Both the position numbers and the translations under genes were made by a program. From positions 1-64,000 of the forward strand of contig JAUVXE010000009.1 in assembly GCA_030603745.1 (NCBI GenBank): 64,000 nt of DNA. Direction: 5' to 3'. Source of the DNA: Coriobacteriia bacterium. Lineage in GTDB: Bacteria > Actinomycetota > Coriobacteriia > Anaerosomatales > SLCP01. Below the pieces are notes generated by a model. The model did not search any database. It saw nothing but the letters and a program-made list of their open reading frames with translations, and was not told where the DNA came from. Positions 1-64,000 of this stretch are shown here, piece by piece (within the stretch, counting starts at the first letter, position 1; the number at the start of each line of letters is the position of its first letter).

Positions 1-60
1 ACGGCCTCCGAGCCGATAGAGCCGAACAGCTTCGGTCCTGAACTCCGGTGTGTAGGCCAT
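1..60 (-). CDS. Transposase of an IS3-family element, N-terminus only (truncated by window edge)
   Basis: The minus strand from 60 to 1 translates without a stop as MAYTPEFRTEAVRLYRLGGR. This matches the usual N-terminus of IS3/IS911 OrfA helix-turn-helix transposases (…YTPEFRAEAVRLY…). A purine-rich ribosome binding site (GAAGGGAG) lies about seven bases upstream of the ATG. Only 20 codons are visible, so the IS subgroup and whether the element is intact cannot be judged. Confidence 0.75.
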   Translation of the reverse strand, partial: MAYTPEFRTEAVRLYRLGGR

Positions 61-120
61 GCGTTGACTCCCTTCCGACCCCTTAGGGTCCACTTCTAGG
101 GTGTCAACGAAAGCGGGTCA
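1..120 (-). mobile_element. Terminal part of an IS3-like insertion sequence (continues beyond the left edge)
   Basis: Reading leftwards, the first bases of the window encode the start of an IS3/IS911-type transposase. The preceding 45-60 bases have the look of an IS end, including a TTGACACCCTAGAAGTGGACC stretch in minus-strand orientation. The exact outer boundary cannot be fixed without the other end; a position between about 105 and 120 is likely. On the right, the element abuts an open frame that continues into the metalloprotease gene, so it appears to have inserted into that gene. Confidence 0.7.
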
Positions 121-155
121 ACTCCACCTCACCGGAGGCGGTCCAGGCCTACGCG

Positions 156-2330
156 ATGCGCACCACCCCTTTCGACCTCCGCGGCTACACGCAGGCGTCG
201 CTTCGGTGGGATGTCTGGACCGGGTTGACCCAGAACCCGGGCAACTGGATGAACGTCCAGGTGGCGACCTCTTCGAGCGGCCCGTGGTACACCCCGCAGG
301 GCACGTTCGCGCAGGGCGCCGGCGCCGGGTGGAGGACCTTCACACTCGACCTCGGCTGTGTGACCGACCAGTTCAACGGGACCGTGGTCGACCTGACCGG
401 CGAGCCCTCGGTGTGGATCCGCTTCTACTACCGTCACACCACGGGCACCACCGATGAAGGCGTCTATCTCGACAACGTCCGGCTGACCGCATCGAGTGAC
501 GCGCTCCCCGAGGTGGATTCGATCTGGCCGGCCCACGTGCCTGCCGGTATCGGCGCGACCGTGACCATCGACGGGAGCGGGTTCGGGTCGGTTCCCGGGT
601 CGGTCGACTTTCTCCGGGGAGACTCACAGTCAGGGCAGCGCGTCGCGGCCGACACCGTCGTCTCGTGGTCCGACACCCGGATCGTGGTCGAGGTGCCCCG
701 GCGCGCGCAGCCCGGACCGGTGCGGGTCGTCGATGCCGGTGGCGCGACGAGCAAGGGATTCGTCTACGAGCCGGGCTCAAGCCACGCGGGGTACCGGTGG
801 CGCGACTCTGCATTCCCGGTGGGCTTCCGCGTGAACGAGAACTCGCGGAGCACGAACGGTGAGGCCGCGGCGATCCTGGGAGCGATGGATACCTGGAGCA
901 CGGCGGGCTCGCCGCTTCGGTTCGTCTACGGCGGCGCCACGACCACATCCAGCTATCAGCCGGTCAGGGACAGCCGCAACGACATCTACTTCTCGCGTGA
1001 CCCGATGCCGACCGGGGTGCTCGCCCAGGCGTTCATCTGGTTGGACCATTCCGGGCACATCGTCGAGACCGACATCGTCTTCGCCGACGTGACCTACGCC
1101 TTCTCGACCGGGGCGAGCCCGGGAACCTTCGACATCGAATCGATCGCCCTGCACGAGCTCGGCCACTCGGTCGGCCTCGACGACCAGTACGGGGCGCTCG
1201 ACCGCGTCATGGGCGCGATGCCTTCGGGTGCCACCCGGCGTGCGCTGTCGCCGCACGAGGTGCTCGGCGTGGTGCACATCTACGGCGCCGAGGAGGGCTT
1301 CGTCCCACCGGATCCCGCCGAGGAGCCCGATCCTGACACGGGCGGCGACACCGGTGGCGGCTCGTCGCCGGACACATCGCTCACCATCGAGGCCATCGCC
1401 GGGGCGAACCGGTATGCGACGGCGGTCCAGGTCTCGCAGCGCGCGTTCCCCGAGCCGCTCGATCTCGCAGGCCCGCGTACGGTCGTGATCGCCACGGGCC
1501 AGAACTGGCCTGATGCCCTCGGAGGGAGCGCGCTTGCCGGCGCCCTCGGCGGTCCGATACTGCTCGTCGAACCGGGCAGACTGCCGGCTCAGGTGCGCAC
1601 CGAGATCGTGCGTCTCGGAGCGACCAGGGCGATCATCATCGGCGGTACGGCGGCCGTGGGGCAGGCGGTCGAGAACGAGCTGAACACGCTCGTGGAGCGC
1701 GTGGATCGCGTCTCGGGGCCGAGCCGCTACCAGACCGCGACCGAGGTCGCGCGCGAGGTGGTGCAGGTGCGCGGAGAGGGTCACGACTCGACCGTCATCG
1801 TGACCACGGGCGGGAACTACCCCGACGCGCTCGCCGTCTCCCCGATCGCCGCCTCCAAGGCCTGGCCGCTCTACCTGGTCGAGCCGGGCAAGGGCCTCGC
1901 CTCGGGGACCGTCGCCGCGATGGGTGCGCCCACGAGGATCCTGCTGCTCGGCGGCACGGGCGCGGTGAGCGCCCCGGTGGAGGAGGAGCTGCGATCGCGC
2001 TTCCCGCAGGCCGAGGTGCTTCGCCTGCAGGGCGTGAACCGGTACTGCACCGCGGCCGCCGTGGCCGCGTACGGGGTACAGAACGCCGATCTGGCGTGGG
2101 ACGGAGTGGCGGTCGCGACAGGGGAGAACTTCCCTGACGCCCTCGCAGGGGGCGTTCTGCAGGGCCGCCGGGCCTCGGTCATGGTGCTCACCGGCTCCGC
2201 GAGCGTCTGTTCGACGACCCTCGGGACGCTCTCGCTCAACAAGACCGAGATCGAGCACGTGACCTATCTCGGTGGGCAGGGAGCCGTCCCAGACACGATC
2301 CGCACCGTGATCAACAACGCGATCCAGTAG
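156..2330 (+). CDS. Secreted matrixin-like zinc metalloprotease with CWB2 repeats, 5' end cut off by the IS
   Basis: The 724 residues from the first ATG contain, in order, a jelly-roll-like segment (about 1-112), an IPT/TIG Ig-like domain (115-205), a matrixin/snapalysin-type protease domain (210-375), an acidic Pro/Gly linker and three cell-wall-binding type 2 repeats (about 415-724). The zinc site HELGHSVGLDD begins near residue 333 and fits HExxHxxGxxD; a Met-turn (VMGAM) follows. CWB2 repeats bind secondary wall polymers, so this is a wall-attached extracellular protease. There is no signal peptide. The frame stays open upstream of the ATG to position 87, inside the IS end, and the residues there (PEAVQAYA) continue the domain. 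The original start and export signal were therefore probably removed by the insertion, and the remnant is likely not exported. Confidence 0.85.
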   Translation: MRTTPFDLRGYTQASLRWDVWTGLTQNPGNWMNVQVATSSSGPWYTPQGTFAQGAGAGWRTFTLDLGCVTDQFNGTVVDLTGEPSVWIRFYYRHTTGTTDEGVYLDNVRLTASSDALPEVDSIWPAHVPAGIGATVTIDGSGFGSVPGSVDFLRGDSQSGQRVAADTVVSWSDTRIVVEVPRRAQPGPVRVVDAGGATSKGFVYEPGSSHAGYRWRDSAFPVGFRVNENSRSTNGEAAAILGAMDTWSTAGSPLRFVYGGATTTSSYQPVRDSRNDIYFSRDPMPTGVLAQAFIWLDHSGHIVETDIVFADVTYAFSTGASPGTFDIESIALHELGHSVGLDDQYGALDRVMGAMPSGATRRALSPHEVLGVVHIYGAEEGFVPPDPAEEPDPDTGGDTGGGSSPDTSLTIEAIAGANRYATAVQVSQRAFPEPLDLAGPRTVVIATGQNWPDALGGSALAGALGGPILLVEPGRLPAQVRTEIVRLGATRAIIIGGTAAVGQAVENELNTLVERVDRVSGPSRYQTATEVAREVVQVRGEGHDSTVIVTTGGNYPDALAVSPIAASKAWPLYLVEPGKGLASGTVAAMGAPTRILLLGGTGAVSAPVEEELRSRFPQAEVLRLQGVNRYCTAAAVAAYGVQNADLAWDGVAVATGENFPDALAGGVLQGRRASVMVLTGSASVCSTTLGTLSLNKTEIEHVTYLGGQGAVPDTIRTVINNAIQ

Positions 2331-2372
2331 CGGCGCGGCGGACATCGCTGTTCGTCGCTCGAGCGGGACCCG

Positions 2373-3440
2373 TCATCCCCCGATGATCCTCGCGATGCGC
2401 TCGGCCGCGTGTCCGTCACCGTAGACCGGCGGGCGCTCGGCGGGCCTCCTCGCTTCCCGGGCGGCGGCCACGATCCGCCCCGGGTCGGTCCCGACAAGCG
2501 TGTTCCAGCCGGTTTCGACCGTCTCGACCCACTCGGTCTCGTTCCGCAGCGTCACGCACGGCACGCCGAGGAAGTACGCCTCCTTCTGCATCCCGCCCGA
2601 GTCCGTGAGCAGTGCGCGCGCTCCGCCGAGGAGTGCGACGGTCTCAAGGTAGGGCTGTGGATCGATGGCACGTACGAGGGTCGCCACCTCGAGACGACGG
2701 GAGAGGGCGGCGTCGGCTGTAAGCCGCGAGCGGGTGCGGGGATGGACGGCCCATAGCACCGGTGATCCGAGCGCCGCGAAGGCGTCGATGATGCGCGCGA
2801 GGGCCACCGGCTCGTCGGTGTTCGACGCCCGGTGCACGGTCGCGAGATAGTAGCCGTCCGGCTCGACGCCGCATGTCGCCGTCACCGCCTCTGTTTCGGC
2901 GCGTTCGGCGAACACCCGCAGAGTGTCGATCATCACGTCACCGACCACATGCACGCCTGCGGTGACACCCTCGGTGGCGAGGTTGGCAGCGGCCACGCCG
3001 GTCGGGCAGAAGAGGAGGTCGGAGAGGTGGTCGACGAGCACGCGGTTGACCTCTTCGGGCATGGACCGCTCGAAGGAACGCAGGCCCGCCTCGACGTGGG
3101 CCACCGGTATCACCAGCTTGGCTGCGGCCAGTCCCGCAGCGAGCGTCGTGTTGGTGTCTCCGTAGACGAGTACCAGGTCTGGCGCGACCTCGATGAACAG
3201 CTCCTCGAGCACGCCGAGCATCGCGCCGGTCATCCGGCCGTGCGACGAGGAGCCCACCCCGAGATTGTAGTCGGGTTCAGGCACGCCGAGCTGGTCGAAG
3301 AAGACATCGGACATCCCCCGGTCGTAGTGCTGTCCGGAGTGTACGAGAATCTCCTCGTTGCCGGCGGCGCGCAGCGCCCGCGAGACCGGGGCGGCTTTGA
3401 CGAACTGGGGTCGGGCCCCGACTACTGAGGCGATGCGCAC
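2373..3440 (-). CDS. wecB: UDP-N-acetylglucosamine 2-epimerase, non-hydrolysing (WecB/WbpI family)
   Basis: A 355-aa protein of the usual family length that begins with the GARPQFVKAAPV motif and carries the HSGQHYDRGMS, VYGDTNTT, HVEAGLRS, DSGGMQKEA and NETEWVETVETGWN signatures of non-hydrolysing UDP-HexNAc 2-epimerases. These enzymes interconvert UDP-GlcNAc and UDP-ManNAc, or diacetamido-uronic acid analogues in the WbpI branch. The start lies 11 bp after the upstream aminotransferase stop, and the genes back to 6428 form one minus-strand run. Because its neighbours look like WbpB, WbpD and WbpE, I infer the WbpI role (epimerising UDP-GlcNAc3NAcA), but sequence alone does not separate this from WecB. 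Confidence 0.9.
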   Translation of the reverse strand: MRIASVVGARPQFVKAAPVSRALRAAGNEEILVHSGQHYDRGMSDVFFDQLGVPEPDYNLGVGSSSHGRMTGAMLGVLEELFIEVAPDLVLVYGDTNTTLAAGLAAAKLVIPVAHVEAGLRSFERSMPEEVNRVLVDHLSDLLFCPTGVAAANLATEGVTAGVHVVGDVMIDTLRVFAERAETEAVTATCGVEPDGYYLATVHRASNTDEPVALARIIDAFAALGSPVLWAVHPRTRSRLTADAALSRRLEVATLVRAIDPQPYLETVALLGGARALLTDSGGMQKEAYFLGVPCVTLRNETEWVETVETGWNTLVGTDPGRIVAAAREARRPAERPPVYGDGHAAERIARIIGG

Positions 3441-3451
3441 GGCGCTTCGCC

Positions 3452-4555
3452 CTACCCGGCGAGCGCTTCGCGCAACACGCGCACGACCTCTTCCTGCTGC
3501 TCGCGCGTGATGCCTGGGAACGCCGGCAGCGCGAAGGTCTGCGGGCAGGCGGCCTCGGCGACCGGGAGCGAGCCCTCGGCGTACCCGAGGTGCGTGAACG
3601 CCTCCTGGAGGTGGAGCGGCACGGGGTAGTACGCGGCCGAGCCGATGCCGGCGGCCTGCAGCGCGGAGATCAGTCGGTCCCGCTCGGGTGACGCCACGAT
3701 GTAGAGGTGCACGACCTCCTCGCCGAAGTCCCGGGTGACGGGCGTGACGAGGTCGAGGTCGGCGAGCAGCTCGTCGTAGACGGCGGCCGCCGCGCGCCGC
3801 TCGGCGTTCCAGCGGTCGAGGTGGGGGAGCTTCACGAGCAGGATCGCGGCCTGCACCGAGTCGAGACGCGAGTTCACGCCGATCGTGTCGTGGTAGTACT
3901 TCACCGTGGTGCCGTGGTTCGCCATCTTGCGGCAGGCGGCTGCGATCTCGTCGGAGTCGGTGGTGAGGATGCCGCCGTCACCGGCGCACCCGAGGTTCTT
4001 GCTCGGGAAGAACGAGAAGGCGGCCACGTCGGCGAGCGAGCCGGCCCGCTTGCCCCGATAGGTGGCGCCGATCGCCTGGCAGGCGTCCTCGATCACGTGC
4101 AACCCGTGGCGCTCGGCGATCTCGAGGAGCGGGTCCATGTCCACGCACTGGCCGAAGATGTGCACCGGCATGATCGCCTTGGTGCGCTCGGTGATGGCGG
4201 CCTCGAGGAGCGAGACGTCCATGTTGTAGGTGTCGGGCTCGATGTCGACGAACACCGGCGTGGCACCCACGTGCGCGATCGCCTCGGCGGTGGCGATGAA
4301 GGTGAACGGCGTGGTGATGACCTCGTCGCCCTTGCCGATCCCGAGCGCGTGCATGATGAGGAAGAGCGCGTCGGTCCCGTTGCCGCACGCGACGGCATGC
4401 TTGGTGCCGCAGTACTCGGCGATGGCGGCCTCGAGTTCTTTCACGCGCGGCCCGCCGATGAACCCGGCGGTTGACATGACCTCACCGATCACGCCGTCGA
4501 GCTCGTCCTTCAACTCGAGGTACTGGGCCTGGAGATCGAGCAGGGGGATCGACAC
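3452..4555 (-). CDS. DegT/DnrJ/EryC1/StrS sugar aminotransferase, WbpE-like
   Basis: A PLP-dependent nucleotide-sugar aminotransferase of 367 aa. I chose the GTG at 4555 because it follows a strong AAGGAGA site and begins with the family's conserved IPLLDLQAQY. The frame stays open to about 5500, but that extension is Arg-rich shadow sequence overlapping the next gene. Visible signatures include GNGTDAL, TTPFTFIATAEAI, EDACQAIGA (the Asp that contacts the PLP ring nitrogen, about 157), the PLP-binding lysine in FFPSKNLG (about Lys186) and KYYHDTIGVNSRLDSVQAA. In context it would aminate a 3-keto-UDP-GlcNAcA made by the oxidoreductase at 5409-6428. Confidence 0.92.
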   Translation of the reverse strand: MSIPLLDLQAQYLELKDELDGVIGEVMSTAGFIGGPRVKELEAAIAEYCGTKHAVACGNGTDALFLIMHALGIGKGDEVITTPFTFIATAEAIAHVGATPVFVDIEPDTYNMDVSLLEAAITERTKAIMPVHIFGQCVDMDPLLEIAERHGLHVIEDACQAIGATYRGKRAGSLADVAAFSFFPSKNLGCAGDGGILTTDSDEIAAACRKMANHGTTVKYYHDTIGVNSRLDSVQAAILLVKLPHLDRWNAERRAAAAVYDELLADLDLVTPVTRDFGEEVVHLYIVASPERDRLISALQAAGIGSAAYYPVPLHLQEAFTHLGYAEGSLPVAEAACPQTFALPAFPGITREQQEEVVRVLREALAG

Positions 4556-4632
4556 GCGGTTCTCCTTCCGTTCCGGGCGGCTCGCGGGCCGCCCGCTGAC
4601 ATCGGTGAGGCGGGCCGGGTGGCCGCGCTTCG

Positions 4633-5406
4633 CTACTGGTTCTCGAGCAGCTCCTCCGCCGCGACTTCGCGGATCGGCTTGGCCGGAACGCCGAGGGCGA
4701 CCATGCGCGCGGGCACGTCGCGGGTCACGACCGCGCCGGTGGCGATGAACGCGTCCTCGCCGATCTCGACGCCGGGCAGGATGTGCGCCCCGCCGCCCAC
4801 GCGCGCTCCCCGGCGGATGGTGCAGCCGCGCATCTCGGTGAGCCGCTTCTCCGTGCGGCCCATGTAGTTGTCGTTGGTGGTGACCACCATGGGGGCGATG
4901 AAGACCTGCTCCTCGATGGTGACGTAGGCGGTGACGTAGGCGCCGCTCTGGATACGCGTTCCCGAGCCGATGCTCGTGTCGTTCTCGACCGTGACGTTGC
5001 GGCCCACGACCACCGCATCGCCGATCGTGCACCGCTCGCGCACGCCGGCGCCGTCGCCGATCACGCACGAGTCGCCGAACGTGCTCCCGGCCATGAGCAC
5101 CGTGTGGCTCCCCACGGAGCACTCCTCGCCGAGGACCACGCCTGCGAGCTCGCCGCCCGCCGCGGTCGAGGACTTCGCGAGCGAGGGCCGCTTGCCCACC
5201 ACGGCGAAATCCGCGATCCGCGAGCCGGCGCCGACCCGCGCGCCTTCGCAGATCGTGACGTGGTTGCCCACGGTGACGCCCTCGCCGAGCTCGACACCCG
5301 GCTCGATCACCACGTAGCGCCCGATGCGCACGTCGTGCCCGATGCGGGCGGTGGGGGCGACCACCACGTCGGGGTGGTGTGCCTCTGAGGCGCTCTTCGG
5401 TCCCAT
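4633..5406 (-). CDS. Left-handed beta-helix (hexapeptide) N-acetyltransferase, WbpD-like
   Basis: The 257-aa sequence is built almost entirely of hexapeptide repeats ([LIV]GxxxxI type), which indicates a trimeric left-handed beta-helix acyltransferase. The C-terminal section contains APMVVTTNDNYMGR, GARVGGGAHILPGVEIGEDA and VPAKPIR, typical of WbpD/WlbB-type nucleotide-sugar N-acetyltransferases. It is about 60 residues longer than the roughly 190-aa WbpD, with extra beta-helix coils at the N-terminal side. It lies between the oxidoreductase (2-bp gap) and the aminotransferase, which supports acetylation of the 3-amino group of UDP-GlcNAc3NA. Confidence 0.85.
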   Translation of the reverse strand: MGPKSASEAHHPDVVVAPTARIGHDVRIGRYVVIEPGVELGEGVTVGNHVTICEGARVGAGSRIADFAVVGKRPSLAKSSTAAGGELAGVVLGEECSVGSHTVLMAGSTFGDSCVIGDGAGVRERCTIGDAVVVGRNVTVENDTSIGSGTRIQSGAYVTAYVTIEEQVFIAPMVVTTNDNYMGRTEKRLTEMRGCTIRRGARVGGGAHILPGVEIGEDAFIATGAVVTRDVPARMVALGVPAKPIREVAAEELLENQ

Positions 5407-5408
5407 GG

Positions 5409-6428
5409 CTACTCCGTCTCGATCGTGACCGGTGCGCCGCCGGATGCGAGCGAGGCGTCCACGGCCTCAAGCACCTGTACGACGCGCAGTCCGTCGGCAC
5501 CGCTGCTGCGCGGCGTGGTCCCGGTCCGGCAGCACTCCACGAAGTGACTCATCTCCGCGCCGAGCGGTTCGGAGAGCTTCACGAACGGCACCCGGATATC
5601 GCCGAACCGCAAGGTGAGGTCCTCGCCGTAGGCCATCGCGTCCGCCGGCTCGACACCCTTGTCGTAGATCCAGATCTTGTCGGTCGCCTCCATGTCGTCG
5701 AAGACGAGCATCTTCTTGCTGCCCACCACGGTCATGCGACGCGTCTTGTGCGGGTCGAGCCAGCTCACGTGGATGTTGGCGAGCCGCCCGCTCGGGAAGT
5801 GCAGGTTGGCGAAGACCACGTCGTGCACCCCGTCGCGCAGGTAGTCGGCACCGTTGGCCGAGACCCGGTCGGGCGTCTCGCCGAGGAGGTAGAGCGCCAC
5901 CGAGACGTCGTGCGGGGCGAGCGACCAGAACGAGTTCTCGTCGGCGCGCACCTTGCCGAGGTTCAGGCGCTGGAAGTAGAGGTAGCGCACCTCGCCGAGC
6001 TCGCCCGAGTCGATGTAGTCGCGGATCCACTCGATCGCGCCGTGGTAGACCATGAGGTGGCCCACCATGAGGATGCGGTCGTTGTCCTCGGCGAGCTTCA
6101 CGAGGTGCGCCGCATCGGCCGAGGAGAGCGTGAGCGGCTTCTCCACGAAGCAGTGCAGCCCGGCCTCGAGCACGCGGGCGGCGAGCGCGGCGTGCGTGGG
6201 GGCGGAGGTCGCGACCACGACCGCGTCGAGCCGGTAGCCGGTCAGCAGCTGCTCGAGGTCGTCGGTGAGGGCGATGTGCGGGTAGGCGCTGGCCAGTTTG
6301 GCGCGGTTGTCCGGGTTGGCGTCGCACGCGGCGACGACATCCACGGTCGCGAGGCGCTCGAGGTTGCGCAGGATGTTCGGGCCCCAGTACCCGTAGCCGA
6401 CGAATCCGACGCGTAGGGGTGCACTCAT
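5409..6428 (-). CDS. Gfo/Idh/MocA family NAD-dependent oxidoreductase, WbpB-like
   Basis: A 339-aa protein with an N-terminal Rossmann motif GYGYWGPN (residues 11-18) and the catalytic-lysine motif EKPLT (about 96-100), both hallmarks of Gfo/Idh/MocA dehydrogenases. The GYWGPNILRN form is typical of members in nucleotide-sugar operons such as WbpB/WlbA, which oxidise C3 of UDP-GlcNAcA. It is the first gene of a minus-strand operon oxidoreductase-acetyltransferase-aminotransferase-epimerase. The matching UDP-GlcNAc 6-dehydrogenase (WbpA) is not in the window. Confidence 0.9.
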   Translation of the reverse strand: MSAPLRVGFVGYGYWGPNILRNLERLATVDVVAACDANPDNRAKLASAYPHIALTDDLEQLLTGYRLDAVVVATSAPTHAALAARVLEAGLHCFVEKPLTLSSADAAHLVKLAEDNDRILMVGHLMVYHGAIEWIRDYIDSGELGEVRYLYFQRLNLGKVRADENSFWSLAPHDVSVALYLLGETPDRVSANGADYLRDGVHDVVFANLHFPSGRLANIHVSWLDPHKTRRMTVVGSKKMLVFDDMEATDKIWIYDKGVEPADAMAYGEDLTLRFGDIRVPFVKLSEPLGAEMSHFVECCRTGTTPRSSGADGLRVVQVLEAVDASLASGGAPVTIETE

Positions 6429-6669
6429 GTGGGTGGGCTCCTCGTCCCTCGTGCGCCCGGGGGCGCGACTCGTTGCGCAACCACACGATTCTACCGCACG
6501 GCCCCGCGCCGCACACGTGATCCGTCACCGTGCCGTGACCGGCTGGCCCCCGACCACGAGGAGGACTCTCATCATCCGAGGGGATGATTCCGAAGGTCAT
6601 GTACGCACAGGCTGGGCAAGATTGTGTAAGGTAGTCGCGTGGGGGACGCGGATCCCTGGCCGGGAGTGT
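6429..6669 (+). other. Divergent intergenic region between the sugar operon and the surface protein gene
   Basis: No gene is supported here. For the minus-strand operon, a -10-like TAGAAT lies on the minus strand over 6488-6493, about 60 bp before the oxidoreductase start, without a convincing -35. For the plus-strand gene no clear promoter is visible; TGTGTAAGGT near 6625-6634 is a weak candidate. The structured leader described separately begins at about 6670. Confidence 0.4.
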
Positions 6670-6777
6670 GGGCGCTGAGGCCGGGGGGAGTCAGTGGCGC
6701 AACCGACCCATCATAGGTGAGGACTGAGAAGGCCCGTCGCTGTTCGGGGGAGCAGCGCGCACAGGGGCCGTCAGCCC
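6670..6777 (+). ncRNA. Candidate structured leader RNA, copy A
   Basis: A stem closes this element: GGG-CTGA-GGCC (6670-6682) pairs with GGCC-TCAG-CCC (6766-6777), about 11 pairs with small bulges. Inside is GGGGGGAGTCAGTGGCGCAACCG (in part 6683-6704) and a CGCTG/CAGCG hairpin (6738-6742 with 6753-6757). The block from the G-run to GCAACCG, and the CAGCCCAT at the 3' side of the closing stem, recur in the element at 41,048-41,128. It ends 16 bp before the start of the surface-protein gene, close to its ribosome binding site. I do not recognise a known riboswitch class; the case rests on the shared blocks and stems. Confidence 0.45.
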
Positions 6778-6793
6778 ATGAGGGGGGAGCGCC

Positions 6794-9700
6794 ATGAGTG
6801 GATACATGCCTGTACCTCGCTGCACCCTGCGTCGATCGCGGGGTGCCCGCGCCGGGAGGATCGCGTTCGCCGCGCTCATCCTGGCGCTCGTGTTCGCGCT
6901 CGCCGCACCCGGACTCGCGGCCGCAGCGAACAACGCCGGCGGCGCGCCGGCGAGCTCCGGGCTCGCTGCCCCGGTGCTCAGGGTCGAGCCGGTCGAAGGG
7001 GTCGACGACCTCAGCCAGCTTGTGTGGAGCACGCAGTTCCCGGCCACGGGTTACGAGGTGCAGTGCGCGCTTGACGACCTCTTCCGGCCCAACAAGCTCG
7101 TGGGATCCGCGGGTCTGGACGCCGGCATCTCGGAGTACCGGTTCGGTGGTCTGAAGGTCGGCACCACGTACTTCTATCGCGTACGGGCGGTCTCCGGCTC
7201 CACCAAGGGCCCCTGGTCCAACATCGTCTTCTTCGTCCACGGCCAGCGGCACACCGGCTCCAACCCGCCGATCGCCGTCGCCGGTGCGGACTACCACACG
7301 TTCGTGGGCGTGCCGGTCACGCTCGACGCGTCACTCTCGCACGACCCCGACGGTACCATCGTGAAGTACGAGTGGGACTTCGATGCCGACGGCACGTGGG
7401 ACGCGACGACCACGGGACCGACCGTGAGCCACGCGTTCGACAAGCCCGGCAACCGGCGCGTGCTGCTGCGCGTCACCGACCATTCCGGGCTGACCGCGAC
7501 CGACCGCACGCACGTGATGGTGCGGATGGACGCCTTCCCGCCGGTCGCCGTGATCGCCGGGCCGAGCGAGGTCTACGTGGGTGAGCCCGCCTTCTTCGAC
7601 GGTTCGCTCTCCTACGACGACGAGGGCTTCATCACCACGTACTCGTGGAGCTTCATCGGCGATGACGAGTACGAGTTCAGCTCGCTCCTGCCCACGGTCG
7701 CCTACACGTTCCTCGTGCCGGGCGAGTGGGTCGTGCGCCTTGACGTGCGCGACGCGGTCGGCAACGTGGGAACCGCGCAGATGTCGGTGCTTGTGAAGGT
7801 CCGCGACCATGTCGCGCCGGCGGTCGTCCAGAACGTCCGCGCCTTCGACACACCCGACGACGAGGGCGGTTCGATCACCGTCGAGTGGGACGCCAACAGC
7901 GAGTCGGACCTGCTCGGCTATCACGTCTACCGCTCGGAGAGCGCCGACGGGCCGTTCGCGCTTGTGGGGACCTCGGTGGGCACGAGCTTCGTGGACGTGG
8001 GTGTGACCGACGGCGTGGAGTACTTCTACGTGGTCACCGCCTATGACGCGCTCGAGTTCGAGAGCGATCCCTCGGCGGTCGTGAGCGCCATCGCGGCCGA
8101 CAACCTCGCCCCCGAGCCGCCCACCGGACTCTCTGCGGTCCCGGTCGCCTCCGGCGGCGCGGTCGACCTCGCCTGGACGGCGAGTATCTCAGCCGACGTG
8201 GCGGGCTACCGCGTCTACCGTGACGGCGCCCAGATCGCCGATCAGCCCGGCACCACCTACTCCGACACCGGACTCGCCGAGGGCGCCGTGCACGTCTATT
8301 CGGTGCGCGCCTACGACGGCGCGGGCAACCTCTCCGATGCGGCGCTGGCGGACAGCGTGACGGTGACCACCACCTCGCCTCCGGCGACCCCGACCGGCGT
8401 CACCGCGGTGGACGTGCCGGGTGACGGCGGCGGAGCCATCGAGGTCTCGTGGGACGCGAACACCGACCATGCGGTGGGCTACATCGTCGACGTCTACGAG
8501 GGGATCGTGCTCGTGCGCTCCGAGGATGTGGGCGACGCGACGAGCCACGTGTTCTCCGGCCTGACCGATGGGGTGGAGTACGGGATCGCCGTGAGTGCGT
8601 ACGACGCCTTTGACCGCGAGAGTGCGCCCTCGGCGCTCGTGTACGTCACGCCCATGGACAACACGGCGCCGGATGCCCCGCAGGACGTGGTGGTGACGAA
8701 TCGCGGCGCACGCTCCATCGCTTTGGGCTGGTCGGCTGTGGGTAGCGGTGCTGGGATCGAGTACTACGAAGTCGAGCGGAGCGACGACGACGGTGAGAAC
8801 TGGGTCATCGTTGGGGCGGTTCCGGGTGTTGAGTTCGTCGACCAGTCCTGCGCTCCATCGACTACCTACGTCTATAGGGTTCGCGCGTTCGACATGGCCG
8901 GTCAGGCCAGCGAGTACTCCGATCCTGTGACTGCGACGACCAAGGTCAACCCGGTTGATGCGGTCAAGCGCTATGAGAACACCGATCCCAGTGTCGTGTA
9001 CGTGGGCGACTGGTACCTGCGGAGCGACGGAGCCTACGGCACGCACACGAGTGGCGGTTCGATTCACACCGGGATGGCCGGTTCTACCTACGCGGAGTTG
9101 GAGTTCTACGGCTCACAGGTGACGTGGATCGGGTTGCGGGCGCCCAACCGAGGCATCGCCCACGTCTACATAGACGGCGAGTTCGTCGCGGCGGTCGACT
9201 GCTACCGTTCGACCTGGCACGCGGTCGAGTCATGGCAGGTCCCACTCTTCGCGCACGACTTCGGGACCCCGGGGTCGCATCAGATCCGGGTCTATCACAC
9301 AGGCCTCAAGAACGAGAGTTCGGCGAATACCTTGATCGAGATCGATGCGTTCGACGTGGTGGCGCCGGACGAGGCACCTCCGACGATCCCTACTGGACTG
9401 ATCGCACAACGGGTTCTGCCGACGCAGGCGAACCTGACGTGGACCGCGTCGAGCGACAACGTCGCGGTCGCCGGTTACCGGATCCAGCGCAGCACCGACA
9501 ACGGTCCGTGGGTCGACCTTGCGGTGGTTCCCGCTCCCGGGTACACCGACGGCTCTCTCGAGTTCGGGAGCACGTATCGATATCGCGTGAGCGCGTTCGA
9601 TGCGTCGGAGAACGAGAGCGAGTTCACCGGGCCAGTGTCCGCGAGCGGGAGCGGAGTGTATCGCTACGAGAACACACATGAATCGGTGGTCTATGTGGGC

Positions 9701-10066
9701 GAGTGGGTCCTTCGCAGTGACGGAGCGTATGGGACCCATACGAGTGCCGGCTCTCTGCACACTGGATCGAGCGCGGCCACGTACGCGAGCCTTGAGTTCT
9801 ACGGCTCTCAGGTGACGTGGATCGGGCTACGCGCACCCAACCGGGGAATCGCGAACGTCTACATCGACGGGGAGTTCGCCGGTGAGGTCGACTGTTACTG
9901 GCCCTCGTGGGACGGAACGAACTCCTGGCAAGCAAGACTCTTCTCGCGAGACTTCGGGGAGCCCGGGTTCCACGAGATCCGCGTGTACTACACGGGAACC
10001 AAGAACAGCCTGTCCGGAGCTGCGGTCATTGATGTGGACGCGTTCGAGGTCGAAAGCAGCTGGTGA
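6794..10066 (+). CDS. Exported PKD/fibronectin-III surface protein with two jelly-roll-like modules
   Basis: A 1090-aa secreted protein. The N-terminus has an Arg-rich n-region, a hydrophobic segment (about 23-46) and a likely signal peptidase site after GLAAAA. The ORF has a good GGGGGGAGCGCC ribosome binding site. Domains in order: an FN3-like domain (50-150), two PKD domains (about 155-330, each with a [YH]xF or YTF strand before PGxxxV), four or more FN3 domains (330-720), a 129-aa jelly-roll-like module (727-855), one FN3 domain and a second copy of the module (958-1086). There is no LPXTG motif, C-terminal anchor or CWB2 repeat, so how it stays on the cell is unclear. From about codon 630 onward, synonymous sites become less GC-rich, in common with the next three genes. 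Confidence 0.85.
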   Translation: MSGYMPVPRCTLRRSRGARAGRIAFAALILALVFALAAPGLAAAANNAGGAPASSGLAAPVLRVEPVEGVDDLSQLVWSTQFPATGYEVQCALDDLFRPNKLVGSAGLDAGISEYRFGGLKVGTTYFYRVRAVSGSTKGPWSNIVFFVHGQRHTGSNPPIAVAGADYHTFVGVPVTLDASLSHDPDGTIVKYEWDFDADGTWDATTTGPTVSHAFDKPGNRRVLLRVTDHSGLTATDRTHVMVRMDAFPPVAVIAGPSEVYVGEPAFFDGSLSYDDEGFITTYSWSFIGDDEYEFSSLLPTVAYTFLVPGEWVVRLDVRDAVGNVGTAQMSVLVKVRDHVAPAVVQNVRAFDTPDDEGGSITVEWDANSESDLLGYHVYRSESADGPFALVGTSVGTSFVDVGVTDGVEYFYVVTAYDALEFESDPSAVVSAIAADNLAPEPPTGLSAVPVASGGAVDLAWTASISADVAGYRVYRDGAQIADQPGTTYSDTGLAEGAVHVYSVRAYDGAGNLSDAALADSVTVTTTSPPATPTGVTAVDVPGDGGGAIEVSWDANTDHAVGYIVDVYEGIVLVRSEDVGDATSHVFSGLTDGVEYGIAVSAYDAFDRESAPSALVYVTPMDNTAPDAPQDVVVTNRGARSIALGWSAVGSGAGIEYYEVERSDDDGENWVIVGAVPGVEFVDQSCAPSTTYVYRVRAFDMAGQASEYSDPVTATTKVNPVDAVKRYENTDPSVVYVGDWYLRSDGAYGTHTSGGSIHTGMAGSTYAELEFYGSQVTWIGLRAPNRGIAHVYIDGEFVAAVDCYRSTWHAVESWQVPLFAHDFGTPGSHQIRVYHTGLKNESSANTLIEIDAFDVVAPDEAPPTIPTGLIAQRVLPTQANLTWTASSDNVAVAGYRIQRSTDNGPWVDLAVVPAPGYTDGSLEFGSTYRYRVSAFDASENESEFTGPVSASGSGVYRYENTHESVVYVGEWVLRSDGAYGTHTSAGSLHTGSSAATYASLEFYGSQVTWIGLRAPNRGIANVYIDGEFAGEVDCYWPSWDGTNSWQARLFSRDFGEPGFHEIRVYYTGTKNSLSGAAVIDVDAFEVESSW
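8972..9358 (+). repeat. Jelly-roll-like module, copy 1 (129 codons)
   Basis: Encodes residues 727-855 of the surface protein. It has the YEN(T)xxSVVYVGxWxLRSDGAYGTH opening, FYGSQVTWIGLRAPNRGIA core and IDAFDV ending of a domain commonly found in bacterial glycan-associated exported proteins. The second copy at 9665-10051 has exactly the same length. Confidence 0.8.
9665..10051 (+). repeat. Jelly-roll-like module, copy 2 (129 codons)
   Basis: Encodes residues 958-1086, the last domain of the surface protein. It repeats copy 1 with long identical stretches such as FYGSQVTWIGLRAPNRGIA followed by NVYIDGEF. Many bases also match, so the duplication looks recent or is kept similar by gene conversion. 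Confidence 0.8.
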
Positions 10067-10103
10067 GAGTTCAAGCCGTGTATCAGCGGTGATCCAGGGA
10101 GTA

Positions 10104-10153
10104 CAGGCACGCTGTGCGTGTGGCACTATTCGTAGTGACACTCAGCGTGCCTG
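10104..10153 (+). terminator. Long imperfect hairpin with a UUCG loop between surface protein and glycosyltransferase genes
   Basis: CAGGCACGCTG (10104-10114) pairs perfectly with CAGCGTGCCTG (10143-10153). Inside, GTGT (10118-10121) pairs with ACAC (10138-10141), and CACTA (10124-10128) pairs with TAGTG (10133-10137) around a TTCG tetraloop, giving about 20 base pairs in total. There is no U-run after it, so a factor-independent terminator of unusual form, an RNA-processing site and a protein-binding palindrome are all possible. It lies 38 bp after the upstream stop codon. Confidence 0.55.
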
Positions 10154-10206
10154 CTCTCTGGAGGTGGACTATCAGTAGTCTTAGCGGCGGGACAGACCAG
10201 GGCAGT

Positions 10207-11418
10207 ATGGGGACCCCGCTGAAGGGTGTTCACGTGTGCATGGTTCGCACGTCGGACTATGCCAATGACGCACGAGCGCTGAAGCAGGCCGCAGCCCTCT
10301 CAGAAGCGGGTGCCCGAGTCTCGATGGTCGGCATCGGGCACGCCATGCCAGCGCATCTTGAAGCTGGACCTTACGAGGTTCGCATCGTCCCGTATCCCCC
10401 CGGGCCACGGCTGGGTCGAGAGGATGTGTGGTGGCCGCTCAGGGTGGCGGTCAACCTCACGTACACGCGTGCCCTCTTCTGGCACAGGAGGAACGCGTTC
10501 TACGCATACGGAACGGAACTCTGGCAAGAGGTCAGTGAACTCAGGCCCGACGTCGTGCACGCGTACAACGTGTTCACTCTCCCGGTCGCCGCGCGCGCCA
10601 AAGCGGAGTTCGCGGCGAAGGTGGTGTACGACTGTCGGGACCTGTTCGGAGATGTCGCATATTTCACGTCGCGACGACGTCGGAGAATCCGGCGGGTCGA
10701 GAGACAGTTCATCGACGCGGCTGACGCGGTGATGGCCGTCTCGGAACCGCTTTCACGGGTCCTCGAGGCGCGCTACCGGATCGTCCCGCCGACAGTCGTG
10801 TACAACGGGCCGATAGAGGTGGTCTCGAGCGCGTCTCCCGTGTCGCAGCCTTTGCGGATCCTGTTCCAGGGCGGGTTTCGGTTCGACAGGAATCTCGAGA
10901 CTTTGATCAGAGGCATGGCCGCACTTCGCGGCAGTGCCGTCCTGACACTGCAGGGGTTTGGAGACGACGAGGATAAACTCAAAGCTCTTGTACAGGAGTG
11001 TGGCGTTGAGTCCTCGGTGTCCTTCGTGCCTCCAGCCGCACCGCTTGAGGTTGTGACTGCTGCAGCAGCGCATGATGTCGGAGTCATCTGCCACAAGGGT
11101 GATTCGCTCAACCTTCAACTTGCCGTTCCCAACAAGCTGATGGACTATCTAGGTGCCGGACTTGCACTTGCAGTCAGCGATCTGCCGGGACATCGCAGCG
11201 TGCTGGAGGGCACTGGTGCCGCTGTCTTCCTCGATCCAAGCAGCCCTGAAGGCCTGGCTTCCGGCCTGCAGGAGCTTGTGGATGATCCGGAAAGGGTTGC
11301 CAGGATGAAGGAATCATCACTCTCGCTAGCGCGGGGGCTCGAATGGTCGGTCCAGGCTGACAGAATGCTGGAACTGTACGAGTCGACGATCGCTCCAGCG
11401 AATCGAGTGACTCGGTGA
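10207..11418 (+). CDS. Glycosyltransferase family 4 protein
   Basis: A GT-B fold glycosyltransferase (GT4 type), 403 aa from the ATG at 10207. A GTG at 10114 is in frame, but it lies inside the hairpin and adds 31 atypical residues. The N-terminal domain has a glycine-poor VCMVRTSDYANDARALKQA strand-helix unit and the VHAYNVFTLP and YDCRDLF motifs. The C-terminal nucleotide-sugar domain shows FQGGFRFDRNLETLIRGM and the acceptor/donor motif region PNKLMDYLGAGLALAVSDLPG. The sugar specificity cannot be read. The stop overlaps the following flippase gene by 4 bp, which indicates translational coupling. It belongs to the stretch of lower third-position GC. Confidence 0.85.
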   Translation: MGTPLKGVHVCMVRTSDYANDARALKQAAALSEAGARVSMVGIGHAMPAHLEAGPYEVRIVPYPPGPRLGREDVWWPLRVAVNLTYTRALFWHRRNAFYAYGTELWQEVSELRPDVVHAYNVFTLPVAARAKAEFAAKVVYDCRDLFGDVAYFTSRRRRRIRRVERQFIDAADAVMAVSEPLSRVLEARYRIVPPTVVYNGPIEVVSSASPVSQPLRILFQGGFRFDRNLETLIRGMAALRGSAVLTLQGFGDDEDKLKALVQECGVESSVSFVPPAAPLEVVTAAAAHDVGVICHKGDSLNLQLAVPNKLMDYLGAGLALAVSDLPGHRSVLEGTGAAVFLDPSSPEGLASGLQELVDDPERVARMKESSLSLARGLEWSVQADRMLELYESTIAPANRVTR

Positions 11419-13205
11419 AGTACTTACACATCACACGCCGGATCTTCGGCATGCTTGGCCTGAGGTTGCGTGAGGGCGCACTGATGGTGTTGCTGCTCGG
11501 CGTGTACGCGGCGCTTGAGGGTTTCGGGATCGGGCTCCTGCTGCCGGTGTTGCAGTACCTGGAGTCGGGCGGCACAGACCTGCCCACAGGAGGGGTGTGG
11601 CCGTATCTGACCGCGGCGAGCGATGCGTTCGGGATCCCGTTGACCCTTGGGACACTGCTGGGTCTCGCTTTCGCTCCGATCCTGTTGCGACAGGGAGTGT
11701 ACTATCTGAACACCTGGTACAACGCGGTCATCCAGAATCGGGCGGTTGAACGATTGATGGTCCGTGGTTTCGCGGCAGTGTCCCGCGCTGAGCTGTCGTT
11801 CATCGATAGCCAGGACCAGGGCCGGCTGATCAGCTTCATCACGGGGCAGACGTCGAAGTGCGGCACCGCACTCATCCAGTACATCCGGCTGTTGAGCGCC
11901 ATCTCGATCATCAGCGTGTATGCGATCCTGCTGATGTTCATCTCGTGGCAACTCGCCATCATCGCGGTGGTCGCCATGATGGCGGTGTCGGTCGCCGTTC
12001 GGCGCATTCTCGTGAGTTCTCGTGCGTACGGGGCACAGGTCACCGCGGCCTCGGTCGCACTCTCCTCCTTCGTCCGGGAGCGTCTGGGCTCATTGCGTCT
12101 GGTGAAGATGCGCGCCCGAGAGGACGCCGAATCCGAGGCACTGGGAAGCCTCGCGTCGACGCTGCGTCGAGCGAGCACCAGGATCTCCGTCGCCTCGGCA
12201 CGCGTGGAGATCATCGTCGACCCCGCACTCATGCTGGCCGTGTTCGCGATCATATGGGTCGGAGTGACCCGGTTCGGACTCACCCTCGCGAGCCTGGGAT
12301 TGTTCATGTTCATCTTGCTTCGGTTGAACGCGAAGGCGAAGGAGGTCAATGTCGGGCGACAGCAGCTTGCAAGCATGTTGCCGGCGTTCGATTTCGTCGA
12401 GCAGATGCTGAGTGCGGCGGAGTCCGTCCCGACTCCCAGCGGCGGCAGCCGCGCGTTCACGGGCCTCGGCGATTCTCTCGTGTTCGAGGATGTTCGCTTC
12501 GCCTACTCCAAGGACTCATCCGAGGTCTTGCGAGGCGTCAACCTCAAGATCCTCAGGGGCACGACGACTGCACTCGTGGGACGTTCTGGTGCAGGCAAGT
12601 CGACGCTCATCGACATGATCCCGCTGCTTCGACGGCCGACCTCGGGTCGCATCCTGTTCGACGGCATCCCCGCCGATGAGTTCGAGCTCGCTTCTGTGCG
12701 CCGTAGTATCGGGTTCCTCACACAGGAGCCGATCCTGCTCAACGACACGATCCGAAAGAACCTCACCTACGGCCTGGAGCGGGAGCCCACGGAGGAGGAG
12801 CTTCGGCGGGCGCTGGAGCAGAGCTACTGCAGTGAGTTCGTGGAGGCGTTGCCCGATGGTCTCGAGACTCGTCTTGGCGATCGCGGCGTCCGCTTCTCGG
12901 GAGGGCAGCGCCAGCGCCTTGCCCTCGCACGTGTGCTGCTGCAAGATCCGGACATCCTGATTCTCGACGAGCCGACAAGTGCGCTCGATTCCGAGTCCGA
13001 ACAGTACATTCAGAGGGCCTTCGAGCGTGTCGCCGAGGATCGGACCGTGGTCGTCATCGCTCACCGGCTCGCCACCGTCGAGCACGCGGACCAGATCGTC
13101 GTGTTGCACGAGGGCGCCATCGTTGAGATGGGCACCCACGCTGAGCTGCTCGGACGTCCGGAGGGTCACTACAGGCGGTTGTTCGACATGCAGATCAGGG
13201 CGTAG
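11415..13205 (+). CDS. ABC transporter with fused permease and ATPase, PglK-like glycan flippase
   Basis: A 596-aa half-transporter. The N-terminal membrane domain has five to six hydrophobic segments over residues 1-320; its start resembles PglK/WlaB-type flippases (ALEGFGIGLLLPVLQYL). The nucleotide-binding domain has Walker A GRSGAGKST (about 389), signature SGGQRQRLALARVLL (about 495), Walker B ILILDEP and an H-loop IAHRLATV. PglK-like exporters flip polyprenyl-linked oligosaccharides across the membrane at the cost of ATP. Its position between two GT4 genes supports a lipid-linked glycan substrate rather than a drug or lipid. The start is a GTG overlapping the previous stop. Confidence 0.85.
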   Translation: MKYLHITRRIFGMLGLRLREGALMVLLLGVYAALEGFGIGLLLPVLQYLESGGTDLPTGGVWPYLTAASDAFGIPLTLGTLLGLAFAPILLRQGVYYLNTWYNAVIQNRAVERLMVRGFAAVSRAELSFIDSQDQGRLISFITGQTSKCGTALIQYIRLLSAISIISVYAILLMFISWQLAIIAVVAMMAVSVAVRRILVSSRAYGAQVTAASVALSSFVRERLGSLRLVKMRAREDAESEALGSLASTLRRASTRISVASARVEIIVDPALMLAVFAIIWVGVTRFGLTLASLGLFMFILLRLNAKAKEVNVGRQQLASMLPAFDFVEQMLSAAESVPTPSGGSRAFTGLGDSLVFEDVRFAYSKDSSEVLRGVNLKILRGTTTALVGRSGAGKSTLIDMIPLLRRPTSGRILFDGIPADEFELASVRRSIGFLTQEPILLNDTIRKNLTYGLEREPTEEELRRALEQSYCSEFVEALPDGLETRLGDRGVRFSGGQRQRLALARVLLQDPDILILDEPTSALDSESEQYIQRAFERVAEDRTVVVIAHRLATVEHADQIVVLHEGAIVEMGTHAELLGRPEGHYRRLFDMQIRA

Positions 13206-13207
13206 GT

Positions 13208-14467
13208 ATGCGGATGTCGCTGCATCACAGCGAGCGGCCCCGTGATGCTGAAGGCCCGGCTGACGGGGCGGGGGACTCGCTCGATCACAGGATCGTCTGT
13301 TCAGTGATCGTCTCGGAGACCCCGGCGCACAACTCCCGCGTGCTCAAGGTCGCCCATGCGGTCGACGCCGCCGGCGGCACCCCCGTGCTGGTGTACTCGG
13401 GGAGCAGTGACGATGACCCGCCACCAGGGTTCGAGGTCACATGGGTTCGACGACATGCCGCCGACAGCGAGATCCGCGTGTGGCCTGTGCGTGTCGCCCA
13501 GAACCTGTTCATCGAGTTCGTTCGAAACCCCCTGGCCATGGCGCGAGCGGCGTGGGAGTTTGACGCCGACATCTATCACGCCCATTTCCTGACAGCCCTG
13601 TTGCCCGCCTGGATAGCGGCCAGGCTGCGCGGGGCGCGGCTTGTGTACGACGTGAGAGACCTGCTGATCGATACGCAACTTCACAAGTGGCCAGGCTGGA
13701 AGATCGGCTACTACCGATGGTTGGAGAGGTTCTTGGCCAGACGAGCCGATGCGGTGATCGCGGTGAGTCGCCCGATGGCTCGGGTGCTGGAATCGAGATT
13801 CGGTCTCGATCACGTGGAGACGATCATCCATGGGCCCACGGAGTGCAGGGTCTCGGAACCCGTTTCGTCGAGTCCTGTTCGCCTGTTCTTCCAGGGGGCG
13901 TTTCGCAGGAACAGAAACCTTGAGGACCTCGTTCGGGCCATGGTGCACCTGCGTGGGCTGGCCACGCTCACCTTGCAGGGCTGGGGAGAGATGGAGGAGA
14001 GTCTACGGGCGCTGGTGAGCGAACTCGGTGTCGGGGACATCGTTGCGTTCATCCCGCCGTGCGATCCCGGTGGCGTGGTGGAGGAGGCATCGCATCACGA
14101 CGTCGGAGTCATCTGCTACAGGGGTGAGACCTTGAACCTTGTGACGACCACCCCGAACAAGCTATACGACTACATCGCTGGCGGACTCGCCATCGCCGCA
14201 TCCGACCTTGAGGGATTGCAGACGGTGATCGGTGAGTTCGGGTGCGGGGTCGCGATCGATCCTTCGAGTTCTGAATCCATCGCACACGGCCTTATCGAGT
14301 TGGTCTCAGATCCTTCCCGCGTGGTCGCGATGAAGCGGGCCGCGGGGCGGGCCTGCCCGCGTCTGACATGGGCGGTCCAGAGCAAGAAGCTAGTGGCGTG
14401 CTATGTGGACCTGCTGGATCCGGCCGGATCGCACAACGTCAGCCACTCACTCGCCAAAGACCGATAG
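13208..14467 (+). CDS. Glycosyltransferase family 4 protein
   Basis: A 419-aa GT4-type protein, closely similar in layout to the one at 10207-11418: ETPAHNSRVLKVAHAV at the N-terminus, YDVRDLLIDT, FQGAFRRNRNLEDLVRAMVHL and PNKLYDYIAGGLAIAASDLEG. This suggests the two arose by duplication and act in the same glycan pathway. The first 30 residues before IVCSVIVS are not conserved-looking, so the true start may be internal. Its 3' end overlaps the convergent gene at 14401 by 67 bp. It is the last gene of the lower-GC stretch. Confidence 0.85.
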   Translation: MRMSLHHSERPRDAEGPADGAGDSLDHRIVCSVIVSETPAHNSRVLKVAHAVDAAGGTPVLVYSGSSDDDPPPGFEVTWVRRHAADSEIRVWPVRVAQNLFIEFVRNPLAMARAAWEFDADIYHAHFLTALLPAWIAARLRGARLVYDVRDLLIDTQLHKWPGWKIGYYRWLERFLARRADAVIAVSRPMARVLESRFGLDHVETIIHGPTECRVSEPVSSSPVRLFFQGAFRRNRNLEDLVRAMVHLRGLATLTLQGWGEMEESLRALVSELGVGDIVAFIPPCDPGGVVEEASHHDVGVICYRGETLNLVTTTPNKLYDYIAGGLAIAASDLEGLQTVIGEFGCGVAIDPSSSESIAHGLIELVSDPSRVVAMKRAAGRACPRLTWAVQSKKLVACYVDLLDPAGSHNVSHSLAKDR

Positions 14468-15681
14468 TCGAAACGGTCGAACCCGACCGGTCGCGTAAGG
14501 GAGTTCGGGTCCTCTCTCCACATGGTATGCAGCTGCCGAATCGCTTCCTCGGTAGCCCTGCGGTCGTCTCCCGGGATGTCCATGCCGAGGTGGTGCTCGC
14601 GCACGAAATCGGCGATCTCCCCGCCGTAGCTGATGCTCAGCACCGGCCTTCGCGTCTGGGCGTACTCGAATATCTTCATCGAGAGCCCGTCCGGACGCTC
14701 GAGGGCCGCGACGTGCAAGCACGCGAACGAGTGCTGTGCGATCCTCTGCATGACCTCGGCCGAGGGCCCCATCTCGTGAAAGCGGGCGATGCCCGATTCG
14801 ACCAGGTTTGATGCCGCAGCGAGGATCTCCGGGTCGCGCGGTGACCAGAAGTCGAGCCGGATATCCGGGATATCGTCGGCGAGTTCCTCCACCACGGCGA
14901 GGAACGCGAGCATCGGGCGTCGGCGCCCGCCTCCGAACGTGCCCGCGTACGCGATGCTGAACGGCCGCTCTCCACCGCTCGGCAAGGCAGGTAGGTCGGC
15001 AGGATCGTATCCGTTCGGGATGATGCTCACGGGAGTCACGGTGTCGGCGGCGAGCAGCCGCCTACAGCCCTCGCTCACCGTCACCACCAGGTCCGCCCGG
15101 TCGAGTGCAGCGGACTGCATCGCGCGAGTGCGCTCGACTCCACGCCTGCGGATCGCGTCATGGGTCGATGCCGGGAGTGATGCCCAGGGGTCCCGCAGGT
15201 CCTGCACGAGCCGGATGTCGGGCTCCGTATCGCGGAGCTTGGCCGCCCACCAGTTGACGTGGAACGGGGGACCCGTCGCCACCACGCAGCGGATGCCGTG
15301 CCGGCGGATGAGACGGCGGGCGGCGGGCAGCATCACGAGCCCCCACCAGCGCGCGTCCTCGTCCAGCCCAAGGAGACGGAACACGGGGAGCGCGAGCTTG
15401 CGCCACGCGATCAGCGCGAGGCCGCGGACACCCGGGGCCGGCCGGCGGGTGTCGAGCAGATGCGGGCCGAGCGAGGGGATGCGGTGGATCGTGATGCGCG
15501 GGTGGTCGAGCTCGCGGAGCGCCTCGGTGTCGTGCGGGAGCCAGCGCACCGTGAGGAGGTGGACCTCGCGTCCGCCCTCGGCGAGATAGCGGGCGAGCTT
15601 GGTCCAGCGCCTGGCGCCCACGCCGGCATAGGGCGGGGTCCGGAACGAGATGACGAGTATGGGGGCCGTCTCGGTGGGCAT
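14401..15681 (-). CDS. Glycosyltransferase family 4 protein (minus strand)
   Basis: A 426-aa GT4-type protein from the ATG at 15681 (MPTETAPILVISFRTPPYAG). The frame extends upstream to 16455, but that part is shadow of the methyltransferase and GT2 genes. Seen are PYAGVGARRWTKLARYLAEGG, VVATGPPFHVNWWAAKLRD, VQDLRDPW, SIIPNGYDPADLP, AYAGTFGGGRRRPMLAFL and KIFEYAQTRRPVLSIS. The layout is close to that of the GT at 17471-18835 (shared ATGPPF, DLRDP, IPNGFDPADF). Its tail overlaps the convergent GT4 gene by 67 bp. Substrate unknown. Confidence 0.85.
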   Translation of the reverse strand: MPTETAPILVISFRTPPYAGVGARRWTKLARYLAEGGREVHLLTVRWLPHDTEALRELDHPRITIHRIPSLGPHLLDTRRPAPGVRGLALIAWRKLALPVFRLLGLDEDARWWGLVMLPAARRLIRRHGIRCVVATGPPFHVNWWAAKLRDTEPDIRLVQDLRDPWASLPASTHDAIRRRGVERTRAMQSAALDRADLVVTVSEGCRRLLAADTVTPVSIIPNGYDPADLPALPSGGERPFSIAYAGTFGGGRRRPMLAFLAVVEELADDIPDIRLDFWSPRDPEILAAASNLVESGIARFHEMGPSAEVMQRIAQHSFACLHVAALERPDGLSMKIFEYAQTRRPVLSISYGGEIADFVREHHLGMDIPGDDRRATEEAIRQLHTMWREDPNSLTRPVGFDRFDYRSLASEWLTLCDPAGSSRST

Positions 15682-15855
15682 CGGCGGATCCGGTTCGTCG
15701 CGGTCGGTTCGTTCGGGCTGCGTTTCCGGGTCCCACTCTAGTCCACAGGCGGCCCGACAGCCACGGCCGCGCGACGGCGGATCGTGCCGGTGGCGATATC
15801 CCGGGTGTGGGACGATAATCGGGGAGCCGGTTGAGCGGCGCCGGCTGGGAGGCCG

Positions 15856-16410
15856 ATGAAGCGCTTTGTCACATACGAAGAGTTCCTCGGCGCCGACCAG
15901 GCGTACTTCGCCGATCGTTGGCCGTACCTGAGTGCGGTCATCGGCATGCTGGAGCGGATGGAGTTCGATTCGTGCCTCGAGCTCGGAACCAACGGGTTCC
16001 CGCTGGTGAAGGGGTCCGACACGATGGACCTCACGCCGTTCGACGGTCTGACCTATCGGCACGATGCCCGGGAGCCGTTCCCGTTCGGCGACAAGACGTA
16101 CGATCTGTTCGTCGCGCTCCAGGTCTGGGAGCACCTCGACGACCACCAGGAGGCGGTCTTCGCGGAGGTGATGCGGACCTGCCGCGCGGCGGTGCTCTCC
16201 TTTCCCTACCTGTGGCACTCCCCGGAGAGCCCGCGCCATCACGGACTGGGACACGACACCTTCTCCCGGTGGACGCTCGGGGTGCGCCCCGTGAAGCGGC
16301 GAATCATCTGGAGGGGCCGTGCTCTCCCGGCGGCCGTGCCCGATGCGCTCGTTCGCGGTCGGTTCGCCCGGGCAGTGTACGTCTTCGACTTCGACAAGGC
16401 GGGCAGATGA
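15856..16410 (+). CDS. SAM-dependent methyltransferase-like protein
   Basis: A 184-aa protein with the core of a class I methyltransferase: CLELGTNG as the SAM-binding loop (motif I), DTMDLTPFDGL, then FPFGDKTYDLFVALQVWEHLDD and AVLSFPYLWH. It is shorter than most glycan methyltransferases. It heads a run of four plus-strand glycan genes joined by ATGA/GTGA overlaps. A GATAAT at 15813-15818 may be the -10 of this operon. It could modify a sugar or glycan end; the substrate cannot be inferred. Confidence 0.75.
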   Translation: MKRFVTYEEFLGADQAYFADRWPYLSAVIGMLERMEFDSCLELGTNGFPLVKGSDTMDLTPFDGLTYRHDAREPFPFGDKTYDLFVALQVWEHLDDHQEAVFAEVMRTCRAAVLSFPYLWHSPESPRHHGLGHDTFSRWTLGVRPVKRRIIWRGRALPAAVPDALVRGRFARAVYVFDFDKAGR

Positions 16411-17474
16411 GCGAGGACTCCCTCGGCGGATGGACCGACCCGTACGGGCGTACACGCGACTCGCTCGCCGCGCGCGTGGATGACTTCGCGCCCGGACTCG
16501 TCTCGGTCGTCATCCCGTGCTTCGACATGGAGCGCTTCGTGGCCGAGGCGATCGAGAGCGCCCTCGGCCAGACCTGGCCCGACATCGAGGTCATCGTGGT
16601 CGATGACGGCTCGACCGATCGTAGCCGGGAGATCATCGAAGGCTACGGCGACCGGGTCATCGCGCGCTTCCGGGATAACGCCGGCGCTTGCGTGGCGCGC
16701 AACGACGGCCTTGAGCTCGCCCGTGGGGAGTTCATCCAGTTCCTCGACGCCGACGACACCCTCGTGCCGGACGCGGTGGAACGGCGCATCGCCGCCTTCG
16801 CGCCCGGTGTGGGCGCCGTGTTCGGCGATCGCGTGCACGTGACCGCCGAGGGGCGTCCAGCGCGGTGGGCGCTCCCCCCGCACTCCGAGCGCGTGTGGGA
16901 GTCGGTGGGGATGATCCAGTACGTGCTCTTCTGGGGCATGGGCGTGTTCGAGCCGTTGCACCGGCGGGGGTGGGTCATGCGGGTCGGCGGATTCGACGAG
17001 GCCCTGCCGAGCTCCCAGGAGCCCGACTTCCATCTCCGGCTCCTGCTCGCGGGCAGCCGGTTCGAGTATCTGCCCGGAGTGGCGGGCATACAGCGTCATC
17101 ACGCCGCGCCGACCCGCATCAGCAACACCGCGTGGTGGGAGAGCGGGTCCAAGGCCCGCCTTGGCTACTGGCGCCATCGCATGGCGCTCATCTCGGCGGT
17201 CGACCCCGGCTTGGTCGATGGTCCTTTCCGGGACCGGGCGGCCCGCCGGCTCATCAGCGATGCGGTGCACATCACCCGCTTTGGCGGGGGCGAACTCGCG
17301 CGCGACTACTATCGCGAGGTGGTCTCGCTGTTCCCCGGCTACCGGCCGGAGGGGATCCCCGGCGTGGTGGTGCGTCTCTTCGGGCTCTGGACCGCGATCC
17401 GCCTCGGCGCCTGGCGCATCAGGGTCCGGGAGGGGGTGCGCGCTGTGGTGGACCGCCTCGGCGGTGGCCGATGA
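16407..17474 (+). CDS. Glycosyltransferase family 2 protein
   Basis: A GT-A fold glycosyltransferase of 355 aa. The ATG at 16407 overlaps the methyltransferase stop (ATGA). The family hallmarks are clear: LVSVVIPCFDMERFVAEAI, VIVVDDGSTDRSREII, ARNDGLELARGEFIQFLDADD (the DxD metal site) and, further on, GGFDEALPSSQEPDFHLRLL. No membrane segment is obvious. It probably adds one sugar to the lipid-linked glycan on the cytoplasmic face. Confidence 0.88.
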   Translation: MSEDSLGGWTDPYGRTRDSLAARVDDFAPGLVSVVIPCFDMERFVAEAIESALGQTWPDIEVIVVDDGSTDRSREIIEGYGDRVIARFRDNAGACVARNDGLELARGEFIQFLDADDTLVPDAVERRIAAFAPGVGAVFGDRVHVTAEGRPARWALPPHSERVWESVGMIQYVLFWGMGVFEPLHRRGWVMRVGGFDEALPSSQEPDFHLRLLLAGSRFEYLPGVAGIQRHHAAPTRISNTAWWESGSKARLGYWRHRMALISAVDPGLVDGPFRDRAARRLISDAVHITRFGGGELARDYYREVVSLFPGYRPEGIPGVVVRLFGLWTAIRLGAWRIRVREGVRAVVDRLGGGR

Positions 17475-18835
17475 GTGCGGGAAGACACGTCCTGCTCGTG
17501 AGCTACGAGTTCCCGCCCAAGGGCGGGCCGGGCATCCAGTGGCCGGTCAAGACCGCGAAGTACCTCGCCGCGCTCGGCTGGGAGGTCACGGTGCTCACCG
17601 TGAAAGACCCTCTCGGCGGGATGATGGACGCCACGCCGCTCGGCGAGCTGCCGGCGTCGGTGTGCATCGAGCGCGCCTGGTCGCTCGAGCCCACCCGGTT
17701 CGTGGCGGCGGCGCGCGCGGCGCGCGGAGGCGACCGCCGCGGACCGCGGGGAGGTGGTCCGGCGACCGGCGCGCGCGAGGCGGATGCGACGGGGGCCCCG
17801 GGGACCCGCGGCTACACCTCGCTGCCGCGCGGCGTGATCCGGTTCGTGCAGGCGTTCTTCGTCCCCGACGAGAAGGTGGGCTGGGCGCCGTGGGCCGTGC
17901 GTGCCGCGCTGCGGGTCCACGCGCGAAGGCCGATCGACGTGGTGCTCGCGACGGGTCCGCCCTTCTCGACCTACCGGGTCGGGTGGCGGGTCGCGCGTCG
18001 CCTCGGCGTGCCATGGGTGGCCGACCTGCGCGACCCGATCGTCGAGGGCTACTTCTTCCGGCCGGCGACGCCGCTCCACGAGCGGCTGCTCCGCCGCTAC
18101 GAACGCACCGTCGCTGGGCGTGCGGCTCGCGTGGTGACCGCGACCGAGGGCTTCTCGGCGGGGGTGCGCAGGCGCAACCCGGGGCGGGCCGCTGCGGTCG
18201 AGACCATCCCCAACGGGTTCGACCCCGCGGACTTCGCCGGCCCCGCGCCGGAGCCGCGGGCCGGCCTCGTGCTCGCGTATGTGGGGACGTTCCAGGGCTC
18301 GATCCGGCCCGACACGCTGCTCGCCGCGCTCGCCCGGCTCCGCGCCGCGGGCGCCCCCGCCGCCGCCGACATACGCGTGCGCCTCGTAGGAGCGCTCGAC
18401 CCCGAGACCGCGCGCGCCATCGAGGAGCACGGGGTCGCCGATCTCGTGGAGCGCACCGGGTTCGTCTCGCACGCCGAGGCGGTCCGGGAGATGCGCGCGG
18501 TCCACGCGCTCCTGCTCGTGCTCGGCCCCGAGCCCGAGAGCGCGGCGATCATGCCGGGCAAGCTGCCGGAGTATCTCGCCGCGGGGCGGCCGGTGCTCGG
18601 CCTCGTGCCTGAGGGCGTGAGCGCCGACCTCATCCGCCGGGCCGGCGCGGGCGAGGTCGTGCGCCCCACGGACGTTGAGGCGACCGCCGCGGCGCTCGTG
18701 CGCCTGCACGACCGGTGGCGTGAGGGCGATCTGCCGCATCCTGATCCGGCGGTCGTCGCCGGGTTCGACCGCAGCGCGCTCGCCGCGCGGTATGCTGAGA
18801 TCCTCGGCACCGTGATCAGAGAGGCACGATCGTGA
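17471..18835 (+). CDS. Glycosyltransferase family 4 protein
   Basis: A 454-aa GT4-type protein starting at the ATG that overlaps the previous stop (ATGA). It opens with VLLVSYEFPPKGGPGIQWP and carries VLATGPPFSTYRVGWRVARRL, WVADLRDPI, ETIPNGFDPADF, AYVGTFQG and MPGKLPEYLAAGRPVLGLVPEG. Residues about 80-115 form an Arg/Gly/Ala-rich low-complexity insert (for example GGDRRGPRGGGPATGAREAD) not expected in the family, probably a surface loop. It is the third gene of the overlapping glycan run. Confidence 0.87.
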   Translation: MSAGRHVLLVSYEFPPKGGPGIQWPVKTAKYLAALGWEVTVLTVKDPLGGMMDATPLGELPASVCIERAWSLEPTRFVAAARAARGGDRRGPRGGGPATGAREADATGAPGTRGYTSLPRGVIRFVQAFFVPDEKVGWAPWAVRAALRVHARRPIDVVLATGPPFSTYRVGWRVARRLGVPWVADLRDPIVEGYFFRPATPLHERLLRRYERTVAGRAARVVTATEGFSAGVRRRNPGRAAAVETIPNGFDPADFAGPAPEPRAGLVLAYVGTFQGSIRPDTLLAALARLRAAGAPAAADIRVRLVGALDPETARAIEEHGVADLVERTGFVSHAEAVREMRAVHALLLVLGPEPESAAIMPGKLPEYLAAGRPVLGLVPEGVSADLIRRAGAGEVVRPTDVEATAAALVRLHDRWREGDLPHPDPAVVAGFDRSALAARYAEILGTVIREARS

Positions 18836-19962
18836 GAGTCCTGCTCGTCGCCGCAGCCACCTCGACCACCGGCGGAGGGGAGCGCCACGTCGCCGACCTG
18901 CTGCGCCAGCTCCCTGCCCACGGCTTCGAGCTCTCGCTCGCCTGCCCGCCCGACGGCGACCTCACCGAACTCGCCGAGTCGCTCGAGATTCCCGTGCACC
19001 CCTCTCCGCTTTCCTCGGCGTGGCCGGTCGCGGGCCGGCGTGAGCTGCGCCACGTGATCGAGCGGCTGCGGCCGGCGGTGGTGCATGCGCACGGCTCGCG
19101 AGCGGCGTTCTACGCGCGGCTTGCCGACCCCTCGGCGGCGCGCCGCTGCGTCTACACGGTGCACGGCATCCACGTCGACCGGGCCGGCTCGGCGCTGCGA
19201 AGGCGCGTCTTCCTCGGCGCGGAGCGGGCGCTCTCGGGGCGCACGGCGCGTTTCGTGTGCGTGTGTGCGAGCGACTGCGAGAAGGGCGCCGCGCTCGGGA
19301 TGCTCGACCCCGAGCGCGCCACGGTGATCTACAGCGGCATCGAGCTGCCCGAGCCGGTCGAGCCGGGGGCCTTTCGCGAGGAGCTCGGCCTGTCCGCCGA
19401 CACGCCGCTCGTGCTCTCGGTCGGGCGCTTCTCCGAGCCCAAGGACCAGCGCACGCTCATCGAGGCGTGGTCGCGCGTGGCGGTCCGCTACCCCTCGGCG
19501 ACGCTGGCCCTCATCGGCGGGGGAGAGCTCGAGAAGCAGCTCCGCTCCTTCGCCGAGGAGCGCGGCGTGCGCCACTCGGTGCGGTTCGTCCCGCCGAGGC
19601 CCGACCTCAGGCCCGCCTACACCGACGCCGACCTCTTCGCGCTGAGCTCGCTGTGGGAGGGGCTGCCCTACGTGGTGCTCGAGGCGATGGCCCACGAGCT
19701 GCCGGTGATCGCGACCGCGGTCGACGGCATCCCCGAGGCGGTCGCGGACCGGCGCACCGGGCTGCTCGTGCCGCCCGCGGACCCGCGCACGCTCGCCGAG
19801 GCGATCATCTGGGCGATCGGGGAGCGCGAGATCCGCGGCAAGCTCGGCGCGGCGGCGCGGCGGCGCGTCGCCGAGGAGTTCGCGCTCGCGGGGATGGTGG
19901 AGCGGGTGGCCGCGGTCTACCGCGAGGTGGCGGGCGAGCCGGCGGCGCGTTCGACCTCGTAG
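18832..19962 (+). CDS. Glycosyltransferase family 4 protein
   Basis: A 376-aa classic GT4 enzyme: MRVLLVAAATSTTGGGERHV at the N-terminus (the GGxE/GG loop that binds the acceptor side), VVHAHGSRA, VYTVHGIHVD, VLSVGRFSEPKDQRTLIEAW and the EX7E-type region SLWEGLPYVVLEAMAHELPV followed by DGIPEAV. The GTG start overlaps the previous stop by 4 bp. Its last 46 bp overlap the tail of the convergent oxidoreductase gene. Confidence 0.9.
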   Translation: MRVLLVAAATSTTGGGERHVADLLRQLPAHGFELSLACPPDGDLTELAESLEIPVHPSPLSSAWPVAGRRELRHVIERLRPAVVHAHGSRAAFYARLADPSAARRCVYTVHGIHVDRAGSALRRRVFLGAERALSGRTARFVCVCASDCEKGAALGMLDPERATVIYSGIELPEPVEPGAFREELGLSADTPLVLSVGRFSEPKDQRTLIEAWSRVAVRYPSATLALIGGGELEKQLRSFAEERGVRHSVRFVPPRPDLRPAYTDADLFALSSLWEGLPYVVLEAMAHELPVIATAVDGIPEAVADRRTGLLVPPADPRTLAEAIIWAIGEREIRGKLGAAARRRVAEEFALAGMVERVAAVYREVAGEPAARSTS

Positions 19963-20873
19963 GCGAGCCGGACCGCGTTCACGCCGGCCTCGCCGTCCAC
20001 GAGCGGACGGCCGCCCGAGGTGATGGCGTCGATGACGTCGCGCAGCTCGCGGGCGAGCGGCTCGCCGCTGCGGTCGAGGTAGGGAACCTCGATCACGTTG
20101 GCCTGGCGGTACATCCCGCCGCTCTCGTCGTCGAACTCCACGCTCGTCTCGCGCTTGATGCTCACGTCCTGGCGGATCGAGTCGGCCACGATGAACCGCT
20201 CGCGCTCGGAGACCGAGATGCGGCGGACCTTGTCCTGGGTCACGCGGGAGGTCTGCAGCGTGGCCACGCACCCGTTGGGGAACTCGAGCACGGCGCTCGC
20301 CACGTCGTAGGAGTCGGAGAAGACCATCGTGCCGGCCGCTTCGATGCGCGAGGGGTAACCGCCGGCGATCCAGCAGGCGAGGTCGAGGTCGTGCACCATC
20401 AGGTCGAACACCACGCTGTCGGCGATCCTCGGCGTGTAGGGGGAGAGGCGCTCGAAGGAGACCATCACGGGATCCTGGGCAAGCCCGCCGAGCACGCTCA
20501 CCGCCGCGTTGAAGCGCTCCACGTGGCCCACCGCGAGTACCACGCCGGCCGCCTCGGCGGCATCGACGATCCGCTGAGCCTCCTCGGGAGTGGCGGCGAG
20601 CGGCTTCTCGATCATGACGCCGGTGCCGCGACCGATCAGCTCGAGCGCCGCGTCGACGTGCGTGTGCGTGGGGGTCGCGACCACCGCGAAGTCGACCTCG
20701 GGCAGTTCGGCGATGCTCGCGTACACCTGGGTCCCGGCCGACTGCGCGTGGGCGAGCGCGCGGACCACGTCGGGGTCGACCACGCCCACCAGCTCGACGT
20801 CGGTCATCCCGCCGAGGATCCGGATGTGGTGACGACCCATGTTGCCGGCGCCGATGACCGCTGCTCTCAGCAT
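19917..20873 (-). CDS. Gfo/Idh/MocA family oxidoreductase (UDP-GlcNAc 3-dehydrogenase-like)
   Basis: A 318-aa protein from the ATG at 20873, which follows an AGGAAGGG site; the longer open frame to 21041 is not needed. It has the Rossmann motif IGAGNMGRHHIRIL, IEKPLA and VGHVERFNAAV, the last typical of the branch that includes UDP-N-acetylglucosamine 3-dehydrogenases (GnnA-type) and sugar-operon dehydrogenases. LMVHDLDLACWI near the middle carries the conserved catalytic DxxxH-like pattern. It is divergent from the next GT gene and tail-overlaps the previous one. Confidence 0.82.
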   Translation of the reverse strand: MLRAAVIGAGNMGRHHIRILGGMTDVELVGVVDPDVVRALAHAQSAGTQVYASIAELPEVDFAVVATPTHTHVDAALELIGRGTGVMIEKPLAATPEEAQRIVDAAEAAGVVLAVGHVERFNAAVSVLGGLAQDPVMVSFERLSPYTPRIADSVVFDLMVHDLDLACWIAGGYPSRIEAAGTMVFSDSYDVASAVLEFPNGCVATLQTSRVTQDKVRRISVSERERFIVADSIRQDVSIKRETSVEFDDESGGMYRQANVIEVPYLDRSGEPLARELRDVIDAITSGGRPLVDGEAGVNAVRLAYEVERAAGSPATSR

Positions 20874-21034
20874 CGCGACCCTTCCTCTGGAGCGGATGGT
20901 TTCCCGCACCAGAGGATAGCCCAGCGGACCGTTCCATGCATCCCGCGTACCCGCGTCGCATCCGGGTACCGTAGACTGTGAGTGCCGCTCCGATACCGTC
21001 GGTGCGGGCCGCACGCCGAGAGGACGCACCCGCG

Positions 21035-22141
21035 ATGCCACGCCCGTTCGAGCAGGCGACCTTCGTGTTCGTCTCGAGCCGCCAGGGGGACTCCCTCGGC
21101 AGGGCCGAGCGGCGCATCCTCGCGGTCCTGCCGGCGCTCCTCGACCGCAGCGCCTCGGTGCTCGTGATGTGCCCGCCAGGGACCGCGCTCTCAGCCGAGG
21201 CGACCGCCGCCGGCGCGACCGTGATCGATACCGTGCTCGCGCCCGGCCGCTACCTGCGCGCGACCGCCCGCGTGCGGGCGCACCTGCAGCGCCACGGCCC
21301 GGTCTGCGTGCACACCGCCGGGCTCGCCGCCGACATCGCCGCCCGCCGGGCCGCGCGCGACCTGCCGGTGGCCGTGGTCAACTCGATCCCCTGCGGCGCC
21401 TGGCCCCGCGGCGGCCGCGTCGCCAGCTGGCTCGATCGCCACACCCTGGACCGGGCCGACCGCATCCTCATCGACTGCGAGTCGCTCGCCGCCGAGCTCG
21501 TGGCCGCGGGCGCGCCGCCCGACCGCATCCTTTTCGACCCGCCGAGCGTGACCGTCCCGCGGGTGCTCGCCGATGCCGAGGCCCTCCTCGACCTGCCGCC
21601 CTCGGAGCGCGCCGTGGTGGGGTTCGCGAGCCGACTCGAGGAGTCGCGCGGCGTGGGCGACCTGCTCGACGCCGCCGCGCTCCTGGCCGAGCGCGACTCC
21701 ATCGACGTCGAGTTCCGCATCGCCGGGCGCGGCCCCGCGCTTGCCGACGTGGAGCGGCGCGCCGCCACGCTGCGCAACGTGAGAGTGCTCGGGGAGGTCG
21801 AGAGCCTGCCCGCGGTCCTGCGCACGCTCGATCTCTGCGTCTTCCCGAGCACCGGCGGCGGCGCGCCCACCGCGCTGCTCGAGGCGGCGGTGCTCGGCCG
21901 GCCGATCGTCGCCACGCGCGTGAGCGGCATCGAGGGCCTCTTCGCCGAGGGCGCCGAGATCGCGCTCGTGCCGCCGGGCGACCCCTGGGCGCTCGCCGAG
22001 GAGGTCGCGCGGCTCGTGGCCGACCCCGCCGCGGCCGCGGAGATGGGGCGCCGCGCGCGGCTGCGGGCGCTCGACCACTACACCTCCTCGGCCGCGGCCG
22101 ACCGCTACCTGGCGCTCTATCGTGAGTTCCTCGCGCGGTGA
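21035..22141 (+). CDS. Glycosyltransferase family 4 protein
   Basis: A 368-aa GT4-like protein if the ATG at 21035 is used; it follows an AGAGGA about 10 bases upstream. A GTG at 20978 is in frame and would add 19 residues. Visible are FVSSRQGDSLGRAERRILAVLPALLDR, VCVHTAGLAADIAARRAA, VGFASRLEESRGVGDLLDAAALL, FRIAGRGPALADVE and FPSTGGGAPTALLEAAVLGRPIVATRV. The acceptor-side glycine loop is weak, so the acceptor may differ from that of the neighbours. It is very GC-rich, unlike the genes at 10-14 kb. Confidence 0.82.
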   Translation: MPRPFEQATFVFVSSRQGDSLGRAERRILAVLPALLDRSASVLVMCPPGTALSAEATAAGATVIDTVLAPGRYLRATARVRAHLQRHGPVCVHTAGLAADIAARRAARDLPVAVVNSIPCGAWPRGGRVASWLDRHTLDRADRILIDCESLAAELVAAGAPPDRILFDPPSVTVPRVLADAEALLDLPPSERAVVGFASRLEESRGVGDLLDAAALLAERDSIDVEFRIAGRGPALADVERRAATLRNVRVLGEVESLPAVLRTLDLCVFPSTGGGAPTALLEAAVLGRPIVATRVSGIEGLFAEGAEIALVPPGDPWALAEEVARLVADPAAAAEMGRRARLRALDHYTSSAAADRYLALYREFLAR

Positions 22142-22248
22142 GTGTCGCCGGCACCGCGTTTGGGGCATGATAGGGAGTGCGGCGGAACGGCTGCGCGCGA
22201 GCCTGCCCGGCGTACCGGGGCCACCCCACTCGAAGGAGTGAGATCGCG

Positions 22249-23679
22249 ATGAGTCCGCAGGCAGTACCGGAGATCAGGTTCGGCACCGACGGCTGGCGCG
22301 CCGTGATCGGCGACGACTTCACTTACGACTCGCTGCGTCGCGTGGCCGATGCGACCGGCCGCGTGCTCGCCGCCGAGCATCCGGGCGGCCGCGTGATCGT
22401 GGGCTACGACACCCGCTTCCAGGCGCACGCGTTCGCCGCTGCCGCTGCCGAGACCCTTGCGGCGCACGGCCTCGAGGTCGTCCTCGGTGACGCGTACATG
22501 CCCACGCCCGCGCTCTGCTGGTCGGTGGCGCGTGACGAGCGGGCCATCGGCGGCGTGATGCTCACCGCGAGCCACAACCCGGCGCCCTACCTCGGCTTCA
22601 AGATCCGCATGGCCGACGGCGGCGCCTCGCCGGTCGAGTTCACCGACCGCGTGGAGGCCGAGATCCTCCCCGAGCCTCCTGCACGCCCGGCGCGGGGCTC
22701 CTCGGCGGAGAGGCCCTACGCGGTTGCCGACCTCATGTCGCCCTACCTGGAGTCGCTCGCGGGGATGGTCGATCGCGAGATCATCGAGGCGGCGAAGCTC
22801 CGCATCGTGGTCGACCCGCTCTATGGCGCGGGGCAGACCTACCTCGCCGAGCTGCTCCGCGAGCTCGGGGTCGACGTCAAGGAGATGCACGCGCTGCCCA
22901 ACCCGGGCTTTGGCGGGTTGCACCCCGAGCCGATCCCGCCTCACATCGACCTCGCGCGCGACGCGGTGGTCGCCGCCGAGCGCGACGCCGGGTTCGTCAC
23001 CGACGGCGACGCCGACCGCATCGGCGCGATCGACGAGCACGGCGGGTTCGTGAGCCCCCACAAGATCATCTGCCTCATCGCGCGCCACCTCGCCGAGGAC
23101 CGCGGAGAGCGAGGCCGCATCGTCAAGACGCTCTCGACCTCGGTGCTCGTGGACCGCCTCGGCATCGCGCTCGGCCTGCCCGTGACCACCACGCCGGTGG
23201 GCTTCAAGTGGATCTATGCCGAGATGCTCAAGGGCGACGTGCTCGTGGGCGGCGAGGAGTCCGGCGGGATCGGCATACCGGGCCACGTGCGCGAGCGCGA
23301 CGGGTTGCTGATGTGCCTGCTGCTCGTGGAGATGATGGCGCAGCGCCGCCGTACCCTCGGCGAGCTCGTGCAGGACCTCTTTGCGCTCACCGGCCCCATG
23401 GACTACCTGCGCCACGACCTTTCGATCGATCCCGACACCAAGGCCGCGTTCCTGGAGCGCGCGCCCGATCTCGCGCCCGCCGAGGTCGCCGGCCTGCCGG
23501 TCCGCGAGATCGTGCGCGACGACGGCGTGAAGTTCCTGCTCCCCGACGACGCGTGGCTCCTGCTGCGCCCGTCGGGGACCGAGCCGCTCGTGCGCGTCTA
23601 CGCCGAGGCCTCCTCGGCGGGCGTGGTCGACGACCTGCTCGCGGCGGGCAAGGCGCTCGTCACCGGCGAGGAGGCGTAG
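22249..23679 (+). CDS. Phosphoglucomutase/phosphomannomutase family protein
   Basis: A 476-aa alpha-D-phosphohexomutase. The ATG at 22249 follows GAAGGAG. It opens with IRFGTDGWRAVIGDDFT and has the phosphoserine loop VMLTASHNPAPYLGFKI, the metal loop DGDADRIG, the sugar-binding loop GGEESGGIG and the phosphate-binding RPSGTEPLVRVYAEA near the C-terminus. These enzymes interconvert hexose 1- and 6-phosphates for nucleotide-sugar synthesis, so it feeds the surrounding glycan genes. Glucose, mannose or glucosamine specificity is not resolved by eye. Confidence 0.92.
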   Translation: MSPQAVPEIRFGTDGWRAVIGDDFTYDSLRRVADATGRVLAAEHPGGRVIVGYDTRFQAHAFAAAAAETLAAHGLEVVLGDAYMPTPALCWSVARDERAIGGVMLTASHNPAPYLGFKIRMADGGASPVEFTDRVEAEILPEPPARPARGSSAERPYAVADLMSPYLESLAGMVDREIIEAAKLRIVVDPLYGAGQTYLAELLRELGVDVKEMHALPNPGFGGLHPEPIPPHIDLARDAVVAAERDAGFVTDGDADRIGAIDEHGGFVSPHKIICLIARHLAEDRGERGRIVKTLSTSVLVDRLGIALGLPVTTTPVGFKWIYAEMLKGDVLVGGEESGGIGIPGHVRERDGLLMCLLLVEMMAQRRRTLGELVQDLFALTGPMDYLRHDLSIDPDTKAAFLERAPDLAPAEVAGLPVREIVRDDGVKFLLPDDAWLLLRPSGTEPLVRVYAEASSAGVVDDLLAAGKALVTGEEA

Positions 23680-23686
23680 CCCCCGC

Positions 23687-24826
23687 GTGCGGATCACGAT
23701 GCTCAACAAGTACTACCCGCCCCACCTCGGCGGGATCGAGTTCCACCTGCGCGACCTCGCCGAGGCGCTCGCCGCGCGCGAGGACACGCAGGTGCGCGCG
23801 ATCGTCGCGAACGAGTCGGAGGAGCGCGCCGAGGAGACCGTGCGCGGCGTGGAGGTCGTGCGCCTGCCGCGCTGGCGCGAGTACTCCTCGACGCCCATCG
23901 TGCCCTCGATGACCGCTGAGATCCGCGCCGAGGCCTCCTCGGCGGAGCATGCGCCCGACCTCTTCCACCTGCACTTCCCCTACCCGTGGGGCGAGATCTC
24001 GTGGCTGCGAGCGCGCACCGGCACGCCCACCGTGCTCACGTACCACTCCGACATCGTGCGGCAGCGCGCCGCGCTCGAGCTCTACAAGCCGTTCCTGCGC
24101 CGCGTGCTCGATCGGGTCGACCTCGTGATCGCGTCCTCGCCCGACATGGTGGAGCACTCGCCGTTCCTCGCCGAGGTCTCGCACAAGTGCCGCGTCGTGC
24201 CGTTCGGCATCGATGTCGACGCTTTCGCGGCGACGCCCGCGGTCGAGGCGCGCGCCCGAGAGCTGCGGGAGCCCCACGGCGAGCGGCCCGTCGTGCTCTT
24301 CGTGGGACGGCTCATCTACTACAAGGGCGCCGACGTGCTCGTGCGCGCGATGGCCTCAGTGCCCGAGGCCGACCTCGTGATCGTGGGCTCCGGCCCGCTC
24401 GAGCCCGAACTGCGCGCCGAGGTCGCGGCCTCAGGGATGGAGGACCGCGTGACGTTCGTGGGCGGCGGGCAGCCGTTCAGCGAGCTCGTGGCGTGGTACC
24501 ACGCCGCCGACGTCTTCGCGCTGCCGAGCGTGGCGCGCTCAGAGGCGTTCGGGCTCGTGCAGCTCGAGGCGCACGCGACCGGCACCCCGGTCGTCTCGAC
24601 CACGCTCACCACCGGCGTGCCGTTCGTGAACCCCACCGGCGAGACCGGGCTCACCGTCCCCCCCGGCGACGTGGAGGGCCTCGCCGAGGCGCTCCGCACG
24701 CTCGCCACCGACGACGCCCTGCGCGCCCGCCTCGGCGAGCGGGCGCTCGAGCGGGCGCGCGCCTGCTTCACCACCGCGCGCATGGTCGAGGACACCCTCG
24801 GCGTGTACCACGAGGCGCTCGCGTGA
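23687..24826 (+). CDS. Glycosyltransferase family 4 protein
   Basis: A 379-aa GT4 protein starting with GTG (MRITMLNKYYPPHLGGIEFH, carrying the GGxE loop). Further motifs are FHLHFPYPWGE, VLTYHSDIVRQ, VVPFGIDVDAF, VLFVGRLIYYKGADVLVRAM and PSVARSEAFGLVQLEAHATG (EX7E), then TTGVPFVN, as in several mannosyl- and galactosyl-transferases. The stop overlaps the initiating phosphoglycosyltransferase gene (GTGA), which argues that it adds an early sugar to the primer made by that enzyme. Confidence 0.9.
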   Translation: MRITMLNKYYPPHLGGIEFHLRDLAEALAAREDTQVRAIVANESEERAEETVRGVEVVRLPRWREYSSTPIVPSMTAEIRAEASSAEHAPDLFHLHFPYPWGEISWLRARTGTPTVLTYHSDIVRQRAALELYKPFLRRVLDRVDLVIASSPDMVEHSPFLAEVSHKCRVVPFGIDVDAFAATPAVEARARELREPHGERPVVLFVGRLIYYKGADVLVRAMASVPEADLVIVGSGPLEPELRAEVAASGMEDRVTFVGGGQPFSELVAWYHAADVFALPSVARSEAFGLVQLEAHATGTPVVSTTLTTGVPFVNPTGETGLTVPPGDVEGLAEALRTLATDDALRARLGERALERARACFTTARMVEDTLGVYHEALA

Positions 24827-26256
24827 GCCGCGGGCGATTCATCGGGCTCTCACTCCTGCTCGACGCCGTCTTCGTGAACCTCGGTATCGTCGCCGCGTTC
24901 TTCGTGCGGTTCGGCGGGGAGCTGCCGGCGTTCAACTTCGACGCCTACGTGCTGCTCTCGCCGGTCATCACCGTGGTCTACCTCGCTTCGGGCTACATCT
25001 ACGGCCTCTACGAGCCCGAGCGCACCGAGAACGTCTGGTCGCTCGCGCGCTCCGCGTTCCTCGCCGTGACGCTCGGCGCCGTGCTCACCGCCGCGATCTC
25101 GTTCTTCGCCGGGCCGCGGTTCTTCTCGTTCTCGCGTCTCGCGATCGTGCTCGGCTGGGTGTTCGGCATCGTGCTCGTGATCGGCTGGCGCCTCGTCTTC
25201 ATGCGCGCCGCCTCGATCCGCTGGCCCGAGCAGCGCGTGCTCGTGGTGGGCACCGACGCCACCGCTCGCGAGCTGGCCCGCGAGCTGTCCGCGCGCTCCC
25301 GGTGGGGCTACCGCGTGATCGGCTTCCTCGCCGAGGATCCAGCGGCCGAGGGCCCTGTCGCCTCGCCCCCGGCGGCCGCCGCCCTCGCCTCGGTCGCCGC
25401 CGACGCGGCAGGCGCCGCCGCCGGGCAGGTCGACGGCCTCCCGCTCCTCGGCGGACCGGCCGACGCCGGCCGCGTGGTCGCCGAGCACGCCATCGACCGC
25501 GTGATCGTGGTCTCGCCGGTCGAGTTGCGCGACCTGATCGAGCGCCTCACCACCGCCGAGGAGCACGACGTGCGCGTCGACGTCGTGCCCGAGCTCTACG
25601 AGGTCTTCATCGGCCAGCTCGACAGCGTGGTCGCCGATATCCCGCTCATGGAGATCACGCGCACCGGCGTGCCCGCCTGGTACCACACGCTCAAGCGAAT
25701 GCTCGACCTCGCGGGCGCGCTCGCGCTGCTCGTGCTCCTCTCGCCGCTCCTGCTCGCGGCGGCGCTCGCCATCCTCGTGACGATGGGCTGGCCGATCCTC
25801 TACGTCCAGGAGCGCACCGGTCAGGACCTGCGCCCCTTCCGGCTCTACAAGTTCCGGACGATGGTGCGGGACGCGGAGCGTGAGTCGGGTCCGGTCCTCG
25901 CCGCCGAGGACGACCCCCGCGTCACCCCCCTCGGCCGCCTGCTGCGCACCTACCGCGTCGACGAGCTGCCGCAGCTCGTGAACATCCTCCTCGGCCAGAT
26001 GAGCTTCGTGGGGCCGAGGCCGGAGCGCCCCTACTTCGTGACCCGCCACGCCGAGGAGATCCCCGGCTACCGGGAGCGCTTCAAGATCAGGCCCGGGGTG
26101 ACCGGGCTCGCGCAGGTATCCGGAGATTATGCGACGACTCCCGAGCGCAAGCTCAAGTACGACCTCATCTACCTGTATCATCTGAACCTTCCGATGGACC
26201 TGCAGATCATCGTCGAGACCCTCCGCGTCGTGCTCAGCGGCAGGGGAGCGCGGTAG
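24823..26256 (+). CDS. Undecaprenyl-phosphate sugar phosphotransferase, WbaP/WcaJ-type polyprenyl glycosylphosphotransferase
   Basis: A 477-aa polytopic PGT that starts glycan assembly by moving a sugar-1-phosphate from a nucleotide sugar to undecaprenyl phosphate. Four hydrophobic segments lie in the first 120 residues, followed by a cytoplasmic Rossmann-like domain (VLVVGTDATARELAREL; VIVVSP) with an Ala-rich insert. The bacterial sugar transferase domain follows a further membrane helix (about 285-310) and has YKFRTMVRDAE, LLRTYRVDELPQLVNILLGQMSFVGPRPERP and RFKIRPGVTGLAQVSG. The frame is open far upstream, but the GTG that overlaps the previous stop matches the family start (FIGLSLLLDAVFVN). 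Confidence 0.92.
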   Translation: MSRGRFIGLSLLLDAVFVNLGIVAAFFVRFGGELPAFNFDAYVLLSPVITVVYLASGYIYGLYEPERTENVWSLARSAFLAVTLGAVLTAAISFFAGPRFFSFSRLAIVLGWVFGIVLVIGWRLVFMRAASIRWPEQRVLVVGTDATARELARELSARSRWGYRVIGFLAEDPAAEGPVASPPAAAALASVAADAAGAAAGQVDGLPLLGGPADAGRVVAEHAIDRVIVVSPVELRDLIERLTTAEEHDVRVDVVPELYEVFIGQLDSVVADIPLMEITRTGVPAWYHTLKRMLDLAGALALLVLLSPLLLAAALAILVTMGWPILYVQERTGQDLRPFRLYKFRTMVRDAERESGPVLAAEDDPRVTPLGRLLRTYRVDELPQLVNILLGQMSFVGPRPERPYFVTRHAEEIPGYRERFKIRPGVTGLAQVSGDYATTPERKLKYDLIYLYHLNLPMDLQIIVETLRVVLSGRGAR

Positions 26257-26267
26257 GTAGGAGAGAC

Positions 26268-28478
26268 GTGGCCTCGGCCAAGAGACAGAGACGTCCCGGT
26301 CACGGCACGGCCCCGGCATCGAACCGCCGGCCGGCGTCGCGCGCCACGCGGCCGGCGCGGCGCGAGATGACGAGCGCCCAGCGCGTGGCGTGGTACTGCC
26401 TGCACGCGCTCGTGCTGCTGGTGCCGGTCGCCATGTCGAACTGGACGGCGCTGCCGGGCGTCTCGGTGCCGTTCACCTTCGACCAGTTCGACATCGTCAA
26501 GGCCGTGCTCATGCGCGGGATCACGCTCGTGGCGTTCGCGGCCTGGGCGTGGCACGTGCTCGTCGAGGGCGGCAGCGTGCGGCGGACCAAGGTCGACTAC
26601 CTCATCCTCGCGGTGCTCGGATGGATCGCGCTCTCGACCATCCTTTCGATCCACGTACCCACGGGGGTCTTCGGCAAGTACCGCCGCTTCGAGGGCCTCG
26701 TCTCCTTCGTGACCTACGCCACGATGTTCTTCCTCGCGGTGCAGTATCTCGACCGCGTCTCGCGCATCCGCTCGATCGCGCGCTCGCTCTTCATCTCGGG
26801 CACGGTCGTCTCGTTCTACGGCACGCTGCAGTACCTCGGGCTCGACCCGTACTCGTGGGGCCGCCTGCCCTTCGAGCCCAACCGCGCCTTCTCGACCTTC
26901 GGCAACCCCGACCTCCTCGGCGGGTTCATCGTCTTTCCGCTCGTGGTCTCGCTCGCCCTCGCGCTCTCGGAGCGCGACCACCGCTGGCGGATCGCCTACT
27001 GGGCCGGTTTCCTGCTCACGGTGGTCTGCTGGGTCACCGCCTTCACCCGCGGCGCGTGGATCGGCGGCGCGGTGGGACTCGCGGTCCTCGCGTTCGCCGC
27101 ATGGCGCTACCGGGTGCGCTTCACCACCGTCGACTGGTCGTTCACCGGCGCGATCGCCGCGATCTCGGCGCTCGTGGTCGTGCGCAGCTTCTCCGCCGAG
27201 TACGAGGTGCTCAACGTCTGGAAGCGGCTCGTCTCGATCTTCGAGTTCGACCAGGGCAGCGCCCTCACGCGCTTCCAGATCTGGGACGCCGCCTGGCGCG
27301 CGACGCTCGACCGGCCGGTGTTCGGGTTCGGGCCCGACACCTTCCGGCTCGTGTTCCCGCAGTACAAGCCGATCGAGTACGTCCAGACCGTGGGCCACCT
27401 CTCCGTCGCCGACAACGTGCACAACTACCTGCTGCAACTCACCTCGGCGGTCGGTATCCCCGGCATGCTGCTCCTCTACGGGCTCTTCGCGGCCGTGGCG
27501 GTGCTCTCCGCGCGCACGGCCTTCGCCCGTCCCCGCCCCGCCGAGGAGGGCGCCACCGCGCGCGCCGCCGCGCTCGCCGCCGAGGCCGATGCGGGCCGCC
27601 TGGTCGTCGCCGGATTCTGGGCCGCGTGCGCCGCCTACGTGGTGCACCTGACCTTCGCGCTCTCCGTGACGGGCTCGACCTTCCTGCTGTGGATCTCGAT
27701 GGCAGCCCTGCTCGCGCCCGCCGCGCGCGCCGTCGACGTGCGGCCGCCCGCGTGGGGGACCTTCGCCGCCGCCGGCGTGGTGGTCGTCGCCGTCGCGCTC
27801 TCGGTGGCCAACGTGGTCTACCTCACCGCCGACCACCACTACCTCAAGGCCCGTCTCGCCTCGACCTACGCCGAGCGGCTCGAGAGCGCGCAGCGTGCGG
27901 TCTCGCTCAACCCCTTCAACGACATGTACCGCGCCGAGGTGGGCGTCGTGCACGCCGACGCCTTCACCCAGCTCTCCGATCGCTTCCTCGAGGCGCAGCG
28001 CCAGGGCGAGGACGCCACCGAGCTGCTCGCCGCCACCCGTCAGGCGTTCACGCTCGCCGAGGAGGCGCTCCTCGAGACGATCGAGTTCGTCCCGTACGAG
28101 TACGACAACTACGTCTTCCTCGCGAACCTCTACAATCGTGCCGGCGGCACCCTCGACACCGCCTACCTCGAGCGGGCCAAGGAGGTCGCGCGGGACGGCA
28201 TCGAGCTCTCTGAGTTCGGCCCGGCGATCCGCCTGCAGTACGCCATCGCGCTCACGAGCACCGGTGAGCTCGACGAGGCGCGGCGGCAGCTCGAGTTCGC
28301 CATCGAGGTCGATCCGCGCTACGCCGAGGGGAATGTGGTCCTCGGCGACGTATTATTGCGGCAAGGGGACCCGGAGGGCGCGCTCGAGGCGTACCAGCGG
28401 GCACGCAGGTTGCGAAAGAACCTGCCGGGTATCGAGGCGATGATAGAGTCCGCCGAAGCCGCCATCGCGGGGGAGTGA
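26268..28478 (+). CDS. O-antigen ligase/polymerase-type membrane protein with C-terminal TPR repeats
   Basis: A 736-aa protein. A basic, Ala/Arg-rich N-terminus precedes about ten membrane segments (residues 40-490). The Wzy_C/WaaL-type signature region includes TAFTRGAWIGGAVGLAVL and PVFGFGPDTFRLVFPQY, then VADNVHNYLLQLTSAVGIPG. Residues 530-736 are TPR-like helices (LYNRAGGTLDTAYLERAKEV, EGNVVLGDVLLRQGDPEGAL). Such proteins polymerise glycans or transfer them from lipid carriers to acceptors outside the membrane. In an organism without LPS, the acceptor may be a wall polymer or exported proteins. Confidence 0.85.
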   Translation: MASAKRQRRPGHGTAPASNRRPASRATRPARREMTSAQRVAWYCLHALVLLVPVAMSNWTALPGVSVPFTFDQFDIVKAVLMRGITLVAFAAWAWHVLVEGGSVRRTKVDYLILAVLGWIALSTILSIHVPTGVFGKYRRFEGLVSFVTYATMFFLAVQYLDRVSRIRSIARSLFISGTVVSFYGTLQYLGLDPYSWGRLPFEPNRAFSTFGNPDLLGGFIVFPLVVSLALALSERDHRWRIAYWAGFLLTVVCWVTAFTRGAWIGGAVGLAVLAFAAWRYRVRFTTVDWSFTGAIAAISALVVVRSFSAEYEVLNVWKRLVSIFEFDQGSALTRFQIWDAAWRATLDRPVFGFGPDTFRLVFPQYKPIEYVQTVGHLSVADNVHNYLLQLTSAVGIPGMLLLYGLFAAVAVLSARTAFARPRPAEEGATARAAALAAEADAGRLVVAGFWAACAAYVVHLTFALSVTGSTFLLWISMAALLAPAARAVDVRPPAWGTFAAAGVVVVAVALSVANVVYLTADHHYLKARLASTYAERLESAQRAVSLNPFNDMYRAEVGVVHADAFTQLSDRFLEAQRQGEDATELLAATRQAFTLAEEALLETIEFVPYEYDNYVFLANLYNRAGGTLDTAYLERAKEVARDGIELSEFGPAIRLQYAIALTSTGELDEARRQLEFAIEVDPRYAEGNVVLGDVLLRQGDPEGALEAYQRARRLRKNLPGIEAMIESAEAAIAGE

Positions 28479-28526
28479 CCCGCGGGTGAGGCGACCGGGA
28501 GCAGCGAGTAGAGAGAGAACCAGCCG

Positions 28527-29165
28527 ATGAACACGCAGAGCGTACCTCCCACGACAGTACAGCGGCTTCCGGTCTACCTGCGCGTGCTCGTGCAAGCGCA
28601 GGCGATGCGCATGCCGGTCATCAACTCGGTGCAGATCGCCGAGATGGCCGGGACCAACGCCGCCCAGGTCCGCAAGGACTTCTCCTACCTCGGCGAGTTC
28701 GGCACGCGAGGGATCGGCTACGACGTCGACCTGCTCATCGCGCATCTCTCGAAGCGCCTCGGGCTGACCCAGCAGCGCCGCGTGGCGATCGTGGGCTACG
28801 GGCGCCTCGGCAGCGCGCTCCAGAGTTACCCCGGCTTCCAGGACCGCGGCATGACCGTGGTCGCGGTCTTCGACGCCGACCCCGACAAGATCGGCAAGAC
28901 GTTCGACGGTCACACCATCGAGGCGATCTCGGACCTCGAGGAGGTCGCTCGTCGCGAGGGTGTCGAGATCGCCGTGCTCGCGGTCCCGGCTACCGCCGCC
29001 CAGGAGGTCGCCGACCGTCTCGTCGCGGCCGGGATCACGGCGATCATGAACTTCGCGCCCGTGCGGTTGAGTGTTCCTGATGGAGTCGTCGTGCGGCAGG
29101 CGGACATGGCAGCCGAGTTGCAGATACTGTCATTCCACCTGAACCCCGAAGGGAAGCCTGCGTGA
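28527..29165 (+). CDS. rex: Redox-sensing transcriptional repressor Rex
   Basis: A 212-aa Rex protein, the usual length. The winged-helix domain has MPVINSVQIAEMAGTNAAQV and the family signature RKDFSYLGEFGTRGIGYDV. The Rossmann domain has IVGYGRLGSAL for NAD(H) binding, and VFDADPDKIG follows. Rex binds operators when NAD+ is high and releases them when NADH accumulates, typically opening respiratory or fermentative genes. It sits directly upstream of the TPR-NHL-cytochrome locus, and its stop overlaps the next gene by 4 bp (GTGA), so it may regulate this locus. A partial Rex-type site occurs at 30,954-30,971. Confidence 0.95.
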   Translation: MNTQSVPPTTVQRLPVYLRVLVQAQAMRMPVINSVQIAEMAGTNAAQVRKDFSYLGEFGTRGIGYDVDLLIAHLSKRLGLTQQRRVAIVGYGRLGSALQSYPGFQDRGMTVVAVFDADPDKIGKTFDGHTIEAISDLEEVARREGVEIAVLAVPATAAQEVADRLVAAGITAIMNFAPVRLSVPDGVVVRQADMAAELQILSFHLNPEGKPA

Positions 29166-29845
29166 CGCACGACATCGAACCTGTCGCCGAGGACGCCGCT
29201 ACGTCCGAGGAGATCCCGCCCGAGCACCTGGTGCCGGGCTGGCTCGCCGCGCTCGTCCTCGTGTTGTTGCTCGCCGTGGTGGGCCTCGGCGGGTTCCTCG
29301 CGCGCGGCCTGCTCTCCGAGCCGCGCTACGCCTCACCCGAGGAGCGCGAGGTCCGGGTGCGCGAGACCGAGCTCGCGAGTGATCCCGACGACATCCAGGC
29401 GCGCCTCGCGCTCGGGTACGCCTACCAGCAGGCCGGCCGGCTCGAAGAGGCCCTCGCCGAGTACGCGGCGGTCCTCGAGCTCGTGCCTACCGACACCGCT
29501 GCCCTCTACAACACCGGCGTGATCCGCCGCGAGCTCGGTGAGGACGCCGAGGCCGAGGCGGTGCTCTGGGAGGTCCTCGAGGTCAACCCCGAGCACGTGC
29601 TCGCGGCCAAGGCCCTCGGCGAGCTCTACGCCGACCGGGCACACTACCGCTCGCTCGTCGAGGCGGTCCGCCCGGCCGCCGAGGCCAACCCGAGCTCGGC
29701 CGACCTCCAGTACCTCATGGGCCTCGCCTACGAGAACCTCGGCAGGATCGACTGGGCCGCCGAGCGCTACCGGCTCGCGCTGACGTACTACCCCGACATG
29801 CCCGAGGCCCGCGAGGGTCTGGAGCGGCTGGGGGTGGAGCAGTGA
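29162..29845 (+). CDS. Membrane-anchored TPR protein
   Basis: A 227-aa protein with an acidic N-terminal tail, one membrane helix (about 27-50, GWLAALVLVLLLAVVGLGGF) and four to five TPR units (for example ARLALGYAYQQAGRLEEALA, ALYNTGVIRRELGEDAEAEA, DLQYLMGLAYENLGRIDWAA) on the outer side. TPR arrays hold protein partners together. Being coupled by overlaps to Rex on one side and the NHL protein on the other, it may scaffold cytochrome assembly at the membrane. That role is inferred from context only. A comparable membrane TPR gene lies at 54,419. Confidence 0.8.
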   Translation: MTHDIEPVAEDAATSEEIPPEHLVPGWLAALVLVLLLAVVGLGGFLARGLLSEPRYASPEEREVRVRETELASDPDDIQARLALGYAYQQAGRLEEALAEYAAVLELVPTDTAALYNTGVIRRELGEDAEAEAVLWEVLEVNPEHVLAAKALGELYADRAHYRSLVEAVRPAAEANPSSADLQYLMGLAYENLGRIDWAAERYRLALTYYPDMPEAREGLERLGVEQ

Positions 29846-30927
29846 GCGAACGCGCCGCCTTCCGCCTCACGCCGAGGCAGTCCTTCATCGCGCTCGCGGT
29901 GGTGCTGGTCATCCTGCTGATCGGGCTGCTCGTCTTCCTGCTCATCTTCCTGCGGCCCGGCGGGTTCACGATCGAGGGTGGCGACGAGGTCGCAGGTCTG
30001 CGCCCGGTGCTCACGATCGTCGGCCCGGGACAGGGGGAGAACCCCTCGTTCGACCGCCCGATGGCCGCCGCGTACGGTCCGCAGGGGCGCATCTACGTGA
30101 GCGACACCAACCACAACCGCGTCACGGTCTTCGACCGCAACGGACGCTACCTGTTCGAGTTCGGCGGGTTCGGTATCGCCAAGCCGCTGCCCGGCTACGA
30201 GGTCACCTGGGAGCCGGGACTGTTCAACTATCCCGTGGGGATCGACGTGGACGATGACGGCGATGTCTACGTCGCCGACTTCCGCAACGACTCGATCCAG
30301 GTCTACGACGCCGACGGCGCGTTCATCCGCCGCTTCCCCGAGCCCACCGAGGTCGTGGGCAGGGGCGCGTCGGGCCAGGACGGCCTCGGCATCGCCGTGA
30401 CCGACGTGGCGGTACACGACGGCTTCGTCTACGCGCTCGACGCCTACCAGGTGGTGGTCTTCACCACCGAGGGCGAGTTCGTCCGTCAGTTCGGACGCCC
30501 CGGCACCGGCCCGGGCGACCTCGACCGTCCCAACGGCATCGCGGTGGCCGACGACGGCACCGTGGTGGTCGCCGACTCGAACAACAACCGCGTGCAGGCG
30601 TTCACGCCCGAGGGCGAGGTGCTCTGGGTCGCCGGTGAGCCGCAGCGCTCGGGCGCGACCACCGAGACGGCGGGCGTGCCGGAGAACGGATTCGGCCTGC
30701 CGAGGGGCGTGGGCGTGATGCGCGACGGCACGGTGGTCGTGGTCGACTCGTTCGAGTTCGAGATCGTGCTGCTCTCGCCGGAGGGCCGGGTCCTCAGCCG
30801 GCACGGAGAGCGGGGCGTGCGGCCGGGGCAGCTGAACTTCCCCAACGGGATCGATGTCCTCGGCGACCTGATCCTCGTCTCCGACAAGGAGAACGACCGC
30901 GTGCAGGTCCTCGAGGTCGTTCGGTAG
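29842..30927 (+). CDS. Membrane-anchored NHL-repeat beta-propeller protein
   Basis: A 361-aa protein with one N-terminal membrane helix (about 17-40) and a six-bladed NHL-type propeller outside. Repeated units such as GRIYVSDTNHNRVTVFDRNG, GDVYVADFRNDSIQVYDADG, VVVADSNNNRVQAFTPEG and LILVSDKENDRVQVLEVV show the NHL core. NHL proteins often accompany multiheme cytochromes in electron-export gene clusters of other bacteria (established association, function poorly known). The GTG start overlaps the TPR stop by 4 bp. The cytochrome gene begins 136 bp downstream. Confidence 0.85.
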   Translation: MSERAAFRLTPRQSFIALAVVLVILLIGLLVFLLIFLRPGGFTIEGGDEVAGLRPVLTIVGPGQGENPSFDRPMAAAYGPQGRIYVSDTNHNRVTVFDRNGRYLFEFGGFGIAKPLPGYEVTWEPGLFNYPVGIDVDDDGDVYVADFRNDSIQVYDADGAFIRRFPEPTEVVGRGASGQDGLGIAVTDVAVHDGFVYALDAYQVVVFTTEGEFVRQFGRPGTGPGDLDRPNGIAVADDGTVVVADSNNNRVQAFTPEGEVLWVAGEPQRSGATTETAGVPENGFGLPRGVGVMRDGTVVVVDSFEFEIVLLSPEGRVLSRHGERGVRPGQLNFPNGIDVLGDLILVSDKENDRVQVLEVVR

Positions 30928-30953
30928 TCGGCAAGACCCTTGCTGTGTGGGGA

Positions 30954-30971
30954 TTGTGAGGACAGGTACAA
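30954..30971 (+). promoter_or_regulatory. Possible Rex-type operator overlapping a -10-like element before the 7-heme cytochrome gene
   Basis: TTGTGAGGACAGGTACAA resembles the 18-bp Rex box TTGTGAA-N4-TTCACAA: the left half matches at six of seven bases, and the right half keeps only ACAA. The outer TTGT/ACAA is a perfect inverted pair. TACAAT at 30,967-30,972 could serve as a -10. GGTACAATC is also found before the STAS gene at 55,730. The remainder of 30,928-31,063 shows no gene. Confidence 0.35.
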
Positions 30972-31063
30972 TCGCTCAACTTGAAGCGATATGCTGCCGA
31001 TTGTTAGGATGAGGCACGGAAGCGTAGGTTTCCGCCCTCCACGACACGTGAGGTAGTGGTTGC

Positions 31064-32137
31064 GTGAAGCGCAGGACCGCAGTTGTCATAGCCGGACTCG
31101 TGATGCTCACCGCGCTTGTCGCGGCGGCCCCCGCGTTCGCGTACGACGAGGTCGGCTCGGGGCGTAGCTGTTACGAATGTCACGGCCTCCTGCAGGGCGA
31201 GACCACGCAGACCGTCGGTTTCGTCGGCGAGCCCCGCAAGGGCCCGCACGGCGGCTACACCTCCACCACGAGCAAGTGCCGGACGTGCCATACCGTGCAC
31301 GCCGCGCCCGCCGAGGGCACCAAGCTCCTGCCCGCGGCCACCATCCGCTCGACCTGTGAGTCGTGCCACGACGGCACCGGCGGTCAGGGCGTCTACGGCG
31401 TGATCAAGGCGCGGACCGGTTTCGACCCGAGCACCGATCCGGGCGGCTCCGCCCACCGCATCGAGGCCGGCGTGACCGAGATCCCCGGCGGCTCCGCGAG
31501 CGGCGGGGTCCGCGAGGCGACCTTCTCGGGGCCCGGCGGTGCGCTCACCTGCAGTGACTGCCACTCGCCCCACGATGCCAACACGGTGGATCCGTTCATC
31601 GGCGACCGGTACCGCACGGCGGTCGGCGATCCGGACGCGAGCTACGGGGTGGCCAGCAACCGCCTCCTGCGCCAGCAGCCGGTCTCGGGCGACCTCGCCG
31701 TCGACGTGTACGGCGGTGGCTGGTGCGCGTCGTGCCATCAGGGGCACAACCCGATCAACGCCGTGAACCACCCGGTCCACCTCGATGACACGTACTACTA
31801 CGACAACGTCGCACGCTACGCAGGCCCGGGCGCCTACGACCTCGGCCCGCTCGGCCAGAGCAACGCCGGCTACGTGCTGCCTGACTGGCCCGTGGGTTAC
31901 GAGCCGATCTGCCAGCAGTGCCACGAGGACGTGCGCCGCGTGGGTCGCGTGACCCCGCGCGAGCTCGATGCGAGCGAGGCGTTCACCATCACCGGAGCCG
32001 ATGGCACCGTCGAGACTGACAACCCGCGCTTCCAGACGTTCCCGCACGAGAGCGAGGCGCCCGGGTTCCTGATCGTCGACACCGATGTCGACGGCATGGA
32101 CGCCCTCTGTCTCAACTGCCACACGATGGGCGGCTAG
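31064..32137 (+). CDS. Secreted heptaheme c-type cytochrome
   Basis: A 357-aa exported cytochrome. The signal peptide is clear (MKRRTAVVIAGLVMLTALVA, cleavage probably after PAFA). Seven CxxCH motifs are present: CYECH, CRTCH, CESCH, CSDCH, CASCH, CQQCH and CLNCH. The last lies six residues from the C-terminus. Spacing of the first three (CYECH…CRTCH…CESCH) is tight, and later ones are spread out with intervening beta-rich sequence. There is no membrane anchor, so it is either free in the wall space or bound to partners. It probably carries electrons between the membrane cytochromes and the giant surface cytochromes; this is inferred from position. Confidence 0.9.
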   Translation: MKRRTAVVIAGLVMLTALVAAAPAFAYDEVGSGRSCYECHGLLQGETTQTVGFVGEPRKGPHGGYTSTTSKCRTCHTVHAAPAEGTKLLPAATIRSTCESCHDGTGGQGVYGVIKARTGFDPSTDPGGSAHRIEAGVTEIPGGSASGGVREATFSGPGGALTCSDCHSPHDANTVDPFIGDRYRTAVGDPDASYGVASNRLLRQQPVSGDLAVDVYGGGWCASCHQGHNPINAVNHPVHLDDTYYYDNVARYAGPGAYDLGPLGQSNAGYVLPDWPVGYEPICQQCHEDVRRVGRVTPRELDASEAFTITGADGTVETDNPRFQTFPHESEAPGFLIVDTDVDGMDALCLNCHTMGG

Positions 32138-32301
32138 GGCCCAGCCCGCACTGTCCCGGCTCTCCTCGGCGCGAAGCACCGCAGCTGTCCGCGCTCCCAG
32201 TTCCTGGTGGATGCTAGATTCCTTCACGGATTCCGGTGTATTCTCCTCGGAACGTGACGCCCATCACACCGAATGCGTGATGAACGTCCGATATCGAGCG
32301 T

Positions 32302-32321
32302 GAGGGAGTGCGCACTCCCTC
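32302..32321 (+). promoter_or_regulatory. Perfect 20-bp palindrome upstream of the 15-heme cytochrome gene
   Basis: GAGGGAGTGCGCACTCCCTC is a perfect inverted repeat ending 31 bp before the GTG start. A second dyad, CATCAC-N9-GTGATG, lies at about 32,262-32,282. The 215-bp gap (32,138-32,352) contains no gene, and neither element matches the Rex consensus. They could be operators, or the palindrome could form a leader hairpin near the ribosome binding site. Confidence 0.45.
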
Positions 32322-32352
32322 GTGACAGGCTTCACAGACCTGGGGAGGTCAC

Positions 32353-35300
32353 GTGGTGAAGGGGTCGCTGAGGCGGCGCCTGGCGGCAGCCGGCGTCGCA
32401 GTGGTGCTGGTCGTCGGGCTGCTTGTCGGCGCCGGCGCGGGGGATGCAGGAGCATCGCTCACCTCGCTCGTCATCGGAGGGGACCGTCCGCTGTCGGTCG
32501 ACATCTCCGGCACCCGCGTGGTCTGGGCCGACCGCTCGAGCGGAGCGGACGTCTACGACGTCTTCCTCTACGACGGCAGGTCCGGCATCACCACCCGGCT
32601 CACCGACGGAACCCGTGACGACCTCCAGCCCCGGATCGACGGGGACACCGTCGTATGGGTCTCGTACTCCGTGAACGGAACCGGCGCCGACATCCACGCC
32701 TACGACATCCCCAGCAGGACGCTCCGCGTGGTCTGCGAGGATCCCGGCGACCAGGTCGCCCCGGCACTCTCCGGGCGCTGGGTCGTGTGGGAGGACCGCA
32801 GCACCGGATACGCCCCCTCGGTCCGCGCAGCCGACCTCGCGACCGGCACGCGCTTCACCGTCGCCTCCTCTCAGAGCCAGCCCAAGCGCCGTCCGGCGGT
32901 GGGCGGGAACGTGGTGGTGTTCGAGGACTACCCGCGCGGCTCCGCCTTCGACGCCGACGTGGTCGCTTTCGACCTGTCGAGCCGGACGGTGCTCACGCGG
33001 ATCGGCGACGCCTCGGCGGGTGAGCTCAGGCCCGACACCGACGGCACGTTCGTGGTCTGGGAGCGCGCCGAGACCGACGGCGTCCGGGACATCGCGGGCA
33101 TGAACCTCGCAACGGGCGTGACCTTCACGGTGGCCGAGGGAGCCGCCGAGCAGGCGGTGCCCGCGGTCGACTCCGGCGTCGCTTACTGGTTCGAGAACGC
33201 CGCGGGCAAGCGGCTCGGCGTGCTCAGCCGCGCGCTCCCGGCCGGCGCCGCGCGGCCCGTCAACACGTTCGGCTCCGGCCGGGGGGCGCTGGGGGCGTAC
33301 GCGGCCGGCGGCGGAGGCGTCGCCTGGATCGAGAACACCGGCGACGGCAGGGTGGTGCGCGCGATACTCGGCGCCCCGAGCGCGGGCGGCTCCTCGGCCC
33401 TCGCGGACCTGCTGCCCACCGGGCCCGCGTGGCTGCCGTTCCGCCTCGCCCAGATCTCCACCGGCGGGGACGTCGAACCTCCCGCCGTGGTGGCCACGAA
33501 CGTGGAGCCGGGAGCGACGCTGGTAGACCCCGACGCCGCCTTCACGGTCAGCTTCTCCAAACCGCTCGACTCCGCCACGGTGAGCGCGACCTCGGTGACG
33601 CTCTCCTCGGCCGAGACCGGCGAGGCGATCGACGCGACCGTGCGCTACTCGGCGCTCTCTCGGTCGATCACGCTGACGCCCGAGGAGCCGCTCGGCGACG
33701 GGACCTTCGCGCTCGTGGTGGAGGACTCTGTCGCTGACACTTCGGGCAACACGCTCGAGGAGCCGGTGGAGATCGCGCTGTCGACCACGGTGACGCTCGC
33801 CGACACGACCGCCCCTCGTGTGCCGGGCACGGGCGGTGCTCGCGTGGCGGCGGAGGCCGGCCAGGATGCCGTCGAGGTGACGTGGGCCAAGCCGTGGGAC
33901 AACGTCGGCGTGACCGAGTACCTCATCTACGCGCATACGGCGCCGATGACGCTCACCACCATCAACACACTCGGCCTGACACCCGTCGCGACCGTCGCGA
34001 CGGATCCCGCCACGCCGGTGGGCGCTCCCGAGGCGGCGATCGTGTCGGTGCCCGGCGCGCGTGACTCCAAGTTCACCTACTACTACGCGATCCGCGCCCG
34101 CGACGGCGCGGGCAACGTGTCAGCACTCTCGGCCAACCGGGTCGCGGACCCGCACGGCACCAACGTCTTCGGCGCGAACCTCAACACCTGCACCATGTGC
34201 CACGGCGTGCACGGCTCGACCGGCGGCGGGACCGGCGTGATGTCGGCCGGCCGCCTCGCGGCACGCAGCGCAGAGGCCTGCTTCACGTGCCATGGCGGTA
34301 CCGCCTTCGCGACCGCGTACGGGCACGGCTCGTCGATCGACGTCCAGGCGCGGTTCTACAGCTACGAGAGCTCGCCGTTGCCCGAGGAGGGCTCGCAGCA
34401 CCGCAACGAGTACATGGTGTCCCAGCAGCAGGAGTGCGACGCCTGCCACACGCCCCACAAGAAGCCCTACGACGGGGTGGCGGCCAACAGCTTCAACAAG
34501 CTGCTCAAGCGACAGACGGGCACAGGCCTGGCCTACAACACCGATGCGGCACCTTTTGGCAATCAGTTCTGCTTCAGCTGCCACGGCACGTCGATGGCCG
34601 CGATCGCCGACGTGGGTGGCGCCGATGCCTACGCCAACACCGCCGGCGACCATAACGCCGCGGCTTTCGACACCGACCCCTCGGTCGCGCATGGCTCGGC
34701 GAACGTGTTCCCGACGCGGCTGCCCTCCGAGGCCGGGCCGCAGATCAGCTGCACCGCGTGTCACAACGAGCACGCCTCTCCGGTGGCCCGCCTGATCGAC
34801 TACCGGGGCACCAGCACCGCGGACAGGAACTTCGATCAGGCCGAGCTGTGCTTCGAGTGCCACAGCGGCTCGAGCACGGAGGCGCGGAGCGCCGGGAGCG
34901 CGCCGTTCGCGTGGAACAACCGTGACGTCAAGGCGGAGTTCGGGCGGGCCGAGAGCGGCGGCTCGTCGCACCCGGTCTCGATCACCGGCCCCGAGTACGT
35001 GCTCACGAGCGACGCGGTCTTCTCGCAGACCTTGGTTGCCGAGTTCTTCACGAACACGCACTTCCAGACCCGGGCCACAACGGGCGACGGCGGAGGGTCG
35101 ATCGAGCTCGACACGTATGTCGAATCCGATCCGCCGCCGCTGACGGTGATCTACGGGCAGGAGGGGTCCGACCGCAACAACTTCGCCCGCTACGCGCCCG
35201 GAGACAACACATGGTCGGGACTCGGCCGTGCCGAGTGGGCTCCGGGGAGCGGGTCGACCTCGGTGTTCATCGACGACAAGCTCTACATGACGCGGGGCGG

Positions 35301-37980
35301 AGGCTCGAACAGCCGGGCCGTCTACGACCCTGCGACCGGTATGTGGAGCGGCACCACGAACGCGGGTGCCAACATCGGCGTGGGCGGTGACGCGGCACAG
35401 GATGCCGCTCGCTCGTTCGTGTACCTGACGCGTGCCGGGAACTCGAACGTGATCATGAAGTGGCGCTACAGCGACGACACGTTCCAGACGGCGATCAACT
35501 TCCGGGACAACGGCGGTGTGAACCAGTCCCTGGGTGCGGGCTCCGCCATCGCCTTCGTTCCGGGCAGTGGTGACGGGCGCCTGTTCGTTGTCAATCGCAA
35601 CGGGGGCGCGAACGACGGACGCCTCTACTACACCGCTTCCCCCTACAACAAATCGGGCAACGTCAACTTCACCCAGGGCCCGCAGGTCACTTCGTCAGGC
35701 ACGACCGCGTATCACACGCGCATGGCGCGCGCCAACGTCAGCGGCACCGAGTACCTGTTCATCCTCGGCAGGAACGCGTCGAACACGCGCAACCTGCAGG
35801 TGGTCGCCAACGTCCTCGGAACGCCCACGCTCACCCAGGTCCCGCAGTACCCCTTTGGCACCAACGACCTCGGCGACGGCTGCCAGCTGATCTGGGACGG
35901 CGGGCAGTACCTCTACGCGCTCCGCGGCGGCGGCGCCACCGGCTTCTCGCGCATCGCCATCCCCGAGAACCCCGCGAACGCGGCCTCCTGGGGCGCGTGG
36001 CAGTCGCTCGCCGGCCCCGCGTGGGGATCCACGTGGGCCGCAGGCTCCTCTATCGCGGTCGGGTCCTACGACCCCCCGCCGGTCGAGGTCCACTTCGCGA
36101 GCGGTACGGCAACGACCGCGGCGATCTCGGCGCCGGGGACCCCTGTCTCGTGGGGCGCCGCCTCGTGGGTGGCCGAGGTCCCCTCGGGAACCGCGCTGAC
36201 CGTGACCGCGCAGGGCTTCACCGGCTCGACATGGGTCCCGCTCGCCTCCAGCGCGACGTCCCCGATCGATCTGAGCGGCTTCTCGAAAGCCGCGTATCCT
36301 GAGGTCCGACTCGTGGCGAGTCTGTCCACGGCGGATTCCTACGTCTCCCCCCGCATCGACGAATGGCAGGTGACGGCGACCTTCGAGCAGCGCGTGGAGG
36401 TCGGCCAGCTCTCCTGCTATTCGTGTCATAACACGCACTACGTGAAGAAGGGCACCGCCGGTCAGGCGTGGCAGATGTCCCGCGCCTCGGATCCGGCGAA
36501 CACGCGCACCGCCTTCACCGGCACAAGCACCGACTTCTGCCTGCGCTGCCACGGGGGCAGCGTCCCGCAGGCGGTCGTGAGCGCGGGCACGCTCGTCCCG
36601 TACGACGTCGAGTTCCGCGAGAAGTCCGCCGATGAGTTCCCGTACTTCTTCGGCTGGAACAAGCAACTGCCCGGGGCGCGTTTCACCGAGTCGTCGCACT
36701 TCACGACCGCCGGGACCAAGGCGCTCTGCCAGAACTGCCACGACCCGCACGCCTCGGACTTCAACCGGCTCGTGTCCTGGACCCGGCCGGCGAGCTGGGC
36801 GACGGGCAACGCCGGCACGCGGGCAAACACCGGCGCGGGGACCCTCGGCCAGGTGAACATCTGCTATCAGTGCCACGGTGACGGCACGAACAACACCAAG
36901 CTCGCCCCGGGCGCAAAGAATGTCTATACGGCCGCCCGTCAGGCCTACAGCCACCCGATCTCGCTCAGCCAGGCAGCGGTCGACGCGAAGCACAGCGGAG
37001 CCGAGTCACCGGTCGACCTCGGGGCTGCGAACCGCCATGCCGAGTGCAACGACTGTCACGACCCGCACGCCGCGAAGAAGGTCGGCGGCAGCCCGCTCCA
37101 CGTCCAGGGCACCTCGACCGCGGGCGGGGCACTGGTGGGAGCCGTGGGCGTGAAGCCGGTCTGGACGTCGGGCCAGTGGTCCGGGGCGACCTCGTATGAG
37201 CGGGTCCGCATCTCCGGGGCGGCGGCTGACTACGAGGCCTACGTCTGCTTCAAGTGCCACACCGGCAACACGAACCTGCCGAGCGGCAAGCGCGACTTGA
37301 GCTTCGAGTTCAACCCGGCGAACGAGTCGGGCCACAACGTGATCGGCAACGTCTGGCCCAAGACCGCCGGGCTCGGGCCCACGGGGACCTACACCTTCGG
37401 CTTCCCGGCGACCCGCGTATTCGCCGCGGGCTGGAACGAGAACTCGATGATGACCTGCTCGGACTGTCACACCTACTCGACCACCGGCGCCCGCGGTCCG
37501 CACGGGTCGAACGTCGCGTTCATGATCGACCCGGCGTACCCGAACCCGTACCGCAACGACCCCGCCCGCGGATCGAGCAACAACGCGCAGTTGAGCTCGG
37601 GCTCCCCGACGGGCATGTCGATGAGCAACGGTGGGGGCAGGGCGAACATCATCTGCGAGAAGTGCCACGTGATCTACTCCGGTGGTGGCTGGGCCCATGC
37701 GGCGCACGCAGACCATCGTCGGGGGGCGAACGGCGGATACTGCAACTTCTGCCACTCGCCGGTTCCGCACGGCTGGGTCCGCCCGCGCCTGCTTGCCTAC
37801 CGCAGCGATCCTGAACCGTACCGGACGATTCCCGGCGGCCTGACACGCATCACGCTCCGCAACTACACGCCGTCGAGCTGGAGCAACAAGGACCTCTGTG
37901 GCGCCGAGTGTTCGACGGGACGCCATCCGCTCAACGAGCCGTTCCCGAACAACGATTCGCCCACGCTGTCCTGGCCGTAG
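32353..37980 (+). CDS. Giant secreted 15-heme c-type cytochrome with beta-propellers and Ig/FN3 domains
   Basis: 1875 aa from a GTG that follows GGGGAGG. After the signal peptide (1-35) come a TolB-like propeller (about 40-370), an SbsA-type Ig-like domain (385-475), an FN3 domain (490-600), a first heme cluster of six CxxCH (residues 613-838), a kelch-like propeller (about 930-1235), a beta-sandwich (1243-1345), a second cluster of nine CxxCH (1355-1800) and a C-terminal module (1651-1875) ending in CGAECSTGRHPLNEP. No anchor is visible. The propeller, sandwich and C-terminal module recur in the 43-site protein at 41,188. It is likely an extracellular electron carrier whose folded non-heme domains provide binding or spacing. 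Confidence 0.9.
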   Translation: MVKGSLRRRLAAAGVAVVLVVGLLVGAGAGDAGASLTSLVIGGDRPLSVDISGTRVVWADRSSGADVYDVFLYDGRSGITTRLTDGTRDDLQPRIDGDTVVWVSYSVNGTGADIHAYDIPSRTLRVVCEDPGDQVAPALSGRWVVWEDRSTGYAPSVRAADLATGTRFTVASSQSQPKRRPAVGGNVVVFEDYPRGSAFDADVVAFDLSSRTVLTRIGDASAGELRPDTDGTFVVWERAETDGVRDIAGMNLATGVTFTVAEGAAEQAVPAVDSGVAYWFENAAGKRLGVLSRALPAGAARPVNTFGSGRGALGAYAAGGGGVAWIENTGDGRVVRAILGAPSAGGSSALADLLPTGPAWLPFRLAQISTGGDVEPPAVVATNVEPGATLVDPDAAFTVSFSKPLDSATVSATSVTLSSAETGEAIDATVRYSALSRSITLTPEEPLGDGTFALVVEDSVADTSGNTLEEPVEIALSTTVTLADTTAPRVPGTGGARVAAEAGQDAVEVTWAKPWDNVGVTEYLIYAHTAPMTLTTINTLGLTPVATVATDPATPVGAPEAAIVSVPGARDSKFTYYYAIRARDGAGNVSALSANRVADPHGTNVFGANLNTCTMCHGVHGSTGGGTGVMSAGRLAARSAEACFTCHGGTAFATAYGHGSSIDVQARFYSYESSPLPEEGSQHRNEYMVSQQQECDACHTPHKKPYDGVAANSFNKLLKRQTGTGLAYNTDAAPFGNQFCFSCHGTSMAAIADVGGADAYANTAGDHNAAAFDTDPSVAHGSANVFPTRLPSEAGPQISCTACHNEHASPVARLIDYRGTSTADRNFDQAELCFECHSGSSTEARSAGSAPFAWNNRDVKAEFGRAESGGSSHPVSITGPEYVLTSDAVFSQTLVAEFFTNTHFQTRATTGDGGGSIELDTYVESDPPPLTVIYGQEGSDRNNFARYAPGDNTWSGLGRAEWAPGSGSTSVFIDDKLYMTRGGGSNSRAVYDPATGMWSGTTNAGANIGVGGDAAQDAARSFVYLTRAGNSNVIMKWRYSDDTFQTAINFRDNGGVNQSLGAGSAIAFVPGSGDGRLFVVNRNGGANDGRLYYTASPYNKSGNVNFTQGPQVTSSGTTAYHTRMARANVSGTEYLFILGRNASNTRNLQVVANVLGTPTLTQVPQYPFGTNDLGDGCQLIWDGGQYLYALRGGGATGFSRIAIPENPANAASWGAWQSLAGPAWGSTWAAGSSIAVGSYDPPPVEVHFASGTATTAAISAPGTPVSWGAASWVAEVPSGTALTVTAQGFTGSTWVPLASSATSPIDLSGFSKAAYPEVRLVASLSTADSYVSPRIDEWQVTATFEQRVEVGQLSCYSCHNTHYVKKGTAGQAWQMSRASDPANTRTAFTGTSTDFCLRCHGGSVPQAVVSAGTLVPYDVEFREKSADEFPYFFGWNKQLPGARFTESSHFTTAGTKALCQNCHDPHASDFNRLVSWTRPASWATGNAGTRANTGAGTLGQVNICYQCHGDGTNNTKLAPGAKNVYTAARQAYSHPISLSQAAVDAKHSGAESPVDLGAANRHAECNDCHDPHAAKKVGGSPLHVQGTSTAGGALVGAVGVKPVWTSGQWSGATSYERVRISGAAADYEAYVCFKCHTGNTNLPSGKRDLSFEFNPANESGHNVIGNVWPKTAGLGPTGTYTFGFPATRVFAAGWNENSMMTCSDCHTYSTTGARGPHGSNVAFMIDPAYPNPYRNDPARGSSNNAQLSSGSPTGMSMSNGGGRANIICEKCHVIYSGGGWAHAAHADHRRGANGGYCNFCHSPVPHGWVRPRLLAYRSDPEPYRTIPGGLTRITLRNYTPSSWSNKDLCGAECSTGRHPLNEPFPNNDSPTLSWP
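37303..37977 (+). repeat. Shared C-terminal cytochrome module, copy in the 15-heme protein
   Basis: Residues 1651-1875 begin FEFNPANESGHN and contain three CxxCH motifs, IDPAYPNPYR, SPTGMSMS, IICEKCH, VPHGWVRPRL, GGLTRITLR and CGAECSTGRHPLNEP. The 43-site protein ends with the same sequence of elements (45,811-46,470), clearly homologous along the whole length. Confidence 0.88.
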
Positions 37981-38002
37981 CGCCCGAGCGACAGACCGAT
38001 CC

Positions 38003-38036
38003 GCAGAGGGCGGAGCCCAGAGCCCCCGCCCTCTGC
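38003..38036 (+). terminator. Strong hairpin after the 15-heme cytochrome gene
   Basis: GCAGAGGGCGG (38,003-38,013) pairs perfectly with CCGCCCTCTGC (38,026-38,036) around a 12-base loop, 22 bp after the stop codon. No U-run follows, so it may be an imperfect terminator or an mRNA-stabilising end that lowers expression of the lipoprotein and maturation genes relative to the cytochrome. Confidence 0.55.
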
Positions 38037-38056
38037 ATGCCTCCCGGAGGAGCGGC

Positions 38057-38596
38057 ATGACCTACGCGCACAGGACCATCCTCGTCGCCGCCGTGGCGCT
38101 CGGCCTGCTGGTAGGGCTCGCGGGGCTCGCGGGGTGCAGCCGCGCGGCGACCGGTGATCCGGACAACGACGTGGTGGTCCCCGACCGGGTCATTCCTGCC
38201 GACCCGGACCTCTCCGCTCCCGAGCCAGCGGTCCGCTCGTACCTGGAGTGGGTGTCCTTCGCGTACCGCATGGCCAACTCAGACATCCCCACCGCGACCA
38301 TGACCCCGTGGCAGGCGGTGCGCATCGACGCCTACATCGAGCTCAACCGCCAGAACGGGGAGGGGATCGACCAGGAGCTGCTCGCCTTCGTAGTGCGTTC
38401 GAGCTCGGAGGACGCCACCTCGGCGGTGGTCGCCGCCGACGAGCGTTGGCGCTTCCGCTACTTCGGCCTCAACACCCTGCGCTACACCTCCGATCCGCTC
38501 GAGGTGAGCTACGAGACCACCTACACCCTGACCCTTGTGGGTGACCGTTGGCTCGTGGACCAGGTCGAGGCCGAGCCGCTCGGGCCGCTGGAGTAG
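38057..38596 (+). CDS. Small lipoprotein of unknown function
   Basis: A 179-aa protein with a lipoprotein signal peptide: hydrophobic stretch LVAAVALGLLVGLAGLAG and lipobox LAGC with the lipidated cysteine near residue 27. The mature part has a mixed alpha/beta pattern with RSYLEWVSFAYRMANSDIPT and a final antiparallel strand pair (VSYETTYTLTLVGDRWLVDQ). This resembles NTF2-like/SnoaL-type lipoproteins that accompany exported proteins, but I cannot name a family. It carries no heme motif. The start is preceded by CGGAGGAGCGGC. It sits between a giant cytochrome and resB, so a role in assembly is possible. Confidence 0.75.
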   Translation: MTYAHRTILVAAVALGLLVGLAGLAGCSRAATGDPDNDVVVPDRVIPADPDLSAPEPAVRSYLEWVSFAYRMANSDIPTATMTPWQAVRIDAYIELNRQNGEGIDQELLAFVVRSSSEDATSAVVAADERWRFRYFGLNTLRYTSDPLEVSYETTYTLTLVGDRWLVDQVEAEPLGPLE

Positions 38597-38599
38597 GCG

Positions 38600-40003
38600 G
38601 TGGCGCGCACCCGGGGCTCCTCGGCGATCAGACGGCTCTTCCGTTCCCCGCGCACGGCCGCGTGGCTGCTCGTACTCCTCGGCGTGTGGATGGGGCTCGC
38701 GACCGCCGTGCCGCAGGGAGCGCTCACCGACCCCGACGTCGCCGCGTGGCGGGCCGCGTATCCCGTGCTCGCCTCGGCGGCCTCGTTCCTCGGCCTGCAC
38801 CGCGCCTATGTCGCGCCGCTCTTCCTCGCGCTCGTCGCCCTCCTCGCGCTCTCGACCGCGGTGTGCTCGTGGGAGCGCACCCGCACCGCGCTCGCCGCAT
38901 GGCGCTCCGTGGGCGTCGTCGATCCGGCCCGGGTCCGCCGCCTCGAGGAGTCCCCCGCGTTCGTGGTCGACCTCGCCGGGAGCGCTGCGGCCGACCCGCT
39001 CGAGTCCGCCGGGGAGGCGCTGCGTTCCCTCGGATTGCGGGTACGCCGGGGCCCGCGCCTCGCCGAGGCGTACAGCGGCGCCTGGTCGCGGTTCGCGAGC
39101 CCGCTCTTCCACTGGTCGCTCGTGGGCCTGTTCGTCGCCATCCCGCTCGGCCAGCTCACGATGGCGAACGGACTGCTCGGCGTGCCGGTCGGCGGCGTCG
39201 TGCTCGACGAACCCTCCGCGTACGGGCTGCTGGAGCGCGGGCCGCTCAACCGGTCGCTCAGCGGTCTTGCGGTGGGCGTCGAGGAGATGCCCCTCGCGTT
39301 CGAGGCGGCAGGGGTGGACCGGGGCGCGGCACCCCTGGTGACCCTCGCGACCCGCGACGGATCCGAGGTCGCCCGGGGACACGTGTACCCCAACGCGCCA
39401 CTCAGGCACGGCGCCCTCGTGGTGCACATGAGCGACTACGGACTCGTCGTGCGCGTCTCGCTCGTGGACGCCGGGGAGCCGGTCGCCGAGACCGAGCTGC
39501 TCCTCGACTTCGATGACGACGCGGCCGACGGCACCACCACCGGCGAGATCGGCCTCTACGCCGAGGACGACTCGAACATCGCCTCCGTGCGCGTGGGCGC
39601 CGTGCTCGAGCGCACCCCGGACGGGCTCGTCTACCGCAACCTGCCGGCTGACCCGCGGGTCCGTCTCGGCCTGACCGACGCGCGAACCGGCGAGGTCGTG
39701 AGCGCGGAGCTCGGTGTCGGCGAGACGATCGAGACGCCGGCGGGGACGCTGCGGGTCGAGCACCTCGGCTACTATGCGAGACTGTCGATCGTCGAGGACC
39801 GCACGGTGCCGATCGTCTACGCGCTCCTCACGATCGCCTCGATCGCCGTGGGGGTGGCGCTGCTCGTGCCGCACCGCTCGGTGCTCGTGCTGCTGGCCGG
39901 CGAGTCCGGCGCGCGGCGCCTGCACGTGTCGGTGCGCGGCGGCAGGCAGGACCCGGACTTCGCAGGACGCGTCCGAGACGCGCTGGAAGGGGAGGGACGA
40001 TGA
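38600..40003 (+). CDS. resB: ResB-like system II cytochrome c biogenesis protein
   Basis: A 467-aa protein with the ResB/Ccs1 layout: membrane helices near residues 20-40, 70-95 and 165-185, a large extracytoplasmic domain (about 190-390) and a last helix around 415-435. The N-terminal FRSPRTAAWLLVLLGVWMGL resembles the start of ResB proteins. With the CcsA/ResC partner (overlap of 4 bp), it moves heme to the outside and attaches it to CxxCH motifs. It begins with GTG three bases after the lipoprotein stop. Placement among cytochromes needing dozens of hemes suggests a dedicated maturation pair. Confidence 0.88.
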   Translation: MARTRGSSAIRRLFRSPRTAAWLLVLLGVWMGLATAVPQGALTDPDVAAWRAAYPVLASAASFLGLHRAYVAPLFLALVALLALSTAVCSWERTRTALAAWRSVGVVDPARVRRLEESPAFVVDLAGSAAADPLESAGEALRSLGLRVRRGPRLAEAYSGAWSRFASPLFHWSLVGLFVAIPLGQLTMANGLLGVPVGGVVLDEPSAYGLLERGPLNRSLSGLAVGVEEMPLAFEAAGVDRGAAPLVTLATRDGSEVARGHVYPNAPLRHGALVVHMSDYGLVVRVSLVDAGEPVAETELLLDFDDDAADGTTTGEIGLYAEDDSNIASVRVGAVLERTPDGLVYRNLPADPRVRLGLTDARTGEVVSAELGVGETIETPAGTLRVEHLGYYARLSIVEDRTVPIVYALLTIASIAVGVALLVPHRSVLVLLAGESGARRLHVSVRGGRQDPDFAGRVRDALEGEGR

Positions 40004-40830
40004 CGCTCGAGATCGTGCTGATGTGGACGGCCGTGACGCTCTACGCGGCCTCATCGGTCGTGTTCGTGGTGGCGACGGTGTTCGTGCGCCCGCGACTCGA
40101 CGACGTCGCGCTCTGGATCGGGCTCGCGGGGCTCGTCCCCCACGCGGTCGCGATCGGGGTCCGGTGGGAGCGCGTCGGGCACGGCCCGTACCTCGGCTTC
40201 TACGAGGTCGTCTCCTCCTACGCGTTCATCTCGGTCGCCGCTCTCGGCCTCATCGCGTGGCAGCGCCGGTCGCTCGCCCGCGTGGGCGTGCTCCTCATGC
40301 CGATCGCGTTCCTCATGCTCGGAGCATCGATGTTCACGCCGAGGGCCGACCTCGAGATCACCGCGACCCTCGCCTCGTGGTGGCTCACCATCCACGTGGC
40401 CTTCGCCAAGCTCTGCTACGGGGCGTTCGTCGCGTCGTTCGCCCTCGCGTTGCTCTACCTGGCCCGGGGCCGGGCGACCGGACTCCTCGCCGAGGCACTC
40501 GAGCGCCTGCCCCGGCAGGAGGTCATCGACGACCTCGTCTACCGGTTCGTCGCCGTGGGCTTCGTGTTCCTCGGCATCATGATCGTCGCCGGGGCGATCT
40601 GGGCGAACGAGGCGTGGGGGCGGTACTGGGCGTGGGATCCGATCGAGACGTGGTCGCTCATCTCGTGGATCGTCTACGCGCTCTATCTGCACGCGCGCCT
40701 GCTCCTGGGCTGGCGCGGGCGGCGGTCCGCGTGGTTCGCGGTCGCGGCGCTGCCGGTCGTGCTCTTCGCCCTCATCGGCGTACCGCTCGTGTACAACTCG
40801 ATCCACGGGGCGTACCTGCAGGGGTTCTGA
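40000..40830 (+). CDS. ccsB: CcsA/ResC-type cytochrome c biogenesis (heme handling) protein
   Basis: A 276-aa integral membrane protein of the heme handling family with about eight helices. It carries the tryptophan-rich heme-binding segment WGRYWAWDPIETWSLISW and conserved flanking histidines (for example TIHVAFAKLCYGAFV and YLHARLLLGWRG). Together with ResB it forms the system II heme export and ligation complex. The ATG overlaps the resB stop by 4 bp. The family is universal in system II organisms; here it is embedded in the cytochrome locus. Confidence 0.93.
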   Translation: MTLEIVLMWTAVTLYAASSVVFVVATVFVRPRLDDVALWIGLAGLVPHAVAIGVRWERVGHGPYLGFYEVVSSYAFISVAALGLIAWQRRSLARVGVLLMPIAFLMLGASMFTPRADLEITATLASWWLTIHVAFAKLCYGAFVASFALALLYLARGRATGLLAEALERLPRQEVIDDLVYRFVAVGFVFLGIMIVAGAIWANEAWGRYWAWDPIETWSLISWIVYALYLHARLLLGWRGRRSAWFAVAALPVVLFALIGVPLVYNSIHGAYLQGF

Positions 40831-40882
40831 GGCGGCAGGCGGCCGGAGCGGATCCGGCGCCACACCACGGGTGTGCTGGGCG

Positions 40883-40900
40883 TGTTATGCAACGTTAACA
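40883..40900 (+). promoter_or_regulatory. Inverted repeat TGTTA-N8-TAACA upstream of the 43-site cytochrome promoter
   Basis: An interrupted dyad in the gap after the ccsB stop, about 30 bp upstream of the -35 element at 40,930. Half-sites of this type are used by CRP/FNR-family and other dimeric regulators, but the spacing (N8) does not fit the FNR or CRP consensus. An activator or repressor site is possible. Confidence 0.35.
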
Positions 40901-40929
40901 GACTTAAGAAGCCTGAGCCGCTCAACCTC

Positions 40930-40959
40930 TTGACCTGCGTCAATTCCGAGGAGCATAAT
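40930..40959 (+). promoter_or_regulatory. Sigma-70-type promoter for the 43-site cytochrome gene
   Basis: TTGACC (40,930-40,935) and CATAAT (40,954-40,959) are separated by 18 bp, the best -35/-10 pair in the window. A start near 40,966 would give a leader of about 220 nt before the GTG at 41,188. The leader contains a GGTGAC/GTCACC hairpin (40,979-40,996) and the structured element at 41,048-41,128. Confidence 0.65.
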
Positions 40960-41047
40960 CCGCCCGAGCCATGTCCGTGGTGACAGTCCCGTCACCAAGG
41001 GGCCGGATGTGGAGCGAATCGGAAGCGTTGATCCATCGTCCGCGAAA

Positions 41048-41128
41048 CTGGGCACCTGGGCGAGGGGGAGCGAGTGGTGCAACCGGCCGTGTCGCAGCGG
41101 CCGGCTTTTTTGTTGTCCGGGTGCCCAG
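41048..41128 (+). ncRNA. Candidate structured leader RNA, copy B
   Basis: CTGGGCACCTGG (41,048-41,059) pairs with CCGGGTGCCCAG (41,117-41,128) in a 12-bp closing stem with one G-T pair. Inside are GGGGGAGCGAGTGGTGCAACCGG (in part 41,064-41,086) and a terminator hairpin. The internal block and the CAGCCCAT overlapping the 3' arm also occur in the element at 6670-6777. Copy B lies between a good promoter and the cytochrome start, the layout of a riboswitch or attenuator. I could not match it to the GEMM, ydaO, cobalamin or other classes I can recall. Confidence 0.5.
41083..41110 (+). terminator. Intrinsic terminator inside the leader of the 43-site cytochrome gene
   Basis: CCGGCCG (41,083-41,089) pairs perfectly with CGGCCGG (41,098-41,104), followed by C and six T residues. 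This is the only textbook rho-independent terminator seen in the window. It lies within the leader, 77 bp before the start codon and downstream of the promoter at 40,930, so it would stop transcription before the gene unless overcome. Confidence 0.75.
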
Positions 41129-41187
41129 CCCATCAGCAGAGGCCCGCCGCACACCGTAGGCATGACGCCGAGCAGGGGAGCGGGCTA

Positions 41188-44100
41188 GTGGGTAAACGGA
41201 TTCTGTTCATGGCCGGGGTCGCGGCGCTGCTGATCGCGCTGTCTGCCACCATCGCGTTCGCCGAGGTCCCCTCGGCGCCCTTCGAGACCAACAGCCAGTG
41301 TCTCGACTGCCACGATGTCGCCGCCGGCGGGCCGGTGCTGAGCACCGTCGACTTCCGCGCGCCGGGCGAGGTCGACTACAACCGCTGCGCCACCTGTCAC
41401 CTCGGGCTCCCGGACCAGATCATCTTTCGCGGCGAGCCCGCGCTGACCCACTATCACGCGGCGTTCGAGTGGTGCGGAGACTGCCACACGGATGACTTCG
41501 ACCCGATCTTCGCGCTGCCCGTTGAGGGCCCGCGCGTCGACGGCTTCCTGACGCTGACGAGCTACGGGTTCTTCGCCGGGCTCGACTCCCTCGCGGCCTC
41601 TCCGGAGACCCTGCACGACGTGCACATGAACCCCAGCTGGGTCGAGTCGATGTTCTCCGCCGAGTACCCGCAGTGCTCGCGCTGCCACGCCTCGGCCGCC
41701 TGCAGCACCTGCCACACCGACGCCATCGCGCACGGCAGCCATGCGCTCCCCGACTATCCTGGCCTCGTCTACAAGCAGGCGACCGGCCTGACGTCCGTCA
41801 TCGCGCCCTCGACCTGCGTCGATCCGGCGTGCCACTCGCTCCTCTCGGCGGGGAGCACCGCGTTCAACGAGCCCTCGTGCCTCGGGTGCCATGAGGCGGC
41901 CGTCTTCGGCGAGATCCACGGCTACGACAGCGTGAACCACGTCGCGCCCGTCGCCGCCGAGGAGTTCGAGGGCGTCGAATGCGCGTCGTGTCACCACATG
42001 GACCTCATGACCGAGCACGAGAAGCCGACGTCGGTCTCGGCGGGTGGCAGCTGCTTCACCTGCCACCCCTCGCCGCGCGACACCTACGGCGCGTGGGAGC
42101 AGGGCTGCCAGCAGGGCGGCTGTCACGCTCCTGCTTCCGCAGCGGAGCCGCACGCCGCGATGGCCGCTGCCCACACGCCGCCCTCGGCTGCGGCGATCTG
42201 CGGTGAGTGCCACGGCGCGACGCTCGACAGCGCGCACCTCGGTGCGAGCACCGTGGTCGACGGCGTCACCCACGAGTCGTGCAACGTCTGCCACCGGCCG
42301 GACTATCTCGCCGGGACCGCCGACTGCACCAGCTGCCACTTCACCTTCGACGACCACTACGACGAGGCCGCCCACGAGAGCACCTGGTCGCTCGACGGCT
42401 GCATCGCCGAGGGCTGCCATACGAGCAACGCCCTGATGGCAGAGCATGAGGCCGCGCGGCCCGGTTTCACCTGCATGGACTGCCACGCCGCTCCGATGTC
42501 TGCCGATGCGATCGCCGCCGGGGACACCGCGTGCAACGCGTGTCACACGAGCATCGTCGAGAACGACGCGCACCGCGCGGTGCACTGGGCGCTGCCGCCT
42601 CTGGTGAGTGGGAGCTTCCCGAACATCCAGGGCAACTACAGCTACTACCTCGGCACCGCGGGCGGTGCGCGCACGACCGACTGCGCCGGGTGCCACACGT
42701 CCAACCTCGTGGACGAGCACATGGGTCTGCAGGATTCCGGTAACTGGATCAGGATGCCGAGGGGTGACCGTTCGGGCACGGCGTTCGACTGCGCGACCTG
42801 CCATAACTCGCTCGACCCGCAGGTGATGGGCGCGATCGCCCTGGACCGCACCGCGTGCGACGCCTGCCACACCGTGCACGGTCCGATCCCCGCGGTGCAC
42901 GCATCGGACTTCGTCGCGGACGCTCCGGTCGACTGCTCGGGCTGCCACTCGTCGGACCTGACCGTGGTGCACGGCGGGTTCATGACCACCGTGACCGACA
43001 CCGGCCGGACGCTCGCCGGTTGCGACATCTGCCACGGCTACTACGACTCCGACGGTGCGCGGGGCGTGGAGGTCCGGGACGCGATCGCGGCGCGTGACAC
43101 CAGTTGCACCGCATGCCACGCGGAGTACCACGGCGACATGGCTGCCCACAAGGCGACCGCGTCCGCCTCGGCCGACGACTGCGGTCGCTGCCACGGCCCC
43201 GTCGTCGACGGCGAGCTCAACGTCGAGCCGGTACACGCCGGCGCGTCGCTGGGCGCGTGCGCCGTCTGCCACGCCAATCCCGCACGTATCCCCGACATCA
43301 CCTCCAGGACCGCCGAGTGTGCGAGCTGTCACGCGGTCGCCGGAGAGACGTACCACCGTGCAGCCACCGAGAAGCACACGTTCGGCGCGATGGACGCGGG
43401 CTGCCTCGGCGCCGGCTGTCACGTCGCCACCACACTGCCCGAGGAGCACGAGCGCTTCCTCGGCAGGTATGACGGGTACGCCGACACGTGCGCGCTCTGC
43501 CACCTCAACGACGATGCCGACCGCATCGACTGGGCCACCGCCTCAGCGGAGTGCTCGAGCTGCCACGAGGTGCACGGCGATATCGACGAGCTGCACGCCG
43601 CGCCCGGCTCGCAGGAGTGTGTCGACTGCCACGCGAGCAGCGACGTCCGCGATCTGCACGGGCAGAGCCCGGCGGCCTCCTGCGCGGTCTGCCACAACAG
43701 CGAGGTCGACACGAGCGGGACCGCCGCGTGCGTGAACTGCCACGACTACTCGCCTGTGGCCGAGAAGCACTACCGCATCGAGCCTCACGAGTCCGGGGAG
43801 TCCGCGGCGTGCGCGTCGTGCCACCACCTCGAGCTCGTGACCGAGCACGAGCGCATCGACGAGCCGGTCGACTGCGTGGGCTGCCACACGGTCGACGGGT
43901 TCCCCGCTCCGTGGGACGGCACGTGTGGCTCGTGTCACCCGCAGATCCACGGTAACCTCGGCGACAAGCACGTCTCCGAGAGCGCGGGCTGCGGCGGCGA
44001 CGGTTGCCACATGATCGGCGACGCGTCGAGCGTCCATGCGGCGCTTCCCCAGAGCGGCTGCTGGGCGTGTCACACTCCGCTCTCGGCCGATGTCACCTGG

Positions 44101-46473
44101 GGTGCGCTCAGCTGGACCGGCGTGGTGCCGACCGGCGCGTCGCTCAGCTTCGACGTACAGGGTCGCGTGAACGGCTCCTGGCAGACGATCCCGGGCCACG
44201 CGGGTCTGAGCGGCATGAGCATCGACCTGTCCCGTATCGATCTGGCTGTCTATCCCAAGCTGCGGATCGTCGCGCACTTCGCCGCCGACCCCACGCTCGC
44301 CAAGACCCCGCGTATCGATTCGTGGGCGGTGACCGTGCGCAAGGCGATCGGTGACGAGCCCGAGAGCGAGCGCATCGTGTTCAGCCAGACCGCGGTCGCC
44401 GAGTTCGAGCAGAACGAGCTCGTGCAGACCGTCGCCAGCCCCGAGTTCGGCACGGGGGCACTCGTGCTGGGGACGCAGGGCGGATCGAGCTCGGTCACCA
44501 CGGCCGACCTCCTCTTCGCACAGGTCGGCCGCAGGACGGGCGAGTACTTCCAGTACCTGCCAGCGGAGAACGCATGGAACCAGGCGAACTCGGCAGGGTT
44601 CCGGCCGTCGAGCCAGTCGTTCTTCGAGCCGCGCAAGGGGGCGACCCTGGTTGCGGCGGACGGGAAGCTCTACCTGTCGCGCGGCGACGGGAACCGGGAT
44701 CGCGCCGTCTACACCCCGCCCCCGGCCGGCGGGACCACGGGCTCCTGGCAGCGGGCGTCGAGCGCTTCGCACACGCTGAACCGCGGATCGGACGCGGCTG
44801 TCGACCCCGTGCGTGATCGTGTGTACTACACGCGGGGTGGCGAGCAGAAGGAGATCCTCCGGTGGCGCCCGTCCACGGACACGTGGGACTCGGCCATCAA
44901 CTTCAGGATCGGCTGGAGCGACCGCTCACTGAGTGTCGGCTCCGCGATCGCGTACTCCGCCTCGGCCGACCGACTCTTCGTCATCAACCGCAACCGCACG
45001 AGCGGTGACGGACGACTCTACTACCTGGCCGCGCCGTCAACCAAGAGCGGGAACCAGAACTTCACCTCGACCGGCGTCCAGGTGACGCTGAGCGGGAGCA
45101 GCGAGCGCTGGAACCGTATGGTGAGCGCGTCGGTGGGTGGCAACGAGCATCTGTTCATCCTCGGCCAGGACAGCGGGGACCGCAGCGAGTTCCAGGTCGT
45201 CTCGAACCTCGGCGCGAGCACGCCGACCCTCACCAAGGTCGGGCGGTACCCGTTCCCGAGCCGGCTCGGAGAGGGCGCGGACCTCGTGTGGGACGGTGGT
45301 CAGTATCTCTACGCCATCCCCGGCGCGGATCGGTGGGAGTTCGCCCGCATCCGGATCCCCTCCAACCCTGCGAGCGCGTCCGCGTGGGGCGCGTGGGAGC
45401 TCCTGACCCCGCCTGCCGACTCGAGCAGCCGCCAGTGGCGTGAGGGCTCGTGCATCGGGTTCCTGCCGTTGCTCGTGGAGGGTCCGTCGACCGCCAGCTA
45501 CTATCCGGCGGGCAGCGTGACCACGCTTGGCATCATGCCGCAGGGCGACACCCGGGCGACCACCGACTGCCTCAGCTGTCACGCGGCTTCTGAGGACGGT
45601 CACCGCTCGGCCCACGAATCGGTGTCGCACAACCCCAAGGGCTGCGGCGGGTGCCACTACACCAACCTGGTGGACGAGCACGAGATGGCCGGCTACGGGT
45701 GCCAGGCGTGCCACTCCTCGGCGAGCGCGGTCGTGCTGGGCGCGATCGCGTCCGGTGACCAGCGCTGCCTCACCTGCCATCCGGATTCGCCTCACAACAA
45801 GCGGCAGGCGTTCGAGTTCAATCCCGCCAACGCCTCGGGACACAACATCGACTCCAACGTCTGGCCCAAGACGTCGTTCGTCGTGAACGGTCAGAACTAC
45901 AGCGTCGGGTTCCCCACGTCGAACGTGTTCACGGCCGGCTGGAACCAGGACTCGGTCATGACGTGCGAGAGCTGCCACACCTACGACAAGAGTCAGGCCA
46001 CCGGGCCGCACGGCGGTCAGGCCGTGGTGAACATCGATCCGGCGTATCCGAATCCCGTTCGCGATCTGGGCCGGGGCGAGGCGAACACCGCACAGCTCTC
46101 GAAGAACTCCCCGACCGGCATGAGCATGAGCAAGTCGGGCAGCCAGCCCGCCAAGATCATCTGCGAGAAGTGCCACGACCTCTACAACGGCAGCAGTTGG
46201 AGCAACATCGCCCACAAGGAGCACGACGACCGTGGACGCAACGGCGCCTACTGCAACCACTGCCACGTGGCGGTCCCGCACGGTTGGGTTCGGCCGAGGC
46301 TGATCGGCTACCGGAGCGACCCGGCGCCGTATCGGACCTCGCCCGGCGGTCTGACGCGTATCACGCTCCGCTCGTACACGCCCAGCACGTGGAGCGGAAA
46401 GGACCTCTGCGGAGCCGAATGCTCGACCGGGCGCCACCCGCTGAACGAGCCGTACCAGCGGTCCTGGCCATAG
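41188..46473 (+). CDS. Giant secreted multiheme cytochrome with 43 candidate heme-binding motifs
   Basis: 1761 aa from the GTG at 41,188, which follows CAGGGGAGC and starts a clear signal peptide (cleavage after IAFA). I count 38 CxxCH and five CX4CH motifs (CVDPACH, CQQGGCH, CIAEGCH, CLGAGCH, CGGDGCH). Thirty-six lie in residues 38-962, about one per 26 residues, with many extra histidines as likely distal ligands. A beta-sandwich (about 965-1055), a kelch-like propeller (1105-1430) and seven more motifs (1461-1693) follow. The C-terminus matches that of the 15-heme protein. There is no anchor. The heme density suggests a conductive wire-like N-terminal part for long-distance extracellular electron transfer. 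Confidence 0.92.
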   Translation: MGKRILFMAGVAALLIALSATIAFAEVPSAPFETNSQCLDCHDVAAGGPVLSTVDFRAPGEVDYNRCATCHLGLPDQIIFRGEPALTHYHAAFEWCGDCHTDDFDPIFALPVEGPRVDGFLTLTSYGFFAGLDSLAASPETLHDVHMNPSWVESMFSAEYPQCSRCHASAACSTCHTDAIAHGSHALPDYPGLVYKQATGLTSVIAPSTCVDPACHSLLSAGSTAFNEPSCLGCHEAAVFGEIHGYDSVNHVAPVAAEEFEGVECASCHHMDLMTEHEKPTSVSAGGSCFTCHPSPRDTYGAWEQGCQQGGCHAPASAAEPHAAMAAAHTPPSAAAICGECHGATLDSAHLGASTVVDGVTHESCNVCHRPDYLAGTADCTSCHFTFDDHYDEAAHESTWSLDGCIAEGCHTSNALMAEHEAARPGFTCMDCHAAPMSADAIAAGDTACNACHTSIVENDAHRAVHWALPPLVSGSFPNIQGNYSYYLGTAGGARTTDCAGCHTSNLVDEHMGLQDSGNWIRMPRGDRSGTAFDCATCHNSLDPQVMGAIALDRTACDACHTVHGPIPAVHASDFVADAPVDCSGCHSSDLTVVHGGFMTTVTDTGRTLAGCDICHGYYDSDGARGVEVRDAIAARDTSCTACHAEYHGDMAAHKATASASADDCGRCHGPVVDGELNVEPVHAGASLGACAVCHANPARIPDITSRTAECASCHAVAGETYHRAATEKHTFGAMDAGCLGAGCHVATTLPEEHERFLGRYDGYADTCALCHLNDDADRIDWATASAECSSCHEVHGDIDELHAAPGSQECVDCHASSDVRDLHGQSPAASCAVCHNSEVDTSGTAACVNCHDYSPVAEKHYRIEPHESGESAACASCHHLELVTEHERIDEPVDCVGCHTVDGFPAPWDGTCGSCHPQIHGNLGDKHVSESAGCGGDGCHMIGDASSVHAALPQSGCWACHTPLSADVTWGALSWTGVVPTGASLSFDVQGRVNGSWQTIPGHAGLSGMSIDLSRIDLAVYPKLRIVAHFAADPTLAKTPRIDSWAVTVRKAIGDEPESERIVFSQTAVAEFEQNELVQTVASPEFGTGALVLGTQGGSSSVTTADLLFAQVGRRTGEYFQYLPAENAWNQANSAGFRPSSQSFFEPRKGATLVAADGKLYLSRGDGNRDRAVYTPPPAGGTTGSWQRASSASHTLNRGSDAAVDPVRDRVYYTRGGEQKEILRWRPSTDTWDSAINFRIGWSDRSLSVGSAIAYSASADRLFVINRNRTSGDGRLYYLAAPSTKSGNQNFTSTGVQVTLSGSSERWNRMVSASVGGNEHLFILGQDSGDRSEFQVVSNLGASTPTLTKVGRYPFPSRLGEGADLVWDGGQYLYAIPGADRWEFARIRIPSNPASASAWGAWELLTPPADSSSRQWREGSCIGFLPLLVEGPSTASYYPAGSVTTLGIMPQGDTRATTDCLSCHAASEDGHRSAHESVSHNPKGCGGCHYTNLVDEHEMAGYGCQACHSSASAVVLGAIASGDQRCLTCHPDSPHNKRQAFEFNPANASGHNIDSNVWPKTSFVVNGQNYSVGFPTSNVFTAGWNQDSVMTCESCHTYDKSQATGPHGGQAVVNIDPAYPNPVRDLGRGEANTAQLSKNSPTGMSMSKSGSQPAKIICEKCHDLYNGSSWSNIAHKEHDDRGRNGAYCNHCHVAVPHGWVRPRLIGYRSDPAPYRTSPGGLTRITLRSYTPSTWSGKDLCGAECSTGRHPLNEPYQRSWP
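45811..46470 (+). repeat. Shared C-terminal cytochrome module, copy in the 43-site protein
   Basis: Residues 1542-1761 begin FEFNPANASGHN and repeat the element order of the 15-heme protein: NVWPKT, AGWNQDSVMTCESCH, IDPAYPNP, SPTGMSMS, IICEKCH, VPHGWVRPRL and CGAECSTGRHPLNEP. Roughly three of five residues agree along about 220 positions by eye. Confidence 0.88.
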
Positions 46474-46498
46474 GATTCCTTCGTTGATCGAGGGGCGC

Positions 46499-46527
46499 GG
46501 AAGGCGGGGGAGCCACCCTCGCCTTCC
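46499..46527 (+). terminator. Hairpin after the 43-site cytochrome gene
   Basis: GGAAGGCG (46,499-46,506) pairs with CGCCTTCC (46,520-46,527), with further G/C pairs possible inside, 25 bp after the stop. As after the 15-heme gene, no U-run follows. The rest of the gap to 46,669 holds the promoter region described next. Confidence 0.5.
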
Positions 46528-46574
46528 GTGTGCTTGAGGCTGTCCGGATCAGTGCCGATAACGCTTGTGGGCGA

Positions 46575-46604
46575 GTGCATGTGCCTCCATGCACATGGTA
46601 GACT
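46575..46604 (+). promoter_or_regulatory. Inverted repeat adjoining an extended -10 promoter before the membrane 15-heme gene
   Basis: GTGCATG (46,575-46,581) and CATGCAC (46,588-46,594) form a dyad. It is immediately followed by TGGTAGACT (46,596-46,604), which fits an extended -10 (TG-N-TAGACT). A protein on the dyad would cover the -35 region, so this is a good operator candidate. No classical -35 is visible. Confidence 0.5.
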
Positions 46605-46669
46605 GAGCCCGTGATGCCTGCGCGTGCGGCCGGGGCTGTCGCGGGCGCGGGGGCGAACCTGGAGGAGAC

Positions 46670-48100
46670 TTGGCGGACCACGACATCGCACGGGGCGATC
46701 TCGAGCAAACAGGGTCGAGCGAAGACGAGGGGCGAACTCGTGCCTGGCCGCTCCTGCTCCTGTTGCTTCTCCTGCTCCTGTGCGCCGTCATCACGATCGT
46801 CGACACGGTCATCGATCGCGGACCCGACAGGGCACGCTTCATCGCACGCAACCTCGAGTGTCTGCAGTGCCACACCGAGCTGATCCCCGAGCTCTCGATG
46901 GCGTCCGTGCACAGCCCGTTCCTGCTTGAGGACTGTACCGTGTGCCATACGCCACACGGCAAGGAGGTCGAGAGGACGCTCATCTCGGGCTCGACGAGCA
47001 CCTTCCAGCGCGTGCGCACCGTGATCGAGTGGCTTCCGCTCCGCTGGATCCTCTCGACCTGGGACTCCGTCACCGGCGTGACCGAGACCGACGCCGGAGG
47101 CCGGGTCGTCTCGCGGACGACCGAGGAGGTGCCGGGTGGCCGCTCTGAGCTGACCGCGCCCGCTGACGAGCTCTGCTGGATCTGCCACGGGAACCTCGGC
47201 GCCGAGCTCGGGATGGCCTACCAACACGCGCCCTTCACCAACGGGAACTGTCTCGACTGCCACGCGCCCCATGCGTCCGACTGGCAGGGGCTGCTCGCGC
47301 AGGACCCGCGCGATCTGTGCATGACGTGCCATGGGAGCATCGGAGCGCAGATGGCCCGGCAGCAGCTGCACGCGCCGGTGGAGAGCCGCTTCTGCACCGA
47401 CTGCCACCTTCCGCACGCGTCCGAGTGGAAGGGCATCCTCACGCAGCGCCAGCGAGACCTCTGTTTCACGTGCCATCCGTCGGTGGCCTCGCTCAGCCGC
47501 ATGCCCGTGCAGCACCAGCCGTTCGAGTTCGACAACTGCACCGGGTGCCACGAGCCGCACGGCTCAGACTATGTGCCGCTGCTGATCGACGCGGAGCCGC
47601 GCGTGTGCTACCTCTGCCACGCCGACATCGAAAGCGACTTCGGCAGGGTGAGCGTGCACCCCGTGGGCACCGCACAGCTCAACTGCTCGGACTGCCACGA
47701 CCCGCACGCCGCGCAGTACGAGGCGCTCCTCGCCGCGCGCGACAACGAGATGTGTTACCAGTGCCACCGCGAGGGCCTGCAGGTCACCTACGACGCCTCC
47801 GACCACGGCCGCCTGCTCTGCGTGCGGTGTCACACCCCGCACGGTTCGGATTTCCGGCCGATCCTGCGCGACGCCAACCCGGACATCTGCCTCACCTGTC
47901 ATGGCTGGGTCGAGGCACACGACAACCAGCACCCCGTCAGGCCGGTGTACTATGATGTGAGGGCCGGCACGCCGATGACGTGCACGTCGACCTGTCACGG
48001 GCCGCACGGCACCGAGTTCCCGATGATGGTGCGGTTCGTCCCGTGGCCGTTCGACGGCCGCTGCTTGCAGTGTCACAGCAGGGTAGGAATCGATTTCTAG
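46670..48100 (+). CDS. Membrane-anchored multiheme cytochrome with doubled CxxCH repeats (15 heme motifs)
   Basis: 476 aa. The only sensible start is a TTG at 46,670 just after GGAGGAG; no ATG or GTG occurs in the first 25 codons. One membrane helix (about 27-48, Leu-rich) is followed by 14 CxxCH and one CX3CH motif (CTSTCH). The motifs alternate as in the doubled-CxxCH family: LCWICHGNLG…NCLDCHAPHAS, LCMTCHGSIG…FCTDCHLPHAS and so on, each unit about 45 residues with CH-x-PH[AG]S. It would sit in the membrane facing the wall and pass electrons from the NapC-type protein outward. It is followed 23 bp later by that gene. Confidence 0.9.
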   Translation: MADHDIARGDLEQTGSSEDEGRTRAWPLLLLLLLLLLCAVITIVDTVIDRGPDRARFIARNLECLQCHTELIPELSMASVHSPFLLEDCTVCHTPHGKEVERTLISGSTSTFQRVRTVIEWLPLRWILSTWDSVTGVTETDAGGRVVSRTTEEVPGGRSELTAPADELCWICHGNLGAELGMAYQHAPFTNGNCLDCHAPHASDWQGLLAQDPRDLCMTCHGSIGAQMARQQLHAPVESRFCTDCHLPHASEWKGILTQRQRDLCFTCHPSVASLSRMPVQHQPFEFDNCTGCHEPHGSDYVPLLIDAEPRVCYLCHADIESDFGRVSVHPVGTAQLNCSDCHDPHAAQYEALLAARDNEMCYQCHREGLQVTYDASDHGRLLCVRCHTPHGSDFRPILRDANPDICLTCHGWVEAHDNQHPVRPVYYDVRAGTPMTCTSTCHGPHGTEFPMMVRFVPWPFDGRCLQCHSRVGIDF

Positions 48101-48123
48101 CCGAGGAGACGAGGTTCGCCCGC

Positions 48124-49287
48124 ATGCCCAAGGTACGGTTGATCGGTGGATTCAAAGACCCGCTCACGCGTCCGCGCTACATCATCTGGACGGGAGCGGT
48201 GGTCCTCCTCCTCGCGGCGTTCGTCGTCACCGCGCTCGGTGTCACCTCGACCTACTGGTTCTGTGCCGAGGTCTGCCACAAGGTGCAGGACGACTCGATC
48301 ATCGCCTACGACCGTTCCGCGCACTCCGAGGTCTCCTGCATGGCGTGTCACGTCCCGGTCGGGATCACGCCCATCGGGTTCGTGCTCAAGAAGGCCGAGG
48401 CGCTCGGCGAGCTCTACCTGACCGCGACCAACAAGTTCCACCTGCCGCTCAACCCCGACTCCCACCTGGCGCTCAGCCGCAAGTACTTCCCTGAGAAGCA
48501 GTGCAACCAGTGCCACAACCTCGAGCTTCGGCCGGTCACTCCGAGCCCCGGCATCATCATCGACCATGCGGTGCACTCCGAGAACGACATCCAGTGCACC
48601 GCATGCCACAATCGCACGGCGCACGTCGAGGACTTCGACCTCACGCTCACCGATCCCAACACCGGCGAGCCCAACCAGAAGCACGACGACTTCATGCTCA
48701 TGACCGCGTGCTTCCGCTGCCACACGCTCACCGAGGACTCCCCGAGCGGGATCTGGGCGCCGGGCGCGTGTGAGGCGTGCCACACGCCCGGCTTCGAGCT
48801 CATGCCCGACAACCATCGCGTCGAGGGCTTCTACGAGCTCTTCGGCGAGAGCAGCGGTCACGCCGAGATGGCGCGCGAGGAGTACGAACGCGCCGGAGAG
48901 GCGTTCACCGAGTGGCAGGCCCACGTGGGCGACCTGACCGACTACGACCTGCCGGTCGTGCCGGTGGCCGCGGTCAACTACTGCTCGACCTGCCACGTGG
49001 AGCGCGAGTTCTGCGACGGGTGCCACGGGATCGAGATGCCGCACCCGGCTGGGTTCGCCGAGGCCCACGGTGACGACGGGCGCGCGCGTCCCGAGGTCTG
49101 CGAGACGTGTCACGCGACCGCCGAGGGCGTGGACTTCTGCAACGCCTGCCATCACCCGCAGGGAGACCCGACGCGCGACTGGATCCCGCAGCACATGGGG
49201 GCGGTCCGCGAGAGCGGCGCCCAGGCGTGCTTCGACTGCCACGCGCCGACGTACTGTGCCGAGTGCCACGTCCGTGGGGGGAGCTAG
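48124..49287 (+). CDS. NapC/NirT-type membrane-anchored multiheme cytochrome, probable menaquinol oxidant
   Basis: 387 aa from the ATG at 48,124; the longer open frame is shadow. One N-terminal helix (about 20-42) precedes CAEVCH (a CX3CH site), HSEVSCMACHVP, KQCNQCH and CTACH, the NapC/NirT/NrfH-like quinol-oxidising core. About eight more motifs follow, for a total of 11 CxxCH and one CX3CH. NapC-family proteins take electrons from menaquinol and hand them to periplasmic or surface partners. The extended C-terminal heme part is longer than in NapC (about 200 aa) and may replace a separate carrier. It is the last gene of the cytochrome run. Confidence 0.9.
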   Translation: MPKVRLIGGFKDPLTRPRYIIWTGAVVLLLAAFVVTALGVTSTYWFCAEVCHKVQDDSIIAYDRSAHSEVSCMACHVPVGITPIGFVLKKAEALGELYLTATNKFHLPLNPDSHLALSRKYFPEKQCNQCHNLELRPVTPSPGIIIDHAVHSENDIQCTACHNRTAHVEDFDLTLTDPNTGEPNQKHDDFMLMTACFRCHTLTEDSPSGIWAPGACEACHTPGFELMPDNHRVEGFYELFGESSGHAEMAREEYERAGEAFTEWQAHVGDLTDYDLPVVPVAAVNYCSTCHVEREFCDGCHGIEMPHPAGFAEAHGDDGRARPEVCETCHATAEGVDFCNACHHPQGDPTRDWIPQHMGAVRESGAQACFDCHAPTYCAECHVRGGS

Positions 49288-49370
49288 GGCTTCCTCCACG
49301 GCAGGTACTCCGTTCCCGGGGTCGAAGTAGACGCAGGGGTGGCGGGGCCGGTCCGACCCGGCACGGCCCG

Positions 49371-49379
49371 TGCTATACT
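49371..49379 (+). promoter_or_regulatory. Extended -10 promoter before the radical SAM gene
   Basis: TGCTATACT fits TG-N-TATACT. It lies 80 bp upstream of the ATG at 49,460. The -35 region (GTCCGA) is poor, as usual for extended -10 promoters. The remaining gap (49,288-49,459) shows no gene. Confidence 0.5.
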
Positions 49380-49459
49380 TCCGCCCGTTCGTCCGCGGTC
49401 CGGCACCCGTGCCGGCGGTGCCCCCGGAGGGCCGCGCCAACTCGAAAGGCCTGGCTTTC

Positions 49460-51253
49460 ATGTCGCGAGTCGACCTTGTGCTCCTCCACGCTCCGAGCGT
49501 CTACGACTTCCGTGAGCGTTCGATCATGTTCGGGCCCGTCTCGGACATGGTCCCCTCGACCCCGGTGTTCGAGATGTATCCTCTCGGCTTCACCACCATG
49601 GCCGAGTACATGGAGCGCCACGGCCTGAAGGTGCGCATCGTCAACCTCGCGGTTCTGATGCTCAACCGCCCGGACTTCGACGTCGAACGGGCGATCCGGG
49701 AGATGAATCCCGTCGCGTTCGGTATCGATCTGCACTGGCTCCCTCATGCGCACGGCTCCATCGAGATCGCGCGGATCGTGAAGAAGTACCACCCGGACAC
49801 CCCGGTCGTCTTCGGCGGACTGTCCGCGAGCCACTTCCACGAGGAACTCGCCTCTTACGAGTGCGTCGACTACGTCGTGCGCGGCGACTCCACCGAGGAG
49901 CCGATGACCCGCCTGCTCTACGCCCTCAAAGGCAAGGGCCGGGTCGACGACATCCCCAACCTGACCTACGCGGCGCGGGACGGGTCGATCACGAGCACCC
50001 CGTTCGAGTGGGTCCCCGCCGACATGAACGACATCTCGCTCGACTACTCGTTCAACATGAAGGCGGTCATCCGCTACCGGGACATGATGGGCTTCGTCCC
50101 GTTCAAGGACTGGCTCCAGTACCCGGTGTGCGCGTCGCTCACCTGCCGTGGCTGCACTCACAACTGCGTGACCTGTGGTGGCTCCGCCTACGCGTTCAAG
50201 ACCCACTATGGCCGCGACCGGGTCGCGTTCCGGGACCCTGAGTTGCTCGTGCGCGACATCGAGCACATCCAGAAGTACATCCCGGGCCCGATCTTCGTGC
50301 TCAACGATTTCCTGCAGGCCGGCCGCGACTACACCGCGCAGTTCATCCGGGGCCTGTCCAAGATCAAGCTCCGCAACCCGATCGGGTTCGAGTTCTTCAA
50401 GCCCCCCGCCGAGGACTTCTACCGCTTCCTGGACGAGCATCTCGACGACTACTCGGTCGAGATCAGCGTCGAGAGCCACGACGACGACGTGCGCGCCGCC
50501 TTCGGCAAGCACCACTACACCACCGAGCAGGTCGAGGAGTCGATCGCCGCCGCGCTGCGCAACGGGTGCAAGCGGTTCGACCTCTACTTCATGACCGGTA
50601 TCCCCACGCAGACGGCGGCGTCGGTCCTGGAGACCCCGGCCTACATCGAGCAGCTCTACGAGAAGGTGGGCAACGACACCCGCTTGCTCTGCTTCTCCTC
50701 GCCGATGGCGCCCTTCCTCGACCCCGGATCGCTCGTGTACGACAACCCGGAGAAGTACGGCTATACGCGCCTGGCGGACACCCTCGAGGAGCACCGCCAG
50801 CTGCTGGTGCAACCCTCGTGGAAGTACATCATGAACTATGAGAGCCACTCGCTCTCCAAAGACGAGATGGTCGACACGATGTACGAGGTCGGCCTGCGCC
50901 TCAACCGCCTCAAGGGCAAACTCGGCATCATCGAGCCGGAGGTCGTCACCCGCACCGAGGACCGCATCCTCCAGGCCAAGACGGCGATGGAGCGCATCGA
51001 CCGGGTGATGGCCGAGAGCGATCCCGCGGTCCGCGACCGCGAGCTTCACGCCCTCAAGGAGGAGGTCGACCGGCTGAGCGAGTCGACCGTGTGCGAGAAG
51101 AGCGAGCTGAACTGGCCCCGGTACGTGAGCATCCGCAACGTCTACCACGTGATCGTGTTGTGGGCGCGGGAGAATCTCGCTAACCTGTTCGGGTCGCGGA
51201 GGCGCTCTCGCCCCGTGCCCCGACCCGCCTGTGAGACCCCGGAGGCCCGATGA
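49460..51253 (+). CDS. B12-binding-type radical SAM protein
   Basis: 597 aa from the ATG at 49,460 (MSRVDLVLLHAPSVYDFRER). The N-terminal third looks like a cobalamin-binding Rossmann domain (MAEYMERHGLKVRIVNLAVL, TPVVFGGLSASHFHEEL, VDYVVRGDSTEEPM) but lacks a DxHxxG motif. The radical SAM core has Cys232, Cys236 and Cys239 in CTHNCVTC, preceded by SLTCRG and followed by GG. A helical C-terminus follows. Such class B enzymes methylate or rearrange unreactive carbons. The stop overlaps menG by 4 bp, and a quinone-pathway amidohydrolase follows, so a role in menaquinone modification or another membrane lipid is possible; the substrate is unknown. Confidence 0.8.
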   Translation: MSRVDLVLLHAPSVYDFRERSIMFGPVSDMVPSTPVFEMYPLGFTTMAEYMERHGLKVRIVNLAVLMLNRPDFDVERAIREMNPVAFGIDLHWLPHAHGSIEIARIVKKYHPDTPVVFGGLSASHFHEELASYECVDYVVRGDSTEEPMTRLLYALKGKGRVDDIPNLTYAARDGSITSTPFEWVPADMNDISLDYSFNMKAVIRYRDMMGFVPFKDWLQYPVCASLTCRGCTHNCVTCGGSAYAFKTHYGRDRVAFRDPELLVRDIEHIQKYIPGPIFVLNDFLQAGRDYTAQFIRGLSKIKLRNPIGFEFFKPPAEDFYRFLDEHLDDYSVEISVESHDDDVRAAFGKHHYTTEQVEESIAAALRNGCKRFDLYFMTGIPTQTAASVLETPAYIEQLYEKVGNDTRLLCFSSPMAPFLDPGSLVYDNPEKYGYTRLADTLEEHRQLLVQPSWKYIMNYESHSLSKDEMVDTMYEVGLRLNRLKGKLGIIEPEVVTRTEDRILQAKTAMERIDRVMAESDPAVRDRELHALKEEVDRLSESTVCEKSELNWPRYVSIRNVYHVIVLWARENLANLFGSRRRSRPVPRPACETPEAR

Positions 51254-51996
51254 GCGAGAACGGCAACCCGAGCGACCCGGCACGACCCGTGCGCTCGGGC
51301 ACGCCCACCGCGGACCGCGTGCGGGGCATCTTCTCTGACATCGCTCCGAGCTACGACCGCTTCAACACGCTCTCCAGCCTCGGCATCGACCGTTCCTGGC
51401 GCCGCGCCACGGTGCGCGCGGCGCGGCTGACCCGGGCGAGCCGCGTGCTCGACCTGTGCGCGGGCACCGGGGACCTCACGATGGCGCTCGCCACGCAGGG
51501 CCGCCCCGGCGAGGTGGTGGGCACCGACTTCGTGCCCGAGATGCTCGAGGTGGCCCGGGAGAAGGCCGCGGCCTACTCGGGGCCCACCGCGATCGCGTTC
51601 TCGGTGGCCGACGCGCAGGACCTCCCGTTCGACGACGCGAGCTTCGATGTCGTCACGGTCGCGTTCGGGGTGCGCAACCTGCCGGATCGCGAGAAGAACT
51701 TCGCCGAGGTCCTCCGCGTGCTCAAGCCCGGGGGCCGCTACGTGATCCTCGAGTTCTCGCGCCCCACGATCGCACCCTGGCGCTGGATGTATCACCTCTA
51801 CCTCCGGGTGGTCATCCCTGCCATCGGTGGCATCCTCACCGGAGACCGTTCGTCGTTCGTCTACCTGAACGACTCCATCCGCTCGTTCCCGAGCCAGAGC
51901 GCGCTCGCCGCCGAACTCCGGGCCGCCGGATTCACCGCGATCTCGTGGGAGGACCGCACCGGCGGCATCGTGGCGGTGCATACCGCCGTCAAGTAG
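51250..51996 (+). CDS. menG: Demethylmenaquinone methyltransferase (UbiE/MenG family)
   Basis: 248 aa, the usual size. It has VRGIFSDIAPSYDRFNTLSSLGIDRSWR, the family's first signature, VLDLCAGTGDLTMALA (SAM site), VTVAFGVRNLPDREKNFAEVLRVLKPGG and LEFSRPTIAPW. It transfers a methyl group to demethylmenaquinone in the last step of menaquinone synthesis. The ATG overlaps the radical SAM stop, so the two are translated together. Menaquinol is the likely electron source for the NapC-type cytochrome upstream. Confidence 0.93.
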   Translation: MSENGNPSDPARPVRSGTPTADRVRGIFSDIAPSYDRFNTLSSLGIDRSWRRATVRAARLTRASRVLDLCAGTGDLTMALATQGRPGEVVGTDFVPEMLEVAREKAAAYSGPTAIAFSVADAQDLPFDDASFDVVTVAFGVRNLPDREKNFAEVLRVLKPGGRYVILEFSRPTIAPWRWMYHLYLRVVIPAIGGILTGDRSSFVYLNDSIRSFPSQSALAAELRAAGFTAISWEDRTGGIVAVHTAVK

Positions 51997-52074
51997 TCCC
52001 GGCGCCCGTCGCCCCCTGTCACGGCCGCCCGGTGCTGGTAAGATAGGCGCACCCCGACCAGCGAGGAGGCGCGC

Positions 52075-53424
52075 ATGCTGCTCGCCGCACGTTACGTACT
52101 TCCCATCGCGGCACCGCACATCGTCGACGGCGCGATACGCGTCCACGGCGATCGCATCATGGAGATCGGCGAGTTCGAGACGCTCAAGGCCGCCTACCCC
52201 GACGAAGAGGTCCGCGACTTCGGCCTCGCCGTGCTCATGCCCGGTTTCGTCGACATGCACACGCATCTCGAGTTCTCCGCGATGCGCGGCCTCGTCGACG
52301 ACCTGCCCTTCTCGCAGTGGAAGCTGCAGCTGCTCGAGAAGCAGGAACGCCTCGCGCAGGCCGACTGGGAGGACTCCGCCCGCATCGGGGCCGCCGAGGC
52401 GCTCCAGTCCGGCATCACCACCATCGCCGACATCAGCGACTCCGGCGCGTCCGCACGCGCGGCGGCCGGCGCGGGGCTGCGGGCGATCGTCTACCGCGAG
52501 GTCGCGACGATGGACCATCGCAAGGTCCCCGACGTGCTCGCGCAGGCGAGTGAGGACATAGCCGAGTGGCGTGAGCTGGGCGACCCGTCCCGACTCAGCG
52601 TAGGCATCGCGCCGCACGCGGTCTACAGCTGCCACCCGGAGCTCTACCGCAAGGTCGCTGAGAAGGCCATCGCCGAGGACCTTCCGGTCTCCACCCACCT
52701 CGCGAGCTCGAAGGACGAGTACGACTTCACCAAGTACGGCAGCTCCCGGCTCGCGGTGGACTACCGTAACGCGTTCTCCGGAGCCGATGTCGCCTGGCTC
52801 CCCACGGGGGTGAGCCCGGTGCGCTACCTCGAGCAGTGGGGCATCTACGACGTCCCCCAACTCGTGGCCGTGCACTGTACGCAGGTCGACGACGAGGACA
52901 TCGAGATCCTCGCCGGCAACGACGTCGCGGTCGCGTTCTGCCCGCGCTGCAACGCCAAGCTCGGTATGGGCGTAGCACCGCTCGCGAAGTTCCTCGATCG
53001 CGGTGTCCGTGTGGGCATCGGGACCGACTCCCCGGCGTCGAACAACACGCTCGACATGTTCGACGAGATGCGGATCGGGCTCCTCATCCAGCGCTCGGTC
53101 ACGGGCTACCTCCCGCACTTCATCGCGCGCCAGTTCGTGAAGATGGCGACCCTCGACGCGGCCCGGGCACTCGGCGTGGACGACCAGGTCGGATCCCTGG
53201 AGCCGGGCAAGCAGGCCGACATCATCGCCGTCGACATCTCGCACAGTCATCAGATCCCCACCCTCTACCCGTACAGCACGCTCGTGCACACCGCCAACCA
53301 GGAGAACGTGGTCTTCACGATGGTCGCCGGCCAGGTGCTCTACGACTCCGGGCGCTGGAGCCTGCTCGACATCGACCGCATCCAGGCACGCGCCGAGGAG
53401 ATGCGGGTCAAGCTCAGGGGGTAG
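52075..53424 (+). CDS. Amidohydrolase, aminofutalosine deaminase/MtaD-like
   Basis: A 449-aa metal-dependent hydrolase of the ATZ/TRZ, MtaD and MqnX group. Metal ligands and active-site motifs: PGFVDMHTHLEF (His62, His64), IAPHAVYSCHPEL, PVSTHLASSKDEYDF, VAVHCTQVDDEDI and GIGTDSPASNNTLDMFDEM, with the C-terminal GSLEPGKQADIIAVD. Candidate substrates are adenosylhomocysteine, methylthioadenosine or 6-amino-6-deoxyfutalosine. Next to menG, the last (futalosine route of menaquinone synthesis) is attractive. No mqnA, C, D or E gene is in view, so this is inference. Confidence 0.82.
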   Translation: MLLAARYVLPIAAPHIVDGAIRVHGDRIMEIGEFETLKAAYPDEEVRDFGLAVLMPGFVDMHTHLEFSAMRGLVDDLPFSQWKLQLLEKQERLAQADWEDSARIGAAEALQSGITTIADISDSGASARAAAGAGLRAIVYREVATMDHRKVPDVLAQASEDIAEWRELGDPSRLSVGIAPHAVYSCHPELYRKVAEKAIAEDLPVSTHLASSKDEYDFTKYGSSRLAVDYRNAFSGADVAWLPTGVSPVRYLEQWGIYDVPQLVAVHCTQVDDEDIEILAGNDVAVAFCPRCNAKLGMGVAPLAKFLDRGVRVGIGTDSPASNNTLDMFDEMRIGLLIQRSVTGYLPHFIARQFVKMATLDAARALGVDDQVGSLEPGKQADIIAVDISHSHQIPTLYPYSTLVHTANQENVVFTMVAGQVLYDSGRWSLLDIDRIQARAEEMRVKLRG

Positions 53425-53426
53425 CC

Positions 53427-53909
53427 GTGAAGGAACGAGGCACGGTCGTGAGCGCGGCCGCCGGGGTTCTCACCGTCTCGATCGAACCATCGGTCGCCTG
53501 CGAGTCGTGCGGCGCATGCGCCCAAGGCGCGGCCGGGACGCGGCTGCTCGAGGGTGTCATCGATACCCACGGCGCCAGGGCGGGTGACACGGTCGAGGTG
53601 GAGACCCCGCTTCGCGCGCGGAGAAGGGCGCAGGTCCTCGTTTATGTGATTCCTGTGGGGGCTCTGGTGGCCGGGTATCTGGCGGGCTTCTTGCTCGCAG
53701 GTGCGTCAGGGTTCGCGGCTCCGGACACGGCGGGAGCCCTGACCGCTCTAGCTGCGGGGATAGCCGCACTCGTCTCGCTCCGGCGCCGGGATCGCGCGTT
53801 TGACGACCCGGCCGCGCGCCCGAGGGTGCGTGCTATAATCGCGCGAGGTCACGACGGGTCTGCAGGGCCGATCGGCTCCGGGCCAGGTGACCAGCCCCTT
53901 CAAGAGTAG
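53427..53909 (+). CDS. RseC/MucC-like membrane protein with a cysteine cluster
   Basis: 160 aa from a GTG two bases after the amidohydrolase stop. The N-terminal domain begins MKERGTVVSAAAGVLTVSIE and carries CESCGACAQG, the spaced cysteines of the RseC/SoxR-reducer family, which may bind iron-sulfur. Two membrane helices (about 70-90 and 95-112) follow, with DTVEVETPLRARRRAQVLVY between. RseC-type proteins often accompany Rnf or redox genes. The last 80 bp of the gene contain the promoter of the next gene. Confidence 0.78.
   Translation: MKERGTVVSAAAGVLTVSIEPSVACESCGACAQGAAGTRLLEGVIDTHGARAGDTVEVETPLRARRRAQVLVYVIPVGALVAGYLAGFLLAGASGFAAPDTAGALTALAAGIAALVSLRRRDRAFDDPAARPRVRAIIARGHDGSAGPIGSGPGDQPLQE
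53831..53839 (+). promoter_or_regulatory. Extended -10 promoter inside the 3' end of the RseC-like gene
   Basis: TGCTATAAT is a perfect extended -10 (TG-N-TATAAT). A TTGACG at 53,800-53,805 is too far (28 bp) to be its -35. A start near 53,846 would give a 76-nt leader for the gene at 53,922. Confidence 0.6.
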
Positions 53910-53921
53910 GAGGATCGACTC

Positions 53922-54335
53922 GTGAGTGACCAGGACTTCTTCTTCGACGAGGACGAGGCGCCGGCCGAGAAGCCCAAGCCGGCCCAGAAGAGCGCCTCGG
54001 CGACCCGCAAGAGCGAGCCGGCTGCCCGGCCCGCCAAGAGCGCTGCCGCCACCCCGGCCGGCACCCAGACCGTGACCATGACCGTCGCGGGCCTCATCGG
54101 CGTGGTCGCGCTCCTCGTGGGCATCATCATCGGGATCCTCATCCCTACCGGCGGCACGCAGCCCACCACCCCTGCGGGCGTCCCGGCCCCGGGCGGTACG
54201 CAGGCTCGGCCGCTCTCGCCCGACGAGCTCGGCGGTGACCTGCCTCCCGGTCACCCGGATATCGGCGGCATGACCGGAGGGGCTCCTTCGGAGACCACCA
54301 CGCCCACGCCCGAGAGCGGCGAGGACGCCGAGTAA
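53922..54335 (+). CDS. Small single-pass membrane protein of unknown function
   Basis: 137 aa from a GTG after AGTAGGAGG. An acidic N-terminus (MSDQDFFFDEDEAPAEKPKP) and Lys/Ala/Pro-rich linker precede one membrane helix (about 49-72, VTMTVAGLIGVVALLVGIII) and a Pro/Gly/Thr-rich acidic tail outside. No family is recognised. With the TPR gene downstream, it resembles small membrane proteins placed with assembly scaffolds. It has its own promoter and is followed by a hairpin, so it can be expressed separately. Confidence 0.7.
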   Translation: MSDQDFFFDEDEAPAEKPKPAQKSASATRKSEPAARPAKSAAATPAGTQTVTMTVAGLIGVVALLVGIIIGILIPTGGTQPTTPAGVPAPGGTQARPLSPDELGGDLPPGHPDIGGMTGGAPSETTTPTPESGEDAE

Positions 54336-54352
54336 CGTCAGTCACCACAGCG

Positions 54353-54385
54353 GAGGCCCCGGGCGGCATGGTCGGCCGGGGCCTC
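54353..54385 (+). terminator. GC-rich hairpin between the small membrane protein and TPR genes
   Basis: GAGGCCCCGG (54,353-54,362) pairs with CCGGGGCCTC (54,376-54,385) around a 13-base loop, 17 bp after the stop codon, followed by TCTCC. A terminator or attenuator is likely, though the pyrimidine run is short. Confidence 0.6.
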
Positions 54386-54418
54386 TCTCCGTGAGGGTTT
54401 CGGTAAGGAGACCACCCC

Positions 54419-55099
54419 GTGGCCATCAACAAGAAGCAGACATCGGTCTGGATGAAGGTCGTCCTGATCACGGTCGCCGTCGTGTTCATCGCCAGCTTCG
54501 TGCTGCCGGCGTTCCTCGGCTGGGGCCAGTCGAACCAGCAGCCCGCCACCACCGAGACCGGTGCGACGCTCGAGCGGATCGCCGCGGACCACGCGCCGAT
54601 GATCGCCTCGAACACCATCGCGCTGGAGAACGACCCCGCGAACTTCGGGATCCTCGTCAACCTCGGGAACACCTACTACGACTGGGGCCTCCAGATCATG
54701 AACGCCCTCGGTCCGGGAAGTGGGCACGACCTGCCCATGTGGGTCTCGGCGACCGTGTTCTACGAGCGGGCGCTCGCCGTGCAGGGCGATGACCCCAACG
54801 TCCGGACCGATATGGCGATCGCGTACTTCTACAGCGGTAACGTGCTGCGCGCCATCGAGGTCATCGAGGGCGTGTACGCGGACAGCCCCGACTTCGCGCC
54901 GGCATACTACAACGGGGCGATCTTCTACCGCGCCACCGGGCGCACCGCGGACGCGGTCCGCGTGCTCGAACGCTACCTTGAGCTCGAGCCCGAGGGGCCG
55001 AGCGCACCCGCCGCACGCGACATGCTCGCCGAGATGGCCGCCGCGCCCGCGGCGCCGCCCGCCGAGGGCGGGTCGGAGGAGACGACCACCCAGCCGTAG
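54419..55099 (+). CDS. Membrane-anchored TPR protein
   Basis: 226 aa from a GTG after GTAAGGAGAC. One membrane helix (about 12-33, KVVLITVAVVFIASFVLPAF) precedes a soluble outer domain with three TPR-like units (FGILVNLGNTYYDWGLQIMN, VSATVFYERALAVQGDDPNV, AYYNGAIFYRATGRTADAVR) and an Ala/Pro/Glu-rich C-terminal tail. It is the same type as the TPR gene at 29,162, though not an obvious close copy. A role as scaffold at the outer face of the membrane is inferred. Transcription ends at the palindrome at 55,129. Confidence 0.8.
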   Translation: MAINKKQTSVWMKVVLITVAVVFIASFVLPAFLGWGQSNQQPATTETGATLERIAADHAPMIASNTIALENDPANFGILVNLGNTYYDWGLQIMNALGPGSGHDLPMWVSATVFYERALAVQGDDPNVRTDMAIAYFYSGNVLRAIEVIEGVYADSPDFAPAYYNGAIFYRATGRTADAVRVLERYLELEPEGPSAPAARDMLAEMAAAPAAPPAEGGSEETTTQP

Positions 55100-55128
55100 C
55101 GGCCGGGTGGTCATGGCAGCGACGCGAA

Positions 55129-55158
55129 GAAGGGCGGCACCGGCCGGTGCCGCCCTTC
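55129..55158 (+). terminator. Perfect 30-bp palindrome, bidirectional terminator
   Basis: GAAGGGCGGCACCGG is followed directly by its exact inverted complement. It lies between the convergent TPR and STAS genes (29 bp after one stop, 18 bp from the other), with A-rich sequence to its left and T-containing sequence to its right. It would form a 13-bp stem with a four-base loop in either direction. Confidence 0.8.
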
Positions 55159-55176
55159 GTGTTCGCACGGGTCGGG

Positions 55177-55527
55177 TCAGGCGGAATCGCTGCCGATCGT
55201 GGCGAGGGCGTCGGCCATCGAGGACGCGGTCGAGAAGATGCCGTTCAGCCGAGTCAGGGAGAGGATGTTGTCGACGGTCTCGTTGGTGACCAGGACGAGC
55301 CTGCCTCCCTGTGCCCCGTACTCCTTCGAGAGGCTGAGCAACAGACCGAGCCCCGAACTGTCGAGATACTCGAGGTCGGAGAGGTCGACGATCGTCGCCG
55401 GAGGCGAGGTCTTGAGGATGCGGTCGATGTTCATGCGGAACGACGCGCACTCCCCGTAGTCCAGGTCACCCGCAAGCCTCAATACCCAGTGGTCGGTTTC
55501 CTGTGTCAGGTCGATGGACAGAGACAT
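55177..55527 (-). CDS. STAS-domain protein (anti-sigma factor antagonist-like)
   Basis: 116 aa from the ATG at 55,527, which follows GAAAGGACC. The SpoIIAA/RsbV-type STAS fold is shown by VDLSDLEYLDSSGLGLLLSL, with the DSSG serine that is phosphorylated in such antagonists, and GRLVLVTNETVDNILSLTRL. These proteins switch partners with anti-sigma kinases. No RsbW-type kinase or sigma factor is adjacent. It is divergent from the second STAS gene at 55,730. Confidence 0.88.
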   Translation of the reverse strand: MSLSIDLTQETDHWVLRLAGDLDYGECASFRMNIDRILKTSPPATIVDLSDLEYLDSSGLGLLLSLSKEYGAQGGRLVLVTNETVDNILSLTRLNGIFSTASSMADALATIGSDSA

Positions 55528-55683
55528 CGGGGTCCTTTCTTCGGGTCGACTCACCACAATGGTACCCCTATTCGGGGCCTCGGAACCGAAGCGGCAGAAA
55601 CGACGGTTTCCGTGTCCGGGGGCTCATCGTGGGCGCTCCTCGGCCGGCGCTCCTGTGCTCTGGTACGCTGGGTACTTGAACGG

Positions 55684-55689
55684 TACAAT
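55684..55689 (+). promoter_or_regulatory. Possible -10 element before the second STAS gene
   Basis: TACAAT in the context GGTACAATCATTCAGGTTGA. The same GGTACAATC-N2-TCA-N2-TTGA pattern occurs at 30,965-30,984 before the 7-heme cytochrome gene, which suggests a common promoter or regulator site. No good -35 is visible. The gap 55,528-55,729 is otherwise without a gene. Confidence 0.35.
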
Positions 55690-55729
55690 CATTCAGGTTG
55701 ACTCGGCAAACGGTAGGGAGCGACTCGCG

Positions 55730-56065
55730 ATGGAACTCGAGATCACCACTGAGCGAACCGATGGCGTCTGCACCATGACGCTCGTCGGCGAGGTCGACGT
55801 CTACACCGCGCCCCGCCTCAAGGAGGCGATCATCGAGTTGATCGAGTCCGGCTGCGTGCGGATCCTCGTGGACCTCGAGGGCGTCGGCTTCATCGATAGC
55901 TCAGGGCTCGGCGTCCTCGTCGGCGGTCTTCGGCGGGCCAAGGAGCGCGACGGCGCGATCCGGCTCGTCTGCACTCGCGAGAACATCCTCAAGATCTTCC
56001 GCATCACCGGACTCGACAAGGTGTTCGCGATCTTCGCCGACGCCGCCGACGCCCGGGACTTCTAG
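55730..56065 (+). CDS. STAS-domain anti-sigma factor antagonist
   Basis: 111 aa from the ATG at 55,730 (MELEITTERTDGVCTMTLVG). It is a near-canonical SpoIIAA/RsbV: VGEVDVYTAPRLKEAIIELI, LVDLEGVGFIDSSGLGVLVG with the phosphorylatable serine, and RENILKIFRITGLDKVFAIF. The longer open frame upstream to 55,514 is not conserved-like. It may act in a partner-switching stress pathway whose other parts lie elsewhere. The next gene (tatA-like) starts 48 bp later on the same strand. Confidence 0.9.
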   Translation: MELEITTERTDGVCTMTLVGEVDVYTAPRLKEAIIELIESGCVRILVDLEGVGFIDSSGLGVLVGGLRRAKERDGAIRLVCTRENILKIFRITGLDKVFAIFADAADARDF

Positions 56066-56113
56066 CACGCGACCCTGGATCTCCGGCACGATCCGTATGG
56101 AGGGTACCCTTCT

Positions 56114-56569
56114 GTGTTCGGCATCAGTGGAACCGAACTGTTCATCATCGTCGCCTTCGTGTTGCTGATCTTCGGGCCGGACAAGCTGCCCCAGTTCGGC
56201 CGCACGATCGGGCAGTTCATGCGTGAGTTCAAGCGTGCCCAGGAGAGCATGGAGGCGATCATCCGTGCCGAGGTCTACGCGAGCAACAACAAGCCCACCC
56301 CCGGCGGGACGTGGGACATCGAAGGCGACGACGAGGACGAGGCTTCGGCCGAGAGCGCGGACACGGACGTGGACGCGGACATGACCGAGGAGTCCGCGCC
56401 CGAGCCCGCCACGCTCCCCGAGGGCATGAGCCCGTTCGACAACGTGGCCCCCGAGCCCGAGCCCGAGCCTGCTGCTGCGGCCGCGGACGACGACGGGTCG
56501 GTCGACGCGCCCGAGCCCGCTTCGCCGCGCGAGGAGCCGACGTCCGAGGACGAGGAGGAGCGGGAGTAG
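56114..56569 (+). CDS. tatA: Twin-arginine translocase subunit TatA/TatB
   Basis: 151 aa from a GTG. The N-terminal helix ISGTELFIIVAFVLLIFGPDKLPQFGRTIGQFM with the FGPDKLP hinge and the following amphipathic helix are typical of TatA/TatB. The remaining 100 residues are acidic and Pro/Ala-rich (PEPEPEPAAAAADDD), longer than in most TatA and similar in style to actinobacterial TatB. It works with TatC (22 bp downstream) to export folded, cofactor-bearing proteins. Confidence 0.9.
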   Translation: MFGISGTELFIIVAFVLLIFGPDKLPQFGRTIGQFMREFKRAQESMEAIIRAEVYASNNKPTPGGTWDIEGDDEDEASAESADTDVDADMTEESAPEPATLPEGMSPFDNVAPEPEPEPAAAAADDDGSVDAPEPASPREEPTSEDEEERE

Positions 56570-56591
56570 CCCCGGCTGCCCCGACACGCCG

Positions 56592-57344
56592 ATGCCGATC
56601 TCACCGAGACGCCTCCCCATCACCGAGCACCTGCGCGAGTTGCGCCACCGACTCGTCATCATCGCCATCGTGGTGTTCGCCGGCTCGATCGCGATGTACT
56701 TCCCGGCGCCGTTCTTCTACGACCTTGCCATGAGCCCGATCGTCCATCTCTTCGGCGATCAGCCGCTCGTGCTGCTCAACCCTTTCGAGACGTTCACGCT
56801 CCGCTTCAAGGTCGCGCTCTACGCGACACTCGTGGTGGGAAGCCCTATCATCATCTGGCAGGTCATGGCCTTCTTCCTGCCCGCGCTCAAGCCCAACGAG
56901 CGGCGCTGGCTGCTCCCCACCTTCGCCGCGATGGTGATCCTGTTCGTGGGCGGGGTGGTCTTCGCCCACCAGGTCGTGCTCGGCACGGCGTTCGAGTGGA
57001 TCGTGGGGCAGGCGTGGGAGGGTGTCACGCAGATGCCCGAGGCGAGCACCTACTTCACCGGCGCCATCCTGCTGCTGCTCGGGTTCGGGCTCGGGTTCCA
57101 GCTGCCGGTCGTGGTCTTCTACCTGATGATCTTCAACATCGTGCCCTACGACAAGCTGCGCAAGAACTGGCGTGTCGCCTACACGGTACTGATCGTGGTC
57201 TCGGCGAGCGCCACGCCTGACTGGTCGCCCGTCACGATGCTCGCGCTCTTCGGCGCGCTGGTCGCGCTCTACGAGATCAGCATGTTGCTCGCCCGGGTCG
57301 TGCTCGCGCGTCGCATCGCCCGCCAGAAGGCGCGCGGCTACTAG
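56592..57344 (+). CDS. tatC: Twin-arginine translocase subunit TatC
   Basis: A 250-aa polytopic protein with six membrane helices. Signatures include ITEHLRELRHRLVIIAIVV near the start, FTLRFKVALYATLVVGSPII, FFLPALKPNERRW, GFGLGFQLPVVVFYLM and VSASATPDWSPVTMLALFGA. TatC recognises the twin-arginine signal. The cytochromes in this window have Sec-type signals, so the Tat pair probably serves other exported enzymes such as hydrogenases (hypA and hypB follow). Confidence 0.95.
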   Translation: MPISPRRLPITEHLRELRHRLVIIAIVVFAGSIAMYFPAPFFYDLAMSPIVHLFGDQPLVLLNPFETFTLRFKVALYATLVVGSPIIIWQVMAFFLPALKPNERRWLLPTFAAMVILFVGGVVFAHQVVLGTAFEWIVGQAWEGVTQMPEASTYFTGAILLLLGFGLGFQLPVVVFYLMIFNIVPYDKLRKNWRVAYTVLIVVSASATPDWSPVTMLALFGALVALYEISMLLARVVLARRIARQKARGY

Positions 57345-57362
57345 GGACACCGGAGGCGACTC

Positions 57363-57737
57363 GTGCACGAGATGGGCATCGTCAAGGGCATCCTCGACGC
57401 CGCCGAGGAGACCGCCCGGCGCTCCTCGGCCACGCGGATCAACGAGGTGCACGTGCGGATCGGCGACCTCACCGAGATCGTCGACGAGGCGCTCCACTTC
57501 GCGTTCGAGGCCCTGTCCCCGGGCACGCTCGCCGAGGGCGCGACGCTCGTGGTGGAACGGGTCGCCCCTCGCTCGAAGTGCGCCGCCTGTGACGCGACCT
57601 TCTCCCACGGCCGTTTCGACGCGGTGTGCCCTGAGTGCGGCGGCTTCGTGTGCGAGCTGCTCGAAGGCCGCGAGCTGGCGATCGACTGCATCGACATCGA
57701 CCTGCCCGGTGACGAGACCCCTGAGGAGCCCGCGTGA
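57363..57737 (+). CDS. hypA: Hydrogenase nickel-insertion protein HypA
   Basis: 124 aa from a GTG. The mature N-terminus MHEMGIVKGILDAAEETA carries the nickel-binding His2 and Glu3. The zinc site is made of CAAC and CPECGG. HypA delivers nickel to the large subunit of [NiFe] hydrogenases together with HypB. Its stop overlaps hypB by 4 bp. No hydrogenase structural gene or other hyp gene is in the window. Confidence 0.93.
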   Translation: MHEMGIVKGILDAAEETARRSSATRINEVHVRIGDLTEIVDEALHFAFEALSPGTLAEGATLVVERVAPRSKCAACDATFSHGRFDAVCPECGGFVCELLEGRELAIDCIDIDLPGDETPEEPA

Positions 57738-58399
57738 AAGTCGACGTGTCCAAGCCGATCCTCGACCGCAACGAGCGGCTCGCCGCCGAGAACCGCGAGC
57801 TCTTCGCCGAGCACGACGTCTTCGTCCTCGACGTCCTGGCCTCGCCCGGAGCCGGCAAGACCTCGACGATCCTCGCGACGATCGCGGCGCTGCGCGACCG
57901 CTACTCGATCGCGGTGATCGAGGGCGACATCGCGAGCAGCGTGGACGCCGAGAAGATCAAGGCCCACGGCGTGCCCGCGGTCCAGATCAACACCGGGGGA
58001 GCATGCCACCTTGAGAGCGACATGATCCGCCGGGCTGTCGACACGCTCGACCTCGGCGCGATCGATCTGCTCATCATCGAGAACGTGGGCAACCTCGTCT
58101 GTCCCACCGACTTCGACCTCGGCGAGCACGCCAAGGTGATGATCCTCTCGGTGCCCGAGGGGCACGACAAGCCGTACAAGTACCCCAACATCTTCGCCCG
58201 CGCCGAGGCGGTCATCCTCAACAAGTACGACACGCTCCCCGTGTTCGACTTCGACGAGGAGGAGTTCCGCTCCGTGGTCACGAGCCTGAACGCCGCCGCG
58301 CCGGTCTTCCCGATCTCGGCGACCAAGGGTAACGGCGTCGAGGCGTGGGCGGCGTGGCTCACCGGACGCATCGAGGCGATGCGGGAGGGGGCGGCATGA
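57734..58399 (+). CDS. hypB: Hydrogenase maturation GTPase HypB
   Basis: A 221-aa SIMIBI-class GTPase: P-loop LASPGAGKTS, VIEGDIASSVDAEKI, INTGGACHLESDMI (the Cys-His metal site at the dimer interface), LLIIENVGNLVCPTDFDLGE and NKYDTLP. The N-terminus lacks the His-rich nickel store and the CxxCGC motif, so it is the short form. GTP hydrolysis drives nickel transfer with HypA. The stop overlaps the HD gene. Confidence 0.94.
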   Translation: MKVDVSKPILDRNERLAAENRELFAEHDVFVLDVLASPGAGKTSTILATIAALRDRYSIAVIEGDIASSVDAEKIKAHGVPAVQINTGGACHLESDMIRRAVDTLDLGAIDLLIIENVGNLVCPTDFDLGEHAKVMILSVPEGHDKPYKYPNIFARAEAVILNKYDTLPVFDFDEEEFRSVVTSLNAAAPVFPISATKGNGVEAWAAWLTGRIEAMREGAA

Positions 58400-58950
58400 T
58401 GGAGCGGGAACGTGCCCTCGCGCTCGTGCGGGAGCGGATCGACAACGCGAACCTGGTCAACCACTGCGTGGCCGCCGAGGTCATCATGGAGGCGCTCGCC
58501 CGCCACCTCGGCCTGCCTGAGAACGACGTCGCCCGGTGGGGCCTCGCCGGCCTCCTCCACGACCTCGACTACGCCGAGACCGCCGAGGACCCCGAGCGCC
58601 ACGCGCGGGGCGCCGCCGAGGAGCTCGCGGGCGTCGTCGACGAGGAGGTCGTGCACGCCATCCTCGCGCACGCCGGGCACGTCCCGCTCGTCTCGGCGAT
58701 GGATCGCGCGCTCTACGCGGCCGATCCCACGACCGGCTTCATCGTCGCCGCTGCGCTCGTGCGGCCCGACCGCTCGCTCGCCGGGGTGGAGGTCCGCTCG
58801 CTCAAGAAGCGCTGGAAGGAGAAGGCGTTCGCGAGGGGCGCGTCGCGCGATCAGATGGACACCTGCACCGGACTCGGGCTGTCGCGTGAGGAGTTCCTCG
58901 GCATCGCGCTCGAGGCCATGCAGGAGCGCGCCGGGGAGCTCGGATTGTAA
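58396..58950 (+). CDS. HD-domain hydrolase
   Basis: 184 aa from the ATG that overlaps the hypB stop. HD superfamily signs: NLVNHCVAAEVIMEALARHL, WGLAGLLHDLDYAETAEDPE (the HD pair in GLLHDLDY), VHAILAHAGH and LYAADPTTGF. It resembles the HDIG-type phosphohydrolases often annotated as uncharacterised in anaerobes. The substrate is unknown. The overlap suggests coupling to hypAB, but a functional link is not established. Confidence 0.82.
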   Translation: MMERERALALVRERIDNANLVNHCVAAEVIMEALARHLGLPENDVARWGLAGLLHDLDYAETAEDPERHARGAAEELAGVVDEEVVHAILAHAGHVPLVSAMDRALYAADPTTGFIVAAALVRPDRSLAGVEVRSLKKRWKEKAFARGASRDQMDTCTGLGLSREEFLGIALEAMQERAGELGL

Positions 58951-59027
58951 GGTCCCGGTAGGGTCGCGGCTTGACGACCGGTATATACTCGGCAGGACTT
59001 GTCCCGCAGGAGTGAGGACCGTACCGG

Positions 59028-61451
59028 ATGCGACTCGTCATCTCAGAGAAGAACATCGCCGCGCGCAGGATCGCCGAGATCCTCGCGGTAGGCAAGCCGA
59101 AGGCCGACAAGGTCTACTCCACGCCGGTCTACCGGTTCCGCCGGGACGGCGAGGACTGGGTGAGCATAGGCCTCAAGGGCCACATCATGAAGGTCGACTT
59201 CCCCGAGGAGTTCGAGGGGGCCGAGCTCAAGAAGTGGAAGCTCGAGTCGCTCCCGACCCTCGTCAAGGCGCCGGTCATCAAGGAGGGCTCCGAGAAGGGC
59301 ATCATCCGCTCGATCGAGAACCTCGCCAAGAAGGCGGACGCCGTCTTCATCGCGACCGACTACGACCGCGAGGGTGAGCTCATCGGCGCGGACGCCCGCG
59401 CGATCGTGCGGCGCGTCAACGCCGAGGTTCCCGTCGCCCGCGTGCGGTTCTCCGCGATCACCAAAGACGAGATCGAGGCCGCGTTCGCCGAGCCGGGCGA
59501 GCTCTCCGACGACCTCGCCGAGGCCGGGGCCACCCGCCAGGACATCGACCTCATCTGGGGCGCGGTGCTCACCCGATACCTCACGCTCACGTCGAACAAG
59601 GCCTCGCGCAAGGCGTGGGGCGACGTGCTCTCCGCGGGCCGGGTACAGACTCCCACCCTCAAGCTGATCGTCGACCGCGAGCGCGAGCGCGACGCGTTCG
59701 TGCCCGAGGACTACTGGACCGTGCGCGCCCGGTTCGCCGAGGCGACCGATGGTACGGTGGCGGATCGCGAGGAGTTCGGCGGCTCGCACGCCGCCGACCG
59801 CTTCACCGACGAGGCCGAAGCCACGCGCGTGATGGCCGCGGTCGAGGGAGAGGCGAGCGGCACGATCGCCGAGGTGACCAAGACCAAGCGCACGGTCAAG
59901 CCGCCCACCCCCTTCAACACCACCGCCCTGCAGGCGGCGGCCGCCGCCGAGGGGCTTTCGCCCGCGCGCACGATGCGCATCGCCGAGACGCTCTACATGA
60001 GCGGCTACATCTCCTATCCGCGCGTCGACAACACCGTCTACCCGCCGAGCCTCGACATCCGTGGGATCTTGAAGACGCTCGATACGGTCCCCGCCTACCA
60101 CGAGCACGCCTCGGCGTTGCTCAAGAAGGGCTCGCTCACGCCCACGCGCGGGGCCAAGGAGGCGACCGACCACCCGCCGATCCACCCCACCGGCGCACCG
60201 GACCCCGAGAAGCTCAAGCCTGAGGAGTTCAAGCTCTACAACCTCGTGGCGCGGCGATTCATGGGGACCCTCTCCGAGGCCGCGGTGTTGGAGAGCACCA
60301 AGGTGGGTGTCGACGTGGGCGGCGAGCGGTTCGTGGTCCGTGGCGACGTGGTGGTCAAGGCCGGGTTCCGGGCGGTCTACCCGTACGGGATGAAGAAGGA
60401 GGAGCACCTCCCCGCGCTTGCCGAGGGGCAGGTCGTCGACTTCCTCGGCGCAGAGCTCGAGGCGAAGCAGACGCAGCCCCCCGCGCGCTACTCGCAGGGC
60501 AAGCTCATCCAGGAGATGGAGAAGCTCGGCCTCGGCACCAAGGCCACCCGCCACGACATCATCCAGACGCTCTACGACCGCAAGTACACGGTGGGCGACC
60601 CCATCGCCCCCACGTGCAAGGGCATCACGGTCGTCAACGCGCTCGTATCGCACGCCGAGCGGATCACCACGCCCGAGATGACCGCCGAGCTCGACCGGGA
60701 GATGGACGAGATCGCGCGGGCCGCCGCAAGTCGCGGCCAGGTGGTCCAGCACTCGCGCGACCTCCTCGCAGACGTCATGGGCGCGCTCCTCGAGCGGGTT
60801 CCCGAGGTCGGCGAGCTGCTCAAGGCGGCGGCCGACGAGGACGCCAAGGTGGGCAGCTGTCCCACGTCCGGTGACGACCTGCTCATCAAGTACTCGCCCA
60901 AGACCCGCTCGTTCTTCGTGGGGTGCGCGGGGTACCCGGAGTGCCCGGTCACCTACCCGCTGCCCAAGAACGCCCGGTTCGCCGCGGTCGAGGAGCTCTG
61001 TCCCGAGTGCGGCACGCCGCAGGTCAAGGTGTCGCAGTTCCGCCGTCCCGCGCGAGTGATGTGCCTCTCGCCGGACTGCGTGACCAAGAAGGGCCCCGAG
61101 ATCGTCGTGGGCCGCTGCCCGCTCGACGGCGCGGACCTCAAGGTCCACTACTCGCCGGTGGGCAGCCGTTACGTGCGCTGCGTGAACTACGACTCCACAG
61201 TCCACCCGGTCTCCTACCCGCTCCCGCAGTCCGGAGAGATCGAGGCCACGGGCGAGACCTGCGAGCCGTGCGGCGCGCCCAAGGTCATCATCCACACCAA
61301 GAAGGGCCCGTGGAACATCTGCATCGATCCCGAGTGCCCTGCGCGCTCGGAGGCGTCCAAGAAGCGGTCGGCAGGTGCCGCGGGCAAGGGGCGTTCCCCG
61401 GCCAAGAAGAAGGGCGCGTCGACCGCCTCCCGCAAGAAGAAATCCTCGTAG
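59028..61451 (+). CDS. topA: DNA topoisomerase I, archaeal-type TopA
   Basis: An 807-aa type IA topoisomerase. The Toprim domain begins RLVISEKNIAARRIAEILAV and has the metal-binding FIATDYDREGELIG. The catalytic tyrosine is Tyr330 in SGYISYPRVDNTVYP. LGTKATRHDIIQTLYDRKY and TPEMTAELDREMDEI mark the later core. Four Cys-pair zinc-ribbon segments (CPTSGDDLL, CPECGTPQ, CPLDGADL, CEPCGAPK) and a Lys/Ser-rich tail follow. ISEKNIAARRI and YPRVDNTVYP resemble archaeal TopA rather than the bacterial LVIVESPAKAKTI form, which suggests interdomain transfer or a lineage-specific second topoisomerase. Confidence 0.92.
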   Translation: MRLVISEKNIAARRIAEILAVGKPKADKVYSTPVYRFRRDGEDWVSIGLKGHIMKVDFPEEFEGAELKKWKLESLPTLVKAPVIKEGSEKGIIRSIENLAKKADAVFIATDYDREGELIGADARAIVRRVNAEVPVARVRFSAITKDEIEAAFAEPGELSDDLAEAGATRQDIDLIWGAVLTRYLTLTSNKASRKAWGDVLSAGRVQTPTLKLIVDRERERDAFVPEDYWTVRARFAEATDGTVADREEFGGSHAADRFTDEAEATRVMAAVEGEASGTIAEVTKTKRTVKPPTPFNTTALQAAAAAEGLSPARTMRIAETLYMSGYISYPRVDNTVYPPSLDIRGILKTLDTVPAYHEHASALLKKGSLTPTRGAKEATDHPPIHPTGAPDPEKLKPEEFKLYNLVARRFMGTLSEAAVLESTKVGVDVGGERFVVRGDVVVKAGFRAVYPYGMKKEEHLPALAEGQVVDFLGAELEAKQTQPPARYSQGKLIQEMEKLGLGTKATRHDIIQTLYDRKYTVGDPIAPTCKGITVVNALVSHAERITTPEMTAELDREMDEIARAAASRGQVVQHSRDLLADVMGALLERVPEVGELLKAAADEDAKVGSCPTSGDDLLIKYSPKTRSFFVGCAGYPECPVTYPLPKNARFAAVEELCPECGTPQVKVSQFRRPARVMCLSPDCVTKKGPEIVVGRCPLDGADLKVHYSPVGSRYVRCVNYDSTVHPVSYPLPQSGEIEATGETCEPCGAPKVIIHTKKGPWNICIDPECPARSEASKKRSAGAAGKGRSPAKKKGASTASRKKKSS

Positions 61452-61520
61452 CCGGGACCGGCCCGGCGCTGTTCGGGGTATCTCCCCCGTAGGTCGGAAG
61501 CGCCGACGGACGGAGCAGCT

Positions 61521-62207
61521 GTGAGGATCGCGGTCATCCACCACCGGACGCGCGGCGATGCGGTCGCGGACCTCGACGCGCTCGCCGCCGCGGCGAACGC
61601 CGCGTGCGCGGACGGCGCCCACGTGATCGTGCTGCCGGCCGTGCCCGGGCTGCGGGGGCTCGCCGAGGCCGAGCGCTCGGACTTCATGGCCCGTGTCGAG
61701 GGATGCGCGGAGGGAGCGGCCGTACTCGTGTCGTTTCGCGCGGGTGGCGAGTCCGGCCCGCGCGTCGTGGACACCCCGCTCGGCCGCACCGCGCTCCTCG
61801 GCGGTGACGCGTGCCTGCGCATCGGTGCACTCACCGCGCTCCTCGGCGAGTCGCTCGACGCGATGGTGCTGCGGCCGGCGGCGGAGTCCGCGCTGCAGGC
61901 CGAGGCGCTCCTCGAGTTCGCGCTCGGGTGCGCGCCCGCGCTCGCGGGCGTGGTGCTCATGGCCGAGTGCGCGGGCGGCTCCGGGCACGACGGGTGCCAG
62001 GGCGCGAGCGCGATCATCCATGCGGGAGAGGTCGTCGCCGAGGCCACCGGGATCGATGATGAGATACTCTTCGCCGAGATCGCCGTGCCGCAGCCCGCGC
62101 CGGAGCCAAGCAGCCCGCTCCCGCAGCTCCCGCCGATCCTCGAGCAGCGCCTCGCCGTCCATGAGGGACGGCAGGCCCCGGTCGACTACCTCGCCGAGCT
62201 CTCGTGA
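61521..62207 (+). CDS. Degenerate nitrilase/carbon-nitrogen hydrolase-like protein
   Basis: 228 aa from a GTG. The pattern MRIAVIHHRTRGDAVADLDA, ADGAHVIVLPAVPGLRGL, GRTALLGGDACLRIG and SALQAEALLEFALGCA follows the alpha-beta-beta-alpha order of the nitrilase fold. The catalytic Glu after VLP, however, is replaced (LPAVPG), and no convincing Lys or nucleophilic Cys motif is seen. It is also shorter than the roughly 270-aa family norm. It may be a catalytically dead or reassigned paralogue. It lies between topA and mdh on the same strand. Confidence 0.6.
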   Translation: MRIAVIHHRTRGDAVADLDALAAAANAACADGAHVIVLPAVPGLRGLAEAERSDFMARVEGCAEGAAVLVSFRAGGESGPRVVDTPLGRTALLGGDACLRIGALTALLGESLDAMVLRPAAESALQAEALLEFALGCAPALAGVVLMAECAGGSGHDGCQGASAIIHAGEVVAEATGIDDEILFAEIAVPQPAPEPSSPLPQLPPILEQRLAVHEGRQAPVDYLAELS

Positions 62208-62228
62208 CACTCGCGCCGGACGCGGCGG

Positions 62229-62237
62229 TGGTAGAAT
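62229..62237 (+). promoter_or_regulatory. Extended -10 promoter before malate dehydrogenase
   Basis: TGGTAGAAT matches TG-N-TAGAAT and lies about 95 bp before the ATG at 62,333. No -35 is evident. The pattern is like those at 46,596 and 49,371. Confidence 0.45.
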
Positions 62238-62332
62238 CCTCCTGCATGTGATGCGTGCGGCCGCCGGTCGGCCGGCGCGCGCCGGTGAGGACGCTGGCAC
62301 GCCTCGGCGTGTCTCGAACGAGAGGGGAGTCG

Positions 62333-63262
62333 ATGACTCGGCCCAAGGTGACCGTGGTCGGAGCCGGCCAGGTGGGAGCCACCACCGCCTTCCTGCTGCT
62401 GCAGAAGGGCATCGCCGACGTGGTGATGGTCGACGTGGCGGAGGGGATGCCGCAGGGCAAGGCGCTCGACATGATGCACGCGCGCTCCGTCGAGCGGTTC
62501 GCGCCCGTGGTCTCGGGCACCAACGACTACGCCGACACCGCTGGATCCGACGTGGTGGTCGTGACGGCGGGTCTGCCCCGCAAGCCGGGGATGACCCGCG
62601 ACGACCTGCTCTCCGCCAACGGCTCGATCGTGCGCTCGGTGATCTCCTCGGCGGTCGAGGCCTCGCCGGAGGCCATCGTGCTCTGCGTCACCAACCCGCT
62701 CGACGTGATGACCTACCTCGGCTGGAAGGTCTCCGGTCTGCCGTCCGGGCGCATCTTCGGCATGGGCGGCGTGCTCGACTCCGCGCGGTTCGCCTTCGCC
62801 ATCGCCGAGGAGACCGGCGCGCCCGTCACCGACATCGAGGCGCTCGTGGTGGGTGCCCACGGCGACGCGATGGTGCCGCTGCCTCGCTTCTCGACGGTCG
62901 CCGGGACCCCGCTCACCGAGCTGCTGCCCGCCGACCGGGTCGAGGCGCTCGTGCAGCGCACCGTCTTCGGCGGCGCCGAAGTGGTGGCGCTCCTCAAGAC
63001 GGGAAGCGCCTTCTACGCCCCGGCCGCGAGCGTCGCGGCCATGGTCACGGCGATCCTCGGCGACACGGGAGAGACCCTTCCGAGCTGCGTGCTGCTCGAG
63101 GGGCACTACGGGGTCGACGACGTCTACCTCTCGGTGCCGGCGTCGCTCGGTCGCGAGGGGGTGCGCTCAGTCGCGGAACTGCCGCTCGACGACGCGGAGC
63201 TCGCGGCGGTGCGGGCCTCGGCTGCGTCGGTCCGGGAGGCCGTCGCCGCGATCGGACTCTAG
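62333..63262 (+). CDS. mdh: Malate dehydrogenase (LDH-like type)
   Basis: 309 aa from the ATG at 62,333, which follows AGAGGGGAG. The NAD site is VVGAGQVGATTAFLL. VTAGLPRKPGMTRDDLL carries the substrate-loop arginines; the Arg-Lys pair with PGM is typical of malate dehydrogenase. VTNPLDVMTYL, DSARF and VGAHGDAMVPL (catalytic His) follow. It interconverts malate and oxaloacetate. Being followed by a fumarase gene, it is part of a reductive or oxidative C4 branch. Confidence 0.93.
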   Translation: MTRPKVTVVGAGQVGATTAFLLLQKGIADVVMVDVAEGMPQGKALDMMHARSVERFAPVVSGTNDYADTAGSDVVVVTAGLPRKPGMTRDDLLSANGSIVRSVISSAVEASPEAIVLCVTNPLDVMTYLGWKVSGLPSGRIFGMGGVLDSARFAFAIAEETGAPVTDIEALVVGAHGDAMVPLPRFSTVAGTPLTELLPADRVEALVQRTVFGGAEVVALLKTGSAFYAPAASVAAMVTAILGDTGETLPSCVLLEGHYGVDDVYLSVPASLGREGVRSVAELPLDDAELAAVRASAASVREAVAAIGL

Positions 63263-63271
63263 GAGGACTGC

Positions 63272-64000
63272 GTGCGCACGGTGGACTCACACGCGGTCGG
63301 GGAGGCGGTGCGCGAGGCCGTGGTGCGCGCCGCGACGAGCCTGCGCCCCGACGCGCTCGCCGCGCTCGAGGCCGCGGCGGCACGGGAGCGCTCCGACCGC
63401 GGCCGGGCGGTCCTCGGCCAGCTGCTCGACAACGCCGCGATCGCCTCGGCGGACGGCGTGCCGCTGTGCCAGGACACCGGATACGTGTGGGTGCTGCTCG
63501 AGGTCGGCGTGGAGGCGTGCGTCTGCGGTGACGTGCCTGCCGAGGTCGATGCCGCCGTCGCCGAGGCGTACGCGTCCGCCCGGCTGCGAACGAGCATCGC
63601 CCGTGACGCGCTCACCGACCGCTCGAACACCGGCGACAACACGCCGGCCTTCCTCGACGTGGCGTTCGCCCCCGGGAGCGGCGTCACCGTGCATGTCATG
63701 CTCAAGGGCGGCGGATCGGACAACGCGTCGGCGGTCCGCATGCTCGCGCCCGGCGACGGCGAGGAGGGCGTGGCGCGGTTCGTGGTGGAGACGGTCGCCC
63801 ACGCGGCCGCCGGCGCGTGCCCGCCGGTCGTGGTGGGCGTGGGCGTGGGAGCGACCTTCGACAAGGTCGGCGGACTCGCCAAGAAGGCCCTGCTGCGACC
63901 GGTCGGCCGGCCCGCGGCGGACGATCTGACCGCCGCGCTCGAAGAGCGGCTGCTCGCCGAGGTGAACGCGCTCGGCATCGGTCCGGGCGGGCTGGGGGGG
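63272..64000 (+). CDS. Class I fumarate hydratase, alpha subunit (cut by the right edge)
   Basis: The first 243 codons of a class I [4Fe-4S] fumarase/tartrate dehydratase alpha subunit, starting with GTG after AGGAGG. It contains VPLCQDTGYVWVLLEVGVEA with the first cluster cysteine, RSNTGDNTPAFLD, VMLKGGGSDNASAVRML, GVGVGATFDKVGGLAKKALL and ALGIGPGGLGG, all characteristic of the family. The two-subunit form is usual in anaerobes, so the beta subunit should follow to the right. It makes malate from fumarate, in line with mdh 9 bp upstream. Confidence 0.9.
   Translation, partial: MRTVDSHAVGEAVREAVVRAATSLRPDALAALEAAAARERSDRGRAVLGQLLDNAAIASADGVPLCQDTGYVWVLLEVGVEACVCGDVPAEVDAAVAEAYASARLRTSIARDALTDRSNTGDNTPAFLDVAFAPGSGVTVHVMLKGGGSDNASAVRMLAPGDGEEGVARFVVETVAHAAAGACPPVVVGVGVGATFDKVGGLAKKALLRPVGRPAADDLTAALEERLLAEVNALGIGPGGLGG

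Follow-up and report, generated by a model that had tools for sequence, protein, structure and literature searches.

Two giant multiheme cytochromes, here called proteins A and B, are encoded close together in the window (the whole stretch of 64,000 nucleotides of DNA that was analysed), and their shared non-heme parts stand in opposite order. They are best explained as members of two old and separate cytochrome families: protein A with a nested module, and protein B as a heme array that has a circularly permuted copy of this module inserted between hemes 36 and 37. The probability of this reading is put at about three in four.

Both proteins have signal-like N-termini (judged by eye) and many heme-binding sites, and are predicted to be secreted multiheme c-type cytochromes, encoded side by side with maturation proteins (Table 1). 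Protein A has 15 CXXCH motifs, six before the module and nine after it. Protein B has 38 CXXCH and five CX4CH motifs, which give 43 sites, 36 before the module and seven after, and the counts of the original prediction (6+9 and 36+7) were upheld. CX4CH sites are also present in all orthologs of B, with four to nine in each. Above the Pfam cut-offs, PF14522 and PF22113 were found in both proteins, the latter matching only parts of them, and PF09699 in A only; neither the module nor the sandwich matched a Pfam family at cut-off, and PHROGs gave nothing useful. Genes for a Rex-like regulator and for TPR and NHL proteins are also located nearby. The start listed for B (nt 41074) is probably too early, and the more likely true start is the GTG at nt 41188, which directly precedes the signal peptide. 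Near its N-terminus, protein A carries beta-propeller-like repeats (TIGR04275, below cut-off) and an Ig-like Big_5 domain (nt 32470-33774). The A-type protein of one relative (G058) is as long as protein A, while most others are about 450 residues shorter.

Table 1. Features of the two giant cytochromes and of neighbouring genes, in order of position in the window.
Feature	Position (nt)	Strand	Details
7-heme secreted cytochrome	31064-32137	+	
Protein A	32353-37980	+	1875 aa, 15 CXXCH; N- to C-terminus: signal peptide, beta-propeller-like repeats, Ig-like domain, heme cluster 1, module, heme cluster 2, C-terminal module
A, heme cluster 1	34189-34863	+	6 CXXCH, residues 613-837
A, N-element [VI]FSQTxVAEF	35005-35136	+	residues 885-928; HMM 3e-13; outside kelch match
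A, predicted six-bladed kelch propeller (guest)	35140-36066	+	residues 930-1238 by HMM; 928-1241 by structural alignment
A, sandwich, first strand and body	36079-36390	+	residues 1243-1346; HMM 3e-33
A, heme cluster 2	36415-37755	+	9 CXXCH, last 3 inside C-terminal module T
A, C-terminal module T	37279-37980	+	residues 1643-1875; about 61-63% identity to T of B
ResB-like cytochrome c maturation protein	38600-40003	+	Pfam PF05140, 8e-34
CcsA-type cytochrome c assembly protein	40000-40830	+	Pfam PF01578, 1e-37
Protein B	41188-46473	+	43 heme sites; listed ORF 41074-46473 = 1799 aa
B, heme array, sites 1-36	41299-44073	+	
B, whole insertion	44074-45558	+	residues 1001-1495, linker between heme 36 and heme 37
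B, sandwich body without first strand	44074-44346	+	residues 1001-1091; HMM positions 4-83 of 85, 2e-21
B, N-element	44362-44475	+	about residues 1097-1134; HMM 7e-4, from position 6; BLASTP
B, predicted kelch propeller	44503-45465	+	residues 1144-1464 by HMM (2e-101); 1141-1468 by structural alignment
B, putative displaced first strand of sandwich	45496-45537	+	residues 1475-1488, YYPAGSVTTLGIM; PSSM test, alignment with other copies
B, heme sites 37-40	45568-45780	+	repeat family same as N-terminal array; aligned in orthologs
B, C-terminal module T	45790-46473	+	residues 1573-1799
14-heme cytochrome	46670-48100	+	N-terminal membrane segment

Comparison of A with B by BLASTP aligned the C-terminal module T at about 61% identity (1e-91), the propeller with its leading element at 45% identity over 364 columns (1e-74), and the sandwich at 38% identity over 81 columns (2e-11). 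The predicted homology of propeller, sandwich and C-terminal module is therefore upheld, and pairwise comparison also confirmed the opposite order of the first two. In A the order is N-element, propeller, first strand, body, and in B it is body, N-element, propeller, first strand. At 45% identity, the module of B is, to judge from the sequences, not a recent copy of that of A. The same figure bears on the suggestion that an assembly or binning error fused parts of two genes in B, for which the state of the host genome (a 2.14 Mb draft in 28 contigs) gives some ground. Propellers that share only 45% identity are hardly likely to confuse an assembler, and B is one open frame of 1799 codons with a coding-type G+C by codon position, so that an error of this kind is the least probable of all the explanations considered.

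Both propellers are predicted to have the six-bladed kelch fold. The AlphaFold2 models of the module had a mean pLDDT of 93.6 for A and 91.8 for B, kelch chains ranked first or near first in Foldseek searches, and the propeller profile matched kelch sequences. Structural alignment by VIA-align of the A propeller with Keap1-type kelch domains gave Z scores of 27-28 (rmsd about 2.5, 258-270 residues), and that of B gave 26-27; the match lists were filled by the propeller, and the absence of the sandwich there carries no meaning. Foldseek matches to phage tail and sialidase chains were set aside for their high rmsd. The six-bladed fold of the Keap1/KLHL family is thus alike (Z 26-28), but identity to the propellers of A and B is only about 15%, and the latter are set in the sandwich of a bacterial cytochrome.

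The element [VI]FSQTxVAEF (the N-element) had been taken to introduce the propeller. This assignment was not sustained, as the kelch fold in the models of A and B starts after the element, which lies outside the structural match, and the element stays with the sandwich when the domain behind it changes. It is followed by a kelch propeller in 19 species, by a MAM/CBM_4_9-like guest of about 145 residues in four relatives (G033, G036, G072, G102), and by an F5/8C (discoidin)-like guest in G036, G039, G076 and G095. In G120 there is no guest, and the sandwich comes immediately after the element; the contig begins at the element, but the join is internal. Pfam PF00754 matched three of the four F5/8C guests above cut-off, that of G076 falling below it (24.6 vs 28.2 bits), while no Pfam match above cut-off was obtained for the MAM/CBM_4_9 guests (sub-threshold E 1e-2 to 2e-4; no match for G033). 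Since kelch, MAM/CBM-like or F5/8C-like domains, or nothing, can be found at this place, the N-element stays with the sandwich, and the gap between the element and the first strand is a guest site. The N-element is part of the sandwich, or at least tied to it, and is not the start of the propeller, which is a guest inserted in the sandwich between the N-element and the first strand. We propose that the element is the first hairpin of the host sandwich. Some copies of the sandwich have no N-element (the third copies in the G091 and G095 proteins, and copies in other classes), and it may be an add-on rather than a sandwich part. In B, the match to the element is weak by itself (HMM 7e-4). An A-type gene of G076 (L040, nt 5060-9338) lies in two overlapping frames that are split at the N-element, representing a frameshift, a pseudogene or a sequencing error.

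The sandwich has a wider distribution than these cytochromes. Its profile matched residues 1046-1150 of the DUF4815 protein ORF65 (PDB 9euf; E 2.8e-5), which has a C-terminal sandwich like that of A and B, but is not a cytochrome by its title, and shows no N-element in the aligned part. The profile also finds proteins elsewhere in the phylum, one of which (L099) has no heme sites. In this case (G499, nt 4046-10267, minus strand), the sandwich is outside the class and comes after repeats resembling another propeller.

Every resolved copy of the module outside B has the order seen in A (N-element, guest, first strand, body), and B is the sole protein found with the reversed order, a single permuted case from a draft genome. 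The sandwich body of B begins at the loop after the first strand; the strand is absent before the body, and a segment resembling it follows the propeller. In a PSSM test, the strand-like segment at residues 1475-1488 scored higher for the first strand than any other window of B, and it lies at the expected place. This score was matched by 0.8% of shuffles of that 35-residue region; when the whole protein was shuffled, 13% of the shuffles gave such a score at some position, the segment being short. AlphaFold2 modelled it as a strand (block pLDDT 95) behind a looser linker. The loop that follows the first strand is represented at both ends of the module of B (HTPLSADVTWG and GIMPQGDTRA), which fits an origin of the piece in a tandem array, where body, element, propeller and strand follow one another internally in just this order. 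The same segments in rotated order point to a circular permutation in which one sandwich loop was cut. In B, the displaced strand would pair with the body to give a completed sandwich fold, with which the secondary structure and pLDDT of the model agree.

The original prediction described the domains as shuffled. The reversal itself was borne out, but circular permutation with a cut inside the sandwich is preferred over free shuffling, in which sandwich and propeller would be independent, joined to B in two recombination events, and their order would be without structural meaning. Sandwich bodies do occur without a propeller in other contexts, and the trees do not unite the sandwiches of A and B, which lie on opposite sides of a 90/91 split (AU p 0.205); together, the propeller and sandwich trees leave the two parts of B without a settled common origin. 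Against this, the N-element and first strand stand on either side of the propeller of B as they do in every other copy, it is exactly this strand that the body is missing, and both parts are found together in one linker. Two independent joinings are considered unlikely on these grounds.

The site of insertion in B can be examined in its relatives. Relatives of the heme array were found in 33 of the 69 genomes of the order, and the module was not found in B orthologs. In the 15 orthologs where both flanks of the linker could be placed, hemes 36 and 37 are separated by 6-28 residues, mostly 8 (e.g. CSACHIGPDQPATTTECAVCH), compared to 495 in B, and the flanks align with those of B at 32-51% identity. 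A weak match to the propeller profile (0.006) in one ortholog lies in its CarboxypepD_reg/F5/8C tail and was taken as chance. One relative (G058) has the same gene order as the window (TPR, NHL, 7-heme, A, ResB, CcsA, B, 14-heme) with an uninserted B, and among the genomes compared the insertion is seen in this genome alone. In B, units similar to hemes 37-40 are found among hemes 1-36. This resemblance, and the module-free orthologs, indicate that the module entered a giant cytochrome that had until then been unbroken. By sequence comparison, its heme array belongs to an older giant-cytochrome family, with the 36+4 hemes forming one family.

These observations also bear on the proposal that heme blocks and adaptor domains had recombined to form the two proteins. 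Of this proposal, the modular character was supported and the joining of heme blocks was not. If B had been put together from two heme blocks, a large one at the N-terminus and one at the C-terminus, with adaptor domains between them, then heme clusters should flank the module, as they do in both A and B. Such an origin is nevertheless very improbable, because hemes 37-40 share a repeat family with hemes 1-36, and because the orthologs join the two parts by a short linker; loss of the module in all of them is unlikely given the many module-free lineages.

Protein B has the conserved heme array followed by module T that characterizes its family. In all 14 orthologs that could be read to their end, T is followed by a C-terminal tail, identified by Pfam as CarboxypepD_reg plus F5/8C (discoidin-like) in all three tested. 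This tail is absent from B, which has 72 residues after the last heme, while complete orthologs have 215-368. Since B ends after T where its orthologs continue, it is without one non-heme tip and carries another inside.

Matches to the module of A came from 20 of the 396 genomes examined in the class, and all 20 belong to the same order; the propeller was present in 19 of them. In the window's own family, the other eight genomes lacked the module. A scan of contigs with the module of A recovered no relative, and a scan with the protein of a relative recovered three. Relatives with an A-type protein include Coriobacteriaceae bacterium EMTCatB1, the Slackia sp. Tomsk_69_21 MAG and the Actinomycetota MAG 311FN.002. 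Judging from these relatives and from PMC9686372, the window probably belongs to, or near to, the order Anaerosomatales (OPB41). Most of the proteins mapped share one plan: six hemes, module, six or seven hemes, and T with three hemes. A giant protein of G091 has 51 sites, with 42 hemes before a module in the order of A. In G070 (L053, nt 7058-19900), one open frame of more than 4200 codons has only 22 heme sites, with the module near its end.

Tandem modules within single proteins were found in G018, G091 and G095. Those of G018 (L042, nt 6299-12319, minus strand) are identical at 1439 of 1461 bp (98.5%), which suggests that the duplication is recent, or else reflects an effect of assembly. 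The occurrence of tandem copies in several proteins of the order could also be accommodated if an old B had carried a tandem module that every ortholog has since lost, deletions at the two ends having shifted the register. As this needs many independent clean losses, each to the same short linker, very little credence is given to it. An exchange of T between A and B was considered, since one tree gave the two as sisters (99/98), but is not claimed after B orthologs were added, when AU p values were 0.543 for A-type sequences together, 0.558 for B-type together and 0.093 for A with B.

Entry of a permuted module into a pre-existing B remains the preferred reading, and the likely route would begin with a tandem duplication of the module, such as related species show, B then receiving a frame-shifted unit of it. 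Protein A would show the nested arrangement, in which the sandwich N-element is followed by an inserted six-bladed kelch propeller and then by the sandwich remainder, all between two heme clusters. In B, the permuted copy would have been placed in the linker of hemes 36 and 37 as body, N-element, propeller and first strand. Because the cut is in one sandwich loop, the new ends should lie close to each other, so that the module could bulge from an 8-residue linker and hemes 36 and 37 would not be pulled apart. The displaced strand could still complete the sheet of B.

Giant multiheme cytochromes are regarded as carriers that export electrons from Gram-positive and archaeal cells, and how they reach and hold their targets is poorly known. 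Signal-like N-termini, heme sites, maturation genes and the biocathode expression of multiheme genes in EMTCatB1 (see below) suggest extracellular electron transfer by A and B. Electron transport by the hemes would most likely run outwards (or inwards), with Fe(III), an electrode or a partner at the far end; the guest would probably be a docking domain, the non-heme module attaching the protein to a surface, glycan or partner. More tentatively, and at rather less than even odds, the sandwich may be a general socket of the surface cytochromes of this order, with one loop that takes exchangeable, target-setting binding domains, and circular permutation may be a means of mounting this socket sideways on an inter-heme linker of a heme wire that is otherwise continuous. 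The relatives provide a natural series, in which one heme array occurs both with a large side module and lacking it, and one sandwich bears different guests. Two questions thereby come within reach of a test: whether electron flow survives the insertion of about 490 residues between neighbouring hemes, and whether the guest determines binding. They also offer a natural case of a nested domain that was seemingly circularly permuted on its move to a new host, with tandem copies and insert-free sites still present in relatives.

In the available part of the report on Anaerosoma tenue and Parvivirga hydrogeniphila (Anaerosomatales, OPB41), members of the Coriobacteriia, 17-18 multiheme cytochromes are described, some of them clustered with a Rex-type regulator and genes for cytochrome c maturation, and the order is said to include an Fe(III) reducer (PMC9686372). 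A Rex-like gene, ResB and CcsA are likewise found beside the multihemes of the window, while guest domains, insertion and permutation are not described in that part of the report. EMTCatB1, from an electromethanogenic biocathode on which its multiheme genes are highly expressed (PMC7943316), has an A-type protein (contig BDLO01000001.1; L061, nt 10001-14253) and, if taken as G011, also a B-type array (L149). Its module is in canonical order, and its B ortholog lacks the insertion.

Among other Gram-positive surface cytochromes, OcwA of Thermincola and OmhA of Carboxydothermus are linked to Fe(III) reduction, but carry 9 and 11 hemes, and in the accounts available a propeller is not mentioned for OmhA. 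The decaheme plan of the MtrC/OmcA type (about ten hemes, two heme domains and two beta-barrel domains) differs from that of A and B, which have 15 and 43 sites in another arrangement. A parallel is found in the archaeal ANME cytochromes of MHC types A, B and C, giant multihemes fused to S-layer, peptidase M6-like and pectin-lyase-like domains, including mixed types (PMC9012536); their non-heme domains are different, and an inserted, permuted module is not described in the available part of that study. Kelch or discoidin domains in multiheme cytochromes were not described among the matches listed in the literature search, which left most subscription journals outside. Giant cytochromes with fused surface domains are therefore already known as a kind from ANME archaea, while the literature searched showed no precedent for a nested guest site or for a permuted module set into the linker between two hemes.

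Follow-up and report, generated by a model that had tools for sequence, protein, structure and literature searches.

A c-di-GMP-II riboswitch leader as the probable transcriptional ON switch of a 43-haem cytochrome gene in Anaerosomatales

Analysis of the 64-kb window (the whole stretch of DNA studied, 64,000 nucleotides) revealed that the gene for a giant secreted multihaem cytochrome is preceded by a c-di-GMP-II riboswitch aptamer whose core is shared with an intrinsic terminator, and from this sequence we infer that the leader very probably acts as a transcriptional ON switch for that gene. The riboswitch class itself is known; neither its use on giant cytochromes nor the clean two-pocket split described below was found in the literature searched. 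The leader contains the following elements:

40930-40959 (+): sigma-70-type promoter TTGACC-18-CATAAT, from a promoter-match scan
40970-41011 (+): 5' extension, here called P0, with a stem 40970-40977/41004-41011 and an inner hairpin 40978-40984/40991-40997 followed by AAGGGGC
41012-41097 (+): c-di-GMP-II riboswitch aptamer (RF01786), Rfam score 62.4 bits, E 1.7e-11 over the window
41052-41080 (+): aptamer pseudoknot, 41052-41056 with 41076-41080, supported by covariation
41083-41111 (+): intrinsic terminator, stem 41083-41089/41098-41104 and U6 at 41106-41111, -16.1 kcal/mol
41113-41128 (+): segment after the U-run, complementary over 16 bp to aptamer bases 41048-41063 in read-through RNA, not conserved

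A sequence-only reading of this DNA had placed a structured element in the leader; the element is real, and its identity as a c-di-GMP-II aptamer is near certain. The score lies above the Rfam gathering cut-off of 53.5 bits, and the class I model c-di-GMP-I/GEMM (RF01051) gave no match at this locus. Both-sided changes were found at 9 of the 16 pairs of P2, P3 and the pseudoknot across 22 aligned leaders, a subset of the 34 same-pocket leaders described below that was selected for a compact hairpin 3' of the core; none of 500 shuffles reached this count, from which P1 was left out because the alignment has gaps there. The pseudoknot is paired in 100% of the 22 sequences, its middle pair being A-U in 14 and G-C in 8. 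In the window, 7 of the 11 model pairs of P1 are standard (41014-41017/41092-41095 and 41020-41022/41087-41089). The pocket letters read AAG, with T (U in RNA) at N37 and A at N69, as in canonical c-di-GMP-II aptamers; the numbering (U37, A69, A70, G73) is presumably that of the published structure. Assignment to c-di-GMP-II-GAG (RF03169) was rejected, as position 69 is A and not G.

The promoter is the sole 10/12 match on either strand of the window, which bears out its earlier ranking as the best one there, and transcription would start at about 40966. The hairpin said to follow it is also present (40978-40997). Matches of at least 9/12 occur within 200 nt 5' of the aptamer in 26 of the 34 same-pocket (AAG) leaders, versus 2 of 145 coding control blocks. 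In the haem leaders of relatives the P0 stem likewise lies between the transcription start and the aptamer, often enclosing a second hairpin, with AGGGGC preceding its 3' arm. Both-sided changes affect 6 of its 8 pairs in an alignment of 14 of the 34 leaders, partly hand-picked as those with a readable stem, and at most 3 of 500 shuffles match this. The motif [AT]GGGG is found in the last 24 nt 5' of the aptamer in 24/34 same-pocket leaders versus 5/34 further upstream. It is these aligned pair changes and the GGGG motif that argue for P0, not the site-by-site comparison with shuffles, in which only 6 of 32 stems reached p<=0.05. P0 could stack on P1 or slow the polymerase. By eye, no P0 was seen in the named matches from other phyla, and a search of the leader against plasmids gave no match.

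Ahead of the GTG at 41188 lies the seven-pair terminator with six T residues that the sequence-only reading had described: CCGGCCG-loop-CGGCCGG at 41083-41104 forms seven Watson-Crick pairs and one U-G pair, and the six T follow at 41106-41111. Its 5' arm, bases 41083-41089, serves both as the conserved core 3' of the ligand-binding A-A and as the P1 3' arm, and aptamer and terminator are predicted to be mutually exclusive. P1 is present in the predicted fold of an RNA ending at 41097, which leaves the earlier proposal that full folding needs transcription past the terminator unsupported; in an RNA ending at 41111, P1 is lost to the terminator. A terminator scan alone found 2 sites in 10 kb, where chance predicts 1.8, terminator-like sites being as frequent in shuffles, and the window's own terminator reached only p=0.045 against shuffles because the stretch is very GC-rich. 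The terminator is convincing because of its overlap with the aptamer and its conservation in relatives; the scan by itself would not suffice.

Among the 34 same-pocket leaders, 20 have a hairpin that starts in the aptamer core with p<=0.05 against shuffles, 22 have at least 4 T in the 10 nt after the hairpin (baseline 12%), and 18 show both features together. In the 22 aligned leaders 96.4% of the terminator cells are paired, a value partly due to construction since these leaders were picked for having a hairpin, versus at most 57.1% when the arms are slid, and two both-sided changes were seen. Some same-pocket cytochrome leaders (for example those of genomes G030, G019, G036 and G064) have no core hairpin within 45 nt, and the output stage therefore differs among leaders. 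The conditional readthrough proposed earlier is supported by the identity of the ligand-binding core with the terminator 5' arm and by the same overlap in relatives. The element is a c-di-GMP-II aptamer rather than an attenuator answering an unspecified signal.

The sequence-only reading had also described a closing stem with its 3' arm after the U-run. The complementarity is real: the 16-pair match 41048-41063/41113-41128 was reached by no shuffle in 500 (p=0.002 for the best unbroken helix). A duplex-energy test, in which 796/1000 and 69/100 shuffles were as good as or better than the window, built long bulged duplexes and was judged unsuited, and the best-unbroken-helix test was used instead. 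As the riboswitch's own stem the match was rejected, because P1 (41014-41022/41087-41095) lies entirely 5' of the U-run; the helix occurs in 0 of the 33 other same-pocket leaders. Only one of those 33 sites, in genome G047, has a helix at p<=0.05, and this is a different one of 11 bp with another partner (p=0.036). The 16-bp helix thus appears peculiar to the window genome; it would unmake the aptamer, not complete it, and at most it would trap RNA that has read through in a form blind to the ligand, in this species alone.

The gene downstream of this leader lies among other cytochrome and cytochrome maturation genes:

38600-40003 (+): cytochrome c maturation gene, ResB-like, just upstream of the promoter
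40000-40830 (+): cytochrome c maturation gene, CcsA/ResC-like, just upstream of the promoter
41188-46473 (+): secreted multihaem c-type cytochrome, 1761 aa, 43 candidate haem sites, with Cytochrome_C7 and MtrC/MtrF-like II/IV domains
46670-48100 (+): 476-aa decahaem DmsE/GSU2203-like cytochrome with 14 CXXCH, scoring under the cut-offs of those models
47980-49287 (+): NapC/NirT-type cytochrome, 11 CXXCH, start codon uncertain

The earlier count of 43 sites in the 1761-aa protein holds as 38 CXXCH plus 5 CX4CH motifs, and a search of solved structures with this protein gave no match at 1e-5. Downstream of its gene, a GC-rich inverted repeat with no T-run (46500-46530) may end or weaken any co-transcription with the next gene. 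The cytochrome cluster as a whole (31064-53424) has frames with 7, 15, 38, 14 and 11 CXXCH as well as the ResB/CcsA-like genes, and is followed by genes for a radical SAM protein, a menaquinone-type methyltransferase and an amidohydrolase related to aminofutalosine deaminase.

The ligand of the aptamer is likely to be c-di-GMP. The genome has 14 GGDEF and 4 EAL domains, and at the GGDEF site that selects between c-di-GMP and cGAMP, which we take to be the position of D226 of WspR, all ten readable domains of the 14 carry Asp. Enzymes that make cGAMP have Ser or Thr at this site, so these domains look like makers of c-di-GMP, in keeping with c-di-GMP as the likely ligand. D226 of WspR is named in the accessible part of PMC6456294.

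A mechanism is proposed in which the polymerase would start at about 40966 and transcribe first the 5' extension, then the aptamer. With c-di-GMP bound, P1 and the pocket would hold 41083-41089, the terminator 5' arm would be occupied and the cytochrome gene would be transcribed; with c-di-GMP scarce, 41098-41104 would capture 41083-41089, the terminator would form and the RNA would end at about 41111. As terminator and aptamer core use identical bases, the geometry gives ON logic, and terminator-based ON control is very likely. The purpose could be to make a costly extracellular electron-transfer protein only when the cell has attached itself, or is committed, to a mineral or other surface. 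In the accessible portions of the literature, pili and sortase-anchored adhesins are known targets of class II switches; according to the available text of PMC6200980, C. difficile has four class II riboswitches and each is an ON switch, and the one before pilA1 acts by terminator read-through in that of PMC6366702, which also warns that riboswitch direction is not transferable between species.

A genuine aptamer that drives an OFF switch, or that works mainly on translation or RNA stability, is unlikely; in such a scheme the ligand would favour termination, or the post-U-run helix and the 5' extension would set the fate of the mRNA. Such control could draw on the 16-bp helix, which is possible in full-length RNA, and would fit both the lack of an overlapping terminator in several relatives and the other modes of action that the available sections of PMC6366702 give for c-di-GMP riboswitches of other species; but the helix is not conserved, and the sharing of bases by terminator and aptamer core is conserved both among relatives and across other phyla. 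Less probable still is a different cyclic dinucleotide as ligand, such as cGAMP, which would resemble the Geobacter GEMM-Ib leaders before cytochromes. The target genes are the same as in Geobacter in the part of PMC6456294 seen, and a sister variant pocket exists within the same genomes, but the pocket here is canonical c-di-GMP-II and Asp occupies the selectivity site of every GGDEF domain that could be read.

That a ribosome or a protein gates the terminator, as in a peptide-leader or protein-dependent attenuator, is very improbable: a 62-codon ATG frame (40971-41159) spans the leader without a stop, but no Shine-Dalgarno-like sequence lies 5' of 40971, the frame extends through and beyond the terminator, and the aptamer covaries as RNA. 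An amino-acid attenuator with a leader peptide was likewise rejected, this frame being the only candidate. A functionless chance combination of a GC-rich inverted repeat and a T-run has a negligible probability; terminator-like sites alone are no commoner than in shuffles, but the aptamer is conserved in the order, its E value is 1.7e-11, and covariation already refutes chance for it. Ligand-dependent ON switching by the c-di-GMP-II aptamer remains the preferred reading.

We surveyed all 69 genomes retrieved for the order Anaerosomatales (61 in a first pass). They contain 110 aptamers, which by their pocket letters divide into 34 AAG, 74 GAG, 1 AAC and 1 GTA; the AAC site (G003:C8) and the GTA site (G017:C152) were left out of the two-class count, and neither precedes a haem gene. 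Downstream genes were called mechanically as the longest frame starting within 400 nt, and a few calls may be wrong. Twenty-seven of the 34 AAG sites, in 25 genomes, are followed by a gene carrying 5 or more haem motifs (range 10 to 52), 2 precede other genes and 5 lie at contig ends, which gives 27 multihaem cytochromes among 29 readable AAG genes. None of the 71 readable GAG sites (of 74) precedes such a gene, and an LPxTG-type C-terminal signal ends 28 of 58 closed GAG frames versus 0 of 23 closed AAG frames. The pockets also differ at positions 37/69, which are T/A at 34/34 AAG sites and C/G at all 73 readable GAG sites. The Fisher value for the AAG/GAG split by cytochrome target, 2e-22, overstates the number of independent events; all 27 downstream cytochromes form one cluster at loose linkage, and the association is therefore largely inherited within the order rather than arising 27 times. 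The cytochrome target is unexpected and lineage-wide.

Two genomes have a pair of successive canonical aptamers on a single contig, each ahead of a cytochrome gene of its own, at loci L055 (G050:C21:26019 and 30780; 42 and 11 haem motifs) and L062 (G014:C135:17682 and 19006; 10 and 49 haem motifs). The two AAG sites before other genes are G027:C271 and a second aptamer in the window (6633-6717, +), which lies upstream of a gene (6794-10066) for a secreted protein of 1090 aa containing fibronectin III and PKD domains. Rfam labels this second aptamer c-di-GMP-II-GAG (48.6 bits versus 47.7 with RF01786), a doubtful label because of its canonical pocket letters (A69); a terminator overlapping it was looked for and not found. 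The third aptamer of the genome (G000:C20:88283-88370, -; loci L003 and L107) has a true GAG pocket (RF03169, 60.5 bits) and is followed by a 1394-aa frame with a C-terminal LPFTG sorting-type signal. The only RF01051 match of the genome, a class I c-di-GMP riboswitch of 50.2 bits (G000:C27:45638-45729, -; locus L193), precedes the gene for a short secreted protein (about 222 aa); the genome therefore uses both unrelated c-di-GMP aptamer folds.

GAG leaders contain GGGTA[TC] within 110 nt 5' of the aptamer in 30 of 73 cases, versus 1 in control stretches, and a sigma-70 match of at least 9/12 upstream in only 2 of 74. We take GGGTA[TC] to resemble a sigma-B/F-like -10 element, and the GAG leaders look as though they use an alternative sigma factor promoter, so that the AAG and GAG regulons seem to differ in promoter too. 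Anaerosomatales might operate a pair of parallel cyclic-dinucleotide regulons, each with its own pocket variant of a single fold, an idea that we put forward only tentatively: U37/A69 leaders, with a housekeeping promoter and the 5' stem, would gate giant electron-transfer cytochromes, and C37/G69 GAG leaders, with the GGGTAT-like promoter, would gate sortase-type adhesins, the pockets reading different ligands or c-di-GMP levels so that attachment and mineral wiring are timed separately. No ligand of the GAG variant was named in the literature found; PMC9943018, in its accessible part, gives only the Rfam model.

Scanning 84,980 species, each represented by one genome, with an exact pattern, which is GC-biased and no full census, gave 57 matches in 54 loci. 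Twelve of these, in ten loci whose contigs all equal contigs of the order set in length, lie ahead of genes that have 5 to 52 haem motifs. The other 45, from Chloroflexota, Bacillota and other Actinomycetota, precede 38 genes with no haem motif, with no readable gene in 7 cases. Many matches in other phyla share the core-overlapping terminator, so the output stage is common to several phyla, and only in Anaerosomatales is a cytochrome target seen.

In the founding paper of the order, 17-18 multihaem cytochromes are listed for each isolate; the text searched does not link them to regulation and has 0 occurrences of 'riboswitch' or 'c-di-GMP' (PMC9686372). A search of the open-licence literature for a c-di-GMP-II riboswitch with a cytochrome found no report, and among papers on riboswitches, c-di-GMP and multihaem cytochromes none concerned class II or actinobacteria, by title. 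With this leader, extracellular electron transfer in a Gram-positive-type lineage gains a direct control point that can be tested. If the proposal is true, an expensive 'electric wire' protein is tied to surface life in a little-known bacterial group, multihaem cytochromes came under the control of cyclic-dinucleotide riboswitches on two occasions, in Geobacter and here, from unrelated RNA folds, and coupling electron-export proteins to an attachment signal is a recurrent solution. The two pocket variants within the same genomes are a natural experiment on the evolution of ligand choice by RNA.

Three known systems come close. c-di-GMP-II-GAG (RF03169) shares the order, the fold and often the same core/terminator overlap; it has C/G rather than U/A at N37/N69, precedes genes for LPxTG-type surface proteins and uses other promoters. 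Cdi-2-4 of C. difficile, upstream of pilA1, and the class II switches of sortase-anchored adhesins belong to the same aptamer family and have terminator-based ON logic, whereas the leader described here has a giant multihaem cytochrome as its target, comes from an anaerobic actinobacterial order and carries the extra conserved 5' stem P0. The Geobacter GEMM-I/GEMM-Ib leaders (c-di-GMP-I/cGAMP) before OmcST, OmcAHG and PgcA likewise combine a cyclic dinucleotide, antiterminator ON control and extracellular cytochrome targets, and in the sections available they have the GEMM-I fold and are mostly for cGAMP (PMC6456294). The Anaerosomatales leader differs from them in its unrelated aptamer fold and Rfam family, its phylum and its expected ligand, c-di-GMP.

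Follow-up and report, generated by a model that had tools for sequence, protein, structure and literature searches.

Among the proteins encoded in the window (the whole stretch of DNA analysed, 64,000 nucleotides of contig JAUVXE010000009.1 from a Coriobacteriia bacterium), a secreted cytochrome carries 43 candidate haem sites, most of which appear to form tandem triheme units resembling cytochrome c7. As judged from its sequence, this protein is rather probably the outer haem-chain segment of an extracellular electron route, the synthesis of which would be released by c-di-GMP. The riboswitch ahead of the gene, the triheme repeat, the inserted propeller-like module and the accessory place of the gene in a conserved cluster go beyond the preliminary description of this DNA.

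Haem motifs of the protein

The recount of motifs gave exactly the 38 CX2CH and five CX4CH sites in 1761 residues reported earlier, and no CX3CH motif occurs in the 1761-aa protein (Table 1). Each of the 43 CH dipeptides belongs to exactly one haem motif, and only 3 of the 89 cysteines lie outside such motifs. The concentration of 36 motifs toward the N-terminus was borne out, these being located in residues 38–962 ahead of a haem-free insert, and the remaining 7 lie in residues 1461–1693. In residues 1–960, 31 CX2CH and 5 CX4CH motifs were counted, compared with means of 0.39 (maximum 3) and 0.42 (maximum 4), respectively, in 2000 shuffles. With a Sec-type signal peptide, assigned by inspection, and 43 motifs, the earlier view of a secreted, very haem-rich protein stands. 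Base composition (G+C 67–73% throughout) gives no support for a recent foreign origin of the gene.

Table 1 Features of the window in and around the gene for the 43-haem cytochrome
Feature	Position	Strand	Remarks
c-di-GMP-II-GAG riboswitch (second riboswitch)	6633..6717	+	RF03169; ahead of secreted PKD/fn3 protein (6794-10066)
NHL-repeat β-propeller protein	29842..30927	+	Core cluster
7-haem cytochrome	31064..32137	+	Core cluster
15-haem paralogue, 1875 aa	32353..37980	+	Shares propeller module and C-terminal domain with the 43-haem protein
LP	37898-38596		ORF
ResB, cytochrome c synthase partner, System II	38600..40003	+	PF05140, 8e-34
CcsA-type cytochrome c assembly protein	40000..40830	+	PF01578, 1.4e-37
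Sigma-70-type promoter-like site	40930..40959	+	TTGACC-N18-CATAAT; consensus match only, 10/12
c-di-GMP-II riboswitch aptamer	41012..41097	+	RF01786; 62.4 bits, gathering score 53.5, E 1.7e-11
Intrinsic terminator	41083..41114	+	CCGGCC...GGCCGG and T-run; the aptamer 3' strand (ACCGGCC) serves as 5' arm
Shine-Dalgarno-like AGGGGA	41174-41179		Upstream of GTG at 41188
43-haem secreted multihaem cytochrome, 1761 aa	41188..46473	+	GTG start; 38 CX2CH and 5 CX4CH
Signal peptide, residues 1-25	41188..41262	+	Sec-type by inspection; VGKRILFMAGVAALLIALSATIAFA|E
N-terminal region, haems 1-7, residues 26-235	41263..41892	+	Outside c7 register
CX4CH site 1, haem 6, residue 210	41815..41835	+	CVDPACH; CX4CH in 17/17 aligned sequences covering the position
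Triheme units 1-9 and first two haems of unit 10 (haems 8-36)	41893..44073	+	1-0-2 free His; unit profile
CX4CH site 2, haem 10, residue 307	42106..42126	+	CQQGGCH; CX4CH in 11/12 with a haem site aligned there
CX4CH site 3, haem 14, residue 405	42400..42420	+	CIAEGCH; CX4CH in 17/17
CX4CH site 4, haem 26, residue 739	43402..43422	+	CLGAGCH; 17/18, exception L033
CX4CH site 5, haem 35, residue 935	43990..44010	+	CGGDGCH; 16/17, exception L040
Haem-free insert, residues 967-1455	44086..45552	+	Partial β-sandwich and β-propeller (putative)
Rest of triheme unit 10 and unit 11 (haems 37-40)	45553..45780	+	Free-His pattern
C-terminal region, haems 41-43	45781..46470	+	Alignment
14-haem cytochrome	46670..48100	+	Membrane-anchored-looking; Paired_CXXCH
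NapC/NirT/NrfH-like 11-haem cytochrome	48124..49287	+	Candidate quinol dehydrogenase

Tandem c7-like triheme units

A translated search covered the genome itself and 60 relatives of the order (61 genomes) and found relatives of the protein in 48 of them, partial matches to single domains included. In an alignment with 17 homologues, which are 38–61% identical to it in the best-conserved stretch of the haem array, nearly all of its CX2CH sites are invariant. The numbers of conserved free histidines after successive haems follow the pattern 1-0-2, repeated eleven times from haem 8 to haem 40 (cut-off 85%; one of these 33 histidines falls just below it, in 11 of 13 sequences). The same string is almost unbroken in nearly every homologue read singly and extends over 59 haems in L041. 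In the c7 cytochrome PpcA, two histidines precede haem 1, one lies between haems 1 and 2, and none between haems 2 and 3. The 1-0-2 pattern is thus the axial ligand order of triheme cytochrome c7, which identifies the repeats as c7-like triheme units. The predicted layout is 7 N-terminal haems, 11 such units and 3 C-terminal haems. Since 42 free histidines are conserved for the 43 haems, it is natural to take all of these as bis-His, and tandem units with this 1:1 supply would be compatible with a continuous haem chain.

Known structures were searched with a profile of ten units only, because a whole-family profile was swamped by the CBM32 tails of the homologues. The unit profile matched all four domains of GSU1996 (PDB: 3ov0) in phase (chain E 1.3e-12); HmcA (2e84) scored as well, and haem motifs alone add to such scores. 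The match to 6i5b, presumably OcwA, was weak (5.6e-7), and no molecules named OmcS, OmcE or OmcZ were among the 60 best chains listed. PF14522 (Cytochrome_C7) reached 87 bits at a cut-off of 24.8, a score to which haem motifs alone contribute, and PF22113 passed (82.7, cut-off 30) as a fragment-level haem match. The decahaem family TIGR03508, which served as the test for MtrC/DmsE, scored 42.3 bits, under its curated cut-off of 192.2. An AlphaFold2 model of residues 26–966, for which only two sequences (the protein and one homologue) were supplied, had a pLDDT of 28, too low for haem–haem distances or an extended shape to be read from it.

Like the 43-haem protein, GSU1996, GSU0592 and GSU2210 from Geobacter sulfurreducens are single polypeptides of tandem triheme c7-like units. 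The Geobacter proteins, however, contain 12–27 haems and are periplasmic in a diderm (PMC10138318), whereas the 43 haems described here would be exported from a probable monoderm. GSU1996 has one His-Met haem per domain (PMC10138318); in contrast, each unit here has three conserved free histidines as in PpcA, so that the His-Met haem marks GSU1996 itself and not c7 units in general. Compared with the Geobacter nanowires, the protein additionally has the CX4CH sites, the N- and C-terminal haem regions, the propeller-like insert and the c-di-GMP riboswitch.

Haem-free insert and C-terminal region

The insert splits triheme unit 10 and is absent from all 17 aligned homologues; it shares 45–46% identity with a module in the 15-haem paralogue. 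Its model (shallow AlphaFold2, pLDDT 57) is nearly all β, with propellers including galactose oxidase and the PLL/PHL lectins as the best Foldseek matches, which suggests a β-propeller-like module. The insert opens with the later part of a β-sandwich, closes with the apparent first strand of that sandwich and resembles a single period excised out of phase from a tandem propeller/sandwich array. One protein of genome G041 (L091, two matches) seemingly holds two copies of a related module, and the 15-haem paralogue also has N-terminal β-propeller repeats and a Big_5 domain.

All six homologues scanned have a CarboxypepD_reg domain and a CBM32-like F5/8 type C domain at their end, a C-terminus that the 43-haem protein does not have. 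Residues 1541–1761 share 66% identity with the neighbouring paralogue and 38–62% with the orthologues; being nearer to its own paralogue than to any orthologue, this region suggests recombination between the neighbouring genes. A frameshifted loss of the CBM32 domain was rejected, the protein ending in ...SWP as the paralogue does and the next gene following ~200 bases on.

Gene neighbourhood

The genes are arranged in the order NHL protein, 7-haem cytochrome, 15-haem paralogue, LP, ResB, CcsA, 43-haem cytochrome, 14-haem cytochrome, NapC-like 11-haem cytochrome and radical SAM protein. The 14-haem gene adjoins the homologue in L032, L034, L035-L037, L042 and L043. L032 keeps the order from the paralogue through LP, ResB, CcsA and the homologue to the 14-haem gene, L042 and L043 keep the homologue, the 14-haem and the NapC genes, and L035-L037 contain a rearranged form of the cluster. 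L105 and L106 hold the core cluster without the homologue and without the 15-haem paralogue, which marks both giant cytochromes as accessory additions to a core route. The 43-haem protein is missing from all eight genomes of the same family (G001-G008), of which three encode the 14-haem protein; it is hence dispensable for that lineage, a point that counts against a wire.

The locus looks like one of the multihaem clusters of Anaerosomatales (Parvivirga, Anaerosoma), which, according to the portions of PMC9686372 considered here, combine MtrA/OmcH-like and quinol-oxidising cytochromes with cytochrome c biogenesis genes. The same portions describe the clusters without a riboswitch, a tandem c7 structure or CX4CH conservation.

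Proposed control by c-di-GMP

A promoter-like site precedes the aptamer (one found, 0.0 expected in shuffles). Of 27 riboswitches inspected, most have the same overlap of aptamer and terminator. Because the ligand-stabilised aptamer and the terminator are mutually exclusive, c-di-GMP should turn the gene on, and the riboswitch is predicted to be an ON switch. Altogether 32 c-di-GMP-II aptamers scored above the cut-off in the 61 genomes of the order; 23 of them stand directly ahead of this cytochrome family, and 3 more lie at contig ends, in genomes with a family gene truncated at its beginning on another contig. Shorter family members (f12, 375–600 aa, 10–14 CX2CH) likewise carry a c-di-GMP-II riboswitch. 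No riboswitch above the gathering score was found upstream of the homologues in L029 and L030, the 5' regions of which are complete. The genome encodes 14 GGDEF domains.

The second riboswitch of the window is followed by the PKD/fn3 protein and then by glycosyltransferases and an ABC exporter (6633-17474). Such genes behind a riboswitch are expected of a matrix locus, and the region is likely a c-di-GMP-controlled one, ~25–35 kb from the cytochrome genes.

Our literature search found no paper joining a c-di-GMP-II riboswitch with a cytochrome. The cGAMP riboswitches of Geobacter are of the GEMM-I class, whereas the aptamer found here belongs to the unrelated c-di-GMP-II class, with c-di-GMP as the expected ligand, and is associated with one gene family. 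In Geobacter, a cyclic dinucleotide riboswitch has been linked to metal respiration and to the genes of multihaem cytochromes (PMC6456294).

Proposed role in extracellular electron transfer

The ResB/CcsA pair encoded just upstream (CcsBA) would mature the 43 c-type haems, essentially all of them bis-His. Starting from menaquinol, the core cluster would bring electrons to the outer side of the cell membrane, and this route would be lengthened by the 43-haem protein: electrons may pass from menaquinol to the NapC/NirT-like 11-haem cytochrome, on to the putatively membrane-anchored 14-haem cytochrome, and then along the 43-haem protein across the wall to a terminal acceptor. The propeller-like module, or in homologues the C-terminal carbohydrate-binding domain, may hold the protein in the wall or matrix or on the acceptor. 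Binding of c-di-GMP would free transcription through the type II riboswitch competing with the overlapping terminator, and this control would tie the wire to sessile, matrix-producing life.

The twelve haems of GSU1996 reportedly span ~12 nm. At this pitch an extended chain of 43 haems would reach ~40 nm, which, as an estimate only, lies inside the 20–80 nm thickness of Gram-positive walls (PMC7911101). The cytochrome stacks proposed to cross the wall in Thermincola are a precedent that counts in favour of a wire (PMC7911101). In the Gram-positive route of Thermincola (ImdcA, PdcA, CwcA, OcwA), as in the one proposed here, a cytochrome on the quinol side and an intermediate are combined with an element that crosses the wall; there, however, many copies of the hexahaem CwcA are proposed to stack across the 20–80 nm wall (PMC7911101), whereas a single polypeptide would form the chain here. 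Very large secreted haem arrays are also known from ANME archaea, whose MHC-A/B/C proteins contain 20–86 motifs and are thought to cross the surface layer (PMC9012536). MHC-A/B possess S-layer domains and C-terminal transmembrane helices; neither was found in the 43-haem protein, in which no S-layer Pfam family occurs. That nothing in the sequence points to a fixed wall anchor (no LPXTG, no S-layer domain seen) counts against a wire, as does the finding that Anaerosoma tenue shows no Fe(III) reduction despite its rich set of multihaem cytochromes (PMC9686372).

The main rival to a wire is electron storage, i.e. a capacitor at the cell surface that would take up tens of electrons when acceptors run out. 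Storage is the favoured role of GSU1996 (PMC10138318), which is one of the two solved structures best matched by the unit profile and the one matched domain by domain. In Geobacter, the monomeric c7 nanowires occur in the periplasm and are regarded as capacitors rather than wires, which counts against a wire (PMC10138318). The range of ~12 to 60 haems among family members suits storage as well as reach. Nonetheless, we consider storage as the primary role unlikely: the partners of a through-route, the quinol dehydrogenase-like and the 14-haem cytochromes, adjoin the gene and surface-binding domains are present, neither of which a store needs, and conduction and storage can coexist. Less probable still is a terminal reductase or a protein in contact with minerals or partner cells, the length of which would serve contact and not wall crossing; its haems would supply electrons, and the propeller or, in homologues, the CBM32 domain would attach to the acceptor or to the surface of a partner. 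The propeller-like insert common to the protein and the neighbouring 15-haem paralogue would suit such a role, as would the F5/8 type C domains of the homologues, but all haems appear bis-His, so that no iron with a free coordination position is evident as a catalytic site, and the domain is swapped among homologues while the haem array stays.

Going beyond the outer haem-chain segment of a single route, we tentatively propose a family of single-polypeptide cables of probably monoderm bacteria with exchangeable anchors and CX4CH or CX5CH sites at fixed places, which would be tuned in length by gain and loss of triheme units and switched on directly by c-di-GMP, through a riboswitch of their own, only when cells settle; this extension we hold to be possible rather than probable. 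If true, one covalent chain of ~43 haems would be simpler than the stack of many small cytochromes in one published model, a defined haem order and a natural length series would be available for relating conduction to length, and a genetic switch would link c-di-GMP, and with it biofilm life, to the export of electrons. Through the riboswitch, part of the claim can be tested in a reporter without culturing the organism.

Conservation of the CX4CH sites

The proposal that the CX4CH sites are retained and not accidental was confirmed, all five being kept in place across the 17 homologues with isolated exceptions; the alignment was checked for loss of the CX4CH cysteines in homologues, and the sites passed this test. 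The common pattern C-x2-[AGDP]-[AG]-C-H given for them applies to the other sites but not to residue 405 (CIAEGCH). The regular intervals described earlier were not found, as the spacings are 97, 98, 334 and 196 residues; the sites instead track the register of the triheme units. Three occupy the first position of a unit, one the third position, and one lies in the N-terminal region. In cytochrome c3, a four-haem unit in contrast to the three-haem units here, CX4CH occurs at haems II and IV. That the CX4CH cysteines are conserved for a disulphide or for structure and bind no haem, leaving a true count of 38, is very improbable: CX4CH spacing is unusual for System II cytochrome c synthases in general, but both cysteines and the histidine are kept at each site, four of the five (haems 10, 14, 26 and 35) fit the triheme register with a distal histidine, the two isolated exceptions still keep C..CH as CX5CH, and cytochrome c3 is an established case of haem bound at CX4CH. 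The exceptions, CTTGTPCH at site 739 of L033 and CGNGNGCH at site 935 of L040, are a natural test of the spacing tolerance of the CcsBA synthase.

Haem number and larger cytochromes of the order

The protein had been ranked among the most haem-rich polypeptides; with 43 sites it is very haem-rich, but the ranking was overstated. The family ranges from ~12 to 60 haem sites, the latter in the homologue L041, other proteins of the order have 72 (L086), 75 (L087) and 93 (L085) candidate sites, and ANME archaea reach 86 haem motifs (PMC9012536).

The L085 protein (L085:2678-15592, minus strand, G031:C40) is an open frame of 4305 aa, truncated where its contig ends. Its 68 CX2CH, 19 CX4CH, 5 CX5CH and 1 CX3CH motifs make up the 93 candidate haems, which exceed the 86 of ANME. 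Of its 108 CH dipeptides, 15 have no cysteine at a usual distance, so that further spacings may exist. L086:4202-13000 (plus strand) and L087:2181-10991 (minus strand) encode related cytochromes of 2.9 kilo-residues from two genera, with four CX5CH sites at near-identical places of both haem strings.
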